Shown here in pieces: positions 1-64,000 of a DNA stretch of 64,000 nucleotides (the stretch's first letter is position 1; each line of letters starts with the position of its first letter). The stretch spans positions 1 to 64,000 of the forward strand of contig NZ_NFGZ01000005.1 of NCBI RefSeq assembly GCF_002159175.1. The letters are read 5' to 3'. The notes below the pieces were generated by a model. The model saw only the letters and a list, made by a program, of their open reading frames with translations. It was not told the DNA's origin and searched no databases. The translations under genes and the position numbers were made by a program. This DNA comes from Flavonifractor sp. An92. Lineage in GTDB: Bacteria; Bacillota; Clostridia; Oscillospirales; Oscillospiraceae.

Positions 1-451
1 GGTCTTGTGTCCGCTCCGAGGTTTGGACCACTGTTTCCGGAGAGCTCTCACGTGTAGTCTCCTGCCGGAGCACCATCTGCTCGCCGGGGATTGTCTGCCA
101 GCGGGTCACTGGCAGCACCGAACGCTCTCGCGTCAGTCGTTCCAGAGCCTGGGTACGTTCTCGCTCGATGGTCCGGTCCAGCGTCCGCTCCGAAGATTGG
201 ACCAATCTTTCCGGGGAGCTCTCACGCATGGTCTCCTGGCGGAACACCATCTGCTCGCCGGGGACTGTCTGCCAGTGGATCACCGGCAGCACCGAACGCT
301 CCCGCGTCAGTCGTTCCAGGACCCGGCTGCTTGCTCGCTCAATCGTCCGGTCCGAGGTTTGGGCCCTTATTTCCGGGGAGCTCTGTTGCACCATCTCCTG
401 CCGGAGAACCATCGGCTCGCCGTGGACTGTCTGCCAGCGAGTTACGGGCAG
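1..451 (-). repeat. tandem coding repeats (54-58 codons each)
   Basis: Three in-phase copies begin at 451, 289 and 115 on the minus strand, 162 and 174 bases apart; the third is cut by the window edge. Each codes for LPV-x-x-WQT-x-x-GE-x-MV-x-RQE, a SSPE segment and an ERLTRERS-like end. Copies two and three are nearly identical in several blocks at the DNA level, which points to recent duplication or ongoing homogenisation. The array may continue to the left of the window. Confidence 0.85.
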
Positions 452-2716
452 CGTGGAGCGCTCCAGAATCCGGGTACCTTCTCGCGCAATCCTCCGGTCC
501 GGCAACTCCGCCTCCGCGGTCAGGCGGGGCAGCGTCTGGGCCAGAATACCCAGGGGCGGCTCCTGCCGCTCCGCGGTCTGAAGGAGCCGGGCATAGACCA
601 GGCCTTCCCCCCGGGCCAGCGCCTGGAGCACCGGGGCCGCCTCTGCCTCCCCGCGCTTCTCCGGCTGACTGCCCAGGAGATTCCAGGTCCACGCCGCCGG
701 ACGGCGCTCCACCAGCGGGGCCATTTGGCGGGCCACCGCCTGACCCTCAGCCCGGCGGCTCTCCTTCACCCAGCGCTCCAGCACCTGGGTGACCGGCTCG
801 GCCGGGTGGGTATCCCTGCGCAGGTACTCATTCAGGCGGTAGCGGAAGGATTTATACTCCTTTTGGCTTTGAAAGGTGAGCATCCGCTCCACCGTCGCCA
901 GTGCGGCGGACGGTGGGACGGCGGCGGGCGCCGGTGTGGTCCGGACCGCGCCGCTGTCGGTGAGGCGGCGGAGCAGGACCACGCCCTCCTCTTCCGCCAG
1001 TCCGGAGAGCAGGCGCTCCCGCTCTCCCTGCCAGCTGCCGCCCCGGCCCTGGACATAGGCGGTCAGGCGCTCCCGGACGACGCGCTCCCGCTCTGCCGCC
1101 CGCTCCAAGGCCCGGACCGGCTCCCCGGTCAGCAGGCGCTCCACCAGAGCGGCAGGGTCGCCGCTGCGCTCGATGAGGTGGACCAAGGTCTCCTCGCCCG
1201 CGCCGGTCGTGCCGCCCCAAATGTCCGGGGCTTCGGCCGCCAGAGCGGACGCAGAGGCCAGCAAAGCCTGCCGCTCCGCCGGGCGGGCGGCGGACAGGAT
1301 CTGCCACAATTCCTCCCGCCGGTGGGTCCGCTGCTCGGTGACCAAGCTCCGCAGCTCCTCCAGTGCCCGGCTCTCCGCCGGGATGGGGGTGGCCTCCGCC
1401 TCTTGGGGGGCCTCCATCGCCGTCTCGTTCGGAATGGCGGGAACCGCGGGCGGCACGTCCAGAGACGGCCCGGCCGGGCGGCGCTCCTCCGCCCAGCGCA
1501 CCAAGGCGATCAGCTCCCGCCGACGGCTCTCCCGCACCAGGATGCTCAGCCGCTCCCCTTCCGGGGCCTCTGCCGCCTTGGCCTGACGGCCCGGGGAGAT
1601 GGCTCCGCTGCGCTGGATGAGCGTCAAAAAAGCCTGCTGCACCGGCTGCGGAGCGGCCTGGATGTACTCCAGCAGCTCCCCGCGCCGGACCGGTCCGGCC
1701 TCCAGCGCGGCGCGCAGCCACTGCACCACCGGTGCGGCCTGGACCGCGAGCGGTTCCGTCTCCCGGCCCCGGTCGGGACCACGGGACGCAGACGGTGCTT
1801 CCGGCACCCGGTCCGGGATGTGCTCCAGGGCCGTCTCCCCGCTCGCCCGATGGGCCGGGGCTTCTGCCGTCCGGGCATCGGCACGCCGGGCGGGCAGCGC
1901 TTCCCTCATTCCCGCCTGGACGGATACCGGGCGGCTCAGGCCCCGCTCCAGCACCCGCAGCAGCCGGGTATACTCCTCCCGGGAGCTCTCGCGGACCAGT
2001 TCCACGAGCCGGTCGCTGTGGTCCGAGCGGTCCGGCGTCTCGCCGTCCGGGGCGTGTTCGCGGCGGGGCACCAGACCCTGCTCCCGCTCCACCAGCGCCC
2101 ACACCCGCTCCCGCTCCTCCCGGTCGGCCCGGAAAAAGAGGGATAAGAAGCGCTCTTTCTGGACGGTCAGGGTCTCCCGTTCGGCGGGTCTCGGGTGGGA
2201 GACCGGTGCACGCACCGTCCGCTCCACCTCCCGCAGGCGCTGCTCCAGCCGCTCCCGCAGGCGCTCCACGGTATGGGTGTGGGCTTCCCGGTCGGCCTGA
2301 GGCGCGGTCACCTGGCGCAAAATCTCCCGCACCTCCCGACAGGTCTCCCGGTCCCGGGTCTCCAGAGCGGTCAGGCAGTTGGTAAGGCTCCGGGTCACCG
2401 TCTGGCGCTCCATCGGCGCGGGGGCCTCCGCCCGGGCCGGAAGGCTCCAGAAGGAGCTGAACTGAAGGGCCAGACGCAGCGTGAGCTCCGTCAGACGGAG
2501 ATCGCCCTCCTCCTGGACGGCCTCCCGCTCCTCTTCCTCCCGGAACACCAGCCAGGCCTCCGGATAGAGCTCCTCCCCCGTCCGGCCGAAGCGCTCCAGG
2601 ATGGAGCGGGCAAACCGCGCCGCGCCGCCGTCCGACAGCGCCGCCGCCACAGGCCGGAGCCCGGGCCGCGTCAGCCCCCGGCGGATGGGCAGAGAGAGCA
2701 CATGGGGCTTGAGCAC
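1..2716 (-). CDS. large tandem-repeat protein of the eCIS locus, partial (3' end beyond window)
   Basis: An uninterrupted minus-strand reading frame runs from a GTG at 2716 to the left edge, giving at least 905 residues with no stop. I chose GTG 2716 because it lies 3 bases after the stop of the tube-type gene upstream and a GGAGGTG Shine-Dalgarno overlaps that gene's end; the first in-frame ATG is about 100 codons further in. The protein is hydrophilic, very rich in Glu and Arg, without signal peptide or membrane segment, and looks largely helical or extended. Its visible C-terminal part holds three tandem units of 54-58 residues, each starting with LPV followed by WQT and a GE-MV-RQE core. 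It is the last gene seen in the sheath/tube operon, so it is probably part of or associated with the particle. I do not recognise the family; a tape-measure, tail-fibre-like or cargo role are guesses. A GTG start, a missing stop and high GC explain why simple ATG-to-stop searches miss it. Confidence 0.8.
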   Translation of the reverse strand, partial: MLKPHVLSLPIRRGLTRPGLRPVAAALSDGGAARFARSILERFGRTGEELYPEAWLVFREEEEREAVQEEGDLRLTELTLRLALQFSSFWSLPARAEAPAPMERQTVTRSLTNCLTALETRDRETCREVREILRQVTAPQADREAHTHTVERLRERLEQRLREVERTVRAPVSHPRPAERETLTVQKERFLSLFFRADREERERVWALVEREQGLVPRREHAPDGETPDRSDHSDRLVELVRESSREEYTRLLRVLERGLSRPVSVQAGMREALPARRADARTAEAPAHRASGETALEHIPDRVPEAPSASRGPDRGRETEPLAVQAAPVVQWLRAALEAGPVRRGELLEYIQAAPQPVQQAFLTLIQRSGAISPGRQAKAAEAPEGERLSILVRESRRRELIALVRWAEERRPAGPSLDVPPAVPAIPNETAMEAPQEAEATPIPAESRALEELRSLVTEQRTHRREELWQILSAARPAERQALLASASALAAEAPDIWGGTTGAGEETLVHLIERSGDPAALVERLLTGEPVRALERAAERERVVRERLTAYVQGRGGSWQGERERLLSGLAEEEGVVLLRRLTDSGAVRTTPAPAAVPPSAALATVERMLTFQSQKEYKSFRYRLNEYLRRDTHPAEPVTQVLERWVKESRRAEGQAVARQMAPLVERRPAAWTWNLLGSQPEKRGEAEAAPVLQALARGEGLVYARLLQTAERQEPPLGILAQTLPRLTAEAELPDRRIAREGTRILERSTLPVTRWQTVHGEPMVLRQEMVQQSSPEIRAQTSDRTIERASSRVLERLTRERSVLPVIHWQTVPGEQMVFRQETMRESSPERLVQSSERTLDRTIERERTQALERLTRERSVLPVTRWQTIPGEQMVLRQETTRESSPETVVQTSERTQD

Positions 2717-2719
2717 TGC

Positions 2720-3175
2720 TTACACCTCCAGCTCGGTCAGTCCGCTGTGGGAGATCTCCAGCTTTTCCAGGGCCACGGAGCTGCCCAGGCCGTCCAGCTC
2801 GGTGAGCTCCCAGCGGGTGACCACGCCGTCCTCCAGCCCCCAGGAGCGCACCGCCGTCCACGTCTGCTTCTCGTTCCAGTGGTAGAGAGTGATGGTCACC
2901 GGCACCTGGATGCGCCTGCCCGGGGCCAGGGCGCGGAGCACCTTGGCGGCGTCCGTCTCCGCCAGGACCCCCTTTTCCAGGGTGAGGGTCCCGCTCTGGC
3001 TGCCCGGCCGGGTGAGCACATGGACGAAGTCATTGAGCCCGCCCTCGGTCAGCTCCTCGTGCTCCACGGCGCGCTGCAGGTTGCTCACTTTGGAAAAACT
3101 GACGCGGGTCTTGCCGAAATAGACCACAAAATACTGGTTGCCCACCACCAGATGGTGCTCCATCGTCGCGGCCAT
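2720..3175 (-). CDS. phage tail tube-type protein (gp19/Afp5-like), second tube subunit of the eCIS
   Basis: A 151-residue protein of the T4 gp19-like tail tube family, the fold that stacks into the inner tube of contractile tails. Its length, lack of any signal peptide and motifs such as GNQYFVVYFGK near the start and LEKLEISHSGL at the C-terminus fit this group, in which eCIS loci usually carry a main tube protein plus one or two diverged paralogues near the baseplate. ATG 3175 is preceded by AGGAGG at a spacing of 8. It follows the DUF6760-like gene by 20 bases and precedes the large repeat protein by 3 bases, so it lies in the same operon. A role as tube initiator at the baseplate (Afp5/PVC5-like) is inferred from position, not proven. 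Confidence 0.8.
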   Translation of the reverse strand: MAATMEHHLVVGNQYFVVYFGKTRVSFSKVSNLQRAVEHEELTEGGLNDFVHVLTRPGSQSGTLTLEKGVLAETDAAKVLRALAPGRRIQVPVTITLYHWNEKQTWTAVRSWGLEDGVVTRWELTELDGLGSSVALEKLEISHSGLTELEV

Positions 3176-3195
3176 GGCCGGTCCCTCCTCTCCCC

Positions 3196-3384
3196 TCAGA
3201 TCTGCTCAAAGATGTTTTCGCGCTTCTCCTCGTTGTTGAGCTGGGAGTTGATGCGCGATACCTCCCGGCACCAGCGCAGCCGCTCCAGGTGGTTCATGCT
3301 CAGCACCTCTTCCCGGCTCCAGTGGAGGTAGTAGCCCAAAAACGCGGCCTCCTCATAGATCTTTTCCGCCGGATAAACCGCTAT
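3196..3384 (-). CDS. small eCIS protein, DUF6760-like, apparent ATA start
   Basis: A 62-residue reading frame too short for usual cut-offs. It reads AVYPAEKIYEEAAFLGYYLH at its start, followed by W-SREEVL, then an HLERLRW helix. This matches my memory of the short DUF6760-type protein that follows the small tail protein gene in many eCIS loci (pattern YP-x-x-LYEEVAFIAYHFHW...LEHRERRRW). The alignment-expected first codon is ATA at 3384-3382. No ATG, GTG or TTG occurs in frame for at least 55 codons upstream, and a GGGAG sits 7 bases before the ATA. The ATA overlaps the TAG stop of the gene upstream, the usual spot for a coupled start. Its role in assembly is unknown. Homology is fairly secure, the exact start is not. 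Confidence 0.68.
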   Translation of the reverse strand: MAVYPAEKIYEEAAFLGYYLHWSREEVLSMNHLERLRWCREVSRINSQLNNEEKRENIFEQI

Positions 3385-3752
3385 TGTCCGGCTCCCAGAA
3401 AATTTACCGGGATCTCCACCTCTTCCCCGCAGTGAGGGCAGATCCCCTTGTAGCAGGGGGTCTCCATGGAGTTGATGCGCTGGTAGAGGTCCTGCAGGTA
3501 GGCCAGATCCATGGTGAAGAGCTTTTCCACGATCTTGGTGTCCACCGCCGGCAGCGAGCCCAGGCGCACGATCACCCGGGCCAGCAGGATGATGGTGAGA
3601 TACGAGGGGTTCTGCTGCACCCGGGGGTCCCGCAGGGGCAGGATCTCATCCGCCGCGTTGGCCAGGCGCATGATGCCCTCCCGGTGGAGCATCCCCGTGT
3701 CGTCCACGTAGCCCCGGGGCAGGGTGAAATGAAATTCCGTCTCAAAGGTCAT
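3381..3752 (-). CDS. small eCIS tail protein (tail assembly/chaperone-like, zinc-ribbon tail)
   Basis: A 123-residue protein resembling the short conserved gene found right after the tube gene in eCIS operons. The N-terminal FHFTLPRGYVDDTG-x-LHREG and the central NAADEILPLRDPRV stretch are typical of it. The C-terminus has a CYKGICPHCG motif, a three-Cys ribbon-like element that may bind a metal. I start it at ATG 3752 because GGAGCGGAGG lies 8 bases before it; the longer ATG at 3785 has no such site. It overlaps the next small gene by 4 bases. In contractile phages the gene at this place is often an assembly chaperone; that function here is inference. Confidence 0.7.
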   Translation of the reverse strand: MTFETEFHFTLPRGYVDDTGMLHREGIMRLANAADEILPLRDPRVQQNPSYLTIILLARVIVRLGSLPAVDTKIVEKLFTMDLAYLQDLYQRINSMETPCYKGICPHCGEEVEIPVNFLGAGQ

Positions 3753-3793
3753 GCTGAAAACCTCCGCTCCTGGATATGCGGACAAGGCCGGAA

Positions 3794-3820
3794 CGCCGCG
3801 GGGCTCCCCGCCCCGCGGCG
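3794..3820 (-). promoter_or_regulatory. GC-only hairpin between tube gene and downstream tail genes
   Basis: A perfect 10-bp inverted repeat (CGCCGCGGGG, 7-base loop) lies in the 91-base gap after the tube gene. There is no U-run on the minus strand, so it is not a standard terminator. A strong hairpin here could protect the 3' end of a sheath/tube message or reduce read-through, giving more sheath and tube than the later genes; this is inference. Confidence 0.55.
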
Positions 3821-3843
3821 CACCAGCCGCCGCTTTGGTCTAT

Positions 3844-4266
3844 TTACGATACGCGGGTCATGCCCTCGTGGGCGATCTCCACCGTCTCGATGGCCACCTC
3901 GGAGGAAGTGGCGTTGAAGTCGGGGGCGGTATAGCGGATGGGCCAGGCGTTGATGACCTGCCAGGAGGCCACGTCCTGCCCCGCCTCATCCAGGGAGGTG
4001 ATGGTGATGGTCTTGCGGTCCACGGGGCCGTCCACGCCGGTGATGAGCCACTCGTACATCACCAGGGAGTCGGTCAGGCCCTTTTTCAGGGTGATGTTGC
4101 CGTACTTCTTCAGGCCGGGGATCTTGTAGGGCGTCTGGACCATGTCGCCCTCCCGGTACTCCATGACGTCGATGGAGGCGTCGAAGCCAGTCACTTCGGA
4201 GAAGCCGCCGGCGTCCAGGCCGTCGATCTCCACCCGATATCTGAATTTTCCATAGGGGTAAGCCAT
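3844..4266 (-). CDS. contractile tail tube protein (T4 gp19 family)
   Basis: A 140-residue protein matching the main inner tube subunit of eCIS and contractile tails. It opens with MAYPYGKFRYRVEIDGL, carries GGFSEVTGFDASIDVMEYRE and then IPGLKKYGNITLKKGL, which are the usual gp19-family blocks. The protein polymerises into the tube that the sheath drives through a membrane. The gene follows the sheath gene by 26 bases, and an SD-like GGAAAGGAG precedes ATG 4266. It is the first of two tube-type paralogues in the operon. Confidence 0.92.
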   Translation of the reverse strand: MAYPYGKFRYRVEIDGLDAGGFSEVTGFDASIDVMEYREGDMVQTPYKIPGLKKYGNITLKKGLTDSLVMYEWLITGVDGPVDRKTITITSLDEAGQDVASWQVINAWPIRYTAPDFNATSSEVAIETVEIAHEGMTRVS

Positions 4267-4292
4267 AACTCAAGCGCTCCTTTCCAGTTGTG

Positions 4293-6029
4293 TTACTCGC
4301 CGGCCTCGCTGGTCTTCTGGGTGATGCGGAAGATCACGAATTCGGCGGGCTTCACGGGGGCCACGCCGATGACGCAGATCAGGCGGCCGTTGTCGATGTC
4401 GTCCTGGCTCATGGTGCTGCGGCCGATGTCCACGAAGAAGGCCTCCGAGGTCGAAGAGCCGGCCAGACTGCCGTTGCGCCACAGCCCGGTGAGGAACACA
4501 TCGATGGTGCGCTTGACCCGGACCCAGAGCTGCTCGTCATTGGGCTCGAACACCGCCCAGTTGGTGTTGGCCTTGATGGACTCCTCGATGAAGATGAACA
4601 GTCGCCGGACGTTGACGTACTTCCAGCTGGCGTTGGAGGTGGCGGTGCGGGCGCCCCAGACGCGGATGCCCTGGCCGGGGAAGGCCCGGATCAGGTTCAC
4701 GCCCTTGGGGTTGAGGATGTCCTGCTCCCCCTTGTTGAAGGGGGTGTCCAGTCCCACGCAGGCCCGGACCACCTCGTTGGCGGGGGCCTTGTGGACGCCG
4801 CGGGTGTTGTCGCTGCGGGCGTAGATGCCCAGGATGGAGCCCGAGGGCGGGATGGCGATGTTCTTCTTGTCCAGGGGATCGAAGATCTCCAGCCAGGGGT
4901 GGTAGAGGGCGGCGTAATTGGTGTCGAACATGTCGCGGTGGTTCAGGATGTCCTGGACCTTCCGGGCCTCCCGGGGCAGGTCCAGCACGGCGAAGCGGCT
5001 GCCCAGGTTCTCACAGTGGGCCACCAGCATCAGCTGCACGTTGGGGTCCACCACGCCGGGCACGGCCATCAGGGAGACCATGTCGTTGTCCAGGAAGGCC
5101 TGGATGCCGGTACGTCTGCCCGCGCCGTTGTCCACGCCGATGAAGTCGGCGGCGGAGAGATTCCCCACGCTGCCGTTGCTGCCGCCGGACAGGCCCACGG
5201 TCACCAGGGCGTCGCCCTCGGCGGCGCACAGGCTCTGGAAGGGGGCGGTGCTGTCCTCGGGCAGGGCGCCGAAGGACACGCTCACCAGCTCGGACTTGGC
5301 CAGACGCTTGCCCACGAAGGTGGGGGCCTCCACGTTGAAGGACAGGTTCTCATAGAGCTCCACCTGGTCGTCGTACTTGACCTCCATGGAGAACTCGCAG
5401 GTGCTGATGGTCTTGATGGGCAGCAGGTTCTTGTCCACCACGTCCTCGGCGAACTCCTCGGCGAAAGTGAGGACATTGTCCTGGCTCTTGACCACCTTGT
5501 TGTAGACGGCGGTCTTTTTGTCGTCATAGACCACCACGTCGCCGGCGTGGAAGCCCGCGCCGTTCTTCACCACGTACTCCTTGCCGTTGGGCGTCTCCCG
5601 GATCTCCAGGATCTGGGTCTTGGCCTTGCTGGCGGGGGTGAGGACCACCCGGATGTTGTCGCCCCAGATGCCGGGGTTCTTGGCGGCGAAGGTCAGCACC
5701 GCGTCCCCCTCAGCGGGAGCCGCGCCCTGGGCGCACTTGGCGTCGCCGGGGGCCACACGGGCCACGAAGCAGCGGGAGCCGCCGTTGATGAAGAAGTGCT
5801 CCACCGCGTAGGCCAGGAAGCGGTACTCCCCGAACTCGCTCTCGGACAGATACCCGCCATAGGTGCGCTTGAAGTCGGCAAAGTTGGTGATGAGCTGGGG
5901 CACGCCCTCCACAGGGCCGCGCTCGGCCAGACCGATGAAGCCCGCGGTACTGGTGCTCACACCCTCCATGGGCTTGCCGCCGGACTCGAACTCCTCGACG
6001 TAGACGCCCGGGGACAAATACTCAGCCAT
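4293..6029 (-). CDS. contractile tail sheath protein (eCIS)
   Basis: A 578-residue sheath subunit. The N-terminus MAEYLSPGVYVEEFESGGKP and the following STAGFIGLAERGPVEGVP segment are standard for phage-tail-like sheath proteins, and the C-terminus (DNGRLICVIGVAPVKPAEFV followed by IFRI) is the conserved end that interlocks sheath rings and contacts the tube. Length is usual for eCIS sheaths, longer than R-type pyocin sheaths. It is the first gene after a 144-base gap with an extended -10 box and three 12-bp repeats, so it likely heads its own transcript: sheath, tube, small proteins, second tube and the large repeat protein. No phage head, portal, terminase or integrase genes are seen nearby, which supports an injection system over a prophage. 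Confidence 0.95.
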   Translation of the reverse strand: MAEYLSPGVYVEEFESGGKPMEGVSTSTAGFIGLAERGPVEGVPQLITNFADFKRTYGGYLSESEFGEYRFLAYAVEHFFINGGSRCFVARVAPGDAKCAQGAAPAEGDAVLTFAAKNPGIWGDNIRVVLTPASKAKTQILEIRETPNGKEYVVKNGAGFHAGDVVVYDDKKTAVYNKVVKSQDNVLTFAEEFAEDVVDKNLLPIKTISTCEFSMEVKYDDQVELYENLSFNVEAPTFVGKRLAKSELVSVSFGALPEDSTAPFQSLCAAEGDALVTVGLSGGSNGSVGNLSAADFIGVDNGAGRRTGIQAFLDNDMVSLMAVPGVVDPNVQLMLVAHCENLGSRFAVLDLPREARKVQDILNHRDMFDTNYAALYHPWLEIFDPLDKKNIAIPPSGSILGIYARSDNTRGVHKAPANEVVRACVGLDTPFNKGEQDILNPKGVNLIRAFPGQGIRVWGARTATSNASWKYVNVRRLFIFIEESIKANTNWAVFEPNDEQLWVRVKRTIDVFLTGLWRNGSLAGSSTSEAFFVDIGRSTMSQDDIDNGRLICVIGVAPVKPAEFVIFRITQKTSEAGE

Positions 6030-6115
6030 AGTTTCCCGGTCCCGGTCCTTCCCGGAACCGGCTTCCCCCTTTCTGATCTGATTTTCATAGATTGGGTTTC
6101 CGCTTTGGTGCTCTC

Positions 6116-6161
6116 ATCATATCAGCCTGCTCTGAACCGTTCTCTGAACAATTGACTGAAC
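6116..6161 (-). promoter_or_regulatory. putative activator-controlled promoter of the sheath operon: three GTTCAG repeats plus extended -10
   Basis: On the minus strand three GTTCAG hexamers occur with an exact 12-base period (plus-strand CTGAAC at 6132, 6144, 6156). The nearest ends 10 bases before TATGAT (6116-6121), which carries the TG element of an extended -10 (TGATATGAT). There is no good -35 box; the repeats take its place. Phased direct repeats just upstream of a weak promoter are what LytTR-type activators bind, and a LytTR regulator is encoded at 12715. Binding is inference. Confidence 0.5.
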
Positions 6162-6173
6162 AGGTCGGATTTT

Positions 6174-7016
6174 TCACTTTTTTTCCGGGCGCTCCCCGCC
6201 GTCCCCGGCGGGCTCCTCCGGCAGGTCCGGCGTGTTCTCCGGCTCCTCGGGCGGGGGCTCCTCCCCGGCGGGCGCGGCGGTGAGGAGCCAATAGCGCCGG
6301 GGCGGCTCGCTCTCCCCCGCCCGGCGTTTGGACTCCTCCCTGGCCTTCTGGAGCATCAGGCGCACCTTCCGCTGCTGGGCCGCCTTCTCGGTCAGGCTCT
6401 GGCGGAGGGCCTGCCGCCGCCGCTCGAGAGCGCCCAGCTCCGCCCGAGCCTCCGCTCCGCCCCGGGCGCGCAGGTCGTCGGCCCGCTCCCCCAGGGCCTT
6501 GAGCGCCTCCCGCTCCGGCCGCCGGTCCAGAAAGGGCACCTGCTCGGCGAGCACCTCCTGCGCCCGGCCGTGCATCATCCGCTGGAACTGGCCCAGCATC
6601 CGCCCCGGCGCGGGCTTGTCCGGGCTGCGGAAGGCCAGGGCGCTCTGCTCCGGGTCGTGGGGATTGGTAAAGAATTCCCCCCGGACCCGCTCCATCTTCC
6701 GGGCTCCAGAGGCCCGGAGGGCCTTCTCGTCCCGGGTGGCCGCCGGTCCCTCCCGGCTGCGGCGCTTGGAGACCACCAGGGTCAGCTGCTTTTTCCGGTC
6801 CGTCCCCACCGCCAGGTCCCCGTAGGAGCCGGACAGCCGCGCCGCCTCCCGGGGGCGGTCCTTCTTCTCCTGGGCGGGGTGGGGCTCATAGCCGGTGAGG
6901 CGGTCCTCCCCCTCCCGGCGGGAGAGGGGCGAGACTTCCCGCATCCGCCCCTCGGAGGTGCGCCAGAGGGGCTTCCGACCCTCCTCCCGGCGCTCCTTTT
7001 CCTCAAAACTCGCCAT
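6174..7016 (-). CDS. highly charged protein of unknown function in the eCIS operon
   Basis: A 280-residue protein with start ATG 7016 (MASFEEKERREEGRKPLW), overlapping the ATPase gene by 14 bases. It is dominated by Arg, Glu, Lys and Ala, with no signal peptide or membrane segment. Residues around 170-250 form a likely helical or coiled-coil stretch (repeated ERADDLRARGG/ALERRRQALRQ type sequence), and the C-terminal 40 residues are Pro/Glu-rich and probably disordered. I do not recognise a family. Its coupling to the AAA+ ATPase and place just before the sheath promoter suggest an accessory or chaperone-like role in particle assembly, which is speculation. Confidence 0.7.
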   Translation of the reverse strand: MASFEEKERREEGRKPLWRTSEGRMREVSPLSRREGEDRLTGYEPHPAQEKKDRPREAARLSGSYGDLAVGTDRKKQLTLVVSKRRSREGPAATRDEKALRASGARKMERVRGEFFTNPHDPEQSALAFRSPDKPAPGRMLGQFQRMMHGRAQEVLAEQVPFLDRRPEREALKALGERADDLRARGGAEARAELGALERRRQALRQSLTEKAAQQRKVRLMLQKAREESKRRAGESEPPRRYWLLTAAPAGEEPPPEEPENTPDLPEEPAGDGGERPEKK

Positions 7017-9048
7017 CGTCGTCCTCCTCCGCCAGCATGTAGTACTCCCCAAAGTCCGCGCGGGTGAGCACCTTGCCGCTCTTGCTCAGCTCCCGCCGCA
7101 CCGCGGTGAGCAGGTGCTCCATCCCCACGGCGCGGCCCTCCCCGGCGGCCAGAAAGGCGGCGTTCACCGCCACGTTCTTGATGCCGCTGCCGGTGAGCTC
7201 GAACTGGCCGGCCAGGTACTCCCAGTCCACGTCGGCCTCCACCGGCGTCTTCTTGGGAAACACCGAGCGCCACAGCAGCAGGCGGTAGTGGGCGTCGGGA
7301 AAGGGAAAGGGGATGATGAATTTCAGACGGCGCTTGAAGGCCTCGTCAAAATTCTGGAGGAAGTTGGTGGCCAGGATGCTGACCCCCTCGTACTCCTCGA
7401 TCTTCTGGAGGAGATAGGCCGCCTCCATGTTGTTGTACTTGTCGTGGGCGTCCTTCACCTCGGTGCGCTTGCTGAAGAGCACGTCGGCCTCGTCGAAGAA
7501 GAGCACCGCCTGGCTGCGGGAGGCCTCCCGGAAGATGGCGCTCAGGTTCTTCTCGGTCTCCCCCACGTACTTGCTCACCACGGCGGACAGGTCCACCTTA
7601 TATAATTCCAGCCCCAGCTCCCCGGCGGCGATCTGCGCCCCCATGGTCTTGCCGGTGCCCGGCGGGCCGGAGAAGAGCATGGACAGTCCCGCGCCGTAAG
7701 CCAGTTTCTCCCCAAAGCCCCAGGCGCCGTAGACCTGAGGGCGGTGCTTCATCTGGTCGCAGGCGCTGCGCAGCAGGCGCTTGGAGCGGGGCGGCAAAAT
7801 GAGGTCGTCCCAAGTGAAGGCGGCCTCCACCTTCCGGGCCTTCTCCCCCAGGTCGCGGCGCAGCTGGCTGCGGCAGCCCTCCTCCAGGCACGCCCGGTCC
7901 ACCCCGTCCAGCCCCGCCCAGCGGGCCAGGGACCGGGCGCTGTCCAGCGCCCGCCGCATCTGCCCGGGGGTGAGGCGGTAGGCGCCCGCCAAACGCGCCG
8001 GGTCGGCCTCCTCCACCAGAGGCTGATCGGCCAGCAGACGGCTCCAAAGCCGACGGCTCTCCTCCAGGCCCGGGAGAGGGAGGGGCACCGTCACCGGGCG
8101 CCAGCCCGCCGGGCCCGCGCCCACCGGCCAGCTCTCTCCGCACACCAGAAGGGACACGCCCCCGGCACGGGCCGTCTCGTCCAAAAGCTCCCCCAGCCAC
8201 GCCGCGGCGGCGGGGTCGGTCCGGGCTTCCTCCACCACGCCGTCCAGCCCGGTGAGGCACGCCCCGCAGTGCTGGAGACGCTCCTCCCGCAGGAGGGCCC
8301 GGCGGAAGGCTTCTCCCCCTTCGCCCCGCAGATACGCCCCGTCGGCCAGCAGCAGCGGTTCCTCCAGCCGCCCGGCCAGGGCCCGGGCCAGGGTGCGGCG
8401 GCCCGCTCCCTCCAGCCCGGTGAGGAGGAAGGTGGTGTGCTCCCCCTCCGCCCGGCGCAGGTACTCCGCCATGCGCCCGGCCAGGTCCCACAGCTCCGGC
8501 GGGAACGGAGCACCATTCCCGGCGGGTACAAGGGTCAGGCCTGGGGTCTCCGGCTCCTCCCAGGCGTCCCAGAGGGCAAAGTCCACCACCCGGCGCTCCG
8601 GCCGCAGGGGGGTGGTCAGGCGGGTGGGACCCTCCGCCGGCTCCAGCGCACAGCCCATCAGCGCCCCGCTGGGTGCCAGAGCGGAGCGCAGCTCCCCCCG
8701 TCCGGTCCCCTCCAGCAGGCACAGGGCCAGCCCGGCAGTGAGGAAGCCCTCTCCCACCGGCTCCAGCGCGGCATAGGCATCGGCGAAACCCTCCTCCAGT
8801 TCGGGCAGGAGCGCCAGAGCCAGACACTGGCTCTGGACCCAGTCCAGACCCAAGGCGGCCTGGAGATACGGGAAGGGCAGGAACACACCCGCCGCGGCGG
8901 AGGCCCGTGCACGGCCCTCCAGCGTCTCCCAGTCCGGTGCTTCCGGTTTTCTCCCCTCCGCTCGGTCCAGCAGCCCCCGGCCCCAGGCCGCCAAATCCCG
9001 CCAGGCGCTCTCCCGGTTTGGGTAGGGGGCAAAATCCTGTTCTCTCAT
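7003..9048 (-). CDS. eCIS-associated AAA+ ATPase (Afp15-like)
   Basis: A 681-residue protein. The N-terminal ~400 residues are a diverged ATPase-like region, with one weak nucleotide-binding remnant near residue 200 (TGLEGAGRRTLARAL). The C-terminal third is a canonical AAA+ domain with Walker A SGPPGTGKT near residue 461, Walker B VLFFDEAD near 514, and sensor/arginine-finger region LATNFLQNFDEAFKRRL. This two-part layout is the one seen in the ATPase that is a core gene of eCIS loci; it is thought to help assembly or maturation in the cytoplasm. ATG 9048 is chosen because it forms an ATGA overlap with the stop of the regulator gene upstream, implying translational coupling. Confidence 0.88.
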   Translation of the reverse strand: MREQDFAPYPNRESAWRDLAAWGRGLLDRAEGRKPEAPDWETLEGRARASAAAGVFLPFPYLQAALGLDWVQSQCLALALLPELEEGFADAYAALEPVGEGFLTAGLALCLLEGTGRGELRSALAPSGALMGCALEPAEGPTRLTTPLRPERRVVDFALWDAWEEPETPGLTLVPAGNGAPFPPELWDLAGRMAEYLRRAEGEHTTFLLTGLEGAGRRTLARALAGRLEEPLLLADGAYLRGEGGEAFRRALLREERLQHCGACLTGLDGVVEEARTDPAAAAWLGELLDETARAGGVSLLVCGESWPVGAGPAGWRPVTVPLPLPGLEESRRLWSRLLADQPLVEEADPARLAGAYRLTPGQMRRALDSARSLARWAGLDGVDRACLEEGCRSQLRRDLGEKARKVEAAFTWDDLILPPRSKRLLRSACDQMKHRPQVYGAWGFGEKLAYGAGLSMLFSGPPGTGKTMGAQIAAGELGLELYKVDLSAVVSKYVGETEKNLSAIFREASRSQAVLFFDEADVLFSKRTEVKDAHDKYNNMEAAYLLQKIEEYEGVSILATNFLQNFDEAFKRRLKFIIPFPFPDAHYRLLLWRSVFPKKTPVEADVDWEYLAGQFELTGSGIKNVAVNAAFLAAGEGRAVGMEHLLTAVRRELSKSGKVLTRADFGEYYMLAEEDDDGEF

Positions 9049-12000
9049 CACGACGACCTCCCGCTGCCCAGCCGGCGGAGCAGACATTCCTGATAGACCC
9101 GGGTGACTTCTTCCCCCGGCTCCGCGCCCAGGTCCTCCTTCAGGGTCTCCTTCAGGCGGTTATAGAGGCTCATGGCGCTCTTGACCTCCCCCAGCGCGCC
9201 GTAGCAGCGCAGCAGCTGACAGGCCAGCTCCTCATCGTAGGGCTCCTGCCGGATGGCCGCCCGCAGACACTCCGCCGCCCGGGCATAGTCCTCCTGCTCC
9301 ATCCAGCGCTGGGCCCGCTCCCGGTGGTAACGCAGAAATTGCCCGGCATACCAGGTCCGCCGGTCCTCGGCCCACACCGACTCCACATCCTCCAGATAGG
9401 CCCCCTCACAGAAGCCCTCCGGCTCGTCCGTCTCCTCGCCCCGGAACAGGGCCTCCACCGTCTCCCGGTCGGAGCGCACCCGCTCCAGATCCAGGCGGTA
9501 GCGCTTTTTCTCCCGCAGGATAATCCCCTCCAATCCGTAGGGCGCCAGGCTCTTGCGGATGTTATAGAGGCTGGTGTGGAGCAGCGAGGTGGCCTTGGCG
9601 GCGGGCGACTGGGGCCAGAGCATGTCCATCAGCTTCTCCCGGTCCACCCAGGCCCCCTCCAGATGGAAGAGGTAGGCAAACAATTCCTGGGTCTTGCGGG
9701 TGCGCCAGTGCAGCTCCTGTCCGTCGGGGAGCAGCACCCGGAAGGGACCGAAGCACTTCACAAAAAGCCCGGGCTCCTCCCCGCCGGCCGGCTCCGCGCC
9801 GCGCTCCAGCTCCTGCAGCGTCCCGCGCTCCCCGGCGGTGAGGCCGGGGCATACCAGTCCGTTCTCCCGCAGGTAGGTCCCGCAGCGGCGCACCAGCGCC
9901 AGCGCCCCGGCGCGGTCCTCCTCCCGGAGAAGAAGGGCCTCCTCCAGGTCCAGAAACGCCAGGAAGGCGTTGCCCCATCCCCGTCCGTTGTGCCAGTCCT
10001 CCCGCTCCGGGCGGGTGCGGCGGCACAGTTCCAGCGCCCGGGCATACGCGCCCCGGCGGGCGCACTGCCGCACCGCCAGCCAGCGCACCCCGTCCAGCAT
10101 GGCCGGGATCTTCCGCCGCTCCAGCGTGAAGAGGGCCTCCTCGGTCTCCGCCGCCATGGGCTGTTGCAGCAGCGCCCGGCAGAGCACCGGAAAGGCTCCC
10201 TGGAACCGGCTGCTGCTCCCGCCCCGGAGGACGCCGCTGTCCCAGAAGGTCTGGACCGGGGGCTCCGCGTCGCCCCCCTCCATGCGGGCGATCTGCTCCA
10301 CGATGGCCTGGATGAGCACGATGTCCTGCATGGTCTGGTGATAGACCCAGTCGGGCATCTCCTCCACGGCCTTGCCCATCCGGGCGCGGGCCGGACCGGG
10401 CCGTCCGCTCAGGGCCAGGTAAAATTGGATATAGGGCGCCACCGCCGCACCGGCGCGGTCCCCCTCGCCCCGGAGGAGCACATACATCTGCATGGCTCTG
10501 CGGTACTCCCCCATGGCGAAGCAGCAGATCACGGCCTGCTCCCGGCACCAGCTGCGCTCCAGCGGGTCCCGCCGGGCTCCGCTGCTCTCCAGCTCCTCCA
10601 GGACCTGGCGGAGCACCTCGTCAGCCGGATAGAGGTCCAGCCGGTTGTAGAGCCGCAGCTCCCACGCCTGCCGGCGCAGGGGGCTGTGGGGCAGCCGGTG
10701 GCGCATCCGGGGCAGCAGCTCCTCCACCAGGCCCAGGCTCTCCGCCGCGCTGCCCAGCTCCCGGGCCAGCTGGGCCCGTAGGAGCTTGGCCTCCAGCAGA
10801 CAGCGCTCCCCGGTCCGGTCGGGATAGCCGTCGATCAGCTCCTCGGTCAGAGCCAACGCGCCCGTCTGGTCCCCCACCTGCTCCAGATACTGGCCCTTCA
10901 AAAGGCACATCTCCGGCGTGAGGGGCGCGCCGATGGCCCGCAGCTCCTCCAGCCAGCGGCGCACGGTGCTCAATTCGCCCCGGAACAGCGCCTCCCGGCC
11001 AGCGTCCTCCAGGGCGCGCTGCAGCCGCTCCCCGTCGCCGCAGGCGATGGCATACTCCGCCGCCTGGGCTTTATCGGGGGTACGGAGGTAAAAATCCGCC
11101 GCCTGGGCCAGCAGTGCCGCGCGCTGCCCCGGCTTGAGACGGCTGTCCAGGAAATCCCGGAACAGGGAGTGATAGCGGTAGATCGGCCCCCCAGACAGGC
11201 GCAGGATGAAGAGATTTTCCTGCTCCAGATAGGCCAGCTGCCCCGCGGCATTGTCGATGCCCAGCAGCGCGTTGCACACGTCGGGGCGGAGATACTCCAG
11301 CACCGACGTGCACACCAGGAACTGCTGCAGGTCAAAGGGCAGCTTCCGGAAGAGCTCGTGCATGATGTAATCCCGCAGATAGGGCTGCTGACAGGCCTGG
11401 TCCAGGTCCAGCTGGTCCACCCGCAGCCGGGTCTGCCGGGCGTAAAGGATGGTGAAGCACAGCCCCGCCGGCCAGCCCTCCATCCGGTTTTGAAGGGCCT
11501 GTGCCGTGGCCGCCAGCCGGTCGGGCGCGGTATCGGCGGCGATGAGCTGCTCCACCTCCTCCAGATCGAAGGCCAGGCTCTCCGCCCCCAGCACCAGGGC
11601 CGAGCCCTCCAGCAGATAGCGGGCGCAGAAGGCCGGCGGCGCGCTCTTGGTGGCCAGGATAAGCCGCAGGCCCCGGGGACGGCTGTCCAGAAGCAGATTC
11701 AGGAACAGAAAGATCCACTCGTTCTGGATCACCTGAAAATTGTCCAGGATCAGGTTCAGCCGCTCCCCCTTCCGCCCGCGCAGGACCACGGCGAAGTCCA
11801 GGGCCAGGTTGCGCACCAGCTCCTCGTCCTGCTGGAGCGTCAGGTAGGGCGACAGATCGAACTCCAGCTCGGGCGCCGCCCGGGACACTGCCGCCCACAG
11901 GTAGCGGGAAAAGACCATGATGTCGTTGTCGCTCTCCCCCACGTGGTACCAGACACATTGCTCCGGGTGGCGCTTGGTGTAGTGGGTGAGCAGCACCGTC

Positions 12001-12152
12001 TTGCCATAGCCCATGGCGGCGCTGATGACCAGCAGCGGCTCCTCCGCCTGGTCCAGCCGGTCCAGGAGCCGCTCCCGGACCAGGAAATGCCGGGGTGCGG
12101 TGGGCGCCTGGAGCTTGCTACTCAGCATCCGCTCCCTCTGCGCCCCGCTCAT
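9048..12152 (-). CDS. MalT/LAL-type ATPase regulator with C-terminal SARP (winged helix + BTAD) domains
   Basis: A 1034-residue signal-responsive transcription factor. Near residue 46 is a STAND-type P-loop (AAMGYGKT), followed by a Walker B-like LNLILDNFQ, as in MalT-type NTPases; the middle ~450 residues are helical TPR-like repeats. From about residue 798 comes an OmpR-like winged helix (LFVKCFGPFRVLLPDG...LMDMLWP) and then a bacterial transcriptional activator domain to the end, the SARP layout rather than the LuxR helix-turn-helix usual for MalT. It is linked by ATGA overlaps to both the receiver-like gene before it and the ATPase gene after it, so it likely controls the injection system. 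The ligand is unknown. Start ATG 12152 follows from the overlap and from the first homologous segment. Confidence 0.85.
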   Translation of the reverse strand: MSGAQRERMLSSKLQAPTAPRHFLVRERLLDRLDQAEEPLLVISAAMGYGKTVLLTHYTKRHPEQCVWYHVGESDNDIMVFSRYLWAAVSRAAPELEFDLSPYLTLQQDEELVRNLALDFAVVLRGRKGERLNLILDNFQVIQNEWIFLFLNLLLDSRPRGLRLILATKSAPPAFCARYLLEGSALVLGAESLAFDLEEVEQLIAADTAPDRLAATAQALQNRMEGWPAGLCFTILYARQTRLRVDQLDLDQACQQPYLRDYIMHELFRKLPFDLQQFLVCTSVLEYLRPDVCNALLGIDNAAGQLAYLEQENLFILRLSGGPIYRYHSLFRDFLDSRLKPGQRAALLAQAADFYLRTPDKAQAAEYAIACGDGERLQRALEDAGREALFRGELSTVRRWLEELRAIGAPLTPEMCLLKGQYLEQVGDQTGALALTEELIDGYPDRTGERCLLEAKLLRAQLARELGSAAESLGLVEELLPRMRHRLPHSPLRRQAWELRLYNRLDLYPADEVLRQVLEELESSGARRDPLERSWCREQAVICCFAMGEYRRAMQMYVLLRGEGDRAGAAVAPYIQFYLALSGRPGPARARMGKAVEEMPDWVYHQTMQDIVLIQAIVEQIARMEGGDAEPPVQTFWDSGVLRGGSSSRFQGAFPVLCRALLQQPMAAETEEALFTLERRKIPAMLDGVRWLAVRQCARRGAYARALELCRRTRPEREDWHNGRGWGNAFLAFLDLEEALLLREEDRAGALALVRRCGTYLRENGLVCPGLTAGERGTLQELERGAEPAGGEEPGLFVKCFGPFRVLLPDGQELHWRTRKTQELFAYLFHLEGAWVDREKLMDMLWPQSPAAKATSLLHTSLYNIRKSLAPYGLEGIILREKKRYRLDLERVRSDRETVEALFRGEETDEPEGFCEGAYLEDVESVWAEDRRTWYAGQFLRYHRERAQRWMEQEDYARAAECLRAAIRQEPYDEELACQLLRCYGALGEVKSAMSLYNRLKETLKEDLGAEPGEEVTRVYQECLLRRLGSGRSS

Positions 12153-12508
12153 ACGCACCGCTGCAGGGCCCGGGTCACCTGCTCCTCCTCCACCGGGAAG
12201 CGCAGAAACATCCGCGCCCGCAGCCGGTAGCTCTGCATGCCAAAGTCCTCGTCGTCTGAGATCCAGATCAGCGGGACGCTGGCGTCCAGCGCCCGCACGC
12301 CGATGGCCGACTCCATCCCCAGCGCACCCTGAAGGGCCACCACCACCGCGTCGCAGCTCCCCCGCCGCAGCCGGTAGAGGAGATCCTCCCGCCGGGCAAA
12401 GCACTCCACCGCCGGGCAGCGCCCCTCCTGGCGGGCAAACTGATGCACGCTCTTCTGAAAAAACGCCGTCTGCTCGGGAGCACACAGCACCAGACACCGA
12501 AATTCCAT
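12149..12508 (-). CDS. receiver-like protein lacking the phosphoacceptor Asp
   Basis: A 119-residue protein folded, as far as sequence shows, like a CheY/LytTR-type receiver: an N-terminal strand CLVLCAPEQ, a central SCDAVVVALQGALG strand, and WISDDEDFGMQSYRLRARMF, the usual beta4-alpha4 stretch. Where receivers have DLVFLDIQ the sequence reads DAVVVALQ, so the phosphorylated Asp is Ala. The acidic pair at the N-terminus is also missing. It has no output domain. It is translationally coupled (ATGA) to the MalT/SARP regulator and so may act as a phosphorylation-independent partner. The longer in-frame ATG upstream is rejected: MEFR at 12508 is where homology begins. Confidence 0.72.
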   Translation of the reverse strand: MEFRCLVLCAPEQTAFFQKSVHQFARQEGRCPAVECFARREDLLYRLRRGSCDAVVVALQGALGMESAIGVRALDASVPLIWISDDEDFGMQSYRLRARMFLRFPVEEEQVTRALQRCV

Positions 12509-12624
12509 CCCGTCGTCCTCCTCTTCTCTGGCCGCGTTCGGTGGGGGGACCGCGCCGAGCTGCCGTTTTTTCCAACATAGCACAATTCTGACCGGAAAAA
12601 AATTCAATCGACGGGAAAGGCATT

Positions 12625-12639
12625 TTTTCACCGTGAAAA
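12625..12639. promoter_or_regulatory. palindrome TTTTCAC-C-GTGAAAA between divergent regulator genes
   Basis: A perfect 7-1-7 palindrome lies in the 206-base gap between the minus-strand eCIS regulator operon and the plus-strand LytTR operon. A TATACT box follows at about 12652 on the plus strand. Its position makes it a candidate operator for one or both units. Nothing else in this gap is clear apart from AT-rich tracts. Confidence 0.4.
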
Positions 12640-12714
12640 GCAGATTCCATGTTATACTGATTATGGTACACTGAACGAGCCGTCTTTTTCTCATGTCAAA
12701 TGGAGGTGAATGCT

Positions 12715-13443
12715 ATGCTCCTGGCCATTACCGATGACTCTTCCCAGGACCGGGAAGAGCTGATCGCCCTGTTGGAGCGCTATTTCAAACAGCGGCGGAG
12801 CACCGTGGAGTATGCCTGCTTTTCCTCCGCAGAAGAGCTGCTGGACGGCTTCGTTCCGGGTAAATATCAGATCGTCTTTCAGGATATCTACCTGTCCGGT
12901 CTGGACGGGATGGAGGCCGCGCGCCGCATCCACCAGCTGGACCCGGCCTGCCGCCTGATCTTTTTTACCATCAGTCACACCCACGCCGTGGAGAGCTACA
13001 CCGTGCAGGCGGCCTACTACCTGACAAAGCCGCTGGACTACGCCCACCTGGAGGCCGCCATGGACGCGGTCTGCGCCGGGCTTTTACGGGACAGCCGCTT
13101 CCTCACCGTCCACTGCTCCGGGCTGCCGCTGGATCTGCTGCTGCGCAACCTGCTCTTCGTGGACTGCCAGGCGGAGCGCACCCGCCTCCACCTCTCGGAC
13201 CGGGTGGTGATCGTGGACGACCGGGCCTCCAATGTGCTGGGCGCCCTGTCCGAGGACGGACGTTTCCTCGCGTGCAACCGGAACACCGCGGTGAATATGG
13301 ACTGGATCGAGAAGGTCCTGGAGGATGATTTCCTCCTGAAAAACGGAGAACGGGTCCCCATCCGGCAGCGCGGCCGCAAAGCGGTCAAGCTGGCCTTTCT
13401 CCAGTACACCTTACAAAGCCTGCAAAAGGAGGGTACGCCATGA
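12715..13443 (+). CDS. LytTR-family response regulator
   Basis: A 242-residue regulator. The receiver domain (residues 1-120) has an acidic DDS pair near residue 7, the phosphoacceptor in VFQDIYLSGLDG, and the conserved Lys in YYLTKPLDY. Residues ~130-235 form a LytTR DNA-binding domain (beta-rich, with LLFVDCQAERTRLHL and AVNMDWIEKV blocks). Start ATG 12715 has GGAGGTG 6-7 bases upstream. It overlaps the next gene by 4 bases and its cognate kinase is two genes on. LytTR regulators bind pairs of phased direct repeats; such repeats sit before the sheath gene, so it may activate the injection system. Confidence 0.9.
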   Translation: MLLAITDDSSQDREELIALLERYFKQRRSTVEYACFSSAEELLDGFVPGKYQIVFQDIYLSGLDGMEAARRIHQLDPACRLIFFTISHTHAVESYTVQAAYYLTKPLDYAHLEAAMDAVCAGLLRDSRFLTVHCSGLPLDLLLRNLLFVDCQAERTRLHLSDRVVIVDDRASNVLGALSEDGRFLACNRNTAVNMDWIEKVLEDDFLLKNGERVPIRQRGRKAVKLAFLQYTLQSLQKEGTP

Positions 13444-15251
13444 TGCCGCCCCGCCGTCTGCTTGCGCTGGCGCTGGCCGCGCTGTGCTGCCTGGGCGCCG
13501 CCCGGGGGGCGGAGACCGGCTCGCCCGCTGAGGAACCCAGCCCCGCTGTGGAGTCGCCGCTGCCCGACGTCACTCCCTCTCCCTCAGAGGAGGCGGAGGC
13601 TTCGCCGGAGCCCACGCCCTCTACCCCGGATGAGGGTGAAACCTCGCCCGAGCCCGTTCCCTCTCCTTCCGAAGAAGCCGATGCCTCACCGGAGCCCACG
13701 CCGACGGTCTCCGCTGAGGTGAGCCCTTCGCCGGAGCCCTCCCGCCCGGCCCTCATTCCGCCCAGACCCACGCCGACAAAGGAGGTCATCACCTGGGTGG
13801 GGACCGAGCCCGCGCTGACGGATGAGCTCTATCTGATCCCGCTGGACTCTGGCCTGTTCGGGACCGCCCCATTTTCCTATCTCGGCATGTTCCGCACCGA
13901 AGCCTCGGACCTCATCCAATACTGCTTCATCGACTGGGATATCTCCGCTCTGGAGTTGTCCGGCGACGATCTGGTGGTCCACTCCTACGGCCGATACACC
14001 ATCTCCGGCCTGCCCGAGTGGAGCAAATACTATGTCTTTGCCGAGGACCTGGAACGGCTCTCGTTCCAGATCGCCATTGTGAATCCAGACTACGTGGACC
14101 TTACCGGCTTTTCTCTGGACGAGGACGGCAGCGTCGTCTGCCTGCTCTACTGCCAGCCGAATGACCTGACAAGCGCCACCGTCCTGCGCCGCACCGGCGA
14201 CGGTCCCTGGGAGCCCCTGACCGAAGGGACCGACTACGTCTGGCAGGAGGACTCCATCCGCTTTTACACCGAGATGTTGGAGGCAGGTGTGACCTATCAA
14301 TTCCAGATCCGTTATGACGGGAACGGCCAGTCCAATGTGCTGTCCGTCTGCCGCACCGACGAGGGATTCCAGGTGGAGACGGACGGCGACACCGGGACCC
14401 CCGCCTCGGTGGCCCCAATCGTCACCCCGTCCCCCACACCCTCCGATGACTGGAGCGGGGACCGGGACGGCGGCGACTGGGAGGATCAGGAGGTGACCAC
14501 CCGTCCCTCGGACGACGGGTCCTCCGGTGAAACGCCCTCGCCGTCTCCTGCTCCCCCGTCCCCTCCGCCGGAGCCCAGCATTTCCCCGTCGCCGGAGCCT
14601 GCCGTCTCTCTCACGCCGGAGGTCGAGCCCACCGTGTCCGCCCAAGCCCCCTCCGCCTCGCCGGAGCCCACGGGCGAACCCGCGCCCGCCGAGTGGGAGG
14701 ACACCCAAAACACCACCGTGCTCACCGGCGGGCAGGTGGAGCAGCTCGTGGAAAGCGCCCCTTCCTCCACCCTTCTCTTTGAAAACGACGGCGTGGCGGT
14801 AGAGCTCTCCTCCGCCTTTTTGCAGGAGCTGGGTCTCAGCGATTCCCAGCAGTTGGAGGTCGCCGTGGAGCTCCTGGCGTCTGATACCTTCCGCCTGACC
14901 GTTCACGCCGCCGGCCAGACCGTGACGGAGCTCCCCGACACCACGGTGCGCGTCCCCTGGGATGGACCGGAGGAGGCGCTCACCTGCCGGAATGTGGATT
15001 CCGGCGAGACCTTCGACGCCGTCTATGAGGCCTCCAGCGGTACGGTGGTCTGTACCATCCGCGCCGCCGGGACCTATCAGATCCAGGCAACCAGCACTAA
15101 CGCGGTTTCTCCGTCCCCCACCGCCGTCCCGACGCTCTCGCCCGTACCCGACGATACCGCACCCACTGCACCCACCGCCCTGCTGTGGGCGGTCCCGGTG
15201 GCCGGTGTAGCCGCCGTGGGCGCGCTGTTCTGGAGGCGCCGCCATGACTAG
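13440..15251 (+). CDS. exported Pro/Ser/Glu-rich protein, C-terminal membrane anchor
   Basis: A 603-residue surface protein between a response regulator and its kinase. The first ~23 residues are a signal peptide (Arg pair, then LLALALAALCCLGAARG). Two low-complexity blocks of SPEPTPS type repeats (about residues 28-105 and 320-420) flank a folded region of about 210 residues starting TWVGTEPALTDELYLIPLDS; a second folded region follows (TVLTGGQVEQLVESAPSS onward). The C-terminus has one membrane helix (LLWAVPVAGVAAVGALFW) and a RRRHD tail; there is no LPxTG before it, so it looks membrane-anchored and not sortase-linked. ATGA overlap with the regulator and 8-base overlap with the kinase argue for one operon. 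It could sense or present a ligand for the kinase; no family recognised. Confidence 0.8.
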   Translation: MMPPRRLLALALAALCCLGAARGAETGSPAEEPSPAVESPLPDVTPSPSEEAEASPEPTPSTPDEGETSPEPVPSPSEEADASPEPTPTVSAEVSPSPEPSRPALIPPRPTPTKEVITWVGTEPALTDELYLIPLDSGLFGTAPFSYLGMFRTEASDLIQYCFIDWDISALELSGDDLVVHSYGRYTISGLPEWSKYYVFAEDLERLSFQIAIVNPDYVDLTGFSLDEDGSVVCLLYCQPNDLTSATVLRRTGDGPWEPLTEGTDYVWQEDSIRFYTEMLEAGVTYQFQIRYDGNGQSNVLSVCRTDEGFQVETDGDTGTPASVAPIVTPSPTPSDDWSGDRDGGDWEDQEVTTRPSDDGSSGETPSPSPAPPSPPPEPSISPSPEPAVSLTPEVEPTVSAQAPSASPEPTGEPAPAEWEDTQNTTVLTGGQVEQLVESAPSSTLLFENDGVAVELSSAFLQELGLSDSQQLEVAVELLASDTFRLTVHAAGQTVTELPDTTVRVPWDGPEEALTCRNVDSGETFDAVYEASSGTVVCTIRAAGTYQIQATSTNAVSPSPTAVPTLSPVPDDTAPTAPTALLWAVPVAGVAAVGALFWRRRHD

Positions 15252-17169
15252 AACGAGATGGGCCGGCATTCTGGCCGGTGGGCTGGCCATTTGTCTGGCC
15301 GCGCTTCTGTGTCTGGCCCTGTATCAGGTCGACAACAAATACACCTGGCCGGGCACACAGCCTATGAACGGTCTGCTCACCCTTTCCCGGGAGGAACTAG
15401 AGGAACAGCCCCTGCGCTACCTGGTGCAGGACTGGGAATACTGGCCCGGCGTCCTCCTCACCCCGGAGACGCTCCAGGGCCACGAGGGCTACCGCACTTA
15501 CCGCTCCATCGGCGAGACCTCCCGGCTGGAGCGCCGCCAGGCCCACGGCTGCGGGACCTACCGGCTCACCCTGGTGCTGCCCGAGGAGAGCGCCTCCTAC
15601 GCGCTGGAGCTGCCCGAGGTCTACTCCGCCTGCCGCCTCTACGTGGGAGACCGTCTGGTCCTGGAGCTGGGCGATCCTGAGCAGGAGAACTATTCCTCCG
15701 CCCTGGCCAGCCGGGTGGTCACCTTTACCGCCTCCGGCACCACGGAGCTGCTGCTGGCGGTGGCCGACTACTCGGCGGTGTATAGCGGGATGACCTATCC
15801 CCCCGCCTTCGGCACGGTGGAGGCCGTGCTCCAGGCCCGGGAGGGGCGCCTCCTTCTGCACGGCGCCATGGTGCTCCTGTCCCTGCTGGGTCTGGCCCTG
15901 GCACTGTCCTTCGGGCTGCGGCAGAGCCGGCGGCGCGGCCTGCTCTGCGCCCTGATCTGCCTGTGCTGCCTCGCCCTTACCGGCTATCCTCTCCTCCACA
16001 GCCTGACCACCGTCTCCTATCAGCCCTGGTACACCTTGGAGCTGGCCTCTTTCTACCTCCTTCTCCTGCTGGCTGTGCTGCTCCAGTGCGATCTGTACGG
16101 CCTGTGGGGCCTGCCCGCTGCGCTGTTCGCGTTCCCCTGTGCGCTGGGTGTGCTGGCCGCGCTGCTGCGGGCGGGCGGAGCGGCCCACTGGAATATGCAG
16201 GCCTGTCTCTTCTTCTCCGGCCTCGCCGCATTCCTGAAGGGCTATGCCGCCCTGTGTCTGGCTGGCCTGTCCGCCTGGGCCCTCTGGCGGGGCAAGCGCT
16301 ATTCCGCCGCCCTGCTGGCCGCCTCGCTGGCCCTGGGGACCTGTCTGGTCGCCGACCGCCTGCTCCCCCTCTATGAGCCGGTCCTCGGCGGCTGGTTCAG
16401 TGAGCTGGGCGCCCTCTGCCTGTCCATTACCCTGGCCTGGGTGCTCTGGTGCAGCGCGGTGGACGCCTACCGCTTCCGCCAGACCTATGAGCGGGAACAC
16501 CGGCAGCTTCTGGCCCATCTGGAGCTCCAGCGGGAACACTACTTACAGCTCTCCCACCAGATCGAGCAGACCCGGAAATGGGCCCACGACCTGCGCCACC
16601 ACATGCGCCTCCTGCGCGGCATGGCCCAGCAGGACCAGCGGGACGCGGTGCTGCACTATCTGGACGATTACGAGAGCCACCTGGACGAGCAGGAGATCAC
16701 CACGTTCTCCGACCACCCCGCCGCCGACGCCATCCTCTGCCACTATGCCGCCGCCGCCCGGGAGGCCGGCGCGGTCTACGATGTGCGCCTCCCGCTGTCC
16801 GCGGATCTGGCGTTTCCCGCCGATGAGCTGGGCGTCCTGCTGGGAAATCTGCTGGAAAACGCCCTGGACGCTCTCTCCAGCCAGAATGGCGGCGAGCGGA
16901 GGCTCTATCTGCGGGGGGACGCGGTGGATGGACGGCTGCGGCTCCTGCTGGAGAATACGTACAGCGGCCCCCTGCGGGAGCGGGACGGGCATTTCCTCTC
17001 CACGAAACACGGCGGCACCGCGCTGGGGCTGCGCTCCGTGACCAGCATCGCCACCAAATACGGCGGGTTGGCCGACTTTACCGCACAGGGCGGGGTCTTT
17101 CGCTCCAAGATCATGATTCCGCTGCCCGCCGCGCCTCTGAGACAAGACGAGGCATTCGCCACCAAATAA
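15244..17169 (+). CDS. membrane sensor histidine kinase, GHKL/LytS-AgrC type with DISM-like sensor
   Basis: A 641-residue kinase. After one N-terminal membrane helix comes an extracytoplasmic beta-rich region (about residues 30-195, CGTYRLTLVLPEESASYALE), then roughly seven membrane helices (about 200-405), resembling 7TMR-DISM receptors. The cytoplasmic part has a coiled linker, the phosphorylatable His in WAHDLRHHMRLLRGMA, an N-box GNLLENALDAL and a G-box around KHGGTALGLRSV, typical of kinases that pair with LytTR regulators. It overlaps the Pro-rich surface protein gene by 8 bases and ends just before a strong terminator, so regulator, surface protein and kinase form one unit. Confidence 0.88.
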   Translation: MTRTRWAGILAGGLAICLAALLCLALYQVDNKYTWPGTQPMNGLLTLSREELEEQPLRYLVQDWEYWPGVLLTPETLQGHEGYRTYRSIGETSRLERRQAHGCGTYRLTLVLPEESASYALELPEVYSACRLYVGDRLVLELGDPEQENYSSALASRVVTFTASGTTELLLAVADYSAVYSGMTYPPAFGTVEAVLQAREGRLLLHGAMVLLSLLGLALALSFGLRQSRRRGLLCALICLCCLALTGYPLLHSLTTVSYQPWYTLELASFYLLLLLAVLLQCDLYGLWGLPAALFAFPCALGVLAALLRAGGAAHWNMQACLFFSGLAAFLKGYAALCLAGLSAWALWRGKRYSAALLAASLALGTCLVADRLLPLYEPVLGGWFSELGALCLSITLAWVLWCSAVDAYRFRQTYEREHRQLLAHLELQREHYLQLSHQIEQTRKWAHDLRHHMRLLRGMAQQDQRDAVLHYLDDYESHLDEQEITTFSDHPAADAILCHYAAAAREAGAVYDVRLPLSADLAFPADELGVLLGNLLENALDALSSQNGGERRLYLRGDAVDGRLRLLLENTYSGPLRERDGHFLSTKHGGTALGLRSVTSIATKYGGLADFTAQGGVFRSKIMIPLPAAPLRQDEAFATK

Positions 17170-17172
17170 AAC

Positions 17173-17216
17173 GAGAGCCGGGACCCAAAATGGGTCCCGG
17201 CTCTCTGCCGTTTTTC
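17173..17216. terminator. bidirectional intrinsic terminator
   Basis: A 13-bp perfect stem (AGAGCCGGGACCC, loop AAAAT) followed by TTTTT on the plus strand and a T-rich tract on the minus strand. It separates the kinase operon from the converging haem/cobalamin operon. Confidence 0.9.
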
Positions 17217-17219
17217 TGT

Positions 17220-18509
17220 TCAGTTCAACCGGGCCAGGGCCTCCCGGGCGGCCTCCACCGTCCGGTCCACCTCTTCCTCCGTGTGAGCGAAGGAGAGGAA
17301 CATGGCCTCGAACTGGGCGGGAGCCAGATAAATGCCCCGCTCCAGCATCTGGGCGAAGTACCGGGCGTACTTGCCCACGTCGCTGCCCTTGGCGTCCACG
17401 AAGGTGCTCACGCCGTCGGGGGTGAAGAAGGGAGACAGCAGGCTCCCCACCTGGTTCACCGACACCGGCGCGCCGGTGTCCGCCGCCGCCTTCCGCAGGC
17501 CCTCCGCCAGCCGGTCGGCCAGGGCGGAGATGTGGGTGTACACCTCCGGGTGGTCCTTCAGGTAGTGGAGCTGGGCCAGGCCCGCCGCCATGGCCACCGG
17601 GTTTCCGCTGAGGGTGCCCGCCTGGTACACCGGTCCGCAGGGGGCCACTTCCTCCATGAGAGCCCGGCTGGCGCAGTAGGCCCCCACCGGCATGCCGCCG
17701 CCGATGATCTTGCCGAAGGTGACGATGTCGGCGTTCACGCCGAAAAACGCCTGAGCACCGCCCAGGGCCAGGCGGAAGCCGGTGATGACCTCGTCAAAGA
17801 TGAGAAGGGCGCCGTACCGGTCGCAAAGCTTCCGAAGGCCGGGCAGGAACTCAGGCTCCGGCAGCACCACGCCCATGTTGGCCGCCACCGGCTCCACGAT
17901 GACGCAGGCCACCTGCCCAGGATTGGCCTCCAGCAGGCCCTCCACGCTGGCAAGGTCGTTGAACTGGGCCGTGAGGGTGTGGCGCACCACGTCCTCCGGC
18001 ACCCCCGCCGAGGTGGGGTGTCCCCCCGCCAGGGCGGAGGATCCGGCCCCCACCAGCAGACAGTCGCTGTGGCCGTGGTAGCAGCCCTCGAACTTGATGA
18101 TCTTATCTCTCCCCGTGGCTCCCCGAGCCAGGCGGATGGCCGACATGACCGCCTCGGTGCCCGAGTTCACCATGCGCACCATCTCGATGCCCGGCACCAG
18201 CTCCACCATGAGCTGGGCGATCTCCACCTCCCGCGCGGTGGGCGCGCCGAAGGACAGGCCGTCCTTCACCGCCTTCTCCACCGCCTCCCGGATGACCGGG
18301 TGGTTGTGGCCCAGAATCATGGGGCCCCAGGAGCAGACGTAGTCGATATAGTCCCGCCCGTCCACGTCAAAGATGTGGGAGCCGTCCGCCCGGGTGATAA
18401 AGCGGGGGGCCATGTTCACCGCCCGGAAGGCCCGCACCGGGGAGTTGACCCCGCCGGGGAGGACCTGCACCGCCGCCTCAAAGAGGGATTCCGAGGTTTT
18501 CCCGTTCAT
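17220..18509 (-). CDS. hemL: glutamate-1-semialdehyde 2,1-aminomutase
   Basis: A 429-residue PLP enzyme converting glutamate-1-semialdehyde to 5-aminolevulinate, second step of the C5 tetrapyrrole route. The N-terminal [12 protein letters not shown], the YHGHSD motif near residue 144, IFDEVITGF near 238 and the PLP lysine in [14 protein letters not shown] (Lys267) are all present, and length is standard. ATG 18509 forms an ATGA overlap with the hemB stop, which fixes the start. It is the last gene of the riboswitch-led cbiM...hemL operon and ends 4 bases before the shared terminator. Confidence 0.97.
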
Positions 18510-19492
18510 CAGCCGATCTCTCCTTCCTTCATGGCGTCGGCCAGCTCCTTGGCAAAGTAGGTGATGAGCATGTTGGCCCCCGCCCGGAAGATGGACACGG
18601 CGCTCTCGCACATGACCCGGTGGCCGTCGATGAGCCCCGCAGCCGCCGCGGCCTGGATCATAGCGTACTCCCCCGATACCTGGTAGGCACAGAGGGGCAG
18701 ATCAAAGGCGTCCGCCGTCTCCCGGATCACGTCCAGGTACGGCAGGGCCGGCTTCACCATCAGCAGGTCCGCCCCCTCCGCCACGTCCAGGGCGCACTCC
18801 TTGTGGGCCTCCTTCCGGTTGTGGGGGTCCATCTGGTACCCCTTCCGATCCCCGAAGGAGGGCGCGGAGCCCGCCGCCGCCCGGAAAGGCCCGTAAAAGG
18901 CCGAGGCGTACTTGGCCGAGTAGGACAGGATAGGCACGTTCTGGAAGCCGTGCTGGTCCAGGACGGCCCGGATGGCCGCCACCCGGCCGTCCATCATGTC
19001 GGAGGGCGCCACCATGTCCGCCCCCGCCTGGGCGTGGGAGAGGGCGGTTTTCGCCAGCAGCTCCAGCGTGGCGTCGTTGTCCACCTCGTGGCCGCAGAGC
19101 TGGCCGCAGTGGCCGTGGTCGGTGTACTCGCACATGCACACGTCGGTGATGACGTAGAAGTCCGGGTGGGCCGCCTTGATGGTCCGGATGGCCTCCTGCA
19201 CCACGCCGTGCTCCGCCCAGGCCGAGGAGCCCACCGCGTCCTTGTGGGCGGGCAGGCCGAAGAGGATGCACCGCCCCACCCCGTGGGAAAGGCACTCCTC
19301 CACCGCCTCGTTCACGCAGTCCAGCCCATAGTGGAACTGCCCCTCCAGGGAGGGGATGGGGCGCTTGCCCTGTAACGTCTCATCCACGAAAATGGGGTAA
19401 ATGAGGCTATCCGGGGACATACGGGTCTCCCGGCACAGACGCCGGATGCTGTCGTTGCCCCGCAGGCGGCGGGGCCGGATGGTCAGGTCCAT
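18509..19492 (-). CDS. hemB: delta-aminolevulinic acid dehydratase (porphobilinogen synthase)
   Basis: A 327-residue enzyme joining two 5-aminolevulinates into porphobilinogen. Catalytic lysine regions [14 protein letters not shown] and [10 protein letters not shown] are present, and the [14 protein letters not shown] segment supplies the zinc-binding cysteines of the metal-dependent class. ATG 19492 is preferred since AAGGTG lies 6 bases upstream; a GTG at 19501 three codons earlier is possible. The start is 1 base past the cobA-hemD stop. Confidence 0.96.
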
Positions 19493-19493
19493 T

Positions 19494-20981
19494 TCAAACA
19501 CCTTCTGTTATGATCTCGATGAGGCCGTCGATGGTGGCCTCTCTGGCAATGGTCACGGGGATTTGAAAACTCCGGGCCTCTTTGGCGGTCTGCTCCCCGA
19601 TGCACACGCCGGTGATGCGGGAGAAGTCGGTCCCCTCCCCCACCGAGCGGACAAAGCCGCGCACCGTGGAAGCCGAAGTGAAGGTCACCAGATTTACCTC
19701 TCCCGCCTCCACCGCCCGGCGCATTTCCTCGCTCTGGGGGGCGGCGTAGTGCGTCGCGTAGACCGCCACGTCGTCATAGCTCAGTTTAGCCCCTTCCAGG
19801 GCCTCCGTCAAGGCGGGGGAACCCCACTCGGCCCGCAGGAGAAGCACCCGCCCGGTACACCGCTCCGCCAGGCCCGCCCCCAGGTGGGCCCCGTCGTAGA
19901 CGTCCGGGATGAAGTCGGCGGTCAGGCCGTGGGCGTCAAGCGCTTTGGCTGTCCCCGGCCCTATGGCGGCGATGGACACCCCGGCCAGGGCCCGGGCGTC
20001 CCGCCCCGTGCGCCGGAGTTCGTCCCACAGACACGCCACCCCGGCGGGGCTGGTGAACACCAGCCACTGATAGCGGGAAAGGCCCTCCACCGCCTCGGTG
20101 AGGGCGGGACAGGGATGCAAGGGGGCCGTCTCGATGCAGGGGAACTCCCACACCGCCGCCCCCAGGGCCCGCAGGCGGGCGGAGAGCGTTCCGGCGCGGT
20201 CCTTGGGCCGGGTGACCACCACCCGCTTCCCCTTCAGAGACAGGCGGTCGAACCAGTCAAAGTCCTCCGCCAGCGAACACACGCCCCCCACCACGATGAC
20301 GGCGGGGCTCTCCACCCCGGCCGCTTTCGCCTGTTCCGGGAGGGTCGCCAGAGTGGCGGAGATGCGCCGCTGCCGGGGGGTGGTCCCCCGCTCCACCACG
20401 GCGGCGGGGGTCTCCGGGACCATACCCGCCTTCAAAAGGCCCTCACAGATGTGGGGCAGGGCCGCCACCCCCATGAGAAAGACCAGGGTGCCCCCCGCGT
20501 TCACCAGGGCGTCGAAGGGGATATCCGCCTCCTTCCCCGCCCGGCGGTGGGCGGTGACGATGTGGAGGGAGGAGGCGAAGTCCCGGTGGGTCACCGGGAT
20601 GCCTCCGTAGGCCGGGGCCGCCAGGGCGGAGGTCACCCCGGGCACCACTTCAAAGGGCACATGATGGGCGGAAAGGAGCTCCAGCTCCTCGCCCCCCCGG
20701 CCGAAGAGGAAGGGGTCGCCCCCCTTGAGCCGCACCACCAGCTGGTCTTTCTGGCCCTCCTCCAAGAGGATGCGGTTGATCTCCCCCTGGGGCACCGGGT
20801 GGTCCCCGGCGTGCTTGCCCACGTCGATGCGTTTGGCCCGCTCCGGGATGAGGTTCAGCACTTCCTCCCCCACCAGGCGGTCAAACACCACCACGTCGGC
20901 CCGCTCCAGAGCGGCCTTGCCCTTGACAGTGAGGAGCCCCCCGTCGCCAGGCCCGGCCCCCACCAGGATCACTTTTCCCAT
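19494..20981 (-). CDS. cobA-hemD: fused uroporphyrinogen-III C-methyltransferase / uroporphyrinogen-III synthase
   Basis: A 495-residue fusion. Residues ~1-245 are the SAM-dependent methylase that makes precorrin-2: VGAGPGDGGLLTVKG at the start, VVRLKGGDPFLFGRGGEE, and PGVTSALAAPAYGGIPVTHR are diagnostic. Residues ~250-495 are HemD, which closes hydroxymethylbilane to uroporphyrinogen III, with GKRVVVTRPKDRAG and SPAGVACLWDEL. Such fusions are common in Clostridia and channel uroporphyrinogen III towards sirohydrochlorin. The gene overlaps hemC by 13 bases. Confidence 0.95.
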   Translation of the reverse strand: MGKVILVGAGPGDGGLLTVKGKAALERADVVVFDRLVGEEVLNLIPERAKRIDVGKHAGDHPVPQGEINRILLEEGQKDQLVVRLKGGDPFLFGRGGEELELLSAHHVPFEVVPGVTSALAAPAYGGIPVTHRDFASSLHIVTAHRRAGKEADIPFDALVNAGGTLVFLMGVAALPHICEGLLKAGMVPETPAAVVERGTTPRQRRISATLATLPEQAKAAGVESPAVIVVGGVCSLAEDFDWFDRLSLKGKRVVVTRPKDRAGTLSARLRALGAAVWEFPCIETAPLHPCPALTEAVEGLSRYQWLVFTSPAGVACLWDELRRTGRDARALAGVSIAAIGPGTAKALDAHGLTADFIPDVYDGAHLGAGLAERCTGRVLLLRAEWGSPALTEALEGAKLSYDDVAVYATHYAAPQSEEMRRAVEAGEVNLVTFTSASTVRGFVRSVGEGTDFSRITGVCIGEQTAKEARSFQIPVTIAREATIDGLIEIITEGV

Positions 20982-21844
20982 GTGACTTCTCCTCTCATCC
21001 GCCGGGCCAGGGTACGGCCCAGCTTCTCCGCCTGTGTCCGGGGCCCGGTGATGGTAGCCCGGCTCCCCTCCTCATCCATGCCGGTGAGGGTCAACACTTC
21101 TCCCTCTGGGACGGCGTGGGCCGCCACCGGGGAGGAACAGCCCCCCTCCAGCGCCGCCACAAAGGCCCGCTCGGCCAGGGCGCAGGCCCGGGCGTCCGGG
21201 TCGTCCAATCCCGCCAGGAAGGGGTAGTCCGCATCCGCGCGGACCTGCACCGCCAAGATCCCCTGCCCGGCGGCGGGGAGCAGTTCCGAGGGCTCAAAGT
21301 ACCGGGCGATGCGGTGTTCCAGCCCCAGGCGCTTCAATCCGGCGGACGCCAGCACCAGTGCCCCGTACTCCCCCCGGTCCAGTTTGTCAAGACGGGTGAG
21401 GACGTTGCCCCGGACGGGGCGCACCTCCACGCCGGGATATAATTGTTCCAGCTGGAGCTTCCGCCGCAGGCTGGCACAGCCCACCGGCTTCGTCCGGTCC
21501 CAGATGGATTCCCCCTCCGGGAGCACCAGGGCGTCCCGTGGGTCCTCCCGGGGCGGGAATGCTACCACCGGCAGGCCCGGCTGGACCTCCATGGGGATGT
21601 CTTTTAAACTGTGGACGGTGAGGTCCACCCGCCCGTCCAGGAGGGCCGCGTCCAGCTCCTTCACGAAAAGGCCCTTACCCCCCACCTTATCCAGGGTGCG
21701 GTCCAGGATCTTGTCCCCGGTGGTTTTCATGGTCACCAGCTCCAGACGGAGCTCCGGGCAGAGGGCCCGGATGCGCTCCATCACCAGCTCGCTCTGAATC
21801 ACCGCCAGGCGGCTCTCCCGGCTCCCGATGCGCAAAACGTCCAT
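20969..21844 (-). CDS. hemC: hydroxymethylbilane synthase (porphobilinogen deaminase)
   Basis: A 291-residue enzyme polymerising four porphobilinogens. IGSRESRLA at the N-terminus, HSLKDIP with the catalytic Asp82, and GGCSSPVAAH carrying the dipyrromethane cofactor Cys236 are present. ATG 21844 overlaps the TAA of the preceding gene by one base (TAATG), which sets the start; the longer frame upstream has no support. Confidence 0.96.
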   Translation of the reverse strand: MDVLRIGSRESRLAVIQSELVMERIRALCPELRLELVTMKTTGDKILDRTLDKVGGKGLFVKELDAALLDGRVDLTVHSLKDIPMEVQPGLPVVAFPPREDPRDALVLPEGESIWDRTKPVGCASLRRKLQLEQLYPGVEVRPVRGNVLTRLDKLDRGEYGALVLASAGLKRLGLEHRIARYFEPSELLPAAGQGILAVQVRADADYPFLAGLDDPDARACALAERAFVAALEGGCSSPVAAHAVPEGEVLTLTGMDEEGSRATITGPRTQAEKLGRTLARRMRGEVTWEK

Positions 21845-22281
21845 TAAAACTCCTCCAGTGTCCGGCGGATGGCTCTGGTCCCCGCCGCAGTCGCCCGGTG
21901 GTCCGCCCCGTTTTTCGAGATCACCCCGGCGATCAAAGTTTCTCCCTCGCAGACGGCGGGGAAAAAGAAGGTACACTCCTCCGGGCAGTCGGCAACGCTC
22001 ACCGGGATGCCCCGTCTCCGGGCCTCCTCCCCCACGGTGCGGTTCACGGCGCGGTCATCGGTGGCCGCCACCGCCAGGAAAGCCCCCTCCAAATCCCCCG
22101 GGGCGTAGGGGCGGGACAGATAGGTCACGCCGTCGGGAAAGGGGGCATTCAACTCGGGCGCGATGACCATCACCGCCGCTCCGAAGCGGAGGAGCACCTC
22201 CGCCCGGCGGGCCGACACGGCGCCGCCGCCGACGAGCACCGCCCGTTTCCCGCTCAGATCCACGAACAACGGAAAGCGCAT
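21844..22281 (-). CDS. precorrin-2 dehydrogenase / sirohydrochlorin-type protein (CysG N-domain, SirC-like)
   Basis: A 145-residue NAD-binding enzyme that oxidises precorrin-2 to sirohydrochlorin. MRFPLFVDLSGKRAVLVGGG with the GGGAVSARRAE Rossmann motif and AATDDRAVN are typical. It is shorter than the ~200-residue family norm and lacks the C-terminal helical region, so it is probably the dehydrogenase only; cobalt insertion would then fall to CbiK encoded at 27035. Start ATG 22281 is where homology begins. The gene sits 13 bases after hemA. Confidence 0.88.
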   Translation of the reverse strand: MRFPLFVDLSGKRAVLVGGGAVSARRAEVLLRFGAAVMVIAPELNAPFPDGVTYLSRPYAPGDLEGAFLAVAATDDRAVNRTVGEEARRRGIPVSVADCPEECTFFFPAVCEGETLIAGVISKNGADHRATAAGTRAIRRTLEEF

Positions 22282-22294
22282 GCGTGGTACCTCC

Positions 22295-23473
22295 TCAATC
22301 CCGTGTATGGGCCCGGATCTTTTGGGCACAGGCCATCAAATCCTCCGCGCTCAGTCCCCCGGGCAGATTGCCCGCCAGCAGCTCCACCGTCCGGCGGACC
22401 GCCAGGGCGGCGGCCTCCTCGGGCGTGAGGCCGGAAAGGTCCTCGCTCCGCAGGCGGTCCAGGGCGGCGCTCTGTACCTCCTCCAGGGCGGGGAGGGCGG
22501 CGCGATAGGCCCACCAGCGCCGGAACTCCTCCCGAGCGGCGGTGAGGATGGCCTCTCCCTCCGGCGGGACGGTGCGCTCCACCCGCTCCCCCAGGGTGTC
22601 AATGTTGTAGAGCTTCACCCCGGGGAGCTCCCCCACCGCCGGCTCGATGTCCCGGGGAATGGCCAGGTCCACCAGGAAACGGGGCGGGTTTTTGAGTGCC
22701 GCCAGGGCCTGGGCGGTGACCGTGTAGTGGGGGCTCACCGTGGCGGAGAGGAGGAGATCCACCCCCTCCATCGCGGCGAAGCGGTCCTCATAGGGCACCG
22801 CCCCGCAGCCGGTGGGCACCACGGTCTCCCCGTGGCGGTAGCTGCGCAGGGTCACGTTCACGCTGCACCCCGCCTCCCGCAGGAGCCGGGCGGAGAGCCG
22901 CCCCATCTCCCCGTTGCCGATGACCAGGGCCCGCTTGCCGGTGAGGTCCCCCAGCTGCTCCCGCAGTACCTCCACCGCCCGCTGGGGAGCGGAAGTGGGG
23001 ACGCCGGTGAGGCGCACCCGGGTGCGCAGGCGCTTGCCCGCCGAAACGGCCACGCGGAAGGCGGTCTCCAGCTCGGGGCAGGTGCTCCCCGCCTCCCGGC
23101 TCAGGGCGATGGCGGCGCGGACCTGCGTCAAAATCTGGTCCTCCCCCCAGATGCGGGAGTGAAGTCCCGCCGCCACCTCCAGAAGGTGAGTCAGGGCCTC
23201 GTCTCCCTCCAGCACCTGAAAGGCCCCGGGCAGGTTTTCCGGCAAAGCCCCCGCCGCCCGGCACAGGAGGGCGGGGCCGTCCGGAAATTCCCCGGAGCAG
23301 GCGCAATAGAGTTCCGTGCGGTTGCAGGTGGAGAGGAGGGCACAGCCCTCCACCCCCGCCGCCTCTTTGAGACGGCGGTCCAGCTCCAGCACCCGGCCCC
23401 GGGTGAAGGAGAGGCGCTCCCGCAGCTCGATGGGCGTGCGTCGGTCGCTGACGGCGCAGCAGTAGAGGGCCAT
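22295..23473 (-). CDS. hemA: glutamyl-tRNA reductase
   Basis: A 392-residue enzyme reducing glutamyl-tRNA(Glu) to glutamate-1-semialdehyde, the committed C5 step. The catalytic motif LSTCNRTELY places the nucleophile at Cys50; GEDQILTQVRAA and the NADP-binding ALVIGNGEMGRLSA follow. Shorter than the usual ~410-440 residues mainly in the C-terminal dimerisation region. It starts 1 base after the cobI stop, inside a cobalamin riboswitch operon, so haem-precursor supply here seems tied to B12 demand. Confidence 0.95.
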   Translation of the reverse strand: MALYCCAVSDRRTPIELRERLSFTRGRVLELDRRLKEAAGVEGCALLSTCNRTELYCACSGEFPDGPALLCRAAGALPENLPGAFQVLEGDEALTHLLEVAAGLHSRIWGEDQILTQVRAAIALSREAGSTCPELETAFRVAVSAGKRLRTRVRLTGVPTSAPQRAVEVLREQLGDLTGKRALVIGNGEMGRLSARLLREAGCSVNVTLRSYRHGETVVPTGCGAVPYEDRFAAMEGVDLLLSATVSPHYTVTAQALAALKNPPRFLVDLAIPRDIEPAVGELPGVKLYNIDTLGERVERTVPPEGEAILTAAREEFRRWWAYRAALPALEEVQSAALDRLRSEDLSGLTPEEAAALAVRRTVELLAGNLPGGLSAEDLMACAQKIRAHTRD

Positions 23474-23474
23474 G

Positions 23475-24167
23475 CTAGTTCCCCTCCCCGGCGAGGGAAA
23501 ACACGACGGTGAAATAGCCCTCGTCCCCCGCCATGTCCCGGAAGTGGGGCCACACCTCCTCGTTCGCCATGCCGCAGTTGCTCACCGCCATGGCATCCTC
23601 CAGCCGCCCATGCCGGGCCAGGAGTGCTTGCAGCTCCCCCAGCTTCCGCCCGGCCTTCATGTAGATCTGATTGGTCGGCAGATCCACCCAGCCCTCCACG
23701 TTGTGGCTGGCGGGCACGATGAGGAGTTTTTCCTCCCCCTGGCAGAGACTCACCCCTAGCCTGGCCGCCGCCGCGCAGAAGGAGGGCACGCCGGGAATGA
23801 GCTCCGCCTCATACCCCCGCTCCACCACCAGACGGTGGATGTAGATGTAGGTGGAGTACACGGTGGGGTCCCCCAGGGTGATGAAGGCCACCGTCTTCCC
23901 CGCGTCCAGCAGGGCGCAGAGGGCATCGGCGCTCTTGGCGTAGCACTCCTCCAGCACCTTCCGGTCCCGGGTCATGGGAGTGGGGCAGCTCAGCCGCTCT
24001 TTTCCCGCCAGGTACGCCCCGGCGATGGCCTCGGCGGTGCCCTCGCCGCTCCCCTTGTCGGGCATGGCGATCACGTCGGCCTCCCGCAGGATGCGCGCCG
24101 CCTTCAGCGTGAGGAGCTCCGGGTCCCCCGGGCCCACCCCCACGCCGTAGAGAATGCCTCGTCTCAT
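23475..24167 (-). CDS. cobI: (cobalt-)precorrin-2 C20-methyltransferase
   Basis: A 230-residue SAM-dependent methylase of the cobalamin pathway (CbiL in the anaerobic naming). LYGVGVGPGDPELLTLKAAR at the start, FITLGDPTVYSTY and LIPGVPSFCAAAARL are the family signatures. ATG 24167 makes an ATGA overlap with the cbiO stop. The frame is open far upstream but only this part is the gene. Confidence 0.95.
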   Translation of the reverse strand: MRRGILYGVGVGPGDPELLTLKAARILREADVIAMPDKGSGEGTAEAIAGAYLAGKERLSCPTPMTRDRKVLEECYAKSADALCALLDAGKTVAFITLGDPTVYSTYIYIHRLVVERGYEAELIPGVPSFCAAAARLGVSLCQGEEKLLIVPASHNVEGWVDLPTNQIYMKAGRKLGELQALLARHGRLEDAMAVSNCGMANEEVWPHFRDMAGDEGYFTVVFSLAGEGN

Positions 24168-25012
24168 GTCGTTCCTCCTTTGCCCAGCAGGGCTGTCAGT
24201 ATCCGGGCCGCTTCCTCCACCGTGGCCGCCCCCGGGTCGGCGGGATAGCCTTCCTCCGCCAGCGCCGCCATCAGGCGGGCCAGAGGCGGCAGGCGCAGGT
24301 GGTGCTCCTCCAGGAGCCCCTGCTGTCGGAAGAGGTCCCCCGGCGTCCCCTGCCACACGGTGCGCCCCCGCTCCAGGAGACAGACCCGATGACAGCACCG
24401 GGCCACCAGGTCCATGTCGTGGGTGGCCAGGAGGATGGTCCGCGCCCCGTCCTTTCCGAGCTCCGCCAGCAGGTCTACCATCTCCTCCACTCCCTCCGGG
24501 TCCAGCCCGGCGGTGGGCTCGTCCAGGATGAGCACTTCCGGCTCCATCACCAGCACTCCGGCGATGGCCGCCCGCTTCTTCTGGCCGTAGGAGAGGGCGT
24601 GGGTGGGTTTGCGGGCAAAGGCCGCCGCGCCGGTGCGCTCCAGGGCCGCATCCACCCGGCGGCGAACCTCCTCTTCGGGGAGGCCCAGGTTCACCGCGCC
24701 GAAGGACACGTCCCGGTACACATCGGCGGAAAAGAGCTGGTCGTCCGGGTCCTGGAACACGATGCCCACCCGGCGGCGCAGCTCCGGCAGGTCCTTCCGC
24801 CTCCAGGACACCGGCTTTCCGCCCAAAAAGACCGCGCCCGACGCGGGAGTGAGCACTCCGTTCAGGGTGAGGAACAGAGTGGACTTCCCCGCCCCGTTGG
24901 CCCCCAGGATACCGGTGACCTCCCCGGCCCGGGCGGTGAGGGAGAGGCCGTCCAGAGCTCGGGTACCGTCCTCGTAGGTGTAGGTGAGGTCCTTTACCTC
25001 CAGAGCATCCAC
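24164..25012 (-). CDS. cbiO: cobalt ECF transporter ATPase
   Basis: A 282-residue ABC ATPase energising the CbiMNQO cobalt importer. Walker A is GILGANGAGKST near residue 35, the Q-loop lies in VGIVFQDPDDQLF, the signature is LSYGQKKRAAIAG and Walker B VLILDEPTAGLDPEG, then the switch His in LATHDMD. I take GTG 25012 (V-DALEVKDLTYTYEDG) as start: no in-frame ATG is near and the first strand begins there. It overlaps cbiQ by 19 bases. Confidence 0.94.
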   Translation of the reverse strand: MDALEVKDLTYTYEDGTRALDGLSLTARAGEVTGILGANGAGKSTLFLTLNGVLTPASGAVFLGGKPVSWRRKDLPELRRRVGIVFQDPDDQLFSADVYRDVSFGAVNLGLPEEEVRRRVDAALERTGAAAFARKPTHALSYGQKKRAAIAGVLVMEPEVLILDEPTAGLDPEGVEEMVDLLAELGKDGARTILLATHDMDLVARCCHRVCLLERGRTVWQGTPGDLFRQQGLLEEHHLRLPPLARLMAALAEEGYPADPGAATVEEAARILTALLGKGGTT

Positions 25013-25788
25013 GATAGTCCTCCCCTCTCCAGTGTCCAAATGAAGATCTGTACCGCCGCCGTGGCCAGCAGCAGCCCATACAGCCAGGTTCCCTTCTCGT
25101 ACTGCCCCGCCACGGTGGCCAGGGAGCCGGTGTAGTACCGGCTCTCCAGAGCGGCGTACACCCGCTCCCCCCGGCGCAGAGCGCGCACAAAGAGCACCGA
25201 CAGCAGCTCCCCCAGGGAGGTGATGCTCCGCCGCCAGGTGCCGTAGCCCAGCCGGGCGGCCTGGGCGGTGTGGATGCGCCCGGCCTCCCCGCTGAGGACG
25301 AAGAGGAAGCGGTAGATGAGCTCCATCAGCTCCACCAGCAGCGCCGGGGCGTGGAGCCGCCCCAGCGCCGCCGTCAGGTCGCACACGGGGGTGTTGAGGG
25401 CCAGGAAAAAGAGGCAGGCCGCCGCCCCCATGGCCCGGCACAGCACCGTCCCGGCCAGGGCCAGGCTTTCGACGCTCACGCCCCAGCGCCCCAGGACGGG
25501 GAGAGAGACCGCCCAAAGGGCGGCCCCCTCCCCCAGCGGGCGGAGCACCAGCGTCACACTCCCCGCCAGCAGGAAGGCAAGCGGGATCAGGAGGCATTTC
25601 ACCACCGTTTTCACTGGCTGGCCCCCCAGCACCACGCTGTACGCGCTCAGCAGCGCCAGGGTGGCAAGGCCCACCCCGGCGCTGCCGCACCCCAGGCACA
25701 CCACAAGGGCCCCCAGGGTGAGCCACAGCTTGGCCAACGGGTCGATCGCCCGCAGCCTGGACCGGTAGGCCCAGCGGTCAGTTCCCAT
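24994..25788 (-). CDS. cbiQ: cobalt ECF transporter membrane subunit (T component)
   Basis: A 264-residue protein with about five to six membrane helices that couples CbiO to CbiM/CbiN. DPLAKLWLTLG near the start and the RAMGAAACLFFLALNTPV and ALESRYYTG segments match the family; the two Ala-Arg-Gly type coupling motifs lie around GYGTWRRSITS and ALRRGERVYAAL. Overlaps cbiN by 11 bases. Confidence 0.93.
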   Translation of the reverse strand: MGTDRWAYRSRLRAIDPLAKLWLTLGALVVCLGCGSAGVGLATLALLSAYSVVLGGQPVKTVVKCLLIPLAFLLAGSVTLVLRPLGEGAALWAVSLPVLGRWGVSVESLALAGTVLCRAMGAAACLFFLALNTPVCDLTAALGRLHAPALLVELMELIYRFLFVLSGEAGRIHTAQAARLGYGTWRRSITSLGELLSVLFVRALRRGERVYAALESRYYTGSLATVAGQYEKGTWLYGLLLATAAVQIFIWTLERGGLSWMLWR

Positions 25789-26068
25789 GGTCCTTCCGGC
25801 CCGGGGCGGTCATCCGGCCCAGGATGAAGCACACCACGCCGGAGCCGATGGCCGCCTGAAGGGCGAAGAGGAGGGATTCCACCTCGCCGCTGGCGGGCTC
25901 GAAGATGGGCTGGAACCAGGGCTCGTAGTCCGGGTCACTCTCGGTGATGAGCTCCTCGGCCATGCCGTCGGCCCCGCCGAACTCGGCGTCCCGCAGCAGG
26001 AAGAGGGGCACAAAGGCAATGAGGACCACCAGCAGCAGGAGGATCACATTTTTCTGCCACAGCTTCAT
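25778..26068 (-). CDS. cbiN: cobalt ECF transporter small subunit
   Basis: A 96-residue protein with two membrane helices (NVILLLLVVLIAFVPLFLL and SLLFALQAAIGSGVVCFILG) joined by an acidic external loop with FGGADGMAEELI, the CbiN hallmark. CbiN is thought to help load Co2+ into CbiM. It lies 14 bases after cbiM. Confidence 0.94.
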   Translation of the reverse strand: MKLWQKNVILLLLVVLIAFVPLFLLRDAEFGGADGMAEELITESDPDYEPWFQPIFEPASGEVESLLFALQAAIGSGVVCFILGRMTAPGRKDHGN

Positions 26069-26082
26069 GGTAAAACCCCTCC

Positions 26083-26823
26083 TTACAGCACCGACAGAGC
26101 CTGAAGCTCGGTCTTGGAATACTTCTCGAGCACGTTAAAGACCACTACGGTCAGCAGTCCCTCGGCGATGGCCAGGGGGATCTGGGTGGCGGCGAAAATG
26201 GCCAGATAGCCCGCCGTATTGCCGTACACCACGCCCAGCTGGAGAGAGGTGGTGACATAGGTCAGCAGGTCTCCCAGCGCCGCCGCACAGAACACCGCCA
26301 CCGCCGGGGAGGCTTTCACCCGCCGCAGCAGACGGTACACCCCCCAGGACACCAGGGGCCCCACGATGGCCATGGAAAAGACGTTGGCACCCAGGGTGGT
26401 GATGCCGCCGTGGCCCAGCAGCAAAGCCTGGAAGAGCAGCACGATGAGGCCCAGCACCGCCGTGGCCGCCGGGCCGAACAGGATAGCCCCTAAACCCACG
26501 CCGGTGGGGTGGGAGCAGGAACCGGTGGCCAGGGACGGGATTTTCAGGGCCGAGAGCACAAAGGCGAAGGCTCCGCACATGGCCAGGAGCACCTTGGCCT
26601 TGGGCTCCCCGGCGGTCTTGCGGGCAATGGAGCGCAAGCCTACCCCCAAAAAGGGCAGGCACGCCGCCATCCAGCCAAAGGCCCAGGTCTGGGGTAAATA
26701 CCCTTCGGCGATGTGCATGGCTCCCGCGCCGGTGGTGAGGGACAGGGTCAGAACCGGCAGGGCCCAAAAAAGCCGCGCCGCCCGGGCCGCGCCCGGTGAG
26801 GGATGGATGTGGGGTTTGTTCAT
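26083..26823 (-). CDS. cbiM: cobalt ECF transporter substrate-binding membrane subunit
   Basis: A 246-residue membrane protein. After an N-terminal helix, the mature N-terminus would begin MHIAEGYLP: in CbiM the Met-His pair forms the Co2+ site, and here it follows a cleavable-looking segment ending TTGAGA, a common arrangement. Later [17 protein letters not shown] and [18 protein letters not shown] are diagnostic. ATG 26823 has AAAGGAG about 8 bases upstream. First gene behind a cobalamin riboswitch, so import falls when B12 is plentiful. Confidence 0.95.
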
Positions 26824-26867
26824 ACGTTTTTTCTCCTTTCCTATCGTCCGTAGGATGGTGGATGGTA

Positions 26868-27022
26868 CAGCAAGGCCGGTCTTCCGGCTTGGGCGTCCTG
26901 GCGGAACGCGCCTTCCCAGGTCTCCCCAGTGGCGTTCTGCGCTCCGCTCTTCCCTTACGGCAGCGGGACTGCGCGGGATTTGCACCCGACTTCCCGATTG
27001 AGCTTACGCACCTTGCCTGGTA
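26868..27022 (-). promoter_or_regulatory. cobalamin riboswitch upstream of cbiM
   Basis: The minus strand shows the class hallmarks in order: AAGGTGCG near the 5' end, GGGAAGTCGGGTGCAAATCC, GCCGTAA, GCCACTGGGGAGACCTGGGA, and a B12 box AGCCGGAAGACCGGCC at 26874-26889. No U-tailed terminator follows; a short CCTA/TAGG pairing abuts the cbiM ribosome site, so control may be at translation initiation (inference). It begins about 12 bases after the cbiK stop. Confidence 0.93.
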
Positions 27023-27034
27023 TGGATACGGACC

Positions 27035-27829
27035 TCAGTCCGTAAACATTGTTTCGATGGCCGCCCTGGCGTGGGCCAGGAAAATGGCCCGCAGGGCCGG
27101 GTACTCCCCCAGCCCCTTCAAAATGCAGGACACGGTATAGCCCGCGCCCTCCAGACGGCTCTTCCACGAGTCGGGCTCCTCCCCCGCCATGTCGTTGGAG
27201 GCGTGGTCCCCCGCCACCAGCATGAGGGGGTGGAGGGTCACCCGCTCCACCGGCCCGCGCTCCTGGAGGCGGCGGAGCACCTCGTCCAGGGTGGGATAGC
27301 CCTCCACGGTGCCGAAAAATGCCCCTTTCCAGCCCAGGTCGTGGAGCAGGTACTCCAGCTGACAGTAGGCGGGATTGGCCGCGTGGCCGGTGCCGTGGCC
27401 CATGAAGACCAGGGCCTCCCCCTCCGCCGGGGCGGGAAGGGACGCCATCAGGGCGTCAGCCGTGGCGCGGTAGTCCTCCAGCGTGGTGAGAAGGGGCGCG
27501 CCCACCGAAAAGCGGGCAAAGCGGCCTGCGAAGGGCGCGGCCTGGGCGCAGAGCTTGTCGTACTCGTCGCCGTTCAGGATGTGGGTGGGCTGGATCGCCA
27601 CCGCCTCATAGCCCTCCTCCGCCAGACGGGTGAGGGCGGCGGGCACGTCGTCGGGGGCGGCGCCGTCCCGGCGGGCCAGCTTGCGCAGGATCATGCCGCT
27701 GGTGAAGGCCCGGCGGACCGTCCAGCCGGGGAAGGCCGCCGCGGCCTCCCGCTCGAGGACGGCGATGTTCTTTTCCAACGTCTCCGGGTAGCTGGTGCCG
27801 AAGGAGACCATCAAAAGAGCCTGTTTCAA
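27035..27829 (-). CDS. cbiK: anaerobic sirohydrochlorin cobaltochelatase
   Basis: A 264-residue chelatase inserting Co2+ into sirohydrochlorin, committing it to cobalamin. ALLMVSFGTSYPET at the start, VAIQPTHILNGDEYDKL, FMGHGTGHAANPAYCQLEY with metal-site His, and LMLVAGDHASNDMAGEE are standard CbiK/HemH-fold motifs. No signal peptide, so it is the cytoplasmic form. ATGA overlap with cbiC. Confidence 0.95.
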   Translation of the reverse strand: MKQALLMVSFGTSYPETLEKNIAVLEREAAAAFPGWTVRRAFTSGMILRKLARRDGAAPDDVPAALTRLAEEGYEAVAIQPTHILNGDEYDKLCAQAAPFAGRFARFSVGAPLLTTLEDYRATADALMASLPAPAEGEALVFMGHGTGHAANPAYCQLEYLLHDLGWKGAFFGTVEGYPTLDEVLRRLQERGPVERVTLHPLMLVAGDHASNDMAGEEPDSWKSRLEGAGYTVSCILKGLGEYPALRAIFLAHARAAIETMFTD

Positions 27830-28482
27830 TGCTGTTCCTCCTTTGCCCGGTCACGGGCCATGTAGAGCAGAGCGTTGCAGATGGCGGCGGCGATGTTGCT
27901 GCCCCCCTTACGCCCCCGGGCCACGATGTGGGGTACATCCATGGTGAGCAGCAGCTCTTTGGACTCCACCACGTTCACAAAGCCCACCGGCACGCCGATG
28001 ACCAGCGCCGGGCGGAGCTTTCCCTCCTCCATGAGCTGGCAGGCCCGGATGAGGGCGGTGGGGGCGTTGCCCAGGGCCAGCACCACCGGCCCGGGAAGCT
28101 CTGCCGCCCGCTCCATGGACACGGTGGCCCGGGTCTCCCCCCGCGCTTTGGCCTCGGCGGCCACGTCTGGGTCGGACATGAAGCAGACCGCTTTCCCCCC
28201 AAAAGACTCCAGCACCCCCTTGTTGACCCCGGAGCGGGCCATCTGGGTGTCGGTGACCAGGGTGCAGCCGCTCAGAAAGGCGGAGATGCCCGCCTCCACC
28301 GCGCCGGGCGAGAACACCAGATTGTCGGCGTAGTCGAAGTCGGCGCTGGTGTGGATGCACCGCTTCACGACGGGCAGCTCCTCCGGCGGGAAAGTCCGCC
28401 CGTTTAACCCCTCTTCGATGATGGCCATGCTCCGCGCCTCGATGTCGGCGGGGGCCACGTGCTCCAAGTGGATGTCTCTCAT
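27826..28482 (-). CDS. cbiC: cobalt-precorrin-8 methylmutase
   Basis: A 218-residue isomerase moving the C11 methyl to C12, yielding cobyrinic acid. The catalytic His lies in KRCIHTSADFDYADNL; DTQMARSGVNK and GNAPTALIR then VGFVNVVESKE are diagnostic. It starts 5 bases after cbiP and overlaps cbiK by 4. Confidence 0.96.
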   Translation of the reverse strand: MRDIHLEHVAPADIEARSMAIIEEGLNGRTFPPEELPVVKRCIHTSADFDYADNLVFSPGAVEAGISAFLSGCTLVTDTQMARSGVNKGVLESFGGKAVCFMSDPDVAAEAKARGETRATVSMERAAELPGPVVLALGNAPTALIRACQLMEEGKLRPALVIGVPVGFVNVVESKELLLTMDVPHIVARGRKGGSNIAAAICNALLYMARDRAKEEQH

Positions 28483-28487
28483 GTGCT

Positions 28488-29984
28488 TTACTCCTTCCGG
28501 TCCAGGATGCGGTACACCCGCTCCATGTCCAGCGCGCTCCGCACCGTATCGGCCAGCGCATTGTATTGCCGCTCCTTGTAGTGGGCCCAGTCCTCCGCCG
28601 CGCCGACGGGTGATAATCCCTTGGCCGCGCGCAGGCAGTCCACCAGGCCCCCGGCGCAGCTTCCACGCTCGAAAAGGCCGTGGACATAGGTGCCCAGCAC
28701 ATTTCCCATCGCGCCGCCGTCCGCCTTCTCCACCCCGTCCAGGGTGTGCAGAGCGGTGCAGGGGGGCACGGTGGAGGTGGTCTCCCCCATGTGGATCTCG
28801 TACCCGTCAAAGGTCACGCCGTTGAGAGGGGCAAAGACGCCCTGGGCCCCGGTGAAGGTCCCCTCCACCCGGGTGCGGGTCTTTTCGCCCCAGAAAACCG
28901 TCTCGCCGGGGAGCAGACCCAGGCCCGCCTGGGCGCCGCCGCCCTCCACGCATTCCGGGTCGGACACCCGCTCCCCCAGCATCTGATAGCCGCCGCACAC
29001 CCCGAGTACCGCGCCGCCCCGTTTGTGGTGGCTCAGGATGGCCTCGGCCAGGCCGGTCTCCCGCAGCCACTTCAGGTCTGCCAGGGTGTTCTTGGTGCCG
29101 GGCAGGATCACCAGGTCAGGCGTGCCCAGCTCCTTGGGGGAGCCCACATAGCGCAGGGACACGTCGGGAAAGCGCTCCAGGGGGTTGAAGTCGGTGAAGT
29201 TGGAGAGCTTGGGAAGGCGCACCACCGCGATGTCGATGGCCGCGGCGGCTCCCCCCTTCCCCAGCCGGCGGGACAGAGAGTCCTCGTCCTCCAGGTCCAC
29301 CGCCGCCATGGGCACCACACCCGCCACCGGGATGTGGGTCAGCTCCTCCAGCATGGTGAGCCCCGGGCGGAGGATGTCCACGTCCCCCCGGAATTTATTG
29401 ATGACAAGGCCCTTTACCCGCGCCCGCTCCTCCGGCTCCAGGAGCGCCACCGTGCCGTAGAGAGAGGCGAACACGCCCCCCCGGTCGATGTCCCCGCACA
29501 GGAGGACCGGCGCATCCACCAGTTTCGCCAGGCCCATATTCACGATGTCGTCCTGTTTGAGGTTGATCTCGGCGGGGCTCCCCGCCCCCTCGATGACGAT
29601 GACGTCGTATTCCCGGGACAGTCGCTCATAGGCCGCCAGAATGTCGGGGATGAGGGCTTTTTTGTACTGAAAATAGTCCCGGGCGCTCATGTTGCCTCGG
29701 GGGACGCCGTTCACGATCACCTGGGAGCCCATGTCGCTGGTGGGCTTGAGCAGGATGGGGTTCATGTCTGCCGTGGGCTCCACCCCCGCCGCCTCAGCCT
29801 GCACCACCTGGGCCCGGCCCATCTCCAGACCCTCCCGGGTGATGGCCGAGTTGAGGGCCATGTTCTGGGACTTGAAGGGGGCCACCCGCAGGCCGTCCTG
29901 CCGGAAGATGCGGCACAGCGCCGCGCAGAGAAAGCTCTTCCCCGCGTCGGAGGTGGTGCCCTGGACCATGATGCACTTCGCCAT
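28488..29984 (-). CDS. cbiP: cobyric acid synthase
   Basis: A 498-residue glutamine-dependent amidotransferase adding four amides to adenosylcobyrinic a,c-diamide. The N-terminal ATPase-like domain has VQGTTSDAGKSFLCAALCRI, FKSQNMALNS and EGAGSPAEINL; the C-terminal GATase domain has the nucleophile in GGAVLGVCGGYQMLG and the His in GTYVHGLFE. Adjacent to cobD without a gap. Confidence 0.96.
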   Translation of the reverse strand: MAKCIMVQGTTSDAGKSFLCAALCRIFRQDGLRVAPFKSQNMALNSAITREGLEMGRAQVVQAEAAGVEPTADMNPILLKPTSDMGSQVIVNGVPRGNMSARDYFQYKKALIPDILAAYERLSREYDVIVIEGAGSPAEINLKQDDIVNMGLAKLVDAPVLLCGDIDRGGVFASLYGTVALLEPEERARVKGLVINKFRGDVDILRPGLTMLEELTHIPVAGVVPMAAVDLEDEDSLSRRLGKGGAAAAIDIAVVRLPKLSNFTDFNPLERFPDVSLRYVGSPKELGTPDLVILPGTKNTLADLKWLRETGLAEAILSHHKRGGAVLGVCGGYQMLGERVSDPECVEGGGAQAGLGLLPGETVFWGEKTRTRVEGTFTGAQGVFAPLNGVTFDGYEIHMGETTSTVPPCTALHTLDGVEKADGGAMGNVLGTYVHGLFERGSCAGGLVDCLRAAKGLSPVGAAEDWAHYKERQYNALADTVRSALDMERVYRILDRKE

Positions 29985-31025
29985 TTACAGCACCTCCCCC
30001 AGCGCCCGCAGCAGCACATCGTTCTCCGCCTCCGGGCGCACCGCGATGCGGTAGTAGTCCGCCCTTAATCCGTGGTAATTGGCACAGGAGCGGATGAGGA
30101 CGCCCCGCTCCACCAGCCGCTCCTTCAAATCGGTCCGACCGGGGGCGCGGAAGAGGATATAGTTCGCCTGACTTTCCCACACGGTGAGGCCCAGGGAGCG
30201 CAGCTCCGCCGTCAGCCGGGCGCGCTGGGGGCGCACCACCTCCGCCATGGCCTTCTCCGGCCAGTCGGGACAGCCGCAGGCCGCCACCCCCGCCGCCTGG
30301 GCCACGTTGGACACGCTCCAGGGCTGGCCCGCCCGGGCGATGGCCTCGGTGAGATCAGCGTTGGACGTGAGGCAGTAGCCCAGGCGCAGACCCGGTATAC
30401 CGTAGCTCTTGGTAAAGGCCCGCAGGAGGACCAGATTGGGGTAGTCCGCCAGCTTGGGGGCCAGGCCAGGGCCGGGCTGGTCGGAAAGTTTCAAAAAGCA
30501 CTCGTCCACCACCAGCGTGATCCTTGCATTCCGGCAGTACCGCAAAATCACGTCCAGCACGCCCGGTTCTACCAGGCGGCCGGTGGGGTTGTTGGGGTTG
30601 CAGAGAAAGGCCACGTCGGCCCCCGCCAGCGCCGCCACATAGAAGGCGTCCAGGCGGAACTCTGCCTCCGGGTCCAGCGGGGACCGGAATACGCGCCCCC
30701 CAGCCGCTGTCACCGCCTGCTCGTACTCGGAGAAGGTGGGGGCGGCGGCCACCGCCCACTCGGGTTTCAAAGCCCCGCAGAGCCGGAACAGGAGGTCCGC
30801 CGCGCCGTTACCGCAGGTGATGTATTCCTCCGGCACGCCGTCCAGGGCGGAGATAGCCCGGCGGAGGGCGGTGCAGCGGCTGTCCGGGTAGCGGTCGGCT
30901 TCCGCCACTGCCGCGCGGGCCGCTTCCGCCACGGCGGGCGGCATTCCCAGGGGGTTCTGGTTGGCCGAGAAGTCCAGCACCGGGGTATTGAGGCTATAAA
31001 TGTCGCCGCCGTGGGTGTATTCCAT
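29985..31025 (-). CDS. cobD: L-threonine-O-3-phosphate decarboxylase
   Basis: A 346-residue fold-type I PLP enzyme making (R)-1-aminopropan-2-ol phosphate for the nucleotide loop. MEYTHGGDIY, LDFSANQNPLGMP, FLCNPNNPTG and the PLP lysine in LRAFTKSYGIPGLRLGY are present. It is the first gene after the repeated intergenic element. AAGGAGGAATTTGG precedes ATG 31025. Named CobD as in Salmonella; not the CbiB-type CobD of Pseudomonas. Confidence 0.94.
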   Translation of the reverse strand: MEYTHGGDIYSLNTPVLDFSANQNPLGMPPAVAEAARAAVAEADRYPDSRCTALRRAISALDGVPEEYITCGNGAADLLFRLCGALKPEWAVAAAPTFSEYEQAVTAAGGRVFRSPLDPEAEFRLDAFYVAALAGADVAFLCNPNNPTGRLVEPGVLDVILRYCRNARITLVVDECFLKLSDQPGPGLAPKLADYPNLVLLRAFTKSYGIPGLRLGYCLTSNADLTEAIARAGQPWSVSNVAQAAGVAACGCPDWPEKAMAEVVRPQRARLTAELRSLGLTVWESQANYILFRAPGRTDLKERLVERGVLIRSCANYHGLRADYYRIAVRPEAENDVLLRALGEVL

Positions 31026-31043
31026 CCAAATTCCTCCTTATTA

Positions 31044-31377
31044 GTGTCCTCGCCGGACGGGCGTCCTGCCCGGACGGGGCACCGCTTTCTTTGCAAAGAA
31101 AGCGGTGGGAAAGAAAGCCCAGAGGGGGGATACCGCCCCTCTGAACTCCCCCAAAACGCATCCCGGCGTATCTTCTACTGCCGAGGGATTTCCTCGCCCT
31201 GGTGGAACAAAAACCAAGCTTGTTGCCTATGAACAGCCTGTTGTACTGCCGGCAAAACCAGGTGGCCGAAGGCCGCCCACTTAGGGGGATTCTCAAGGGG
31301 GCAGACAGCCCCCTTGAGGCCTTTTCTTTCCCCCATTTCTTTTCGCGAAAAGAAATGGGGCTCCCGCCGAGTAGGCG
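31044..31377. repeat. repeated intergenic element, copy 1
   Basis: A 334-bp non-coding element filling the gap between cbiB and cobD. Left arm 31044-31079 (starts GTGTCCTCGCCGGACGGGCG), then palindrome A (31080-31107, GCTTTCTTTGCAAAGAAAGC core), a ~220-bp core with further hairpins, palindrome B (31331-31360, TTTCTTTTCGCGAAAAGAAA core), then right arm CTCCCGCCGAGTAGGCG. A second copy lies at 62291-62632 with the same arms but palindromes and core swapped end for end. No transposase or ORF of note inside. Its hairpins sit inside a co-directional operon. Confidence 0.85.
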
Positions 31378-31389
31378 CGTCCTTCGGCT

Positions 31390-32376
31390 CTACAAGGGCC
31401 AGAGCAGAAAGAGCAGCGGTATGCCGCAGAAAATCAGCAATGCCAAAAAGGCCGTGCCGTAGAGCAGCCGGTGGGCGCGCAGGATGTCCAGCGGCTCCAC
31501 CGGACGGAGTGGGTCCCCCAAGGTGGGCTTTTCCACGGTCTTGCCGAAGTACACCGCCGGGCCTGCCAGCTGGATGTGCAGCGCCCCGGCGCAGGCCGCC
31601 TCGGTGTGGGCCGAGTTGGGCGAGGCGTGCTTTTTCCGGTCCCGCCGGAAGATCCGCAGGCCCCCCCGACCGTCAAAGCCGGTGAGCGTCGCCGCCAGAC
31701 ACATCAGCGCCCCCGCCAGTCGAGCGGGGATGAAGTTGGCCACGTCGTCCAGCTTGGCGGCGCAGCGCCCGAAGTTCAAATACTTCTCGTTCTTGTACCC
31801 CACCATGGAGTCCATGGTGTTGATGGCCTTGTAGGCCAACCCGGCCAGCGGTCCGCCCACGGCCAGGTAGAGAAGCGGCGCGATGACCCCATCGGAGGCG
31901 TTCTCCGCCACCGTCTCCACCGCCGCCTTGGCGACGCCCACTTCGTCCAGACAGTCGGTGTCCCGCCCCACGATCATGGAGACAGCCTTGCGCGCCCCGG
32001 GGAGGTCCCCCGCCTTCAGGGCGGCGTACACCTTCCCGCTCTCTACCCGCAGCGATTTGCAGGCCAGGAGCTGGTAGCACAGCAGCACCTTCGCCGCAAA
32101 GGCTAGCGCCGGGTGGATACGCGAGCACAGGGTGAGCACCAGCCAGGCCGCCCCCACCGAGATCACCGGCACCAACACCGCCAGCAGTCGCCCGGCCCAG
32201 CGCTCCCCACCGGGGGTGGCGGGAAAAATCCGCCGGAGGAGCCGCTCCAACAGCGAGATGAGGCTCCCCATGGCCCGCACCGGGTGGGGGGCCCACTGGG
32301 GGTCCCCCAGCAGCAGGTCCAGGCAGAAGCCCAACAGGAGAGCGGTGAGATTTGCCGTATAAAAGTCCCGTATCAT
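31390..32376 (-). CDS. cbiB: adenosylcobinamide-phosphate synthase
   Basis: A 328-residue membrane enzyme attaching aminopropanol phosphate to adenosylcobyric acid. FCLDLLLGDPQWAPHPVRAMG at the start, MIVGRDTDCLDE, ENASDGVIAPLLYLAVGGPL and AYKAINTMDSMVGYKNEKY are family signatures; four to five membrane helices are visible. ATGA overlap with cobT. Last gene before the repeated element; its stop is 12 bases from the element's right arm. Confidence 0.95.
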   Translation of the reverse strand: MIRDFYTANLTALLLGFCLDLLLGDPQWAPHPVRAMGSLISLLERLLRRIFPATPGGERWAGRLLAVLVPVISVGAAWLVLTLCSRIHPALAFAAKVLLCYQLLACKSLRVESGKVYAALKAGDLPGARKAVSMIVGRDTDCLDEVGVAKAAVETVAENASDGVIAPLLYLAVGGPLAGLAYKAINTMDSMVGYKNEKYLNFGRCAAKLDDVANFIPARLAGALMCLAATLTGFDGRGGLRIFRRDRKKHASPNSAHTEAACAGALHIQLAGPAVYFGKTVEKPTLGDPLRPVEPLDILRAHRLLYGTAFLALLIFCGIPLLFLLWPL

Positions 32377-33434
32377 GTCAGCGGCTGGTAGGCCTCCACC
32401 TCAATTTCGTCAAAAGTCGCCATCTCCCGGTACACCGAGAGGGCCATGTCCAGAAGCGGCATCACCGCCGCCGTGCCGGTGCCCTCCCCCAGGCACATGT
32501 GGGCCCGCAGGAAGGGGGTGAGCCCCAGGGCGTTCAGCACCAGCTCCCCCGCCGGTTCGGCGGAGACGTGGCTGGCCAGGAGGTAGTCCCCCGCCGCAGG
32601 ACATAGCCGCACGGCACACAGGGCCGCCGCCGCCGAGATAAAGCCGTCCACCAGCACCGGCGTGCGGCACAGCGCTCCGCCCAGGAACACCCCGGCAAGC
32701 CCCGCCAGGTCCAGGCCGCCCACTTTGGCCAGCACATCCACCGGGTCGGCCGGGTCGGGCTCGTTCACCGCGATGGCCCGGCGGATGGCGTCCACCTTCC
32801 GGTGCAGGCCCTCAGTGGAGAGCCCCGCGCCACGGCCGGTAACGGTCTCCGGGTCCACCCCCAGCAGCACCGACACCACCGCCGACGAGGCCGTGGTATT
32901 GCCGATGCCCATTTCGCCGGTGCCCAGCAGCTTCACGCCGCCCCGGCACAGGTCCCGGGCCACCTCGATGCCGGTCTCGATGGCCTTTTGGCAGATATCC
33001 CGGTCCATGGCCGGGCCCTGGGTCATGTTGCGGGTGCCTCGCATGAGGTTTTTCTGTAAAATGTGCTCCCCCTTCACCGGGCGGGCCACGCCGATGTCCA
33101 CCGGCACCACCTCCGCCCCCGCGGCCCGGGCCATGCAGCACACGCTGGTGTCCCCCCGGGACATGTTCTCCGTGACGATGGCGGTGACCTCCTGGCCGGT
33201 CTGGGTCACCCCTTCGGCCACCACGCCGTGGTCGGCGCACATGGCCACGATGGCCCGGCGGGACAGGTCCACGTCCGGGCTCCCCGTCATGGCGGCGATA
33301 CGCACCACCGCGTCCTCCAGCAGCCCCAGGCTGTGCAGGGGCTTGGCGATGGAGTCCCACCGCCGCTGGGCCCGCTGGGCCGCGGCCGGGTCGGCCGGGA
33401 CGATTTTACCGATGGTCTCATCCAAAAGGCTCAT
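32373..33434 (-). CDS. cobT: nicotinate-nucleotide-dimethylbenzimidazole phosphoribosyltransferase
   Basis: A 353-residue enzyme activating the lower-ligand base. KPLHSLGLLEDAV, ADHGVVAEGVTQ, GTGEMGIGNTTASSAV and the catalytic Glu in HMCLGEGTGTAAVMPLLD are present. ATG 33434 overlaps the cbiA stop (ATGA). The lower ligand is not known from the sequence; no bluB or bza genes are in the window. Confidence 0.95.
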   Translation of the reverse strand: MSLLDETIGKIVPADPAAAQRAQRRWDSIAKPLHSLGLLEDAVVRIAAMTGSPDVDLSRRAIVAMCADHGVVAEGVTQTGQEVTAIVTENMSRGDTSVCCMARAAGAEVVPVDIGVARPVKGEHILQKNLMRGTRNMTQGPAMDRDICQKAIETGIEVARDLCRGGVKLLGTGEMGIGNTTASSAVVSVLLGVDPETVTGRGAGLSTEGLHRKVDAIRRAIAVNEPDPADPVDVLAKVGGLDLAGLAGVFLGGALCRTPVLVDGFISAAAALCAVRLCPAAGDYLLASHVSAEPAGELVLNALGLTPFLRAHMCLGEGTGTAAVMPLLDMALSVYREMATFDEIEVEAYQPLT

Positions 33435-34813
33435 AACGATCCCTCTTTTTCTCGTTTGTAGGTCCCGCAGGCGGCCACGAACCGCGCCGCCGCCTCCGGA
33501 CAGCCGCAGAAATGCAGATGGGGAAAGCCCGCGTACAGGGTGGGTGTGTGGAAGGCGCAGTCCCATCCCCGCTCGCTCAAGGGCTTTTGTGCCCGGAAAT
33601 CGCGCCCGGGGGTGGTACTGTCCCAATAGTGGAACTCGTGGGCAGGGAGGCTCTCCCCCACCCCGCACAGTAGGCCGTCTTTCCGGGCCGTCAGGGTCAC
33701 ATACCCGAACCGCCCCGGTTTCCCGGTGTTGTGGGCGTTTCCGGAAACGACCCCCGCCATACGCCAGTCGTACCGGCCGTCCCCGTCGGTCAGGGTGCGC
33801 TGGAGGTAGAGAAAGCCCCCGCACTCGGCCACCGTGGGGAGGCCGCCCAGGACTTTCTCGTGGATCTCCCGGAGCAGGGCGTGGTTCTCCGCCAGCGTCC
33901 GGGCGTGGAGCTCCGGATAGCCACCCCCCAGGTAGAGCCCGGCACAGCCCTCGGGCAGGCTCCGGTCGGTGAGGGGCGAGAAAAACTGTAACTCCGCCCC
34001 CAGTTCCTCCAGAAGGGCCAGGGCGTCGGCGTAGTAAAAGCAAAAGGCGTCGTCCTGCGCCACGGCGATCACCGGTCGCTCCCCTCCCACCGCCACGTGG
34101 CGTGACTGGGGCGTCTCCAGGGCCGGAGCGGTGCGGGCCAGGGCCAGCAGCCCGTCCAGGTCCACCGTCTGCTCCGCCTGGGTGGCCAGCCTTCGGAGTT
34201 TTTCCCGCAAATCTGCCACCTCTCCGGCGGAGACCAGCCCCAGATGGCGGCTCTCCAGGGTGCAGTCGGGCAGCTTGGGCAGGAACCCGTAGACGGTCAG
34301 GCCGGTCTCCTCCTCGATGCAGGCTTTCAGCCGGGGGTAGAGCATGGGGGACACCCGGTTCAGGAGGACGCCCCGGAGCATATCTTCCTCTTCCAGGGCC
34401 TGAAAGCCCTTCACCACCGCCGCGATGGACCGGGCCGCGCCCCGGCCGTCCACCACCAGCACCGCCGGGGTCCGGGTGGTGCGGGCCAGGTCCCAGGCGC
34501 TGGCCTGACTGGAGAGGGAAATGCCGTCGTAGTAGCCCATAGCCCCCTCCAGAAGGGAGAGCCCGTGCCCGGCGGCGTGGATCGCCAAAGACCGGCGCAC
34601 CGCCTCCTCCCCCATGAGGAAGAGGTCCAGATTGCGGGAGGGTACCCCCAGGGCGGTGGTGTGGAACATGGGGTCCAGGTAATCCGGACCAGACTTGAAG
34701 GCCATGGGGGCAAGGCCCCGGTCCTTCCAGGCCTGCAGCAGGGCGCAGGTCACGGTGGTCTTACCGCAGCCGCTGGCCGGGGCGGCCAGGAGCAGCCGGG
34801 GGGCTTCCGTCAT
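33431..34813 (-). CDS. cbiA: cobyrinic acid a,c-diamide synthase
   Basis: A 460-residue glutamine amidotransferase amidating the a and c side chains. N-terminal P-loop LAAPASGCGKTTVTCALLQA, LEGAMGYYDG, VLLNRVSP, and a C-terminal GATase domain with LYLGGGYPELHA, nucleophile Cys in TVAECGGFLYLQ and HEFHYWDS. ATG 34813 makes an ATGA overlap with cbiET. Confidence 0.95.
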   Translation of the reverse strand: MTEAPRLLLAAPASGCGKTTVTCALLQAWKDRGLAPMAFKSGPDYLDPMFHTTALGVPSRNLDLFLMGEEAVRRSLAIHAAGHGLSLLEGAMGYYDGISLSSQASAWDLARTTRTPAVLVVDGRGAARSIAAVVKGFQALEEEDMLRGVLLNRVSPMLYPRLKACIEEETGLTVYGFLPKLPDCTLESRHLGLVSAGEVADLREKLRRLATQAEQTVDLDGLLALARTAPALETPQSRHVAVGGERPVIAVAQDDAFCFYYADALALLEELGAELQFFSPLTDRSLPEGCAGLYLGGGYPELHARTLAENHALLREIHEKVLGGLPTVAECGGFLYLQRTLTDGDGRYDWRMAGVVSGNAHNTGKPGRFGYVTLTARKDGLLCGVGESLPAHEFHYWDSTTPGRDFRAQKPLSERGWDCAFHTPTLYAGFPHLHFCGCPEAAARFVAACGTYKREKEGSL

Positions 34814-36006
34814 GGCTTCCCCTCCCCGGCAAAGAGCCACACCGGATTCTGGGCGTCCATCAGATGGTAGCGCCCCGCCGCCCGGGTGCGGGTGACCGCC
34901 AGCTGCACCATCTCCGCCCCCTCCAGGGCGGCGAAGGCCTGGGCGGCCTCCCCCACCGTCTCCAGGGTCACGGCGGTACACACCACCCGGGCCGCCGGAT
35001 TTTTCTGGAACACCGTGTCCAGGATCTCCTTCAAATGCCCACCGCTGCCGCCGAGAAAGACCCGGTCAGGTGCGGGCAGGTCCTCCAAGACCTCGGGTGC
35101 GGTCCCCGGTACCACGGTGAGATTGGACGCGCCCAGGCGCTCCCGGTTCGCAGCCAGCAGCTCCAGGGCGGCCTCATCCCGCTCCACGGCGTACACCCTC
35201 CCCGCCGGGGCGGCCAGAGCGCACTCCACCGCCACCGAGCCGGTGCCGGCCCCTACGTCCCACACCACGCTGTCCCGCTCCACCCGGAGTTTGGAGAGCG
35301 CCAGGGCGCGGACCTCGCCCTTGGTCATAGGGGTTTTCCCGCGCTGAAACGCCTCGTCGGGAAGTCCGGAGCTGTTCCAGGGGCGGACCACCGGGGACGG
35401 ATTGTGGGCCAGCACCACCGCCAGGTCCCCGAAGCTGGCTCCGGCCAGCTCCTCCGCCGTGCCGGTGATGATGCGCTCGTCGGGGTAGCTCAGGCGCTCC
35501 CCCACCCACACCCGCACAGACGAAAATCCACGGCGGCACAGGTCCTGACACAGATCCCCCGCCCGGGTGGCCCCGCCGGTGAGGACGAAGGTCCAGGGAC
35601 GGCACTGGATCTCCCCCGCCGCGTTGTGCTTCCGCCCGTGGGCGCTCACCACAAACACGTCCTGCCAGGGCAGGCCCAGCTTGGCGCAGAAATAGGAGAG
35701 GGACGAAATACCGGGAAGGGTCACAACGGTTCGCCCCACCAGCAGGGGCCGCAGGCGGTTGGCGCCGCTGAAAAAGCCGCTGTCCCCCGAAAAGAGGACC
35801 GCCGTGGGGCCGTCGTGCTCCGCCACGGAGGCGGCGATCTCCTCCGGTCGAATGAGGGGCAGCACGGTTTTCTCCTCCCGCCAGGGCTCCAGTAGCCGGG
35901 GGGCCCCCACCAGCAGGGTACAGCGCCGGATGGCCTCCAGGGCCTCCAACGTGAGGGTCCCCACGTTGCCCATACCCACGCCGATGAGATAGACCTTATC
36001 GTCCAT
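34810..36006 (-). CDS. cbiET: fused precorrin-6B C5,15-methyltransferase / C15-methyltransferase-decarboxylase
   Basis: A 398-residue CbiE-CbiT fusion (CobL-like). Residues ~1-205 are CbiE: YLIGVGMGNVGTLTLEALEA and GDSGFFSGANRL. Residues ~215-398 are CbiT: MTKGEVRALALSKL, the SAM site VWDVGAGTGSVAVECALA and DRVFLGGSGGHLKEI. The order CbiE then CbiT and the length match CobL. Overlaps cbiJ by 11 bases. Confidence 0.95.
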   Translation of the reverse strand: MDDKVYLIGVGMGNVGTLTLEALEAIRRCTLLVGAPRLLEPWREEKTVLPLIRPEEIAASVAEHDGPTAVLFSGDSGFFSGANRLRPLLVGRTVVTLPGISSLSYFCAKLGLPWQDVFVVSAHGRKHNAAGEIQCRPWTFVLTGGATRAGDLCQDLCRRGFSSVRVWVGERLSYPDERIITGTAEELAGASFGDLAVVLAHNPSPVVRPWNSSGLPDEAFQRGKTPMTKGEVRALALSKLRVERDSVVWDVGAGTGSVAVECALAAPAGRVYAVERDEAALELLAANRERLGASNLTVVPGTAPEVLEDLPAPDRVFLGGSGGHLKEILDTVFQKNPAARVVCTAVTLETVGEAAQAFAALEGAEMVQLAVTRTRAAGRYHLMDAQNPVWLFAGEGKP

Positions 36007-36751
36007 ACGAAAGCTCCCTCCTCATGTCCTCCAAAAAGGTATTGTAGTCCACGCCCTCCTCCTGCCGGGGGCGCTCCACCATTAAGAGGGCGCACCCCGC
36101 CGCCTCGGCCGCCTCGGCCTTCTCCCGGAAGCCGCCAAAGTCCCCCGACTCCTTGGTGACCAGGGTGCGGATGGAAAACTGCCGCAGCAGGGCCAGGTTC
36201 AGCTCCTTGGAAAAGGGCCCCTGCATGGCGATGATGTGCCCGGGCGGGAAGCCCAGGGCGCGGCACTTCCCCACCGCCTCCACAGTGGGCAGCACCCGGG
36301 GAAAGCACCGCTCCACCAGGCCGGGGACGGCGAAGGGCTCCAGCTCCTTGCTGCCGGTGGTGAGGAGGACGTTCCCGGGCATCACGCGGAGCATCTCCGC
36401 CGCGCCGGTGAGGCTGTCGGTCTTGTGGCAGCCGTCCTCCCCGTCGGAGGCGCGCAGGATGCGGGTATAGGGTAAGCCCGCCAACTTGGCCGCCGCCCGG
36501 ATATGTTCCGTCACCTGGACGGCGTAGGGGTGAGTGGCGTCGGCCACGGCGCGGAAGGGGCGGCTCTCCATCAGGGCCGCCATCTCTGCCGCGTCCAGCC
36601 GCCCGGTGTGGACCTCCACGCCGGGGCAGTGGGGAGCCAGGGCCGCGCCGTACTCGGTGGCCACGCACAGGGTCACCCGCCAGCCGTCGGCGGCCAGAGT
36701 CTCGGCCAGCTCCCGGCCCTCGGTGGTACCGCCAAAAAGAAGCAGTTCCAT
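35996..36751 (-). CDS. cbiJ: precorrin-6A / cobalt-precorrin-6A reductase
   Basis: A 251-residue NAD(P)H-dependent reductase of the corrin ring. The N-terminal LLLFGGTTEGRELAETLA and ADATHPYAVQVTEHI are diagnostic, with LVTKESGDFGGFREKAEAA near the C-terminus. It starts 1 base after cbiH. Confidence 0.93.
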   Translation of the reverse strand: MELLLFGGTTEGRELAETLAADGWRVTLCVATEYGAALAPHCPGVEVHTGRLDAAEMAALMESRPFRAVADATHPYAVQVTEHIRAAAKLAGLPYTRILRASDGEDGCHKTDSLTGAAEMLRVMPGNVLLTTGSKELEPFAVPGLVERCFPRVLPTVEAVGKCRALGFPPGHIIAMQGPFSKELNLALLRQFSIRTLVTKESGDFGGFREKAEAAEAAGCALLMVERPRQEEGVDYNTFLEDMRRELSYGR

Positions 36752-36752
36752 C

Positions 36753-37487
36753 TTACTCCCCCCGCTGGAGGTAGCCCCGGGGGGTCACCATCTTCCCGTT
36801 CAGCAGCACCGTCTGGCTGTTACCAACAAACACGGTGGTGAACATGTCGGCCTCCACGCTTCCCAGCTCCGCCAGGGTGCAGGTATGGCCCTCCTCCCCC
36901 GGCCGGCCGATGTTGCGGACATAGCCGCAGACCGTGTCCGCTTCCTTCTCCCGCAGCAGGATGGCGCAGGCCCGGCGCAGGTAGTCCGGGCGGCTCTTGC
37001 TGGCAGGGTTATAGAGGCAAAGGACAAAATCCGCCTGGGTGGCGGCGGCGAGCCGCTTCTCGATCTTCTCCCAGGGGGTCATCAGGTCGGAGAGGGAGAT
37101 CACCGCGAAGTCGTGGGTCAGCGGCGCGCCCAGCACGGCGGCGCCACCGCAGGCGGCGGTGATGCCGGGCACCACCTCGATGTCCACCGGGGGGAATTCC
37201 CGGGCCACCTCGAAGGCCAGCCCCGCCATGCCGTACACCCCCGCGTCCCCCGAGCAGACCAGAGCCACCTCCCGGCCGGACACGGCGGCCTCCACCGCAG
37301 CCCGGCAGCGCTCCACCTCCCGGCGCATGCCGGTCTTGAATCGCTCCGCCTGGGGGAATTGTCCCTCCAACAGAGACAGATAGGTGGTGTAGCCCACGAT
37401 GAGGTCACACTGTTCCAACGCGGCCCGGGCCCGGCCGGTGAGGTCCGCCCCGCCGCCGGGGCCCAGTCCCACCACGGTCAATCCCAT
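36753..37487 (-). CDS. cbiH: precorrin-3B / cobalt-factor III C17-methyltransferase
   Basis: A 244-residue ring-contracting methylase. VVGLGPGGGADLTGRARAAL, SGDAGVYGMAGLAFE, VPGITAACGGAAVLGAPL and LCLYNPASKSRPDYLRRA are typical of CbiH/CobJ. It overlaps cbiG by 10 bases. Single domain, without the nitrite-reductase-like extension seen in some CbiH. Confidence 0.95.
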   Translation of the reverse strand: MGLTVVGLGPGGGADLTGRARAALEQCDLIVGYTTYLSLLEGQFPQAERFKTGMRREVERCRAAVEAAVSGREVALVCSGDAGVYGMAGLAFEVAREFPPVDIEVVPGITAACGGAAVLGAPLTHDFAVISLSDLMTPWEKIEKRLAAATQADFVLCLYNPASKSRPDYLRRACAILLREKEADTVCGYVRNIGRPGEEGHTCTLAELGSVEADMFTTVFVGNSQTVLLNGKMVTPRGYLQRGE

Positions 37488-38530
37488 AAAATTCCTTCCT
37501 TCCAGTCCAGTGAAATGGTCCCCGTCCGCCGGGCCACCGCCACGGTGACCCCGTGGGCGGATTGCTTGGGGACGATCAGAGTTCCGCCCGCCTTGACGGC
37601 GGCGCGCTCGCAGACGTTGTCCACCCCGGTCACCGAGCGGACGAAGTCCGAGGGGGTGAAGCTCCCCGGCACGGCCAGCAGCTCCTCCGCCGTCCAGGTC
37701 ACCAGGGGAAGCCCCCAGCTCTCACAGAAGGCCAGGAGGCCCTCTTCATCCTGTTTCAGGTCGATGGTGCTCACCTGAAAGACCGCCTTGGGGTGCAGCC
37801 CCGCCTCGTCCAGCGTGTGCTCCACCACCCGCTCGATCACCTCCCGGGGCGTGCCCCGGCGGCAGCCGATCCCCAGGGTCAGCGTGGGGGGCACCAGCCA
37901 GACCGTGGGGATGGGCCGGGGGCTTTTGACCCGGTCCGAGAGGGCCATGCCCGCCGTCCAGGGCCCCAGGCCAAAGCCGGAAAACAGCTCTCCCTGTAAA
38001 GGAAAATCACTTTCGATCTGGCAGCTTTCACCCCGTAAAAGGGCGCTGGAGAGAGATCGTGCCTCCGTCCTTCCGTCAAGGTATAATCCTTTACACTTTG
38101 CCCACAGGTCCACGGCGAACACGCCGTTCACATCGGTGGCGGTGGAGATGGCCGCCGCCCCTCCGGTGTGCTCCGCCACGCGCCGGGCGAGCTCATTGGC
38201 GCCCCCCACATGGCCGGACAGCAGGGGCACCGTCCAGGCGCCCCCCTCGTCCACCGCCACCACGGCGGGGTCGGTGAACTTGTCCTTCACATGGGGGGCG
38301 ATGGCCCGGACGGCGATGCCACAGGCCCCCACGAAGAGGAGGGCCTCACAGTCCCGGAACCGCTCCCCCGCCCACTCGGTCAGGGAGTCGTAGCCCATCG
38401 CGTGGAGCTCCGCCCCCAGGCGGCGGGGGTAGGCGATCTGGACCGCGTCCCCGTCCCGCTGAAAGGCGGCGGCCAGCTCCTCCGCCAGCGCCGCGCCCCG
38501 GCGGGTGAAGGCGGTCACCGCCACGTTCAC
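37478..38530 (-). CDS. cbiG: cobalt-precorrin-5A hydrolase
   Basis: A 350-residue protein opening the ring lactone with loss of acetaldehyde. Central VGACGIAVRAIAPHVKDKF and LLSGHVGGANELAR are diagnostic; the C-terminal CbiG_C region has TLGIGCRRGTPREVIE and FTPSDFVRSVTGVDNVCERA. ATGA overlap with cbiF. The presence of cbiG, cbiD and cbiK shows the early-cobalt, anaerobic route. Confidence 0.95.
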   Translation of the reverse strand: MNVAVTAFTRRGAALAEELAAAFQRDGDAVQIAYPRRLGAELHAMGYDSLTEWAGERFRDCEALLFVGACGIAVRAIAPHVKDKFTDPAVVAVDEGGAWTVPLLSGHVGGANELARRVAEHTGGAAAISTATDVNGVFAVDLWAKCKGLYLDGRTEARSLSSALLRGESCQIESDFPLQGELFSGFGLGPWTAGMALSDRVKSPRPIPTVWLVPPTLTLGIGCRRGTPREVIERVVEHTLDEAGLHPKAVFQVSTIDLKQDEEGLLAFCESWGLPLVTWTAEELLAVPGSFTPSDFVRSVTGVDNVCERAAVKAGGTLIVPKQSAHGVTVAVARRTGTISLDWKEGILWD

Positions 38531-39285
38531 GGGGTCCTCCCCTGCCGGCAGCCGTGGGTGAAGTCGGGGTCGTAGAGCTTGGAGCGCTCATAGTCCTTTC
38601 CCAGGAAATCCCCCACGGTGATGAGGGCGGTTTTGGTGATGTGGTGTGCGCGGGCGGTGGACGCCAGGGTGGACACCGTGCAGCGGAACACCCGCTCTTC
38701 CGGCCAGGTGGCCTTGTAGACGATGGCCGCCGGGGTGTCGGGGGCGTATCCCCCGGCCAACAGCTCCTCCTCCACCCGCTCCAAAAGGCCGGTGGACAGG
38801 AAGAGCACCATGGTGCAGCCGTGGCTGGCCAGCTTGCGCAGCTCCTCCCCCTCGGGCACCGGGGTGCGCCCGGCCATGCGGGTGATGATGACGCTCTGGG
38901 AGACACTTGGCAGGGTGTACTCCGCCTCCAGCGCCGCTGCCGCGCCGGAAAAGGCCGACACGCCGGGGGTCACATCGTAGGAAATGCCCCGCGCGTCCAG
39001 GGCGTCCATCTGCTCCTGGATGGCCCCGTAGAGAGAGGGATCGCCGGTGTGGAGGCGCACGGTGGTGAAGTTCCGGGCCTCGGCCTCCTCCATGGCGGAG
39101 AGCACCTCCTCCAGCGTCATGGAGGCGGTGTCCCGCACCGTGCAGCCGGGCTTTTTCCCGTCCAGCAGGGCGGGGTTCACCAGGCTCCCGGCGTAGAGGA
39201 TCAGGTCCGCCTCGGCCAGCAGCCGGGCCCCCCGCACGGTGATGAGATCGGGGGCTCCGGGCCCCGCGCCGATGAAGTAAATCAT
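38527..39285 (-). CDS. cbiF: precorrin-4 / cobalt-precorrin-4 C11-methyltransferase
   Basis: A 252-residue SAM methylase. FIGAGPGAPDLITVRGARLL, LHTGDPSLYGAIQEQMDAL and PGVSAFSGAAAALEAEYTLP are standard CbiF/CobM motifs, including the LP-SVSQ/IITR block. ATGA overlap with cbiD on one side and cbiG on the other. Confidence 0.95.
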   Translation of the reverse strand: MIYFIGAGPGAPDLITVRGARLLAEADLILYAGSLVNPALLDGKKPGCTVRDTASMTLEEVLSAMEEAEARNFTTVRLHTGDPSLYGAIQEQMDALDARGISYDVTPGVSAFSGAAAALEAEYTLPSVSQSVIITRMAGRTPVPEGEELRKLASHGCTMVLFLSTGLLERVEEELLAGGYAPDTPAAIVYKATWPEERVFRCTVSTLASTARAHHITKTALITVGDFLGKDYERSKLYDPDFTHGCRQGRTP

Positions 39286-40433
39286 GGGTTTGCTCCTTCC
39301 CCGCGCCGGTGGCGCGCCAGCAGTTCTTCCGCGCCGGGGGTCATCCCCAGCACCCCAAAGCGGTTGGAAAAGACCACCGCCTGGATGTTCAGCTCCCCCG
39401 CCCGGTGGCGGAGGTTTTCCTGGAGCGCGGCGGTGAGAGAGGCCATCACCGGCTCCCGCAGCCCCGCCGCCTTCAAAAGCTCCAGGGCCGCGTCGGTGGT
39501 CACCGCCTCAAACATGGCCCGCACCAGGGCGGTATCGCCGCCACAGAGAGCGGTGTGGGTGCACAGGGCCTCCCGCCGCCCGTCGGCAGTGTTGGAGTGG
39601 GTGTTCATAGCCCCCGCCGCCACCTTGGCCAGCTTCCCCAGGTGGCCGACCAGCAGGAGGCTTTCAAATCCCAGCGCGGCGGCCCGGTCGAGGACCACCC
39701 CCAGGTAATTGCTGCATGAGACGGCCCGATGGGTGTCCAGATGCAGGACCTGTTGGGCAAAATCCAGGCCGTAATTCCCCGGGGTGACCAGCAGGTCTGT
39801 GACCCCCTCCGCTCTGGCCTGCTCCAGCTCCAGGAGGATGGAGTCCACCAGGGCGGACTCGCTCATGGGCCGCACGATGCCGGAGGTGCCCAGGATGGAG
39901 ATGCCCCCCTCGATGCCCAGCCGGGGGTTGAAGGTGCGCTTGGCCAGCGCTTCCCCACCGGGGACCGACACCACCGCCGAAAGGCCGGTATCTACCCCCA
40001 CTGCGGCGCGGGCCGCCTCCAGCTGCTCGCAAATCATCCGCCGGGGCACCGAGTTGATGGCCGCCGCGCCGGGGGCCTGGTCCAGCCCGGGCCGGGTGAC
40101 CCGGCCCACCCCCGCGCCGCCGTCCACGGTGAGGAGGCCGTCCCCCCGCCGGGCCACCCGGACGGTGATGGGAAGGCCGTCGGTGACGTCGGGGTCGTCC
40201 CCGCCGTCCTTCACCACGGTGCACTCCGCCCAGTCCGGCCCGGTGCGGCAGGCGGTCAGCTCCGCCGTCACGTCCACCCCCGCCGGGGTGGTCACCGTCA
40301 CCGCCGGGGGGAATTCCCCGGTGAGGAGGGCCTGGGCCGCCCCCCGGGCCGCGGCGGCGGCGCAGGTGCCGGTGGTGAAGCCACAGCGCAGGCGCTCCTT
40401 GCCCACCGGAATATAGAGTTCCAGCCGGCCCAT
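39282..40433 (-). CDS. cbiD: cobalt-precorrin-5B C1-methyltransferase
   Basis: A 383-residue methylase specific to the anaerobic pathway. LRCGFTTGTCAAAAARGAAQ near the start, SVPGGEALAKRTFNPRLGI, GISILGTSGIVRPMSE and TPGNYGLDFAQQVL are hallmarks. ATG 40433 has AGGAGG about 8 bases upstream. First gene of the cbiD-F-G-H-J-ET-A-cobT-cbiB run, behind a terminator-type cobalamin riboswitch. Confidence 0.95.
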   Translation of the reverse strand: MGRLELYIPVGKERLRCGFTTGTCAAAAARGAAQALLTGEFPPAVTVTTPAGVDVTAELTACRTGPDWAECTVVKDGGDDPDVTDGLPITVRVARRGDGLLTVDGGAGVGRVTRPGLDQAPGAAAINSVPRRMICEQLEAARAAVGVDTGLSAVVSVPGGEALAKRTFNPRLGIEGGISILGTSGIVRPMSESALVDSILLELEQARAEGVTDLLVTPGNYGLDFAQQVLHLDTHRAVSCSNYLGVVLDRAAALGFESLLLVGHLGKLAKVAAGAMNTHSNTADGRREALCTHTALCGGDTALVRAMFEAVTTDAALELLKAAGLREPVMASLTAALQENLRHRAGELNIQAVVFSNRFGVLGMTPGAEELLARHRRGEGANP

Positions 40434-40457
40434 GGTCCCCCTCCTCTCCAAACATAC

Positions 40458-40486
40458 AAAAAGCCCGCTCCGAACCGGGAGCGGGC
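40458..40486 (-). terminator. intrinsic terminator of the cbiD cobalamin riboswitch
   Basis: A 9-bp stem (GCCCGCTCC, 6-base loop) followed by TTTTTGT on the minus strand lies between the B12 box and the cbiD ribosome site. It is the likely expression platform: ligand-bound aptamer lets it form and stops transcription. Confidence 0.88.
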
Positions 40487-40534
40487 CGCATTTTGGGGTC
40501 ACCAAACACGCGGCGCTCTCCACCTCAGAGCGAC

Positions 40535-40698
40535 GGTCCCCGAACGGCAGATATCCTGGCTCGCGCTTCACCCTCCGGCGTCCCTTCTCAGCTCCTCGCC
40601 AATGGTCCCGACGCCCTCGTCCGCGCTGACAGTAGAGGTAAGACTGCGCCGGATTTCCACCGGCTTCCCTGTTGGGCGGCCAACGCCGCACCGCTCGA
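40535..40698 (-). promoter_or_regulatory. cobalamin riboswitch upstream of cbiD
   Basis: The minus strand carries GCGGTGCGG, ACAGGGAAGCCGGTGGAAAT, GCGCAGTC, and a B12 box AGCCAGGATATCTGCC (40546-40561). A terminator hairpin follows 50 bases on, and a promoter ends about 8 bases upstream, so the switch starts near the transcript 5' end. The GCCACTG loop of the other copy is less clear here (CATTGGCGAGG). Confidence 0.9.
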
Positions 40699-40705
40699 TT
40701 TTTTT

Positions 40706-40734
40706 ATTATACCAGCCCGGAGGCCGCTTGTAAA
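40706..40734 (-). promoter_or_regulatory. sigma-A promoter of the cbiD operon
   Basis: On the minus strand TTTACA (40734-40729), a 17-base spacer and TATAAT (40711-40706). One mismatch to consensus; the start would be near 40699, just at the riboswitch. Confidence 0.85.
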
Positions 40735-40832
40735 CAGGCCGCTTCCGGTTGTTCCTCCCTGCCGCTGTGCGATCAGATTGCACAAAAATATAAGTTTATT
40801 CTGCTATTTTTGTATGAAAAACCCAAAATCCG

Positions 40833-40861
40833 TTGACATTCTCCCAAGTCTTATATATTAT
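40833..40861 (+). promoter_or_regulatory. sigma-A promoter of the small-membrane-protein/permease operon
   Basis: TTGACA at 40833-40838, a 17-base spacer and TATTAT at 40856-40861, upstream of the gene at 40931. Confidence 0.8.
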
Positions 40862-40869
40862 TTATCCAT

Positions 40870-40915
40870 CAAGTAAAACTTGGTAAACTGTACGGTATAT
40901 GGTCAACGCCGTACA
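40870..40915 (+). promoter_or_regulatory. two inverted repeats just after the permease operon promoter
   Basis: CAAGT-AAA-ACTTG (40870-40882) lies just past the -10, and TGTACGG (13 bases) CCGTACA (40889-40915) reaches the ribosome site of the first gene. Either could be a repressor site or a leader hairpin. The rest of 40434-40930 holds the riboswitch, its terminator and two promoters; I see nothing else in it. Confidence 0.5.
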
Positions 40916-40930
40916 AAAGGAGTGAATGGG

Positions 40931-41230
40931 ATGAAACCTCAGGAAACCGCCGTGAAGCGGATGCTGCGGCAGGATTGTATCCTGCTGTTCGTCTTTCTTC
41001 TGGCCGCATTGGGCATCAACGCCTTCGTGCTGACCCAGACGCTGGCCATCGTGGACAGCGGCGCGCTGCGGGCGGGCATCACCGCCGTATTCGCCGTGAC
41101 CATGCTGGTTCTGGCCGGGGCCATCGTGTGGGTGGGCCGCCACCTGCGCCGCAACCGGGACGAGGTCTATGGCGACGACCTCTACTACCAGGATCTGATC
41201 CGCCAGCAGAAAGAAGGCGGCCGCGTATGA
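40931..41230 (+). CDS. small membrane protein (99 aa), first gene of permease operon
   Basis: A 99-residue protein with two membrane helices (about residues 17-37, CILLFVFLLAALGINAFVL, and 50-72) and a charged C-terminal tail ending in LIRQQKEGGRV. ATG 40931 has AAGGAG 9 bases upstream; an earlier in-frame GTG or ATG is not needed. It overlaps the next small gene by 4 bases (ATGA). No family recognised. Its place as the leader of three tiny membrane proteins coupled to an APC permease suggests an accessory or stabilising subunit of that transporter. Confidence 0.75.
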   Translation: MKPQETAVKRMLRQDCILLFVFLLAALGINAFVLTQTLAIVDSGALRAGITAVFAVTMLVLAGAIVWVGRHLRRNRDEVYGDDLYYQDLIRQQKEGGRV

Positions 41231-41514
41231 AGAAAAAGAGGGATTGGAAGGGACTCTTCCTCATGGTGTGGGACATCCTGTTTGTGCTGATCCTCTGCTT
41301 CGTGGTGCTGCTCACCACCATGCTGGTCACCCGCTCCTCCGGCAGCACCGAGTTCACCGGCTACACCGTCCAGCCCGCTCTGCTCATCGGCGTCATTGCC
41401 GCCCTGGTAATCTATCTGGGCTTCATGGTCACCGCCAGTCTGAAGAGTCTGCGCAGCCTCATCGAGCGGTACTTCCGCCGGCACGGTGAGGATGGGTCAA
41501 AGGAGGAGGAGTAA
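41227..41514 (+). CDS. small membrane protein (95 aa), second gene of permease operon
   Basis: A 95-residue protein with a basic start (MKKKRDWKG) and two membrane helices (FLMVWDILFVLILCFVVLLT and PALLIGVIAALVIYLGFMV), then a short amphipathic charged tail. Start ATG 41227 overlaps the stop of the first gene. The stop lies 3 bases before the GTG of the third small gene. Family not recognised; a helper of the permease is the simplest reading. Confidence 0.75.
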   Translation: MKKKRDWKGLFLMVWDILFVLILCFVVLLTTMLVTRSSGSTEFTGYTVQPALLIGVIAALVIYLGFMVTASLKSLRSLIERYFRRHGEDGSKEEE

Positions 41515-41517
41515 GCC

Positions 41518-41688
41518 GTGAACATCGCCGATATCTGCAACATCACCGCATGGGTCCTGTGCGTGGTCGTGGCCTTCCTGCTGCTGCGGGACTTCGTCCG
41601 CACGGAGATTCACTTCCTTCAGGAGAAGAAAGAGCAGGCGGAACAGGCCGCGGAGCAGGAGGGATCGGAAGATGGAACAGCCGAATAA
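41518..41688 (+). CDS. very small single-pass membrane protein (56 aa), GTG start
   Basis: A 56-residue reading frame starting at GTG 41518, 3 bases after the previous stop and with AGGAGGAG 7 bases upstream. It reads NIADICNITAWVLCVVVAFL, one membrane helix, then a Glu/Gln-rich charged helix (LQEKKEQAEQAAEQEGSE). Its end overlaps the permease gene by 17 bases. Strong ribosome site, codon use like its neighbours and tight coupling argue that it is real. Confidence 0.72.
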   Translation: MNIADICNITAWVLCVVVAFLLLRDFVRTEIHFLQEKKEQAEQAAEQEGSEDGTAE

Positions 41689-43057
41689 GAAGCCCGCGGA
41701 GAAAAACAGCATCCGCCGGGTGCTGGGCCCCATCCATGTGTGGGCTCTGGGCGTGGGCATCGTCCTGGTGGGCGAGTTCATGGGCTGGAACCTGACCATC
41801 AAACAGGGCGGCTCCATCGCCGCGCTGCTGGGCCTGTGGGTCATGAGCATGATGTACGTGGGCCAGGTGATGATGGTGTCCGAGATGGCCACCGTCATGC
41901 CGGAGGCCGGCGGACAGTACACCATGGCCAAGTATCTGCTGGGCCCTCTGGCCGCCTTCAACGTGGGCCTGATGCTGGTCTTTGAGTACGCCATGCTGGA
42001 GGCCGGCGACGTCATCGTGGTGGGGCAGCTGCTCAATTCCCTCAACCCGGACATCCAGATCCTCCCCTTCACCATCCTCACGCTGCTGGTGCTGGCCTTC
42101 ATCAACTACCGGGGCGCTCAGGCCACCCTGACCCTCAACTTCGTCATCACCGCCGTGGCCTTCACCTGCGTCATCGTGCTCCTCATCTCCACCAATTTCT
42201 ACGACCCCCAGGCCACCCTCATCCAGCTCAAGGAGCTGACCAACGGCCTGCCCTACGGCCCGCTGGGCATCATGGCGGCCATCGGCTACTCCTGCTGGTT
42301 CTTCCTGGGCATCGAGGGCACCGCCATGGCCGCCGACGAGTGCCGCAGCCCCGCCCGCTCCATCCCCCTGGGCGCCATCGTGGGTCTGTCCACCCTGCTC
42401 ATCGGCGGCACCATCACCTGGTTCGTCTGCTCCGGCCTCATCCCCGCCGGAGAGCTGGGCCCCTCGGTGTACCCCCTCTACGACGCCGCCCTGGCCACCG
42501 GAAAGCTCTTTGTGGCCATCGCCCTGTTCGTGGGCTCCATCCTGGCGTGCCTGGCCAGCGCCAACGGCTGCATCAACGACGCCAGCAACGCCTGGGCCGC
42601 CCTGTCCCGGGACACCCTGCTCCCCAATGTGTTCGCCAAGGAGCACCCCAAGTATAAGTCCCACTACCGCGCCATCATCTTCCTGCTGCCCATCTCCCTG
42701 GCCTTCGCCATGACGGGCCTGCTGGACCAGGTGGTTACCTTCTCCATCTTCTCCGCGCTGATGGTGTACCTGCTCACCTGCGTGATGATGTACCGCTTCC
42801 GCAAGATGTACCCCCTGGGCACCGTGAAGCGCTCCTTCGTGGCTCCCCTCTTCCCGCTGCTCCCCGCCGTGGTGGCGGTCATCGTGGTGTGCGGTCTCTT
42901 CGGCCTGCACCTGAACTACGGCATCAACCTCATTTCCGGCGCCGTGTTCTACCTGCTGGCCTCCATCTGGTTCCTCAAGCGCCGGGCCAAGTTCATTGAC
43001 CAGGACCGCTTCCTGGAGGCCGGTCTGAAGCAGTGGGGCAAGCCCAAGTGGATGTAA
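41672..43057 (+). CDS. APC-superfamily permease (amino acid or ethanolamine type)
   Basis: A 461-residue transporter with about 12 membrane helices. The first helix carries the broken GVGIVLVGEFMGWN stretch and later GIEGTAMAADECRSPARSIP, which recall the ethanolamine/amino-acid permease branch (Eat-like) of the APC family. No ethanolamine utilisation genes are nearby, so the substrate is open. It is the last gene of the operon, overlapping the 56-aa gene by 17 bases, and ends at a strong bidirectional terminator. Confidence 0.85.
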   Translation: MEQPNKKPAEKNSIRRVLGPIHVWALGVGIVLVGEFMGWNLTIKQGGSIAALLGLWVMSMMYVGQVMMVSEMATVMPEAGGQYTMAKYLLGPLAAFNVGLMLVFEYAMLEAGDVIVVGQLLNSLNPDIQILPFTILTLLVLAFINYRGAQATLTLNFVITAVAFTCVIVLLISTNFYDPQATLIQLKELTNGLPYGPLGIMAAIGYSCWFFLGIEGTAMAADECRSPARSIPLGAIVGLSTLLIGGTITWFVCSGLIPAGELGPSVYPLYDAALATGKLFVAIALFVGSILACLASANGCINDASNAWAALSRDTLLPNVFAKEHPKYKSHYRAIIFLLPISLAFAMTGLLDQVVTFSIFSALMVYLLTCVMMYRFRKMYPLGTVKRSFVAPLFPLLPAVVAVIVVCGLFGLHLNYGINLISGAVFYLLASIWFLKRRAKFIDQDRFLEAGLKQWGKPKWM

Positions 43058-43091
43058 AAAAACTGCCTGGCAGCTGCCAGGCAGTTTTTTT
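43056..43091. terminator. bidirectional terminator between permease and kinase genes
   Basis: A perfect 24-base palindrome (ACTGCCTGGCAG and its complement) flanked by an A-run on the left and a T-run on the right, between converging genes. Confidence 0.9.
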
Positions 43092-45225
43092 ATTCCTTTG
43101 GCGTCTCCGGGAGCGGAGCCTTGCTCAGGGGCAGGGCCACCCGGGCAGTAAAGAGGTCGGCGTCGGTGGTCACGGTGAGGGTGCCGCCGCAGGCCTGGGT
43201 AAAGCTGAGGGCGATGGCCAGCCCCAGACCGCTGCCGCCGTCGGTGCGGCTCTCGTCCCCCCGGACGAAGCGCTCGGTGAAGTCGATGTTCCGGGGCAGC
43301 TCCTCCTTGGAGATGTTCTGCACCCGGGCCACCGCCTCGTCTCCCGCCACGTTCAGGTCCACATACACCCGGGAGCCGGGCAGGGCGTACTGGAGAGCGT
43401 TGTGGATCAGATTCTGGAACACCCGGTACAGCCGGTCGCCGTCGGCCCGGACGGGCACCGGCTCCTCCGGAAGATTCACCCGGAACTGGAGGCCGCTCTC
43501 CGCGATGGGGTCGGCCTGGTCGGCCAAGGTCTGGCGGATCAGCTTCGCCAGGTCCAGGTCCTTCCAGTTCAAAGTCAGGTTCCCCGAAGCCGCCTTGCTC
43601 ACATCGAACACCTCCTGCACCATGGTCTTGAGGCGCAGGGCCTTGTCGTTCAGAATCTGCACGTAGTCCCGCACGTGGTCGGGGAGATCTTCCTCCTCCC
43701 GGAGGAGCTCGGCATAGCTGAGGATAGAGGTCAGGGGGGTTTTCAGGTCGTGGGAGACGTTGGTGATAAGCTCCACCTTCATCCGCTCGCTGCGGGTGCG
43801 CTCCTCTACGGCCCTTTGCAGGCCCCCGCCGATGTCCTCCACCGCCTGGGAGAGGGGGGCCAACGGCCGCTCCGGAGGCAGGGCCGGGGCCCTTCTCCCC
43901 TGCCGGACCTCCTCCACCTGGGCGTTCAGGGCGGAGAGGTCCTCAATGAGGGTCCGCTCGTCCTTCCAGTGGCGGTACAGCAGAAGCAGCAGGAGCAGTC
44001 CCAGCACGCCGATCAGGACCGGCACCCAGGGGAAGCCGTATCCAAAGTCTCGCCAGTACAGAAGCAGGAACCCATCCGCTGCCGCCGCACCCACGGCCAG
44101 CACCAGGGCAGCCACATAGGCCACCACAGCGCTCCGCAGGAGCTTTTTTTGCAGCGGTTGGTCCACCCCGTCCCCCCGCAGGAAGCCGGCGAGCCAGCCG
44201 CAGAAGCTGGAGCGGAACAGCTTTCCCCGGTTGCAGATGAGGTCGTTCAGGTAGAACACCAGCAGCCAGCAGATGGCAATGGCGATGGCCAGGAAGATGG
44301 GCTCACTGGCATAGGAGATGGACAGCAGCAGGGGAAATACCAGGGCGACCAGCACGGCCACTTTGAGCTCCAGCCAGATTTTCCCGGTGACCGTTCCCAC
44401 CGCCCGGAGAGCCAGCCCCAGCCAGCGCCGCCACAGGATGGCCCACACCAGCAGCGCCACGCCCAGCAGGAAGCAGCCGCCAACGATGGACACCGCCTGA
44501 CGGGTGAACTGCATGGAATCCAGGATGCCATAAATCCCGGAGTAGGTGTAGCCGGTAAAGGGGATGGGTACCTCCGCCGCCGCCAGCCGGATGGTCAGCC
44601 CGTTCCAGGGGTTCTCCTCCGCCGCTTCGGGTGTCGTTTCGACCGGCGCGGCGCTGCTCTGAGGAGTGGCAACGTCGCCGCTGATGATGCCGCCCCACTT
44701 GGCCGTGGCGTAGTCTCCGGCGTACCCCAGGAAGGTGATCAGGTCCATATTCTGATAACCCGGTACATTCCACTGGCTCCACTGGTCCCGGTACACTCCG
44801 TCGCCGTAGACGTCCACCTCTTCCCCATCCTTCCAGATGGTCACTGTGCCGTTCCGGTAGTACAGGTAGAAGTTGTAGCCTTCCTCGTTAGGCGTAATCA
44901 ATTCGCGTTCGATCCCAGTGAGGTTACCCTCCTGGAACGCTCCGTCCTTCCAGACGCCCCAACGGAGATTAGGGTCCCGGAGGGGGTAGCTGATCTCTTT
45001 CGTCTCCACCTGGGCCTCCAGGATGGTGCGCAGATTGTGGCTCATCTCGCTGCGGAACCTCTGGGTGTTCTGGTAGTCGCTCTGAAAACTGTCCATGATC
45101 TCCCGAACATCCAGGCTGGTCGCACCCAGCGCGGCAATGCCGCCGAAGATGACCGTGAGCGTCAGCCCCACCAGGAGGAAGAGGACGCTCAGAACGCCTT
45201 TACTTTTTTTCCATTTTGTATCCAA
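43090..45225 (-). CDS. membrane sensor histidine kinase (OmpR-system type)
   Basis: A 711-residue kinase. An N-terminal membrane helix (LSVLFLLVGLTLTVIFGG), an extracytoplasmic region of ~200 residues, then about six more membrane helices (roughly 245-435), a coiled linker, the HisKA domain with the phospho-His in NVSHDLKTPLTSILSYAE, N-box FQNLIHNALQYALPGS and G-box GGSGLGLAIAL. The start is TTG 45225, inside the regulator gene (26-base overlap); no nearby ATG fits. The multi-helix sensor suggests a membrane or cell-envelope cue. Forms a pair with the regulator upstream. Confidence 0.88.
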   Translation of the reverse strand: MDTKWKKSKGVLSVLFLLVGLTLTVIFGGIAALGATSLDVREIMDSFQSDYQNTQRFRSEMSHNLRTILEAQVETKEISYPLRDPNLRWGVWKDGAFQEGNLTGIERELITPNEEGYNFYLYYRNGTVTIWKDGEEVDVYGDGVYRDQWSQWNVPGYQNMDLITFLGYAGDYATAKWGGIISGDVATPQSSAAPVETTPEAAEENPWNGLTIRLAAAEVPIPFTGYTYSGIYGILDSMQFTRQAVSIVGGCFLLGVALLVWAILWRRWLGLALRAVGTVTGKIWLELKVAVLVALVFPLLLSISYASEPIFLAIAIAICWLLVFYLNDLICNRGKLFRSSFCGWLAGFLRGDGVDQPLQKKLLRSAVVAYVAALVLAVGAAAADGFLLLYWRDFGYGFPWVPVLIGVLGLLLLLLLYRHWKDERTLIEDLSALNAQVEEVRQGRRAPALPPERPLAPLSQAVEDIGGGLQRAVEERTRSERMKVELITNVSHDLKTPLTSILSYAELLREEEDLPDHVRDYVQILNDKALRLKTMVQEVFDVSKAASGNLTLNWKDLDLAKLIRQTLADQADPIAESGLQFRVNLPEEPVPVRADGDRLYRVFQNLIHNALQYALPGSRVYVDLNVAGDEAVARVQNISKEELPRNIDFTERFVRGDESRTDGGSGLGLAIALSFTQACGGTLTVTTDADLFTARVALPLSKAPLPETPKE

Positions 45226-45901
45226 TGCCCCACACCACCTTTAAATATTCCGGTTCCTTCGGATTGAGTTCGATCTTCTCCCGGATGTGTCGGATGTGGA
45301 CCATCACCGTGTTCTCGGTGGCGTAGGCCTCCTCGTCCTCCCACACCCGGCGGTAGATCTCCTCGGCGGGGAACACCCGCCCCAGGTTGCGTATGAACAG
45401 GTCCATGATCTTTCGCTCGGTGGCGGTGAGATGGACCTCCTCCCCGTCCACCAGCAGTTCCATGGCCTCGGGCCGGTAGGTGAGCCGCCCGTTGACGATC
45501 TCCCCCTCCCGGTGCTCCGCGTGGACGTCCCCCAGCAGGGTGTACCGCCGCAGCTGGCTGCGCACCCGGGCCACCAGCTCCTGGGGGTTGTAGGGTTTTG
45601 AGACGTAATCGTCCGCCCCCATGGAGAGGCCCAGAATCTTGTCGCTGTCCTCGCTCTTGGCCGAGAGCACGATCACAGGCAGGTTCCGCTTCTCCCGGAT
45701 CTTCATCAGCGCCGACAGTCCGTCCAGCTTGGGCATCATCACGTCCAACAGAATGAGCTGTACCGAGCGGCCCATGGCCAGCTCCAGGGCCTCCAGGCCG
45801 TTGTAGGCTTTTAAGACCTGATAGCCCTCCTTCTCCAGCAGCAGCGCAATGGCCTGCACGATCTCCCGGTCATCGTCTACCACCAACACACAGGGTCCCA
45901 T
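45200..45901 (-). CDS. OmpR/PhoB-family response regulator
   Basis: A 233-residue regulator: receiver domain with acidic VVDDD near residue 8, phosphoacceptor in LILLDVMMPKLDG (about Asp53), Lys in YVSKPYNPQELVARV, and a C-terminal winged helix with LTATERKIMDLFIRNLGRVF and TVMVHIRHIREKIE. Paired with the kinase it overlaps. Its own promoter region lies in 45902-46013, where I see only an AT-rich stretch. Confidence 0.94.
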   Translation of the reverse strand: MGPCVLVVDDDREIVQAIALLLEKEGYQVLKAYNGLEALELAMGRSVQLILLDVMMPKLDGLSALMKIREKRNLPVIVLSAKSEDSDKILGLSMGADDYVSKPYNPQELVARVRSQLRRYTLLGDVHAEHREGEIVNGRLTYRPEAMELLVDGEEVHLTATERKIMDLFIRNLGRVFPAEEIYRRVWEDEEAYATENTVMVHIRHIREKIELNPKEPEYLKVVWGIGYKMEKK

Positions 45902-46013
45902 GAAGATCGACCTCCTTCTCTACGGTTTTGAGTATAGCCGCCTCTTCTTAGCGTGGGGCGGGGGAAATTCTTATGGTTTTCTTAACATGATACCACGGAC
46001 CCCGAAGGACGTC

Positions 46014-46050
46014 AAAAGCCCGCCGTCTGCCAGGCAGACGGCGGGCTTTT
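46014..46050. terminator. intrinsic terminator after the M28 peptidase gene
   Basis: A 17-bp stem (AAAAGCCCGCCGTCTGC, loop CAG) with T-run on both strands, placed 13 bases after the minus-strand peptidase stop. Confidence 0.9.
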
Positions 46051-46062
46051 GGATGAAACAAC

Positions 46063-48231
46063 TTAGGCGGCCATGGCGGTCAGCTGCTCGGTGAGTCCGG
46101 TGAGGGACTCCACCTCGTGGGTCACCTGCTCCGCCAGGCGGGCGTTCTCGTCGCTCTGGGCCTGGGTGAGGGTGGCCAGCTCCTGGGTGAAGTCGGTGGA
46201 ACCGTTCTCCGCCTTCTCCTGCAGGGAGTTGATGACGTCGAAGAGGTCCACATGGCCCTGCACCCGGCCGGCGCCCCACATCAGGCGGTCGGCGGGCTGG
46301 TCCAGAACGTAATTGGTGAAGTAATCAAAGGTGTCCCGGCTCCAGTCGTAGGCGTACCAGTTGTTATCGACGAGATACAGGTACTCGTCCAGAGGGGTGA
46401 CGGCGTCCCCGTTCTGGAGGCACTCCACCGCGGCGTCCAGGGCGTCCAGGTTATTCTGGCTATGCTCGTGGGGGAAGATGGACGAGTCCTCCCAGGTCAG
46501 GCGGACGAACTGGTCCTCGGCGTACTTGAAGGTCTCCAGCACCTGGGCGTTGAGCTCGCGGCTCTCGGCCAGGAGGGAGTCGGCCTTCTCGGTGTCACCC
46601 TCATCCAGAGCGGCGGCGTAGGCGGTGTTGACCTCCTGTACCTTGGCCCAGGCGGTCTGGGCGGCGGCATCGGCCTCGTCCAGGGCGGCGTTCAGGGCCT
46701 CCAGGGCGTTGGAGCCGTCAGCCAGGGTGATGCTCCCCAGCCGCTCGGTGTCCATGGTGTCCCGGAAGGCGTTCAGCCGGGTGGAGAAGTCCAGGGGGGA
46801 CACGGCGCAGTGGTCATACTCCAGCATCAGCATGCCGTACAGGTTGTGGTGGAAGCGGAAGGCCTCCTCGCTGTACGTATCGGAGTTGTCGAACTGGGAG
46901 TGATAGTGGGTCTGAGAGAACCCGCCCCGCAGCGCGGTGACCGTGGAGGGCACACCGGCGATGGACAAAGAGAAGTCGTCGGACCAGGTCTGAGTGGGGA
47001 CGATGACCTCGATGCCGTCGGCGAAAATGCCGTCCACCGCGGGCACGTCGGGGGCGAACTCCTCCAGGAAGGTCTTCAGCTCGTAGGAGGAGCGGATCTG
47101 GTCGGTGGTGCCCTCGTTCATGGCGGGCAGCTCGAAGTTGATGTCGGCCACCACCTTGCCCACCCACTCGGGGTGGACCCGGAAAATCTGGTTGTAGGCG
47201 CCGGTGGACCAGTCGTAGCGGGTGTTGGACACACCCCACTCCTCGGCGGCCATGGCGCAGAACACCAGGGTCTTTTCGGGCTGATAGCCGCTGTCAATGA
47301 TGCCCTTGGCGATGCCGAACATGAGGGCGATGGCGGCGTTGTCATCCTGGAAGCCGGCAAAGTAGGAGTCGTAGTGGGCACTCATGAGCACCATGGCGTC
47401 CGGGTCCTTGCCGGGGATGGTGCCCACGATGTTATAGGAGGTGCCGTCCAGCTCCACATTGCTGCGGGCGTTGAAGGTGACGGTCATCTCGTTGGTCCCG
47501 GAGGCCTCCATGGCGGCCCGGATGGCGTCGGCGTCGGTGCGGGAAATGGAGAAGGCGGGGGCGTCCTCGGGGCCGCAGATGTCCTGGGCGTTGAGGGCGT
47601 CGTCGCTCACCTCGGCGTAGCCGCCGTCCTGGGCGGCGATGACCGCGGCGGCGCCGTGGAGGTGGGCCTCGTAGGCGGGATAGTTGATCCACCAGTTCTC
47701 GCGCTGATTGATATCGACAAGTACCAGCTTGCCCTCCACATCCAATCCGGCCAGATCGGCCTCGGTGCCCTGTCCGCCGTCGATGATGGTGAACGAAGCG
47801 GGCCCGTCGGTGGTGAAGTCAGCCTGGTAACCGCCCAGCTCGGCGGTATACTCGGTACCGTCGGCCTTGGTGTAGGTGAGCTGTGCGGTCTCAAAAGTCC
47901 AGGTATCCAACGTGAACGGATCCTTGGTGACGTCGCTGAGGCCGATGGCCTCCATCTCGGCCTTGAGCATGTCGCCGGTGTCCAGCTCGGCCTGCGAGCC
48001 GGCGGTGCGATAGCCCAACGCCTCATTGGATCGGATCTCCTCCATCTTGAGCGCCAAGTTGTAGGAGTAGTCCACATCCACATGCTCCAGATAGGCCTGC
48101 TGGGCCGCCTGGAGGGTCACTGCGCTCCCATTGGGGGTGGCGCTGGAGTCCGGTACCTCTTTCTGGGTACACGCGGACACGAGCAGCATCATGGCTGCCG
48201 TCAATGCGATGCATTGTCTGGTCTTTTTCAC
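46063..48231 (-). CDS. M28-family aminopeptidase lipoprotein
   Basis: A 722-residue exported zinc peptidase. The N-terminal MKKTRQCIALTAAMMLLVSAC is a lipoprotein signal with lipobox LVSAC, so it is tethered to the outer face of the membrane. A PA-like insert precedes the M28 core, which has metal ligands in SAHYDSYFAGFQDDNAA and the catalytic Glu pair in CAMAAEEWG. The last ~200 residues are helical and lack family motifs. The start codon is GTG 48231 with AAAGGA 8 bases upstream. Monocistronic: own terminator, divergent promoter upstream. Confidence 0.9.
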   Translation of the reverse strand: MKKTRQCIALTAAMMLLVSACTQKEVPDSSATPNGSAVTLQAAQQAYLEHVDVDYSYNLALKMEEIRSNEALGYRTAGSQAELDTGDMLKAEMEAIGLSDVTKDPFTLDTWTFETAQLTYTKADGTEYTAELGGYQADFTTDGPASFTIIDGGQGTEADLAGLDVEGKLVLVDINQRENWWINYPAYEAHLHGAAAVIAAQDGGYAEVSDDALNAQDICGPEDAPAFSISRTDADAIRAAMEASGTNEMTVTFNARSNVELDGTSYNIVGTIPGKDPDAMVLMSAHYDSYFAGFQDDNAAIALMFGIAKGIIDSGYQPEKTLVFCAMAAEEWGVSNTRYDWSTGAYNQIFRVHPEWVGKVVADINFELPAMNEGTTDQIRSSYELKTFLEEFAPDVPAVDGIFADGIEVIVPTQTWSDDFSLSIAGVPSTVTALRGGFSQTHYHSQFDNSDTYSEEAFRFHHNLYGMLMLEYDHCAVSPLDFSTRLNAFRDTMDTERLGSITLADGSNALEALNAALDEADAAAQTAWAKVQEVNTAYAAALDEGDTEKADSLLAESRELNAQVLETFKYAEDQFVRLTWEDSSIFPHEHSQNNLDALDAAVECLQNGDAVTPLDEYLYLVDNNWYAYDWSRDTFDYFTNYVLDQPADRLMWGAGRVQGHVDLFDVINSLQEKAENGSTDFTQELATLTQAQSDENARLAEQVTHEVESLTGLTEQLTAMAA

Positions 48232-48368
48232 TTATCAACATCCTTTCTCTTTTCTCACGCTTCCGGTCCGGCCGGAAAATACGCGGGTCCTATGGTACCA
48301 GTTTGTTCCTGAAATTGCAAGTGCTGATATGCAAAATCTTTGAAAAAAATTTCAGCCCGTCTCCCCTC

Positions 48369-48420
48369 TTGACAATGGCCAAGCCGGTGCTATAATAATA
48401 TATGAACAAACGCTCATATG
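48369..48420 (+). promoter_or_regulatory. promoter and ArsR-type operator of the metal-resistance operon
   Basis: TTGACA (48369-48374), a 16-base spacer and TATAAT (48391-48396), followed at once by an imperfect dyad ATATGA-(8)-TCATAT (48400-48419). ArsR/SmtB repressors bind such AT-rich dyads over the start site, so the first gene probably represses itself until metal binds. Confidence 0.82.
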
Positions 48421-48441
48421 TTAATTTGAGGAGGTGTGAAC

Positions 48442-48810
48442 ATGAGCGTTCCCGATCCCCGCGAGCCGGAGACCTGTGAGTACATCCACGTCCACGAGGA
48501 CATCGTCTCCCAGGTCAACGAGAACATGCCGGATGAGGAGATCCTCTACGATCTGGCGGAGCTCTTCAAGATCTTCGGCGACTCCACCCGCATCAAGATC
48601 CTGTATGTGCTCTTCGAGTCGGAGATGTGCGTGTGCGACATCGCCCAGCTGCTGGGCATGAGCCAGTCGGCCATCTCCCACCAGCTCCGGGCCCTGAAGC
48701 AGAGCAAGCTGGTCAAGTACCGCCGGGAGGGCAAGACCGTCTTTTACTCCCTGGCCGACGGACACGTGCGCACCATCCTGGACCAGGGCATGGAGCACGT
48801 GGCGGAATAA
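48442..48810 (+). CDS. ArsR/SmtB-family metal-sensing repressor (CadC-like)
   Basis: A 122-residue winged-helix repressor. ATG 48442 is 6 bases past GAGGAGGTG. The DNA-binding helices are LAELFKIFGDSTRIKILYVL and GMSQSAISHQLRALKQ. The CVC in SEMCVCDIAQLL is the alpha-3N metal site of CadC-type Cd/Pb/Zn sensors, with an extra Cys near residue 12 (ETCEYIHVHED), and the C-terminus has the alpha-5 D-x-H...H pattern (LADGHVRTILDQGMEH) for a second zinc site. It likely controls the HMA protein and P1B ATPase downstream. Confidence 0.93.
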   Translation: MSVPDPREPETCEYIHVHEDIVSQVNENMPDEEILYDLAELFKIFGDSTRIKILYVLFESEMCVCDIAQLLGMSQSAISHQLRALKQSKLVKYRREGKTVFYSLADGHVRTILDQGMEHVAE

Positions 48811-48828
48811 TCATAGGAGGAATTTGGT

Positions 48829-49050
48829 ATGAAAAAGCGTTTCAAGCTGGAAAACCTGGACTGTGCCAACTGCGCGGCCAAGATGGAGGCCGCCATCAAG
48901 AAGCTGCCCGGCGTCCACGATGCCACCGTCAGCTTCATGACCCAGAAGCTGACCCTGGACGCCGACGACGACCGCTTTGAGGAGATCCTGGACGAGGCGG
49001 CGCGCCTGTGCAAAAAGGTGGAGCCCGACTGCACCATCGTGCGCAAGTAA
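48829..49050 (+). CDS. stand-alone HMA heavy-metal-binding protein
   Basis: A 73-residue metallochaperone-like domain: KLENLDCANCAAKMEAAIKK holds the CxxC metal site near residue 12, followed by the usual beta-alpha-beta pattern. AGGAGGAATTTGGT precedes the ATG. The ATPase downstream lacks an N-terminal HMA domain, so this protein probably supplies that function in trans. Confidence 0.93.
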   Translation: MKKRFKLENLDCANCAAKMEAAIKKLPGVHDATVSFMTQKLTLDADDDRFEEILDEAARLCKKVEPDCTIVRK

Positions 49051-49073
49051 GACGGCGGCGGGAGGGATCGTTT

Positions 49074-50927
49074 ATGTCCGGCAGACAAAAGCGGACGCTG
49101 GTCCGCATCCTCGTCAGCGCCGCGCTGCTCATCCTGGCGGCGCTGCTCCCCCTCACCGGCTGGGGGAAACTCCTGGCCTTCCTGGTCCCCTACTTCCTGG
49201 TGGGCTGGGACGTCCTCTGGAAGGCCATCCGCAACATCGCCCACGGCCAGGTCTTTGACGAGAATTTCCTCATGGCGCTGGCCACCATCGGCGCCCTCAT
49301 CACCGGCGAGTACCCCGAGGCGGTGTTCGTCCTCCTCTTCTACCAGGTGGGCGAGCTCTTCCAGTCCGTGGCGGTGGGCCGCTCCCGGAAGAACATCGCC
49401 GCCCTGATGGACATCCGCCCCGACAGCGCCAACGTGGAGCGCCCCGGCGGTGAGACCGAAGAGGTGGACCCGGAGGACGTGGAGGTGGGGGACGTCATCG
49501 TCCTCAAGCCCGGCGAGCGGGTGCCCCTGGACGGGGTGGTGCTGGAGGGCACCACCACCCTGGACACCGCCGCCCTCACCGGCGAGTCCCTCCCCCGGCC
49601 GGTGGGCCCGGGCGGCGACGTCATCAGCGGCTGTGTGAACCTCACCGGCGTGCTGCGGGTGCAGGTCACCAAGCCCTTTGAGGAGTCCACCGTCTCCCGC
49701 ATCCTGGAGCTGGTGGAGAACGCCGCCAGCCGCAAGGCCAAGGCCGAGGCCTTCATCACCCAGTTCGCCCGGTGGTACACCCCCGCCGTGGTGCTGGCCG
49801 CGGTGCTGCTGGCCGTGGTGCCTCCCCTCTTCTTCCACGGGGTCTGGAGCGACTGGCTGCTCCGGGCCTGCTCCTTCCTGGTGGTGTCCTGCCCCTGTGC
49901 GCTGGTGATCTCGGTGCCGCTGGCCTTCTTCGGCGGCATCGGCGGGGCCTCCCGGGCCGGTGTGCTGGTGAAGGGCGGCAACTACCTGGAAGTCCTGGCC
50001 CGGGTGGACACGGTGGTCTTTGACAAGACCGGCACCCTCACCCGGGGCGTGTTCAACGTCACCGCCATCCACCCCGACCACGTGGACGAGGGAGAGCTGC
50101 TGGAGCTGGCCGCCCTGGCCGAGCGCTGGTCTGACCACCCCATCTCCCGGTCCATCCGGGAGGCCTACGGCAAGGAGCCCGATGCCGCCCGGGTGGAGGA
50201 GGCTCAGGAGCTGGCCGGGCGGGGCGTCCGGGCCCGGGTGGACGGCCACACCGTCTGCGTGGGCAATGACAAGCTGATGGAGGACATCGGCGTCACCTGG
50301 CACCCCTGCCATAAGGTGGGCACCACCGTCCACGTGGCGGTGGACGGGACCTATATGGGCCACCTGGTCATCTCCGACGAGGTGAAGCCCGACGCCAAGG
50401 AGGGCATCGCCGCCCTGAAGGCGGTGGGCGTGCGGAAAACCGTCATGCTCACCGGTGACGCCAAGGCCGTGGGCGAGGATGTGGCCAAACAGCTGGGCCT
50501 GGATGAGGTCCACACCCAGCTCCTCCCCGCCGACAAGGTGGACCAGGTGGAGCGCTTGCTGAAGGAACGCTCCTCCGGCGGGGCCCTGGCCTTTGTGGGA
50601 GACGGCATCAACGACGCCCCCGTTCTCTCCCGGGCCGACCTGGGTATCGCCATGGGCGCTCTGGGCTCCGACGCCGCCATCGAGGCCGCCGATGTGGTCC
50701 TTATGGACGACAAGCCCTCCAAGATCGCCCTGGCCATCCGCATCGCCCGGAAAACCCGCACCATCGTGCGGCAGAACATCGCCTTCGCCCTGGGGGTGAA
50801 GTTCCTGGTGCTGGCCCTGGTGGCCGTCAATCAGGCCACCCTCTGGGAGGCGGTCTTTGCCGACGTGGGCGTGTCGGTCATCGCCATCCTCAACTCCATG
50901 CGGGCCCTGCGCGCCCCCAAGGATTAA
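49074..50927 (+). CDS. P1B-type heavy-metal ATPase (Cd/Zn/Co exporter, ZntA/CadA-like)
   Basis: A 617-residue P-type ATPase. Membrane metal motif SCPCAL near residue 272, actuator TGES near 170, phosphorylation site DKTGT near 317, the HP locus SDHPISRS and the hinge VGDGINDAPVL are all present. SCPCAL with a CadC-type regulator points to Zn/Cd/Pb export rather than copper. It has no N-terminal HMA domain, that being encoded just upstream. Start ATG 49074 with GGAGGGATC 9 bases upstream. Ends at a terminator. Confidence 0.94.
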   Translation: MSGRQKRTLVRILVSAALLILAALLPLTGWGKLLAFLVPYFLVGWDVLWKAIRNIAHGQVFDENFLMALATIGALITGEYPEAVFVLLFYQVGELFQSVAVGRSRKNIAALMDIRPDSANVERPGGETEEVDPEDVEVGDVIVLKPGERVPLDGVVLEGTTTLDTAALTGESLPRPVGPGGDVISGCVNLTGVLRVQVTKPFEESTVSRILELVENAASRKAKAEAFITQFARWYTPAVVLAAVLLAVVPPLFFHGVWSDWLLRACSFLVVSCPCALVISVPLAFFGGIGGASRAGVLVKGGNYLEVLARVDTVVFDKTGTLTRGVFNVTAIHPDHVDEGELLELAALAERWSDHPISRSIREAYGKEPDAARVEEAQELAGRGVRARVDGHTVCVGNDKLMEDIGVTWHPCHKVGTTVHVAVDGTYMGHLVISDEVKPDAKEGIAALKAVGVRKTVMLTGDAKAVGEDVAKQLGLDEVHTQLLPADKVDQVERLLKERSSGGALAFVGDGINDAPVLSRADLGIAMGALGSDAAIEAADVVLMDDKPSKIALAIRIARKTRTIVRQNIAFALGVKFLVLALVAVNQATLWEAVFADVGVSVIAILNSMRALRAPKD

Positions 50928-50929
50928 AA

Positions 50930-50969
50930 ACAGGAGCCGAAGCTCAGATGAGCTTCGGCTCCTGTTTTG
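50930..50969 (+). terminator. intrinsic terminator of the metal operon
   Basis: A 15-bp stem AGGAGCCGAAGCTCA with loop GAT, then TTTTG. The same stem-loop recurs at 52755-52786. Confidence 0.88.
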
Positions 50970-50984
50970 TCTCGTGGGTGTAGA

Positions 50985-52631
50985 TCAGGGATTGATGGTG
51001 CCCGCGCCGTTGCAGCCGGGGCATACCCGCCAGCCGGAGCCGCCGCAGAAGGAGCAGCGGTTCCCATAAAAGTCCACCTTGCTGCCCTCACACAGGGCAC
51101 AGACCATCTGCCCCGAGCCGTGACAGACCGGGCAGGCCATGGGCTGGATGGAGCCGCCGCCCAGGTCGCCGGAGTTGCTGCCGGAGGAAGAGGTTTCGCC
51201 GTTGTTGATGATCTCGGTCAGGCCGTTTCCGTTGAGGTCCATGATGTAGACGGAGGTGTCCCCCCAGCCGGAGCCGACGGAACCGGCGTTGAAGCCGTTC
51301 TCACTCTGAATAAAGACCACGTGGGAAGCGTCGTTGGTCAGGTAGCGGCAGCCGCTGCCGTTGTAGAGGGTCTCCCGCAGGTCGCCGTCCCGGGTCTTGC
51401 GGTAGACCCCGCTGTTGTTGCTGCCAAAATACCAGTCCTCCGTCCAGCAGGTGTCATTGGTCCGGTTATAGCCGGTCTCGGCAGCCGAATAGGCGCTCTC
51501 ACTCACCGTCTGGCTGGAGCCGGTGGCGGCGTCGTAGAAGTAATAGGTCTTGCTGCCGCTGACCGTTTCATAGAAGTAGACCCCCGATCCGTCACCGGCA
51601 CAGAAGAGCTGGTTGCCGATGCCGGTGTACAGCGTCCGGGTGCTCCCGGTGGCCGGGTCGGCCTCCACCAGGTCGTAGCGCCAGCGGTTCTCCTCCTTCA
51701 GATAGAGGTGGCTCAGGATGTAGACCTTCTCGCCCGCGGCGGTGAAGAGGACGGCGTGGTCCTCGTCCAGCATACGGCCCGCTCCGGTGTTCAGGTCCAC
51801 GGCATAGATCTGGCTGTCTCCGTCGGAGGCCAGCAGATAGTTCCGATAGAGCTTGAGCTGCTCCACATCGTCCAGATCGCCGGAGGTGAGGAGGGTCTCC
51901 CGCTCGCCGGTGGCGGCGTCCAGGCAGTAGACTGCCCCGTTGTTATGGCCGTAATAGTAGACCTTGCCGTCCCGGGCGATGATGTCCCGGGGGTGATCCC
52001 CGGCGTTCCAGGAGCGGACCATGGAGCCGTCATAGATATAGAGGGTGGCCCGGTTGACGAAGTTGAAATAGAGGACGCCGTCCTCCAGAATGGCGCTGGT
52101 GTAAGCTCCGTCCGCCTGATGCCCGGCGTTGAAGTACACCCGGTCGTCATCCACAACTGTAGAGCCGGTCTGGCTGCCGCCGGCGGTGGTGATGAGCACC
52201 CGGTTGCCCGCCGCGTCCCAGGTCACGTCGCAGTCAAAGGACTCCGACACCGCCCGGACCGGTACCAGCGTGCGGTTGTTGATGGCCACCGGCGGCTGGT
52301 CCAGCTCGATGTACTGCGCCTCGCCGTTCCCCACCTGTTTGGCAAAGGTTTTTCCTCCCAGCTGCATGACGATGAGGGTGTCCCCCTTCTGGGCGGAGAT
52401 GCCCTGTTTCTCCGGGTACCACTCCACCTGGGCGCCCAGGGCCTCAAAAATGGCCCGCAGAGGCACCAGGGTGCGGTTGTTCATGGCCACCGGCGGCTGG
52501 TCGAAGGAGAGCTGTCTGCCGTCCACATAGACCGTGATCTCTCCCGCCGCTGCCGCGGGGACACAGAGCAGTCCCACCGCCAGAAGAAGGACCGCGGCAA
52601 GTCGCGCAGCGATGTGTGTGGATTTTTTCAT
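50985..52631 (-). CDS. exported stalk-domain / propeller protein with DnaJ-type Cys-rich tail
   Basis: A 548-residue exported protein. Residues 1-28 form a signal peptide (AARLAAVLLLAVGLLCVPAA). Two copper-amine-oxidase-N-like stalk repeats follow (EITVYVDGRQLSFDQPPVAM and IELDQPPVAINNRTLVPVRA), then a ~300-residue region of beta-propeller-like repeats (DGVLYFNF, DGKVYYYG, DDVEQLKLY), and at the end four CxxCxG motifs (CPVCHGSG, CALCEGS, CSFCGGSG, CPGCNGAG) as in the DnaJ zinc domain. ATG 52631 is chosen for the signal peptide. Such zinc modules are normally cytoplasmic, which makes this exported arrangement odd. Function unknown. Confidence 0.85.
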   Translation of the reverse strand: MKKSTHIAARLAAVLLLAVGLLCVPAAAAGEITVYVDGRQLSFDQPPVAMNNRTLVPLRAIFEALGAQVEWYPEKQGISAQKGDTLIVMQLGGKTFAKQVGNGEAQYIELDQPPVAINNRTLVPVRAVSESFDCDVTWDAAGNRVLITTAGGSQTGSTVVDDDRVYFNAGHQADGAYTSAILEDGVLYFNFVNRATLYIYDGSMVRSWNAGDHPRDIIARDGKVYYYGHNNGAVYCLDAATGERETLLTSGDLDDVEQLKLYRNYLLASDGDSQIYAVDLNTGAGRMLDEDHAVLFTAAGEKVYILSHLYLKEENRWRYDLVEADPATGSTRTLYTGIGNQLFCAGDGSGVYFYETVSGSKTYYFYDAATGSSQTVSESAYSAAETGYNRTNDTCWTEDWYFGSNNSGVYRKTRDGDLRETLYNGSGCRYLTNDASHVVFIQSENGFNAGSVGSGWGDTSVYIMDLNGNGLTEIINNGETSSSGSNSGDLGGGSIQPMACPVCHGSGQMVCALCEGSKVDFYGNRCSFCGGSGWRVCPGCNGAGTINP

Positions 52632-52750
52632 AGATGATTGTACTCCTTTCTTTCCCAAACTCAGGTCCTGTCCGCAGTATAACACTTGCCGCCTCTGTTG
52701 TGGCCGAAGTCCCATATGATTTGGGAACATACCGTCCTTTTTCACGCAAA

Positions 52751-52787
52751 ATATAGGAGCCGAAGCTCAGATGAGCTTCGGCTCCTG
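52751..52787. terminator. terminator of the 5'-nucleotidase gene
   Basis: The same AGGAGCCGAAGCTCA stem and GAT loop as at 50930, here 6 bases past the minus-strand stop, with ATATTTT on that strand. The plus strand also has a T-rich tail. Confidence 0.82.
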
Positions 52788-52792
52788 TTCTT

Positions 52793-54745
52793 TTATCCGC
52801 GATAGGGGGAGTAACCGCCGCCCCGGCGGCGTCTCCCCTTCAGGCCCCGGCTCCGGCGGGAGCGGCGGCGGCAGATCAGCACTACCACCAGCACCACTAC
52901 GGCCACCAAAAGCAGCACCACGCCGTACACGATCAGCGCAAAGCCGTTGGGATGGGCCAGCAGGTCCACCGGGTTCCAGGAGGGCGCCACGGTCTTTCTC
53001 CCCTCCGGGGCGCTGTACCGCTCTTCCACGGTGCCCATGGACTGGAGGTAGGAGGCCAGCGCGTACCACTCCTTCACCTCGGTGCCGTCCTCGTTGTGAA
53101 TAATATAGGCCTCCAGATCGGTGATGGGCTCCCCCTTTTTATCCCGGGGGGTGATGCCCAGAATGCCGAAGGACTTGCCGTTCACCGTGCCCAGCATCTG
53201 CCCGGAGTAGAGCCCCGTCACCACCCGGTAGAGCTGATCGTCCTCAATGGGGACGCGGCTTCCGTCGGGCAGGACCTGGGCGCAGTCGGTGACCTTGTTG
53301 AAGATGAGCCGGTTGGGGTTGAAGGTCCACTCCATCCCCGCGCCGTAGAGCTGGGCCGCCGACATGAGGGGCGTCACCGAGGCGTCCACCTCAAAGGCGT
53401 CTTTCAGCTCGCTGCCGTAGATGTAGACCGATACCAGGGGATACCCCGGCGTGCCGTCCGCCCCCGAGCCCAGGGAGGAGATATCGAAGGCGTCAGAGGT
53501 GGTCACCTCCCCTTTGGGCAGGGAGGCCCGGATCACGCCCGCGGCCACCACCGCGAAGTCCACATCCTCATAGTCGGCCCCCTCGGCCTGCTGCACCGCA
53601 TAGACATAGGAGTCGGCAATGAGATTGCCCAGGGTCTCCTCCCGCTGCTCACTCCCCAGCTCGCCGATGGAGGGGAAGGTCCAGGGGTTTTCCGCCAGCA
53701 CCTGGTCGAAGGTGAGGCCGTAGTCCGAGAGATACCGCTCCCCCACCAGGGTCTGGAACTGCTCCGCCATGGCCGTCATGTCCGGATTGGAGGAAACGGT
53801 GTCGTCCACCGGCTCCAGCCGGTACTCCTCCAGCTGCACCGCGCCGTCGCTCCCCCGGCTCACGGTGAGCACCCCCAGGTTCTGGGTGTACTCGCCGCAG
53901 GAGACGATGAGGGTGTCATTGACCTGAATAGGCTGCTCCAGGGTGGTGTGGGTGTGGCCGGAGATGATGACGTCGATGCCGTCCACCGCTTTGGCCAGCT
54001 CGTAGTCCTCACCCGTTCCGTTGGAGGTGCCCGAGTGGGAGAGGCAGACGATGTAGTCCGCGTCCTCCTCCGCCTGGATCTGGTCCACCACCCGCTCCGC
54101 CGCGTCGGCGATGGGCTCGAACTCCATGCCGGACATGGGGGCACAGTCGTCCGCATCCACTCCCAGCACGCCAAAGACCGCCACCCGCACCGGCTCACCG
54201 CCGGCGGGGTCCTCCTTCTCCAGGACCACATAGTCGGTGACGCCGTAGTTCTCCCAGGCCGCCCAGCTCTCCGTGTCCTCGGCCGGGGGCTTGTAGTTGG
54301 CCTGCACCAGCGCCGGGAGGGGGTCGCCGCTCTCCACCGCGGCGTTGAGCATCCGAGCCGCGCCCCCGGCGCGGTAGTCGTACTCGTGGTTTCCAAAGGT
54401 GGTCACGTCGTACCCCATGGCCCCCAGCGCCCGCAGCTCCGGCGCATCGGTGTCATAGATGGTCTGGAACAGGGAGCCCATGGAGAAGTCGCCCCCGTCC
54501 AGGGTCACCACCGGGTGCTCCGCCGCCGAACGCTCCCGGTCCAGCAGCGTGGCCAGGCGGACATAGCCGCCATAGGTGCCCCCCTCCTCGTCCGCGGAGG
54601 GGAGAAAGTGGTCATGGGTATCGTGGGTAAACAGGATCGTCAGCGGGGCGGGTTCCTCCTCCGCCGGTGCGGCGGACGCCCCGGTGCCCCAGAGCAGCAG
54701 TCCCGCCAGGCACACCGCGCCCAGCCGGTACCATCCTCGCAGCAT
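52793..54745 (-). CDS. membrane-anchored 5'-nucleotidase / UDP-sugar hydrolase family protein
   Basis: A 650-residue exported metallophosphoesterase. A signal peptide (residues 1-26, VCLAGLLLWGTGASA) precedes the calcineurin-like domain with FTHDTHDHF, TLDGGDF, FGNHEYDY, LSHSG and ISGHTHTT metal motifs. A C-terminal nucleotide-specificity domain spans roughly 360-580 (ETLGNLIADSYVYA, VAAGVIRASLPKGEVTTSD). A membrane helix (FALIVYGVVLLLVAVVVLVV) and an Arg/Gly-rich tail end the protein. ATG 54745 fits the signal peptide. Substrate could be nucleotides or related phosphoesters. Confidence 0.92.
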   Translation of the reverse strand: MLRGWYRLGAVCLAGLLLWGTGASAAPAEEEPAPLTILFTHDTHDHFLPSADEEGGTYGGYVRLATLLDRERSAAEHPVVTLDGGDFSMGSLFQTIYDTDAPELRALGAMGYDVTTFGNHEYDYRAGGAARMLNAAVESGDPLPALVQANYKPPAEDTESWAAWENYGVTDYVVLEKEDPAGGEPVRVAVFGVLGVDADDCAPMSGMEFEPIADAAERVVDQIQAEEDADYIVCLSHSGTSNGTGEDYELAKAVDGIDVIISGHTHTTLEQPIQVNDTLIVSCGEYTQNLGVLTVSRGSDGAVQLEEYRLEPVDDTVSSNPDMTAMAEQFQTLVGERYLSDYGLTFDQVLAENPWTFPSIGELGSEQREETLGNLIADSYVYAVQQAEGADYEDVDFAVVAAGVIRASLPKGEVTTSDAFDISSLGSGADGTPGYPLVSVYIYGSELKDAFEVDASVTPLMSAAQLYGAGMEWTFNPNRLIFNKVTDCAQVLPDGSRVPIEDDQLYRVVTGLYSGQMLGTVNGKSFGILGITPRDKKGEPITDLEAYIIHNEDGTEVKEWYALASYLQSMGTVEERYSAPEGRKTVAPSWNPVDLLAHPNGFALIVYGVVLLLVAVVVLVVVLICRRRSRRSRGLKGRRRRGGGYSPYRG

Positions 54746-54773
54746 CGTCAAGCTCTCCTTCCCAATTTGTGGC

Positions 54774-57167
54774 TTATTCCGCGCCGTAGACCTCCCGGGC
54801 ATAGCGCACGGTGGCCATGGCGTCCTTGGCATAGCAGTCCGCGCCGATGCGCGCGGCGTATTCCTCGGTGAGCACCGCGCCGCCCACCACCACCTTGACC
54901 TCCGGGGCCTTTTCCCGCAGGAGGCGGATGGTCTCCTCCATGTGGACCACCGTGGTGGTCATCAGGGCGCTCAGGCCCACCAGGCGCACCTCCGGCCGGA
55001 GGGCAGCCTCCACAATGGCCTCCGGGGCCACGTCCTTCCCCAGGTCGATCACGGTGAAGCGGTAGTTCTCCAGCAAGACTTTCACGATGTTCTTGCCGAT
55101 GTCGTGGACATCTCCCTTCACGGTGGCCAGCACCACGGTGCCCTGGGCCTCCCCCTCCTCGCCGGAGAGGGCCTCCTGCACCACGGCAAAGGCGGCCTTG
55201 GCGGCCTCGGCGCTCATGAGGAGCTGGGGCAGGTACAGCGTCCCCGCCTCAAAGCGCTTGCCCACCTGGTCCAGCGCCGGGATGAGGGCCCCGTCCACCA
55301 GCTCCAGCGGGGCTTTTCCGCTGGCCAGGGCGGCCTTGGCGGCCTCCCGGGCGCTCTCCTGCCGGCCCTGGAGCACCGCGTCCTCCAGGCTCAGCCCGGC
55401 GGCGGGAACGGCGGCAGGGGCGGGCGCGGCGGCGGCTCCGCCATACGCGGCGATGTAGTCCCCGCACTGGCTGTCCAGGCCGCTGAGGGCCCGGTAGGCC
55501 CGCCAGGAGGCCATCATCCCCGCCGAGAGGGGGTTCAGAATGGCACAGGAAAGGCCGTTTTGCATGGCGAGAGTGAAGAAATGGCTGTTCACCAGCTCCC
55601 GCTGGGGGAGGCCGAAGGACACGTTGGACACGCCCAGAATGGTCCGCAGCCCCAGCTCCCGCCGCACCAGGCGGAGGGCCTCCAGGGTGATCTGGGCGGC
55701 CTGGGGATCGGAGGAGATGGTGAGGGTCAGGGGGTCGATCACGATGTCCTCGGGGCGGATGCCCTCGGCCACCGCCCGGTCCAGGATCTTTTTCGCCACG
55801 GCGAGCCGCCCCTGGGCCGTCTCAGGAATGCCCCCCTCGTCCAGGGTGAGGCCCACCACCACGCCGCCGTACTTCTTCACCAGGGGCAGGACGGCCTGCA
55901 AGCTCTCTTCCTTGCCGGAGACCGAGTTCACCATGGGCTTGCCGTTGTAGCGCCGCATGGCCCGCTCCATGGCCACCGGGTCGGAGGTGTCGATCTGGAG
56001 GGGCAGGGGCAGCACTGCCTGGAGGGCGCACACCGCCTCGGTGAGGAGGGCGGGCTCGTCGATCTCGGGCAGGCCCACGTTCACATCCAGCACCTGGGCC
56101 CCCGCCTCCTCTTGGGAGAAGCCCTCTCCCAGCAGGTAGTCGATGTCGTGACGGCGCAGGGCCTCCTTGAACTTCTTCTTGCCGGTGGGGTTGATGCGCT
56201 CGCCGATGAGCACCGGGTCCTCCCCGATCACCACCGCCCGGGCGTAGGAGGATACCACCGTCCGCCCCTTGGGGGTAGTCTCTGTAAAGGAAATCTCCTT
56301 GCATGCGTTTTTCAGGGCCGCAATGTGCTCCGGGGTGGTGCCGCAGCAGCCGCCCAGCACGTGGACCCCCTCCCCCGCCAGCTCCGCCATCTTTTGGGCG
56401 AATTCCGCCGGACCCACGTCGAAGCGGGTGGCCCCGCTCTCGGTGTGGGGAAGGCCCGCGTTGGGGTTGACCACCACCGGGATGGAGGCATATTGCAGCA
56501 GGTCCCGGGCGATGGGGGCCATCTGGTCGGGGCCCAGACCGCAGTTGACGCCCAGGGCGTCCACCCCCAGGCCCTCCAGCAGGGCCACGGTGGACTCCAC
56601 CGTGCCGCCGGTGAGGAGCTTGCCGTCGGCGCCGTAGACAGTGGTCACCACCACGGGAAGGTCGCAATTCTCCTTGGCGGCCAGCACGGCGGCCTTGGCC
56701 TCGTAGCCGTCGCTCATGGTCTCGATGAGGACCAGGTCGGCCCCGGCCTCGGCTCCGGCGCGGACCACCTGGGCGAAGAGGGACACCGCGTCCTCAAAGT
56801 CCAGGTCCCCCATGGGCTTCAAGAGCCGCCCGGTGGGGCCGATGTCCAGGGCCACAAAGGCGTCCTCGCTCCGCCCGGCCTCTTCCCGGGCTTTTTGGGC
56901 GTTTTGTACCCCGGCGCGGACCAGCGTCTCCAGGTCATATTCCCCGCCGGCGGGGAATTTCAGACCGTTGGCCCCAAAGGTGTTGGTGCAGATGATGTCG
57001 CTCCCCGCCTCCAGATAGGCCCGGTGGACGGCGATGAGCCGCTCGGGGTGGAGCAGGTTCCAAGTCTCGGGCAGCTCGCCCCCCTTCAGGCCCTGGGCCT
57101 GGAGAAGGGTGCCGGTGCCCCCGTCGAAAAAGAGGCGCTTGCGCCCCAGTGCTTGCAGAAATGTCAT
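54774..57167 (-). CDS. metH: cobalamin-dependent methionine synthase, short form without reactivation domain
   Basis: A 797-residue enzyme methylating homocysteine. Homocysteine domain (1-290) with FFDGGTGTLLQ and zinc ligands in GVNCG and GGCCGTTPEH; pterin-binding domain (about 310-575) with LIGERINPTGKKKFKEAL and VNSVSGKEE; a short linker rich in Ala/Pro; helical cap and B12 domain (about 590-797) with the base-off motif GDVHDIGKNIV carrying the cobalt-ligand His. The C-terminal AdoMet reactivation domain is missing; a separate gene just upstream supplies it. It is in the metF operon and depends on the cobalamin made by the genes at 17220-40433. Confidence 0.95.
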   Translation of the reverse strand: MTFLQALGRKRLFFDGGTGTLLQAQGLKGGELPETWNLLHPERLIAVHRAYLEAGSDIICTNTFGANGLKFPAGGEYDLETLVRAGVQNAQKAREEAGRSEDAFVALDIGPTGRLLKPMGDLDFEDAVSLFAQVVRAGAEAGADLVLIETMSDGYEAKAAVLAAKENCDLPVVVTTVYGADGKLLTGGTVESTVALLEGLGVDALGVNCGLGPDQMAPIARDLLQYASIPVVVNPNAGLPHTESGATRFDVGPAEFAQKMAELAGEGVHVLGGCCGTTPEHIAALKNACKEISFTETTPKGRTVVSSYARAVVIGEDPVLIGERINPTGKKKFKEALRRHDIDYLLGEGFSQEEAGAQVLDVNVGLPEIDEPALLTEAVCALQAVLPLPLQIDTSDPVAMERAMRRYNGKPMVNSVSGKEESLQAVLPLVKKYGGVVVGLTLDEGGIPETAQGRLAVAKKILDRAVAEGIRPEDIVIDPLTLTISSDPQAAQITLEALRLVRRELGLRTILGVSNVSFGLPQRELVNSHFFTLAMQNGLSCAILNPLSAGMMASWRAYRALSGLDSQCGDYIAAYGGAAAAPAPAAVPAAGLSLEDAVLQGRQESAREAAKAALASGKAPLELVDGALIPALDQVGKRFEAGTLYLPQLLMSAEAAKAAFAVVQEALSGEEGEAQGTVVLATVKGDVHDIGKNIVKVLLENYRFTVIDLGKDVAPEAIVEAALRPEVRLVGLSALMTTTVVHMEETIRLLREKAPEVKVVVGGAVLTEEYAARIGADCYAKDAMATVRYAREVYGAE

Positions 57168-57168
57168 G

Positions 57169-57816
57169 TTATCCTCTCCTGAATGGGCAATCGGTCTTGT
57201 CGCACGCCTCGCAGCCCTGCCGGTGGCAGGGAGTAGCGGTGCGGGAGCGCCCCACCACCGCCGTCACCGACTTGGTGGGCAGCAGCATCAGGCTCTCGCT
57301 GACGGTGAGGCCGATGGTCTCGGCCGTGCGCAGCGTGCGGGCCAGCTCCCGCTGGTGCTGGATGGAAAAATCCCCGTAGCCGGGGCTGAACCGGGGGCGG
57401 AGATACCACCCGTCCGCCTCCCGGCGCAGGGCGTCGTTGACCTGGTCGCAGTAGGTCTCGATGAGGGCGGCGGCGGCGGCCTGGCAGATGGCGGCCTGGC
57501 TTACCTGCCCCAGGGCGGAACAGCGGGCCATGAGGCGGTCCACCTCCACCCCCAGGGTAGCCGCGAAGAGCGCCGCCTCCTCACAGCCGGTGAGGTTCTT
57601 GCGCAGCGCCGCGCTCTCCACCGCCAGGGGGCCTAAGTGCAGGGTGTTCCCCTCGCCGAAGGTCACCGGCACCACGGTGCTCACCGAGCGGGGCCGGGCG
57701 GCCTGAGCCACCTTCCGCGCCCCCTCCTCGATGGCCCGGGCGGCCGCCCCCTCCGGCGCGGTGCCCCGGTAGCCCAGGTAGCGCCACACCTCGGGGAAAT
57801 CAATGGTCAGACTCAA
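57169..57816 (-). CDS. stand-alone methionine synthase reactivation-domain-like protein
   Basis: A 215-residue protein related to the MetH activation domain, which binds S-adenosylmethionine and re-methylates oxidised cob(II)alamin. RFSPGYGDFSIQHQREL matches the R-x-S-PGYG region and ESLMLLPTKSVTAVVG the end of that domain. A Cys-rich tail C-x4-C-x2-C-x4-C (PCHRQGCEACDKTDCPFRRG) is added, a possible metal or Fe-S site. It sits between metF (4-base overlap) and metH (1 base apart), so a split synthase is likely. Confidence 0.85.
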   Translation of the reverse strand: MSLTIDFPEVWRYLGYRGTAPEGAAARAIEEGARKVAQAARPRSVSTVVPVTFGEGNTLHLGPLAVESAALRKNLTGCEEAALFAATLGVEVDRLMARCSALGQVSQAAICQAAAAALIETYCDQVNDALRREADGWYLRPRFSPGYGDFSIQHQRELARTLRTAETIGLTVSESLMLLPTKSVTAVVGRSRTATPCHRQGCEACDKTDCPFRRG

Positions 57817-58676
57817 GGCTTCAGAACCTCCGAGAGGCTGGCCTGGATGCCCGCAGCGATCTCCGGCTTGTTCATGGAGTAGATGTGGATGTGGTCCACG
57901 CCGTTGGCGATGAGGTCGATGATCTGGTTCGTCGCGTAGGCGATGCCCGCCTGGCGCATGGCGGCGGGGTTGTCCCCGAAGCGGTCCACGATGGCCTTGA
58001 ATTTTTCGGGCAGGTAAGTACCGGAGAGCTTGCAGATGCGGGCGATCTGCTTGCCGTTGGTCACCGGCATGATGCCCGCCACCACCGGCACGGTGATGCC
58101 CTTCTCCCGGATGCGGTAGAGGAAATTGTAGAGGATATTGTTGTCAAAGAACATCTGGGTGGTGAAAAACTCACATCCGGCCTCCATCTTCTCCTTCAGA
58201 TGGTCGATGTCGGCGTTCTTGGTGGGGGCCTCGGGGTGTCCCTCGGGGTAGCAGGCGCCGCCCACGCAGAAGTCGCCGCTGGCCTTGATGTCCCGCACCA
58301 GCTGGGCGGCGTACTGGTAGTCGTGGGCGGGCGCGCCTCCCACCGGGATGTCGCCCCGCAGGGCCAGCACGTTCTGGATGCCCTGGGCCTTCATCTCGGC
58401 CAGCATCTTGTGGACATGTTCCCGGGTGGAGGACACACAGGACAGATGGGCCAGGGTGTCCACGCCATATTTCTGGGAAATCCCCGCGGCGATGCCGATG
58501 GTGTAGGAGCTGGTGCCGCCCCCTGCGCCATAGGTCACGCTCATGAAGTCGGGCCGAAGTGCGGCAATCTCCTGGGTGGCCTGGGCCACCGATTCATAGC
58601 TGTCGCTGGTCTTGGGCGGAAAGACCTCAAAGGATAGGGTGGGCCGGTCCTGCCGCAGAATGTCGATGATCTTCAT
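57813..58676 (-). CDS. metF: 5,10-methylenetetrahydrofolate reductase
   Basis: A 287-residue flavoprotein making 5-methyl-THF for methionine synthase. LSFEVFPPKTSDSYES with the catalytic Glu, FMSVTYGAGGGTSSYT, LALRGDIPVGG and EFFTTQMFFDNNILYNF are family blocks. First gene of the metF-reactivase-metH operon; TATAAT occurs about 40 bases upstream on the minus strand, with no clear -35. No SAM riboswitch is seen in the short leader. Confidence 0.96.
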   Translation of the reverse strand: MKIIDILRQDRPTLSFEVFPPKTSDSYESVAQATQEIAALRPDFMSVTYGAGGGTSSYTIGIAAGISQKYGVDTLAHLSCVSSTREHVHKMLAEMKAQGIQNVLALRGDIPVGGAPAHDYQYAAQLVRDIKASGDFCVGGACYPEGHPEAPTKNADIDHLKEKMEAGCEFFTTQMFFDNNILYNFLYRIREKGITVPVVAGIMPVTNGKQIARICKLSGTYLPEKFKAIVDRFGDNPAAMRQAGIAYATNQIIDLIANGVDHIHIYSMNKPEIAAGIQASLSEVLKP

Positions 58677-58774
58677 AATGGATACCTCCGCACTTGGAAC
58701 TTGCTTGTCGCAGTCAGTCCATTATAGCATATTTTTTCAAAAACGCACGATATTTTTCCAGTGGCCCCGCCGCC

Positions 58775-58803
58775 TTGACGGAGAATCCTCCCTTGGGTAT
58801 ACT
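58775..58803 (+). promoter_or_regulatory. sigma-A promoter of the acetyltransferase-rsmA unit
   Basis: TTGACG (58775-58780), 17-base spacer, TATACT (58798-58803), 35 bases before the first start codon. Confidence 0.78.
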
Positions 58804-58838
58804 GTTCTTACCGATTTTTTGCCCTGGAGGTGGCCATC

Positions 58839-59498
58839 ATGCCCCCATTCATCCGTCTGGAGACCTCTGCGGATCATGCCCGCTCCGAGGCCCTCACCCG
58901 GGCGGCCTTCTGGAATATCTATCAGCCCGGCTGCCACGAGCACCACTATCTCCATCAGCTGCGCGCCCACCCCGCCTTCCGCCCTGACCTCACCTTCGTG
59001 TGTGAGGAGGAGGGGGAGCTGGCCGGGGTGATTGCCTGCTCCTCCAGCCACATCGCCCTGGACGGCGGCGGGCGGCTGGACACGGTCACCTTCGGCCCTC
59101 TGGCCGTCCATCCCCACTTCCAGAAGCGGGGGCTGGCCCGGGCTCTGGTGTGCCATGCCCTCCGCGCCGCCCGGGACGCCGGTGAACACGCCGCCGTGAT
59201 CCTGGGAGACCCCCGGCACTATGGCCGCTATGGCTTCTGGTGCGGGGAGCGCTTCGGCATTTCGATGGAAAACGGCCAGTTTCTCCCCGGCCTCCAGGCC
59301 GTGGAGCTGCGCCCCGGCGCCCTGAGCAACGCCGCCGGGCGCTTTCACGAGGGCTTTCCCTACGCCCCCGACGAGGCGGCGCTGGCCGCCTTCGACGCCG
59401 CCTTCCCCCCGCTGGAGCCGGCGGTCACTCCCTCGCAGGAGGAATTTCGATTCATGTGCAGTCTCGGTCATGAGGTGATCCCCAATGGATTTATGTAA
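58839..59498 (+). CDS. GNAT-family N-acetyltransferase
   Basis: A 219-residue acetyltransferase. The acetyl-CoA loop is in FGPLAVHPHFQKRGLARAL (V-x-P-x-x-Q-x-x-G-x-G/A), followed by VILGDPRHYGRYGF, the usual motif of the YhbS-like branch. The last ~60 residues are extra to the core fold. ATG 58839 has GGAGG 8 bases upstream. It overlaps rsmA by 14 bases. Substrate unknown. Confidence 0.9.
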   Translation: MPPFIRLETSADHARSEALTRAAFWNIYQPGCHEHHYLHQLRAHPAFRPDLTFVCEEEGELAGVIACSSSHIALDGGGRLDTVTFGPLAVHPHFQKRGLARALVCHALRAARDAGEHAAVILGDPRHYGRYGFWCGERFGISMENGQFLPGLQAVELRPGALSNAAGRFHEGFPYAPDEAALAAFDAAFPPLEPAVTPSQEEFRFMCSLGHEVIPNGFM

Positions 59499-60336
59499 CG
59501 AACGCGACATCCGCGCCCTGCTGGCCCGGCACGGGTTCCGCTTCTCCAAGTCGATGGGCCAGAACTTTCTCATTGAGTCCTGGGTGCCCCGGGACATCGC
59601 CGCCGCCTCCGGGGCCGGTCCCGGCGTGGGCGTGGTGGAGGTGGGCCCCGGCATCGGCCCCCTCACCGTGGAGCTGGCTCAGCGGGCCGAAAAAGTGGCG
59701 GCGGTGGAGCTGGACCGGGCCCTCTACCCCATCCTGGAGGAGACCCTGGCCCCCTACCCAAACGTGGAGGTAGTCCCCGGCGACGTGATGAAGCTGGACC
59801 TGGCCGCCCTGTGCCGGGAAAAGCTCCCCGGCCTCACCCCCATGGTGTGCGCCAACCTCCCCTACAACATCACCACCCCCGTCATCACGTCCTTTCTGGA
59901 GGCCGGGTGCTTCTCCGCCATCACGGTCATGATCCAGCGGGAGGTGGCCCAGCGCATCTGCGCCGCCCCCGGCGGCAAGGACTACGGGGCCTTCTCGGTG
60001 TTCTGCCAGTACTACGCTGAGACGGAGCTCCTCTTTGAGGTGCCCCCGGAGTGTTTCCTCCCCGCCCCCAAGGTCACCTCCGCCGTGGTGCGCTTGGTGC
60101 CCCGCTCCGCGCCGCCCCAGACTCTGGTGGACGACAAGACTTTCTTTTGGGTGGTCCGGGGGGCCTTTGCCCAGCGCCGCAAGACCCTCCTCAACAGCCT
60201 GGGCACCCTGGGTCTGTCCAAGGATGCCGTCCGCGCCGCCCTCTTAAGCTGCGGTTTGCAGGAAAACGTGCGGGGTGAACAGCTGGACATCCCCACCTTT
60301 GCAGCTTTGGCTGCAGCATTAGCTGCCGTTAAATGA
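59485..60336 (+). CDS. rsmA: 16S rRNA (adenine1518/1519-N6) dimethyltransferase
   Basis: A 283-residue KsgA/RsmA methylase acting late in 30S assembly. SKSMGQNFLIES, the SAM site VVEVGPGIGPLTVELAQ, PGDVMKLD and the catalytic NLPYNITTPVI motif are complete; the C-terminal domain has FLPAPKVTSAVVRL and FAQRRKTLLNSL. Resistance to kasugamycin follows loss of this enzyme in other bacteria. Confidence 0.96.
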   Translation: MDLCNERDIRALLARHGFRFSKSMGQNFLIESWVPRDIAAASGAGPGVGVVEVGPGIGPLTVELAQRAEKVAAVELDRALYPILEETLAPYPNVEVVPGDVMKLDLAALCREKLPGLTPMVCANLPYNITTPVITSFLEAGCFSAITVMIQREVAQRICAAPGGKDYGAFSVFCQYYAETELLFEVPPECFLPAPKVTSAVVRLVPRSAPPQTLVDDKTFFWVVRGAFAQRRKTLLNSLGTLGLSKDAVRAALLSCGLQENVRGEQLDIPTFAALAAALAAVK

Positions 60337-60362
60337 TTTTTGTCAAATTGTTGAAAAGCGTA

Positions 60363-60391
60363 TTGCATTTTGGCTGCACCTTTAGTACAAT
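60363..60391 (+). promoter_or_regulatory. sigma-A promoter of pckG
   Basis: TTGCAT (60363-60368), 17-base spacer, TACAAT (60386-60391); 35 bases before the pckG start, with GGGGGGTAATCACA as ribosome site. Confidence 0.8.
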
Positions 60392-60426
60392 AAGACTGTT
60401 CTTAATTCTACTGGGGGGTAATCACA

Positions 60427-62196
60427 ATGGCATTAACCAACAACAAAGCTGTTTTGAATTGGATTGACGAAATGGCCGCCATGACCCAGCCCGACCAGAT
60501 CGTCTGGATTGACGGCAGCGACGCCCAGATCGAGGACCTGCGCGCCCAGGCCTGCGCCACCGGTGAGCTGGAGAAGCTCAACCAGGAGCTGCTGCCCGAC
60601 TGCTACCTGCACCGCACCGCCGTCAACGACGTCGCCCGTGTGGAGGACCGCACCTTCATCTGCTGCCGCAAGCAGGAGGACGCCGGCCCCACCAACAACT
60701 GGATGGACCCGCAGGAGATGTACGCCAAGCTGAAGAAGCTTTACACCGGCTCCATGAAGGGTCGCACCATGTACGTCATCCCCTACTCCATGGGCGTGGT
60801 TGGCTCCCCCTTCGCCAAGTACGGCATCGAGCTGACCGACTCCATCTACGTGGTCCTCAACATGTGCATCATGACCCGCGTGGGCACCGCCGTGGCCGAG
60901 GTCATCGGCGATGACTTCGTCAAGGGCCTCCACGCCAAGGCCGACATCGATCCCGAGAACCGCTACATCGTCCACTTCCCCGAGGACAACACCATCATGT
61001 CCGTAAACTCCGGTTATGGCGGAAACGTCCTCCTGGGCAAGAAGTGCTTCGCTCTGCGCATCGCCTCCTACCTGGGCCGCAACCAGGGCTGGATGGCCGA
61101 GCACATGCTCATTCTGGGCATCCAGAACCCCGCCGGCGAGGTGCGCTACCTGGCCGCCGCCTTCCCCTCCGCCTGCGGCAAGACCAACCTGGCCATGCTC
61201 ATCCCGCCCGAGCACTACCGCAAGGCCGGCTGGAAGGTCTGGTGTGTGGGCGACGATATCGCCTGGATCCGCGTGGGCGAGGACGGCCGCCTGTGGGCCA
61301 TGAACCCCGAGAACGGCTTCTTCGGCGTCGCCCCCGGCACCAACGCCAAGTCCAACCCCAACGCCCTGGCCTCCACCCAGAAGGGCACCATCTTCACCAA
61401 CGTGGTCCACAATCTGGACAACAACACCGTGTGGTGGGAGGGCCTGGACAAGAATCCCCCCACCAACGCTGTGGACTGGAAGGGCAACCCCTGGAACGGC
61501 CAGGAGAGCACCGAGAAGGGTGCTCACCCCAACAGCCGCTTCACCGCGCCCGCCAAGAACTGCCCCTGCATCTCCCCCGAGTTCGAGAACCCCAAGGGCG
61601 TGCCTCTGAGTGCCATCGTCTTTGGCGGACGCCGGGCCAAGACCGCTCCTCTGGTCTACCAGAGCCTGGATTGGGAACACGGCGTGTTCGTGGGCTCCAT
61701 CATGGCCTCTGAGACCACCGCCGCCGCCGCCGGCGCCGTGGGCGTGGTCCGCCGCGATCCTATGGCCATGCTGCCCTTCTGCGGCTACCACATGGGCGAC
61801 TACTGGCAGCACTGGCTGGACATGGGCCAGAAGGTGGACGCCGACAAGCTGCCCAAGATCTTCAACGTCAACTGGTTCCGCACCGATGACGAGGGCCACT
61901 TCATCTGGCCCGGCTTCGGCGACAACCTGCGCGTGCTGGAGTGGATCATGAAGCGCTGCTTCAACGAGGTGGACGCCGATCAGACCGCTCTGGGCTACGA
62001 GCCCCGCCCCGAGGACCTGGATCTCAACGAGTCCGGCGTGGATCTGGAGACCGTCCGCGGCCTGCTGTCCGTCGACAAGGATCTGTGGCTCCAGGATGTG
62101 GCCGCCATCCGCGAGTTCTATGGTAAGTTTGGCGACAAGCTGCCCAAGAAGCTCGCTGAGGAGCTGGATGCTCTGGAGAGCCGCCTGAAGGCTTAA
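60427..62196 (+). CDS. pckG: phosphoenolpyruvate carboxykinase (GTP)
   Basis: A 589-residue enzyme interconverting oxaloacetate and PEP with GTP/GDP. The kinase loop FPSACGKTNLAML near residue 246, GPTNNWMDPQEM near 95, the metal/active-site PYSMGVVGSPFAKYGIELTD and the FGGRRAKTAPL loop place it in the GTP class rather than the ATP class. Length is standard. Codon use is strongly biased, as in highly expressed genes. Monocistronic with its own promoter and terminator. In anaerobes it often runs towards oxaloacetate. Confidence 0.97.
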   Translation: MALTNNKAVLNWIDEMAAMTQPDQIVWIDGSDAQIEDLRAQACATGELEKLNQELLPDCYLHRTAVNDVARVEDRTFICCRKQEDAGPTNNWMDPQEMYAKLKKLYTGSMKGRTMYVIPYSMGVVGSPFAKYGIELTDSIYVVLNMCIMTRVGTAVAEVIGDDFVKGLHAKADIDPENRYIVHFPEDNTIMSVNSGYGGNVLLGKKCFALRIASYLGRNQGWMAEHMLILGIQNPAGEVRYLAAAFPSACGKTNLAMLIPPEHYRKAGWKVWCVGDDIAWIRVGEDGRLWAMNPENGFFGVAPGTNAKSNPNALASTQKGTIFTNVVHNLDNNTVWWEGLDKNPPTNAVDWKGNPWNGQESTEKGAHPNSRFTAPAKNCPCISPEFENPKGVPLSAIVFGGRRAKTAPLVYQSLDWEHGVFVGSIMASETTAAAAGAVGVVRRDPMAMLPFCGYHMGDYWQHWLDMGQKVDADKLPKIFNVNWFRTDDEGHFIWPGFGDNLRVLEWIMKRCFNEVDADQTALGYEPRPEDLDLNESGVDLETVRGLLSVDKDLWLQDVAAIREFYGKFGDKLPKKLAEELDALESRLKA

Positions 62197-62208
62197 GTAC
62201 ATCCTTTC

Positions 62209-62250
62209 AACCGTCCCGGTGCATGGAATACGTGCGCCGGGACGGTTTTT
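62209..62250 (+). terminator. intrinsic terminator of pckG
   Basis: An 11-bp stem AACCGTCCCGG with a ~17-base loop, then TTTTTGT. Confidence 0.88.
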
Positions 62251-62290
62251 GTCTTTTCTTGGCCCAGTGCGTCCGGGGAGCCCGGAAGGG

Positions 62291-62632
62291 GTGTCCTCGC
62301 CGGACGGGCGTCCTGCCCGGACAGGGCCCCATTTCTTTTCGCGAAAAGAAATGGGGGAAAGAAAAGGCGGAGAGGGGAACTTCTCGTTCCCCTCTCCACT
62401 CCCCTCCAAAAGGGCGGCCTTTTAGGGGGCCGCCCATATTGGCAAGGTACAACGCTTTCCGGATAGGCGGAAAGCCTGGAATTGGCCACGCCGCACTTTG
62501 GAAATACCGCCGCAGTGGAATGAAGGCCGGGGTGCGCCTTGGGGGAGTCCAGAGGGGGGGGGTATCCCCCCTCTGGGCTTTCTTTCCCACCGCTTTCTTT
62601 GCAAAGAAAGCGGTGCTCCCGCCGAGCAGGCG
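62291..62632. repeat. repeated intergenic element, copy 2 (core inverted relative to copy 1)
   Basis: A 342-bp non-coding element. Left arm 62291-62326 is the same as in copy 1 (GTGTCCTCGCCGGACGGGCG), then palindrome B (62327-62356), a core with strong hairpins (about 62371-62399 and 62411-62434), palindrome A (62588-62615) and right arm CTCCCGCCGAGCAGGCG. The reverse complement of its core starting at palindrome A (GGGAAAGAAAGCCCAGAGGG) lines up with the forward core of copy 1. The rest of 62197-62736 holds the pckG terminator and the amidase ribosome site. Confidence 0.85.
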
Positions 62633-62736
62633 GCCCGCGCGGCGAGCGCAAAACCTCCCGGCGCCCGGGAAAGATGTGGTATCTTTCACCCCTCCCCTGC
62701 CCTCCTCATAGGATGGGCAAAAAGGAGGTCTTTTCC

Positions 62737-63477
62737 ATGCCCATCATTTATCTCTCCCCCTCCACCCAGGAGAACAATCTCTACGTCAACGGCGGCACCG
62801 AAGAGGAGTGGATGAACCGCCTGGCTGACATCATGGAGCCCTACCTCTCCGCCAGCGGCATCCGCTTCACCCGTAACACCCCTGACATGACCGCCGCATC
62901 CTCCATCGTCGCCTCCAATTCCGGGAACTACGACCTGCACCTGGCCCTCCACTCCAACGCCGCCCCCGAGGGCCAGTATGGCCAGGTGCGGGGCGTGCTG
63001 GTGTTCTACTACCCCGGCAGCATCCGGGGCCGGGAGGCCGCTACCCTCATCGCCGATAACCTCAAGGCGGTCTATCCCCTGCCCAACCTGGTGCGCACCG
63101 AACCTACTACTACCATCGGCGAAGTCCGCAAGGTGCGCGCCCCCTCCGTGTTCCTGGAGCTGGGCTACCACGACAACCCCGACGACGCCACCTGGGTCAA
63201 GCACAACCTGGACCCCATCGCCCGCAGCATCGTGCTGGGGCTCACCGAGTACTTCGGCCTGCCCTTCCTGGAGCCCACCACCCCCCGCCCCGCCGTGGTG
63301 GATGTGAACTGGGGCTCCCTCAACATCCGCGACCGCCCCGACACCACCTCCGCCGTCCTGGCCCGGGCCTACGACGGCGCGCCCATCACCGTGCTGGGCC
63401 AGTGGCAGAACTGGTACTCGGTGCGCCTGGGCAACCTGGTGGGCTGGGCCAGCGCCGACTATATCACCCTGGTCTGA
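62737..63477 (+). CDS. N-acetylmuramoyl-L-alanine amidase with SH3 domain, no signal peptide
   Basis: A 246-residue cell-wall hydrolase-like protein. Residues 1-175 are an Amidase_3 domain: MPIIYLSPSTQENNLYVNGG, the zinc His in LHLALHSNAAPEG and catalytic Glu in VFLELGYHDNPDD. Residues ~185-246 are a bacterial SH3 domain (WGSLNIRDRPDTTSAVLARA, VGWASADYI). ATG 62737 is 8 bases past AAAGGAGG, so no signal peptide is encoded, as is usual for this clostridial subgroup, whose members may act after lysis, in sporulation or by non-classical export. The familiar HGG motif of the first zinc ligand is changed. Confidence 0.88.
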   Translation: MPIIYLSPSTQENNLYVNGGTEEEWMNRLADIMEPYLSASGIRFTRNTPDMTAASSIVASNSGNYDLHLALHSNAAPEGQYGQVRGVLVFYYPGSIRGREAATLIADNLKAVYPLPNLVRTEPTTTIGEVRKVRAPSVFLELGYHDNPDDATWVKHNLDPIARSIVLGLTEYFGLPFLEPTTPRPAVVDVNWGSLNIRDRPDTTSAVLARAYDGAPITVLGQWQNWYSVRLGNLVGWASADYITLV

Positions 63478-63619
63478 ACCGCCTCCCGAGCGTTCACAAA
63501 TTGTTCATAGGAAATTCGAAAACTGTACATCCTTTTCCCCGCCTGAGCTGGTATCCTATACTCGTCAGGAAACGAACGACAAAACTCCTCCTCTCTTTTC
63601 CCTCTCTTTTTTATCCCGA

Positions 63620-63692
63620 CTGTCCTCCGGCAGGGCAAGCGCTCTGCCGGAGGGACAGACAAAAGATTCCGCGCCGGTTCGGCGCGTTTTTT
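63620..63692 (+). terminator. stem-loop and intrinsic terminator after the amidase gene
   Basis: A long stem-loop with one bulge at 63620-63658 (CTGTCC...GGACAG), then a classical terminator at 63670-63692: CGCGCCG, loop GTT, CGGCGCG, TTTTTT. The 290 bases from 63478 to the tRNA hold these and the tRNA promoter only. Confidence 0.82.
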
Positions 63693-63721
63693 GATTTTTT
63701 TCAAATTCGGAAAATTAGTGC

Positions 63722-63750
63722 TTGACAGATCCGGGTTTGCGTACTATAAT
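63722..63750 (+). promoter_or_regulatory. consensus sigma-A promoter of the tRNA gene
   Basis: TTGACA (63722-63727), 17-base spacer, TATAAT (63745-63750): a perfect consensus, ending 18 bases before the mature tRNA 5' end. Confidence 0.95.
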
Positions 63751-63768
63751 ACATATTCGTTGAGACAC

Positions 63769-63845
63769 GCGGCTGTAGCTCAGCTGGATAGAGTGACTGG
63801 CTACGAACCAGTAGGTCGGGGGTTCGAATCCCTTCAGCCGTACCA
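63769..63845 (+). tRNA. tRNA-Arg(ACG)
   Basis: A 77-base cloverleaf with encoded CCA. Acceptor GCGGCTG pairs with CAGCCGT (closing G1-U72), D-arm GCTCAGCTGGATAGAGT, anticodon arm ACTGG-CTACGAA-CCAGT with anticodon ACG at 63803-63805, and T-loop TTCGAAT. The first anticodon base is presumably deaminated to inosine to read CGU/CGC/CGA. Confidence 0.95.
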
Positions 63846-63885
63846 GCCCTTCACAAGCGACATGCTTGTGGAGGGCTTTGTCTTT
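63846..63885 (+). terminator. terminator of the tRNA gene
   Basis: Stem AGCCCTTCACAAGC / GCTTGTGGAGGGCT (one G-T pair, loop GACAT) starting at the tRNA 3' end, followed by TTTGTCTTTG. Confidence 0.82.
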
Positions 63886-63907
63886 GTCTGAAATTCCGTC
63901 TATTCAA

Positions 63908-63944
63908 ATGGGGGTGCGGACCAAACGGTCCGCACCCCCATTTT
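63908..63944. terminator. intrinsic terminator at the right edge
   Basis: Stem GGGGGTGCGGACC / GGTCCGCACCCCC with an AAAC-type loop and ATTTTT on the plus strand. On the minus strand it directly follows a stop codon at 63945, so it likely ends the gene entering from the right. Confidence 0.85.
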
Positions 63945-64000
63945 TCATTGGTCCCAAAGTTCCATCAGATCCGGTCCCAGGCCGCCCGAAGTAGATCCGC
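63945..64000 (-). CDS. C-terminal fragment of a minus-strand gene (partial)
   Basis: Eighteen codons read GSTSGGLGPDLMELWDQ-stop, ending 1 base from a strong terminator. Frame choice rests on that position only; another frame ends ADLLRAAWDRI at 63965. Too short to name. Confidence 0.4.
   Translation of the reverse strand, partial: GSTSGGLGPDLMELWDQ

Follow-up and report, generated by a model that had tools for sequence, protein, structure and literature searches.

Gene content points to a headless contractile injection system with a conserved putative membrane module and a candidate operator-promoter in Flavonifractor sp. An92

What kind of contractile machine is encoded at the left end of a Flavonifractor sp. 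An92 contig, does it leave the cell or act from the membrane of its producer, and what switches it on? The window analysed here is the whole stretch of 64,000 nucleotides from positions 1 to 64,000 of contig NZ_NFGZ01000005.1 (C45), and an ORF check of its positions 1-12508 placed all ORFs of the locus on the minus strand. A previous sequence-only reading had recognized an extracellular contractile injection system (eCIS) by its sheath, two tube proteins, small tail protein, DUF6760 protein and two-part AAA+ ATPase, and family matches were obtained for each of them. These are the tail sheath protein (Cis2; 4293..6029; PF04984 9e-18, PF17482 2e-17), the gp19-type inner tube protein (3844..4266; PF06841 9e-44), a second gp19-type tube protein (2720..3175; PF06841 2.6e-16), a conserved 123-aa tail protein with a CPHC motif (3381..3752; phrog_508, tail assembly chaperone, 6e-5), a DUF6760 protein of 47 aa (3196..3339; PF20546 5e-12) and an AAA+ ATPase with a variant winged-helix domain (7003..9087; PF00004 1.6e-29, PF22977 1.7e-10), the last of which we take to be of the Cis15 type. 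The 123-aa protein has counterparts of 54-57% identity in CIS loci from haloarchaea, Paenibacillus and Streptomyces. A 280-aa protein (6174..7016), whose ORF start at 7016 overlaps the stop of the AAA+ gene at 7003, gave no Pfam, PHROG or NCBIfam match at E 0.01, so that no family was assigned, and is 54-57% identical in three relatives (L032-L034). Finally, a long protein with degenerate repeats (2..2716), which may be a tape measure or cargo, extends past the end of the contig, its remainder lying on another contig, C31.

The left edge of the window coincides with the end of its contig, and the locus goes on in C31 of the same genome, the two contigs having a 45-base end in common. C31 encodes a tube protein, a hub, a spike, gp25, two J-type proteins, Tail_P2_I, a Cis13-like protein, Pvc16 and a second AAA+ ATPase. 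Leftward extension, the check proposed with the earlier reading, recovered gp25, spike and two J-type genes, and the baseplate genes expected on that side (hub, spike, gp25, J-type proteins and Tail_P2_I) are there. Sheath, tube, hub/spike, gp25, J-type baseplate, cap and CIS AAA+ form one cluster across the two contigs, and three conserved putative membrane proteins are encoded inside it.

As had been claimed for head and portal genes, Phage_portal and Phage_capsid families were without a match on either locus contig (C31 and C45), and their only matches in the genome lie away from the locus on C41 and C14. T6SS membrane complex genes had been named as evidence that would speak against the assignment; a search of the whole genome, in which an E. 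coli control was positive, found no TssM or IcmF-related protein, and TssM is what marks T6SS subtypes i-iii. Because the structural genes are present, portal and capsid families are unmatched on both contigs and TssM was not found, the window locus together with its C31 part is, as judged by gene content, a phage-tail-derived headless CIS. A degenerate prophage or tailocin would account for the phage origin of the tail genes, but it has to be reconciled with the confinement of portal and capsid matches to other contigs, with a CIS-type AAA+, Pvc16 and DUF6760 all residing in the locus, and with a sheath that none of 1265 matched phage records covers to 80% in one place. All sheath matches in phage records are below 60% identity (the best among the matches listed is at about 34%). 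This candidate was rejected on the strength of the phage-record comparison and of the portal and capsid results, and we rate its probability as next to negligible.

The CIS part of the earlier claim thus holds, while the "extracellular" part does not follow, as the nearest solved sheath comes from a membrane-bound system and a conserved membrane module is present; for the Flavonifractor sp. An92 CIS we treat this label, assigned from genes, as unproven. In a search of solved structures the sheath of the locus was closest to 9ezm (1.4e-131). The module lies after the Cis13-like gene and consists of a kinase-like transmembrane (TM) protein, a MORN-repeat TM protein and, further on, a receptor with a degenerate cyclase domain. 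The kinase-like protein has one TM-like stretch near its C-terminus and the MORN-repeat protein one at about residue 82, while the receptor is multi-pass with HAMP and a cyclase-like domain (adenylate cyclase profile, 8e-14) and a predicted extracytoplasmic part. Such TM-like stretches recur in 27/27 MORN, 28/28 cyclase-like and 25/28 kinase-like proteins, the exceptions being L142, L147 and L157.

Is the module a constant part of these loci? It was present in 20/20 extended relatives, which were chosen from 30 genomes that had themselves been chosen from 80 loci, and in 0/3 outgroup loci. MORN and cyclase-like proteins were each found in all 20, and the kinase-like protein formed its own ORF in 19 and was fused to MORN in one (L138); the HAMP/cyclase-like protein was matched in all of the 30 genomes. 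By contrast, the module proteins had no match in 37-42 kb of Haloferax, Paenibacillus and Streptomyces CIS loci, which do have structural genes in common with the locus. Among nine diverged Oscillospiraceae loci with a Cis13-like gene, the trio was complete in five, partial in three and missing from one, whose available sequence stops some 0.2 kb beyond Cis13. In L148 the stretch from the Cis13-like to the cyclase-like gene lacks a kinase-like gene. The conserved membrane module beside a CIS, as predicted here, is new. A literature search, outside which most subscription papers lay, found none linking 'contractile injection' with MORN, and in IMG/VR scans the MORN profile and the Cis13-like protein were each matched at 0 loci and the sheath at 2 loci, too few to be of help with the module.

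Neither of the two enzyme-like members resembles a working catalyst at the positions inspected. The cyclase-like domain has Ser and Ala at the two metal-binding Asp positions by which class III nucleotide cyclases are known, and across 21 members the two Asp never occur together, each being missing in 20 (L125 keeps the first and L132 the second; two members have Glu at the first). The 300-aa protein scored 74% against kinase in local hhalign, versus 0.1-0.2% for four controls, and 7.6% in global hhalign, suggesting a distant kinase relation. Its HRD catalytic Asp is not retained, since HRD faces EAL in this alignment, which stops before the DFG position; YRD strings occur in 5 of 25 kinase-like rows and DFG strings in 2, by eye elsewhere than at the expected positions. 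In one homologue of the kinase-like protein the C-terminal end matches LysM slightly below the cut-off (5.8e-4), and an SLH protein was matched in only the three closest of the 20 extended loci.

The kinase-like profile was also tried as a co-occurrence marker. In a family sample of 300 genomes, own included, the sheath was matched in 23 and the kinase-like protein in 15 (E <= 0.001), 10 of them among the sheath-positive genomes, of which 13 had no kinase-like match. The profile was rejected as not clean, because 5 of the 15 matches fell in sheath-negative genomes (G011, G166 and G282 at <1e-7; G125 and G196 weak) and because many of its matches in a class sample (33/391) were in much longer frames that may be ordinary kinases.

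Taking gene content together, we consider it most likely that the CIS, assembled in the cell, is kept at the cytoplasmic membrane and triggered there, and does not leave as a free particle, and we favour this with somewhat more confidence than doubt. The kinase-like and MORN proteins would link the baseplate to the envelope, the tethering being deduced from gene content, and the HAMP/pseudo-cyclase receptor would relay a signal from outside, acting either on the loaded particle or on the way it is assembled. Against this stands the classical eCIS pathway of assembly, cell lysis and binding of free particles to targets by fibres, in which the module would serve only lysis, export or stress sensing. 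The gene set does match that of eCIS, a receptor-binding part might reside in the Cis13-like protein, fibre domains have been reported in Bacillota eCIS (PMC12923769), and a released eCIS could also bear envelope proteins for export or lysis. However, the three comparison loci gave no match to the membrane proteins that are conserved next to the Cis13-like gene, and the solved sheath closest to this one is from a system described as membrane-bound (PMC11566945); we therefore regard classical release as unlikely. Doubtful, if a little less so, is an intracellular CIS for regulated cell death as in Streptomyces, with cytoplasmic particles meeting the membrane via an adaptor under stress and killing the producer. 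It draws on the Streptomyces sheath 8bky being the next closest solved one and on BTAD regulators also flanking a Streptomyces CIS, but the module is without a match in the S. clavuligerus locus and the extracytoplasmic part predicted for the receptor suggests that it senses the outside. Because it is a special case of a membrane-linked machine, its probability overlaps that of membrane tethering. The membrane-held CIS can be elaborated, tentatively, into a monoderm counterpart of T6SS: docking would occur via the kinase-like/MORN anchor pair, the pseudo-cyclase receptor and kinase-like protein would relay contact or cell-wall signals without catalysis to cause firing, and a STAND-BTAD regulator with a private operator would set machine number.

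This regulator, a STAND/MalT-type ATPase with C-terminal BTAD/SARP output, is encoded upstream of the AAA+ gene on the minus strand (9048..12152). Its STAND-MalT match (NF003420, 3e-63) is below the curated cut-off and its BTAD match (PF03704, 1.6e-17) above cut-off, while a winged-helix Trans_reg_C match (PF00486, 1.3e-4) is below cut-off; it thereby has both the BTAD and the winged-helix DNA-binding part of SARP/BTAD activators. As the earlier reading had noted, overlapping start and stop codons join it to its neighbors: the AAA+ start at 9087 overlaps its stop at 9048, and 12152, one of its start candidates (12128 is another), overlaps the stop at 12149 of a 119-aa receiver-like ORF (12149..12508, minus strand). 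The phosphoacceptor Asp position of that ORF is a gap in the alignment, in agreement with the earlier description as a receiver without phosphoacceptor, but its identity as a receiver is the weakest of the claims, because it had no Pfam match at E 0.05; by blastp (E <= 1e-4), its C-terminal portion resembles response-regulator ORFs in L034, L049 and L069 as well as a small L074 ORF. On the plus strand a LytTR response regulator (12700..13443; PF00072, PF04397), which could be an input, and a GHKL histidine kinase (15244..17169; PF14501 1.7e-10) form a divergent two-component pair; a divergent response regulator and histidine kinase are also found in L034.

The regulator set had been called unusual, and a Clostridia version under such control little described. 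For a CIS the regulator set is not unusual: a STAND-BTAD ORF is present in 42 of 57 relative loci having at least 8 kb upstream (13 are counted as lacking it, 2 of these with a BTAD ORF only), and two BTAD regulators are annotated within 18 kb at a CIS locus of Streptomyces clavuligerus. Relatives of this sheath gene are, moreover, frequent among Clostridia. The pairing of BTAD regulators with CIS is not new either, since Geller 2021 (PMC8213781) counts BTAD among the 'shell' domains of eCIS and names it as a regulator of them; in the literature searched, two papers join contractile injection systems with BTAD.

What would such a regulator read? A 46-bp candidate operator-promoter precedes the sheath gene (6116..6161, minus strand), with three GTTCAG repeats at a 12-bp period, 10 bp and then TATGAT. 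This motif, across loci GTTYAG repeats at a 12-bp period followed by a -10, has a single match in the 3.49-Mb genome when up to 1 mismatch is allowed, the one in front of the sheath gene. Among relatives it lies upstream of the sheath in 19/75 and at 0 other places in 2.65 Mb, a count that is partly post hoc because the motif, first identified in the window plus its three closest relatives, was refined on the same 75 loci, and that is inflated by shared ancestry. An unconstrained search for tri-repeats in front of 76 sheath genes (that of the window and those of 75 relatives) returned period 12 in 14 versus 0.15 expected, several of these sites looking spurious (e.g. L044, L057, L085). A sigma-70-like consensus scan of positions 1-13500 gave 0 sites versus 0.7 expected in shuffles and missed the candidate in front of the sheath gene. 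Where 8 kb upstream was available, STAND-BTAD accompanied the motif in 17/17 loci (one as split ORFs) and was present in 27/40 loci without it, 26 loci having an intact STAND-BTAD and no motif; the motif follows the regulator tree with 3 changes versus 14.6 when shuffled. We regard the element as a new candidate operator-promoter, and the structural operon as most likely switched on by the STAND-BTAD protein: a signal would release the STAND switch, and the BTAD domain would then bind the GTTYAG repeats. LytTR regulators, too, recognize direct repeats that have GTT at their core, and a LytTR gene adjoins the locus both in the window and in L034, so the LytTR response regulator might read this operator instead. 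We find this improbable, as L032 and L033 have repeats and STAND-BTAD with no LytTR response regulator in the flank examined, and the motif tracks the STAND-BTAD tree.

Relatives of the sheath are encoded in 190 candidate stretches of species genomes, and many of the 80 kept bear gut genus names. These numbers bear on the printed view of CIS loci as depleted in mammalian and human microbiomes (PMC8213781), and use of a contractile injector through a thick Gram-positive wall is a puzzle raised in Streptomyces work (PMC10066040). In the literature searched, outside which most subscription papers lay, one paper joined contractile injection system with Lachnospiraceae, the former occurring only in its reference list. 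The candidate module and operator also occur in named cultured strains, and anchoring, triggering and control are therefore each open to single gene removals. Cultured carriers include Petralouisia muris NM01 (L066) and Sporofaciens musculi WCA-9-b2 (L086).

How does the locus compare with known systems? With the Photorhabdus Pvc and Serratia Afp eCIS it has in common the sheath family (matches to Pvc2 and Afp3), tube, spike, gp25, J proteins, Pvc16 and AAA+. Afp and Pvc have several sheath proteins each, whereas the clostridial locus as sequenced has one, and it differs further in the conserved putative membrane module. Among solved sheaths, similarity search places its own nearest to 9ezm of Halogeometricum borinquense, the relation that would align it with the archaeal T6SS (clade IIa); this haloarchaeal system is reported to be membrane-bound with a T6SS mode of action, and the closest relatives of its Cis11 are given as Bacillota (PMC11566945). 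The Haloferax larsenii locus has the sheath, 123-aa protein, tube proteins, hub, spike, gp25, J proteins, Tail_P2_I, Cis13-like protein, Pvc16 and AAA+ in common with it. In the archaeal system the putative anchor is a six-TM protein, Hbor_38620 (PMC11566945), instead of which the clostridial locus has the kinase-like/MORN/pseudo-cyclase module that was not found in the Haloferax locus. Streptomyces CIS likewise have a Gram-positive host, BTAD regulators nearby (S. clavuligerus), the next closest solved sheath (8bky), a J protein matched by that of the locus (9gtp, 1.4e-39) and a single-pass membrane protein encoded beside baseplate genes. That protein, CisA, has a sugar- or substrate-binding-like domain (PMC12237407, PMC10066040), unlike the MORN-repeat ectodomain and pseudo-cyclase receptor here. 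Finally, SARP-LAL regulators such as PimR likewise combine BTAD with a STAND ATPase and target two to three direct repeats upstream of the -10, similar to the candidate site (PMC5930380), but the clostridial regulator has its BTAD at the C-terminus, and in place of the direct heptamer repeats at an 11-bp period typical of SARP sites its candidate GTTYAG repeats recur with a 12-bp period.

The 3.49-Mb genome is assembled in 60 contigs, and the window begins at the first base of contig C45. All on the minus strand and in reading order, the contractile injection system locus opens with a receiver-like ORF (12149-12508), followed by the STAND regulator with a C-terminal BTAD output domain (STAND-BTAD, 9048 to about 12152), a WHD-AAA+ protein, a 280-aa ORF, the sheath, a tube protein, a 123-aa protein, a DUF6760 protein, a second tube protein and, extending past the contig end, a long protein rich in repeats. 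A gp25 search of the genome with a relative's protein as query identified contig C31 as the continuation, its last 45 bases being the window's first 45 and the repeat protein carrying on into it. After the repeat protein, C31 encodes a CIS_tube protein with a LysM-like end, a GPD hub, a Phage_base_V spike, gp25, two Baseplate_J proteins, Tail_P2_I (CIS12 family match below the NCBI cut-off), a 584-aa Cis13-like protein (CIS13 family match in its N-terminal part, likewise below cut-off), a 300-aa kinase-like protein, a 639-aa MORN protein, Pvc16_N, a 270-aa protein, a 915-aa HAMP protein, a 1152-aa SLH protein and, last listed, a second WHD-AAA+. The baseplate and spike genes that the sequence-only reading placed to the left of the window are present on C31 (gp25, LysM-like end, hub, Phage_base_V and Baseplate_J). 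A 174-base tandem repeat at window 9-353, within the long repeat protein (window 1-2716 plus the end of C31), marks the contig break; in three relatives (L039, L044 and L045) the second tube gene and the tube gene after it lie too close together to leave room for such a protein. At 17220-39285 the locus adjoins ORFs that we take to resemble heme and cobalamin biosynthesis genes.

By sequence the locus is neither a phage nor a classical T6SS. Phage_portal and Phage_capsid families match this genome only on C41 and C14, and TssM was not found in a genome search. A phage collection contains 1265 records with a match to the sheath, all below 60% identity and the best among the matches listed at about 34%; none of these records covers more than 80% of the sheath in one place. 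IMG/VR yielded two sheath relatives. Scanning species genomes turned up 210 candidate stretches, of which 190 encode a sheath relative; 80 were kept, with Candidatus Intestinimonas stercorigallinarum at the top and many others titled Lachnospiraceae. In a sample of 300 genomes belonging to the family of the window, its own genome among them, 23 had a sheath match and the five other same-genus genomes listed had none, so distribution of the locus is patchy.

A putative membrane module of kinase-like, MORN and HAMP/cyclase-like proteins is encoded 3' of the Cis13-like gene. All 30 genomes tried, picked from the 80 loci, carry a HAMP/cyclase-like homologue. With 19-20 kb of downstream sequence obtained in 20 of them, Cis13-like, MORN, Pvc16 and cyclase-like genes were each found in 20/20 loci, the kinase-like protein as its own ORF and the 270-aa protein each in 19/20, the second AAA+ in 14/20 and the SLH protein in 3/20. 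In L138 (2793-4577) kinase-like and MORN parts are naturally fused around a single TM-like stretch, which argues for the two proteins working together. Thirteen family genomes whose sheaths are more diverged supplied 20 further pieces, and nine of these loci have a piece with a Cis13-like gene. Of the nine, L145 (MORN gene cut by the piece edge), L150, L157, L160 and L161 have the complete trio; L142, with the kinase-like gene only, and L147, with kinase-like and cyclase-like genes, run to the piece edge; L148 has cyclase-like and MORN genes, overlapping Cis13-like and cyclase-like ORFs and no kinase-like match; and L154, showing no module match, stops roughly 0.2 kb beyond Cis13. In L152 a MORN match lies at the contig edge without a module profile match, and the pieces examined from L153, L158 and L159 show neither a module match nor a Cis13-like gene. 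In 37-42 kb of the Haloferax larsenii, Paenibacillus cellulosilyticus and Streptomyces clavuligerus loci structural genes were present and no module match was found; only the Haloferax and Paenibacillus loci gave a Cis13-like match. Ten of the 20 extended loci, among them L122 (11440-11826; Pfam run on L122 only), encode a small protein bearing a DUF4280-type (PAAR-like) motif, and no such motif was seen in the window or on C31. Close relatives also carry, 3' of the second AAA+, a proline-rich protein without Pfam match (L119:1-1800, L120:18843-20000), a possible cargo.

Hydropathy placed TM-like stretches in 25/28 kinase-like, 27/27 MORN and 28/28 cyclase-like proteins (the L138 fusion counted in both of the first two tallies), compared with 1/21 Cis13-like, 0/21 Pvc16 and 0/20 270-aa control proteins. 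The HAMP protein profile matched adenylate cyclases (8e-14) and a chemoreceptor (9e-6); 17/21 members match HAMP and 3/21 Guanylate_cyc. Ser and Ala occupy the two metal positions in the protein of the window's genome, and in the alignment none of the 21 members has Asp at both, L125 having it at the first only, L132 at the second only, and two members having Glu at the first. Four of 20 relatives (L122, L123, L131 and L136) encode just a short TM-cyclase protein; near it, L122 also has a receptor fused to an MFS transporter domain and a SpoIIE phosphatase (12836-15811, 16382-17977). The 300-aa protein appears to be a distant kinase relative: PDB profile matches to kinases reached 0.001 and 0.0003, and hhalign gave 74% locally and 7.6% globally, four control alignments giving at most 0.2% and 0.1%, with HRD absent at the aligned place. 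A C-terminal LysM match just below cut-off in the kinase-like TM protein of L145 (15302-16438) hints at cell-wall contact.

Among 57 loci with at least 8 kb upstream of the sheath (blastp, 1e-4), 42 carry a STAND-BTAD ORF, two have STAND and BTAD as separate ORFs (L049, L086), two have BTAD only (L102, L103) and 11 have neither. The regulator set had been read as unusual; the regulator is not new in kind, because PMC8213781 already presents BTAD as an eCIS-linked regulator. Variation was seen 5' of the STAND-BTAD gene: L074 (2948-3672) has two consecutive small receiver-like ORFs, the first without an aligned phosphoacceptor and the second assessed by eye, while in L033 (2290-3549) and L032 (398-1765) a regulator-like ORF with an HTH-like start (by eye) takes the place of the receiver-like ORF.

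Aligned sheath upstream regions (window, L032-L034) share three TGTTCAG-type repeats with a 12-bp period and a -10-like TATGAT, a candidate operator-promoter at 6116-6161. Allowing two mismatches, the three-repeat pattern occurs once in the window versus 0 in 100 shuffles, and, with the last repeat relaxed, in 20/75 regions, with two matches outside them in 2.65 Mb of sequence from these loci, both strands searched. A free tri-repeat search of 76 regions found period 12 in 14 (expected 0.15) and other periods in 0-3. GTTYAG-N6-GTTYAG-N10-TATRAT matched 13/75 regions without mismatch, 19/75 with at most one and 22/75 with at most three, with 0, 0 and 6 matches elsewhere in the same loci, the pattern having been refined on the loci counted, among which close relatives do not count as independent. 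When 30 spacings were compared at up to one mismatch, only 6/10 gave matches; at this threshold the genome has a single match (C45:6116-6149, without mismatch), and the backward control pattern has none there. Among the 57 loci with at least 8 kb upstream, STAND-BTAD accompanies the motif (one mismatch at most) in 17/17, one split, and is found in 27/40 motif-less loci (26 intact, one split). On a 46-row regulator tree, leaving out the split L086, the motif label (either pattern, at most two mismatches) needs 3 changes versus 14.6 when shuffled, and 0/500 shuffles were that low.

Beyond the observed gene content, order, conservation and operator-like site, we propose that BTAD would bind the operator repeats, that the kinase-like and MORN pair would hold the baseplate to the envelope, and that the receptor would gate assembly or firing. 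SARP-LAL sites, according to PMC5930380, consist of two or three heptamers separated by 3 or 4 bp, the classical period being 11 bp, whereas the period here is 12 bp, making the candidate operator SARP-like without matching SARP sites. The closest solved sheaths are haloarchaeal 9ezm and Streptomyces 8bky. PMC11566945 reports membrane-bound, contact-dependent action for the haloarchaeal system and Bacillota as the closest relatives of its Cis11. We judge membrane-linked action, including Streptomyces-like intracellular use, to be more likely for the present locus than free release.
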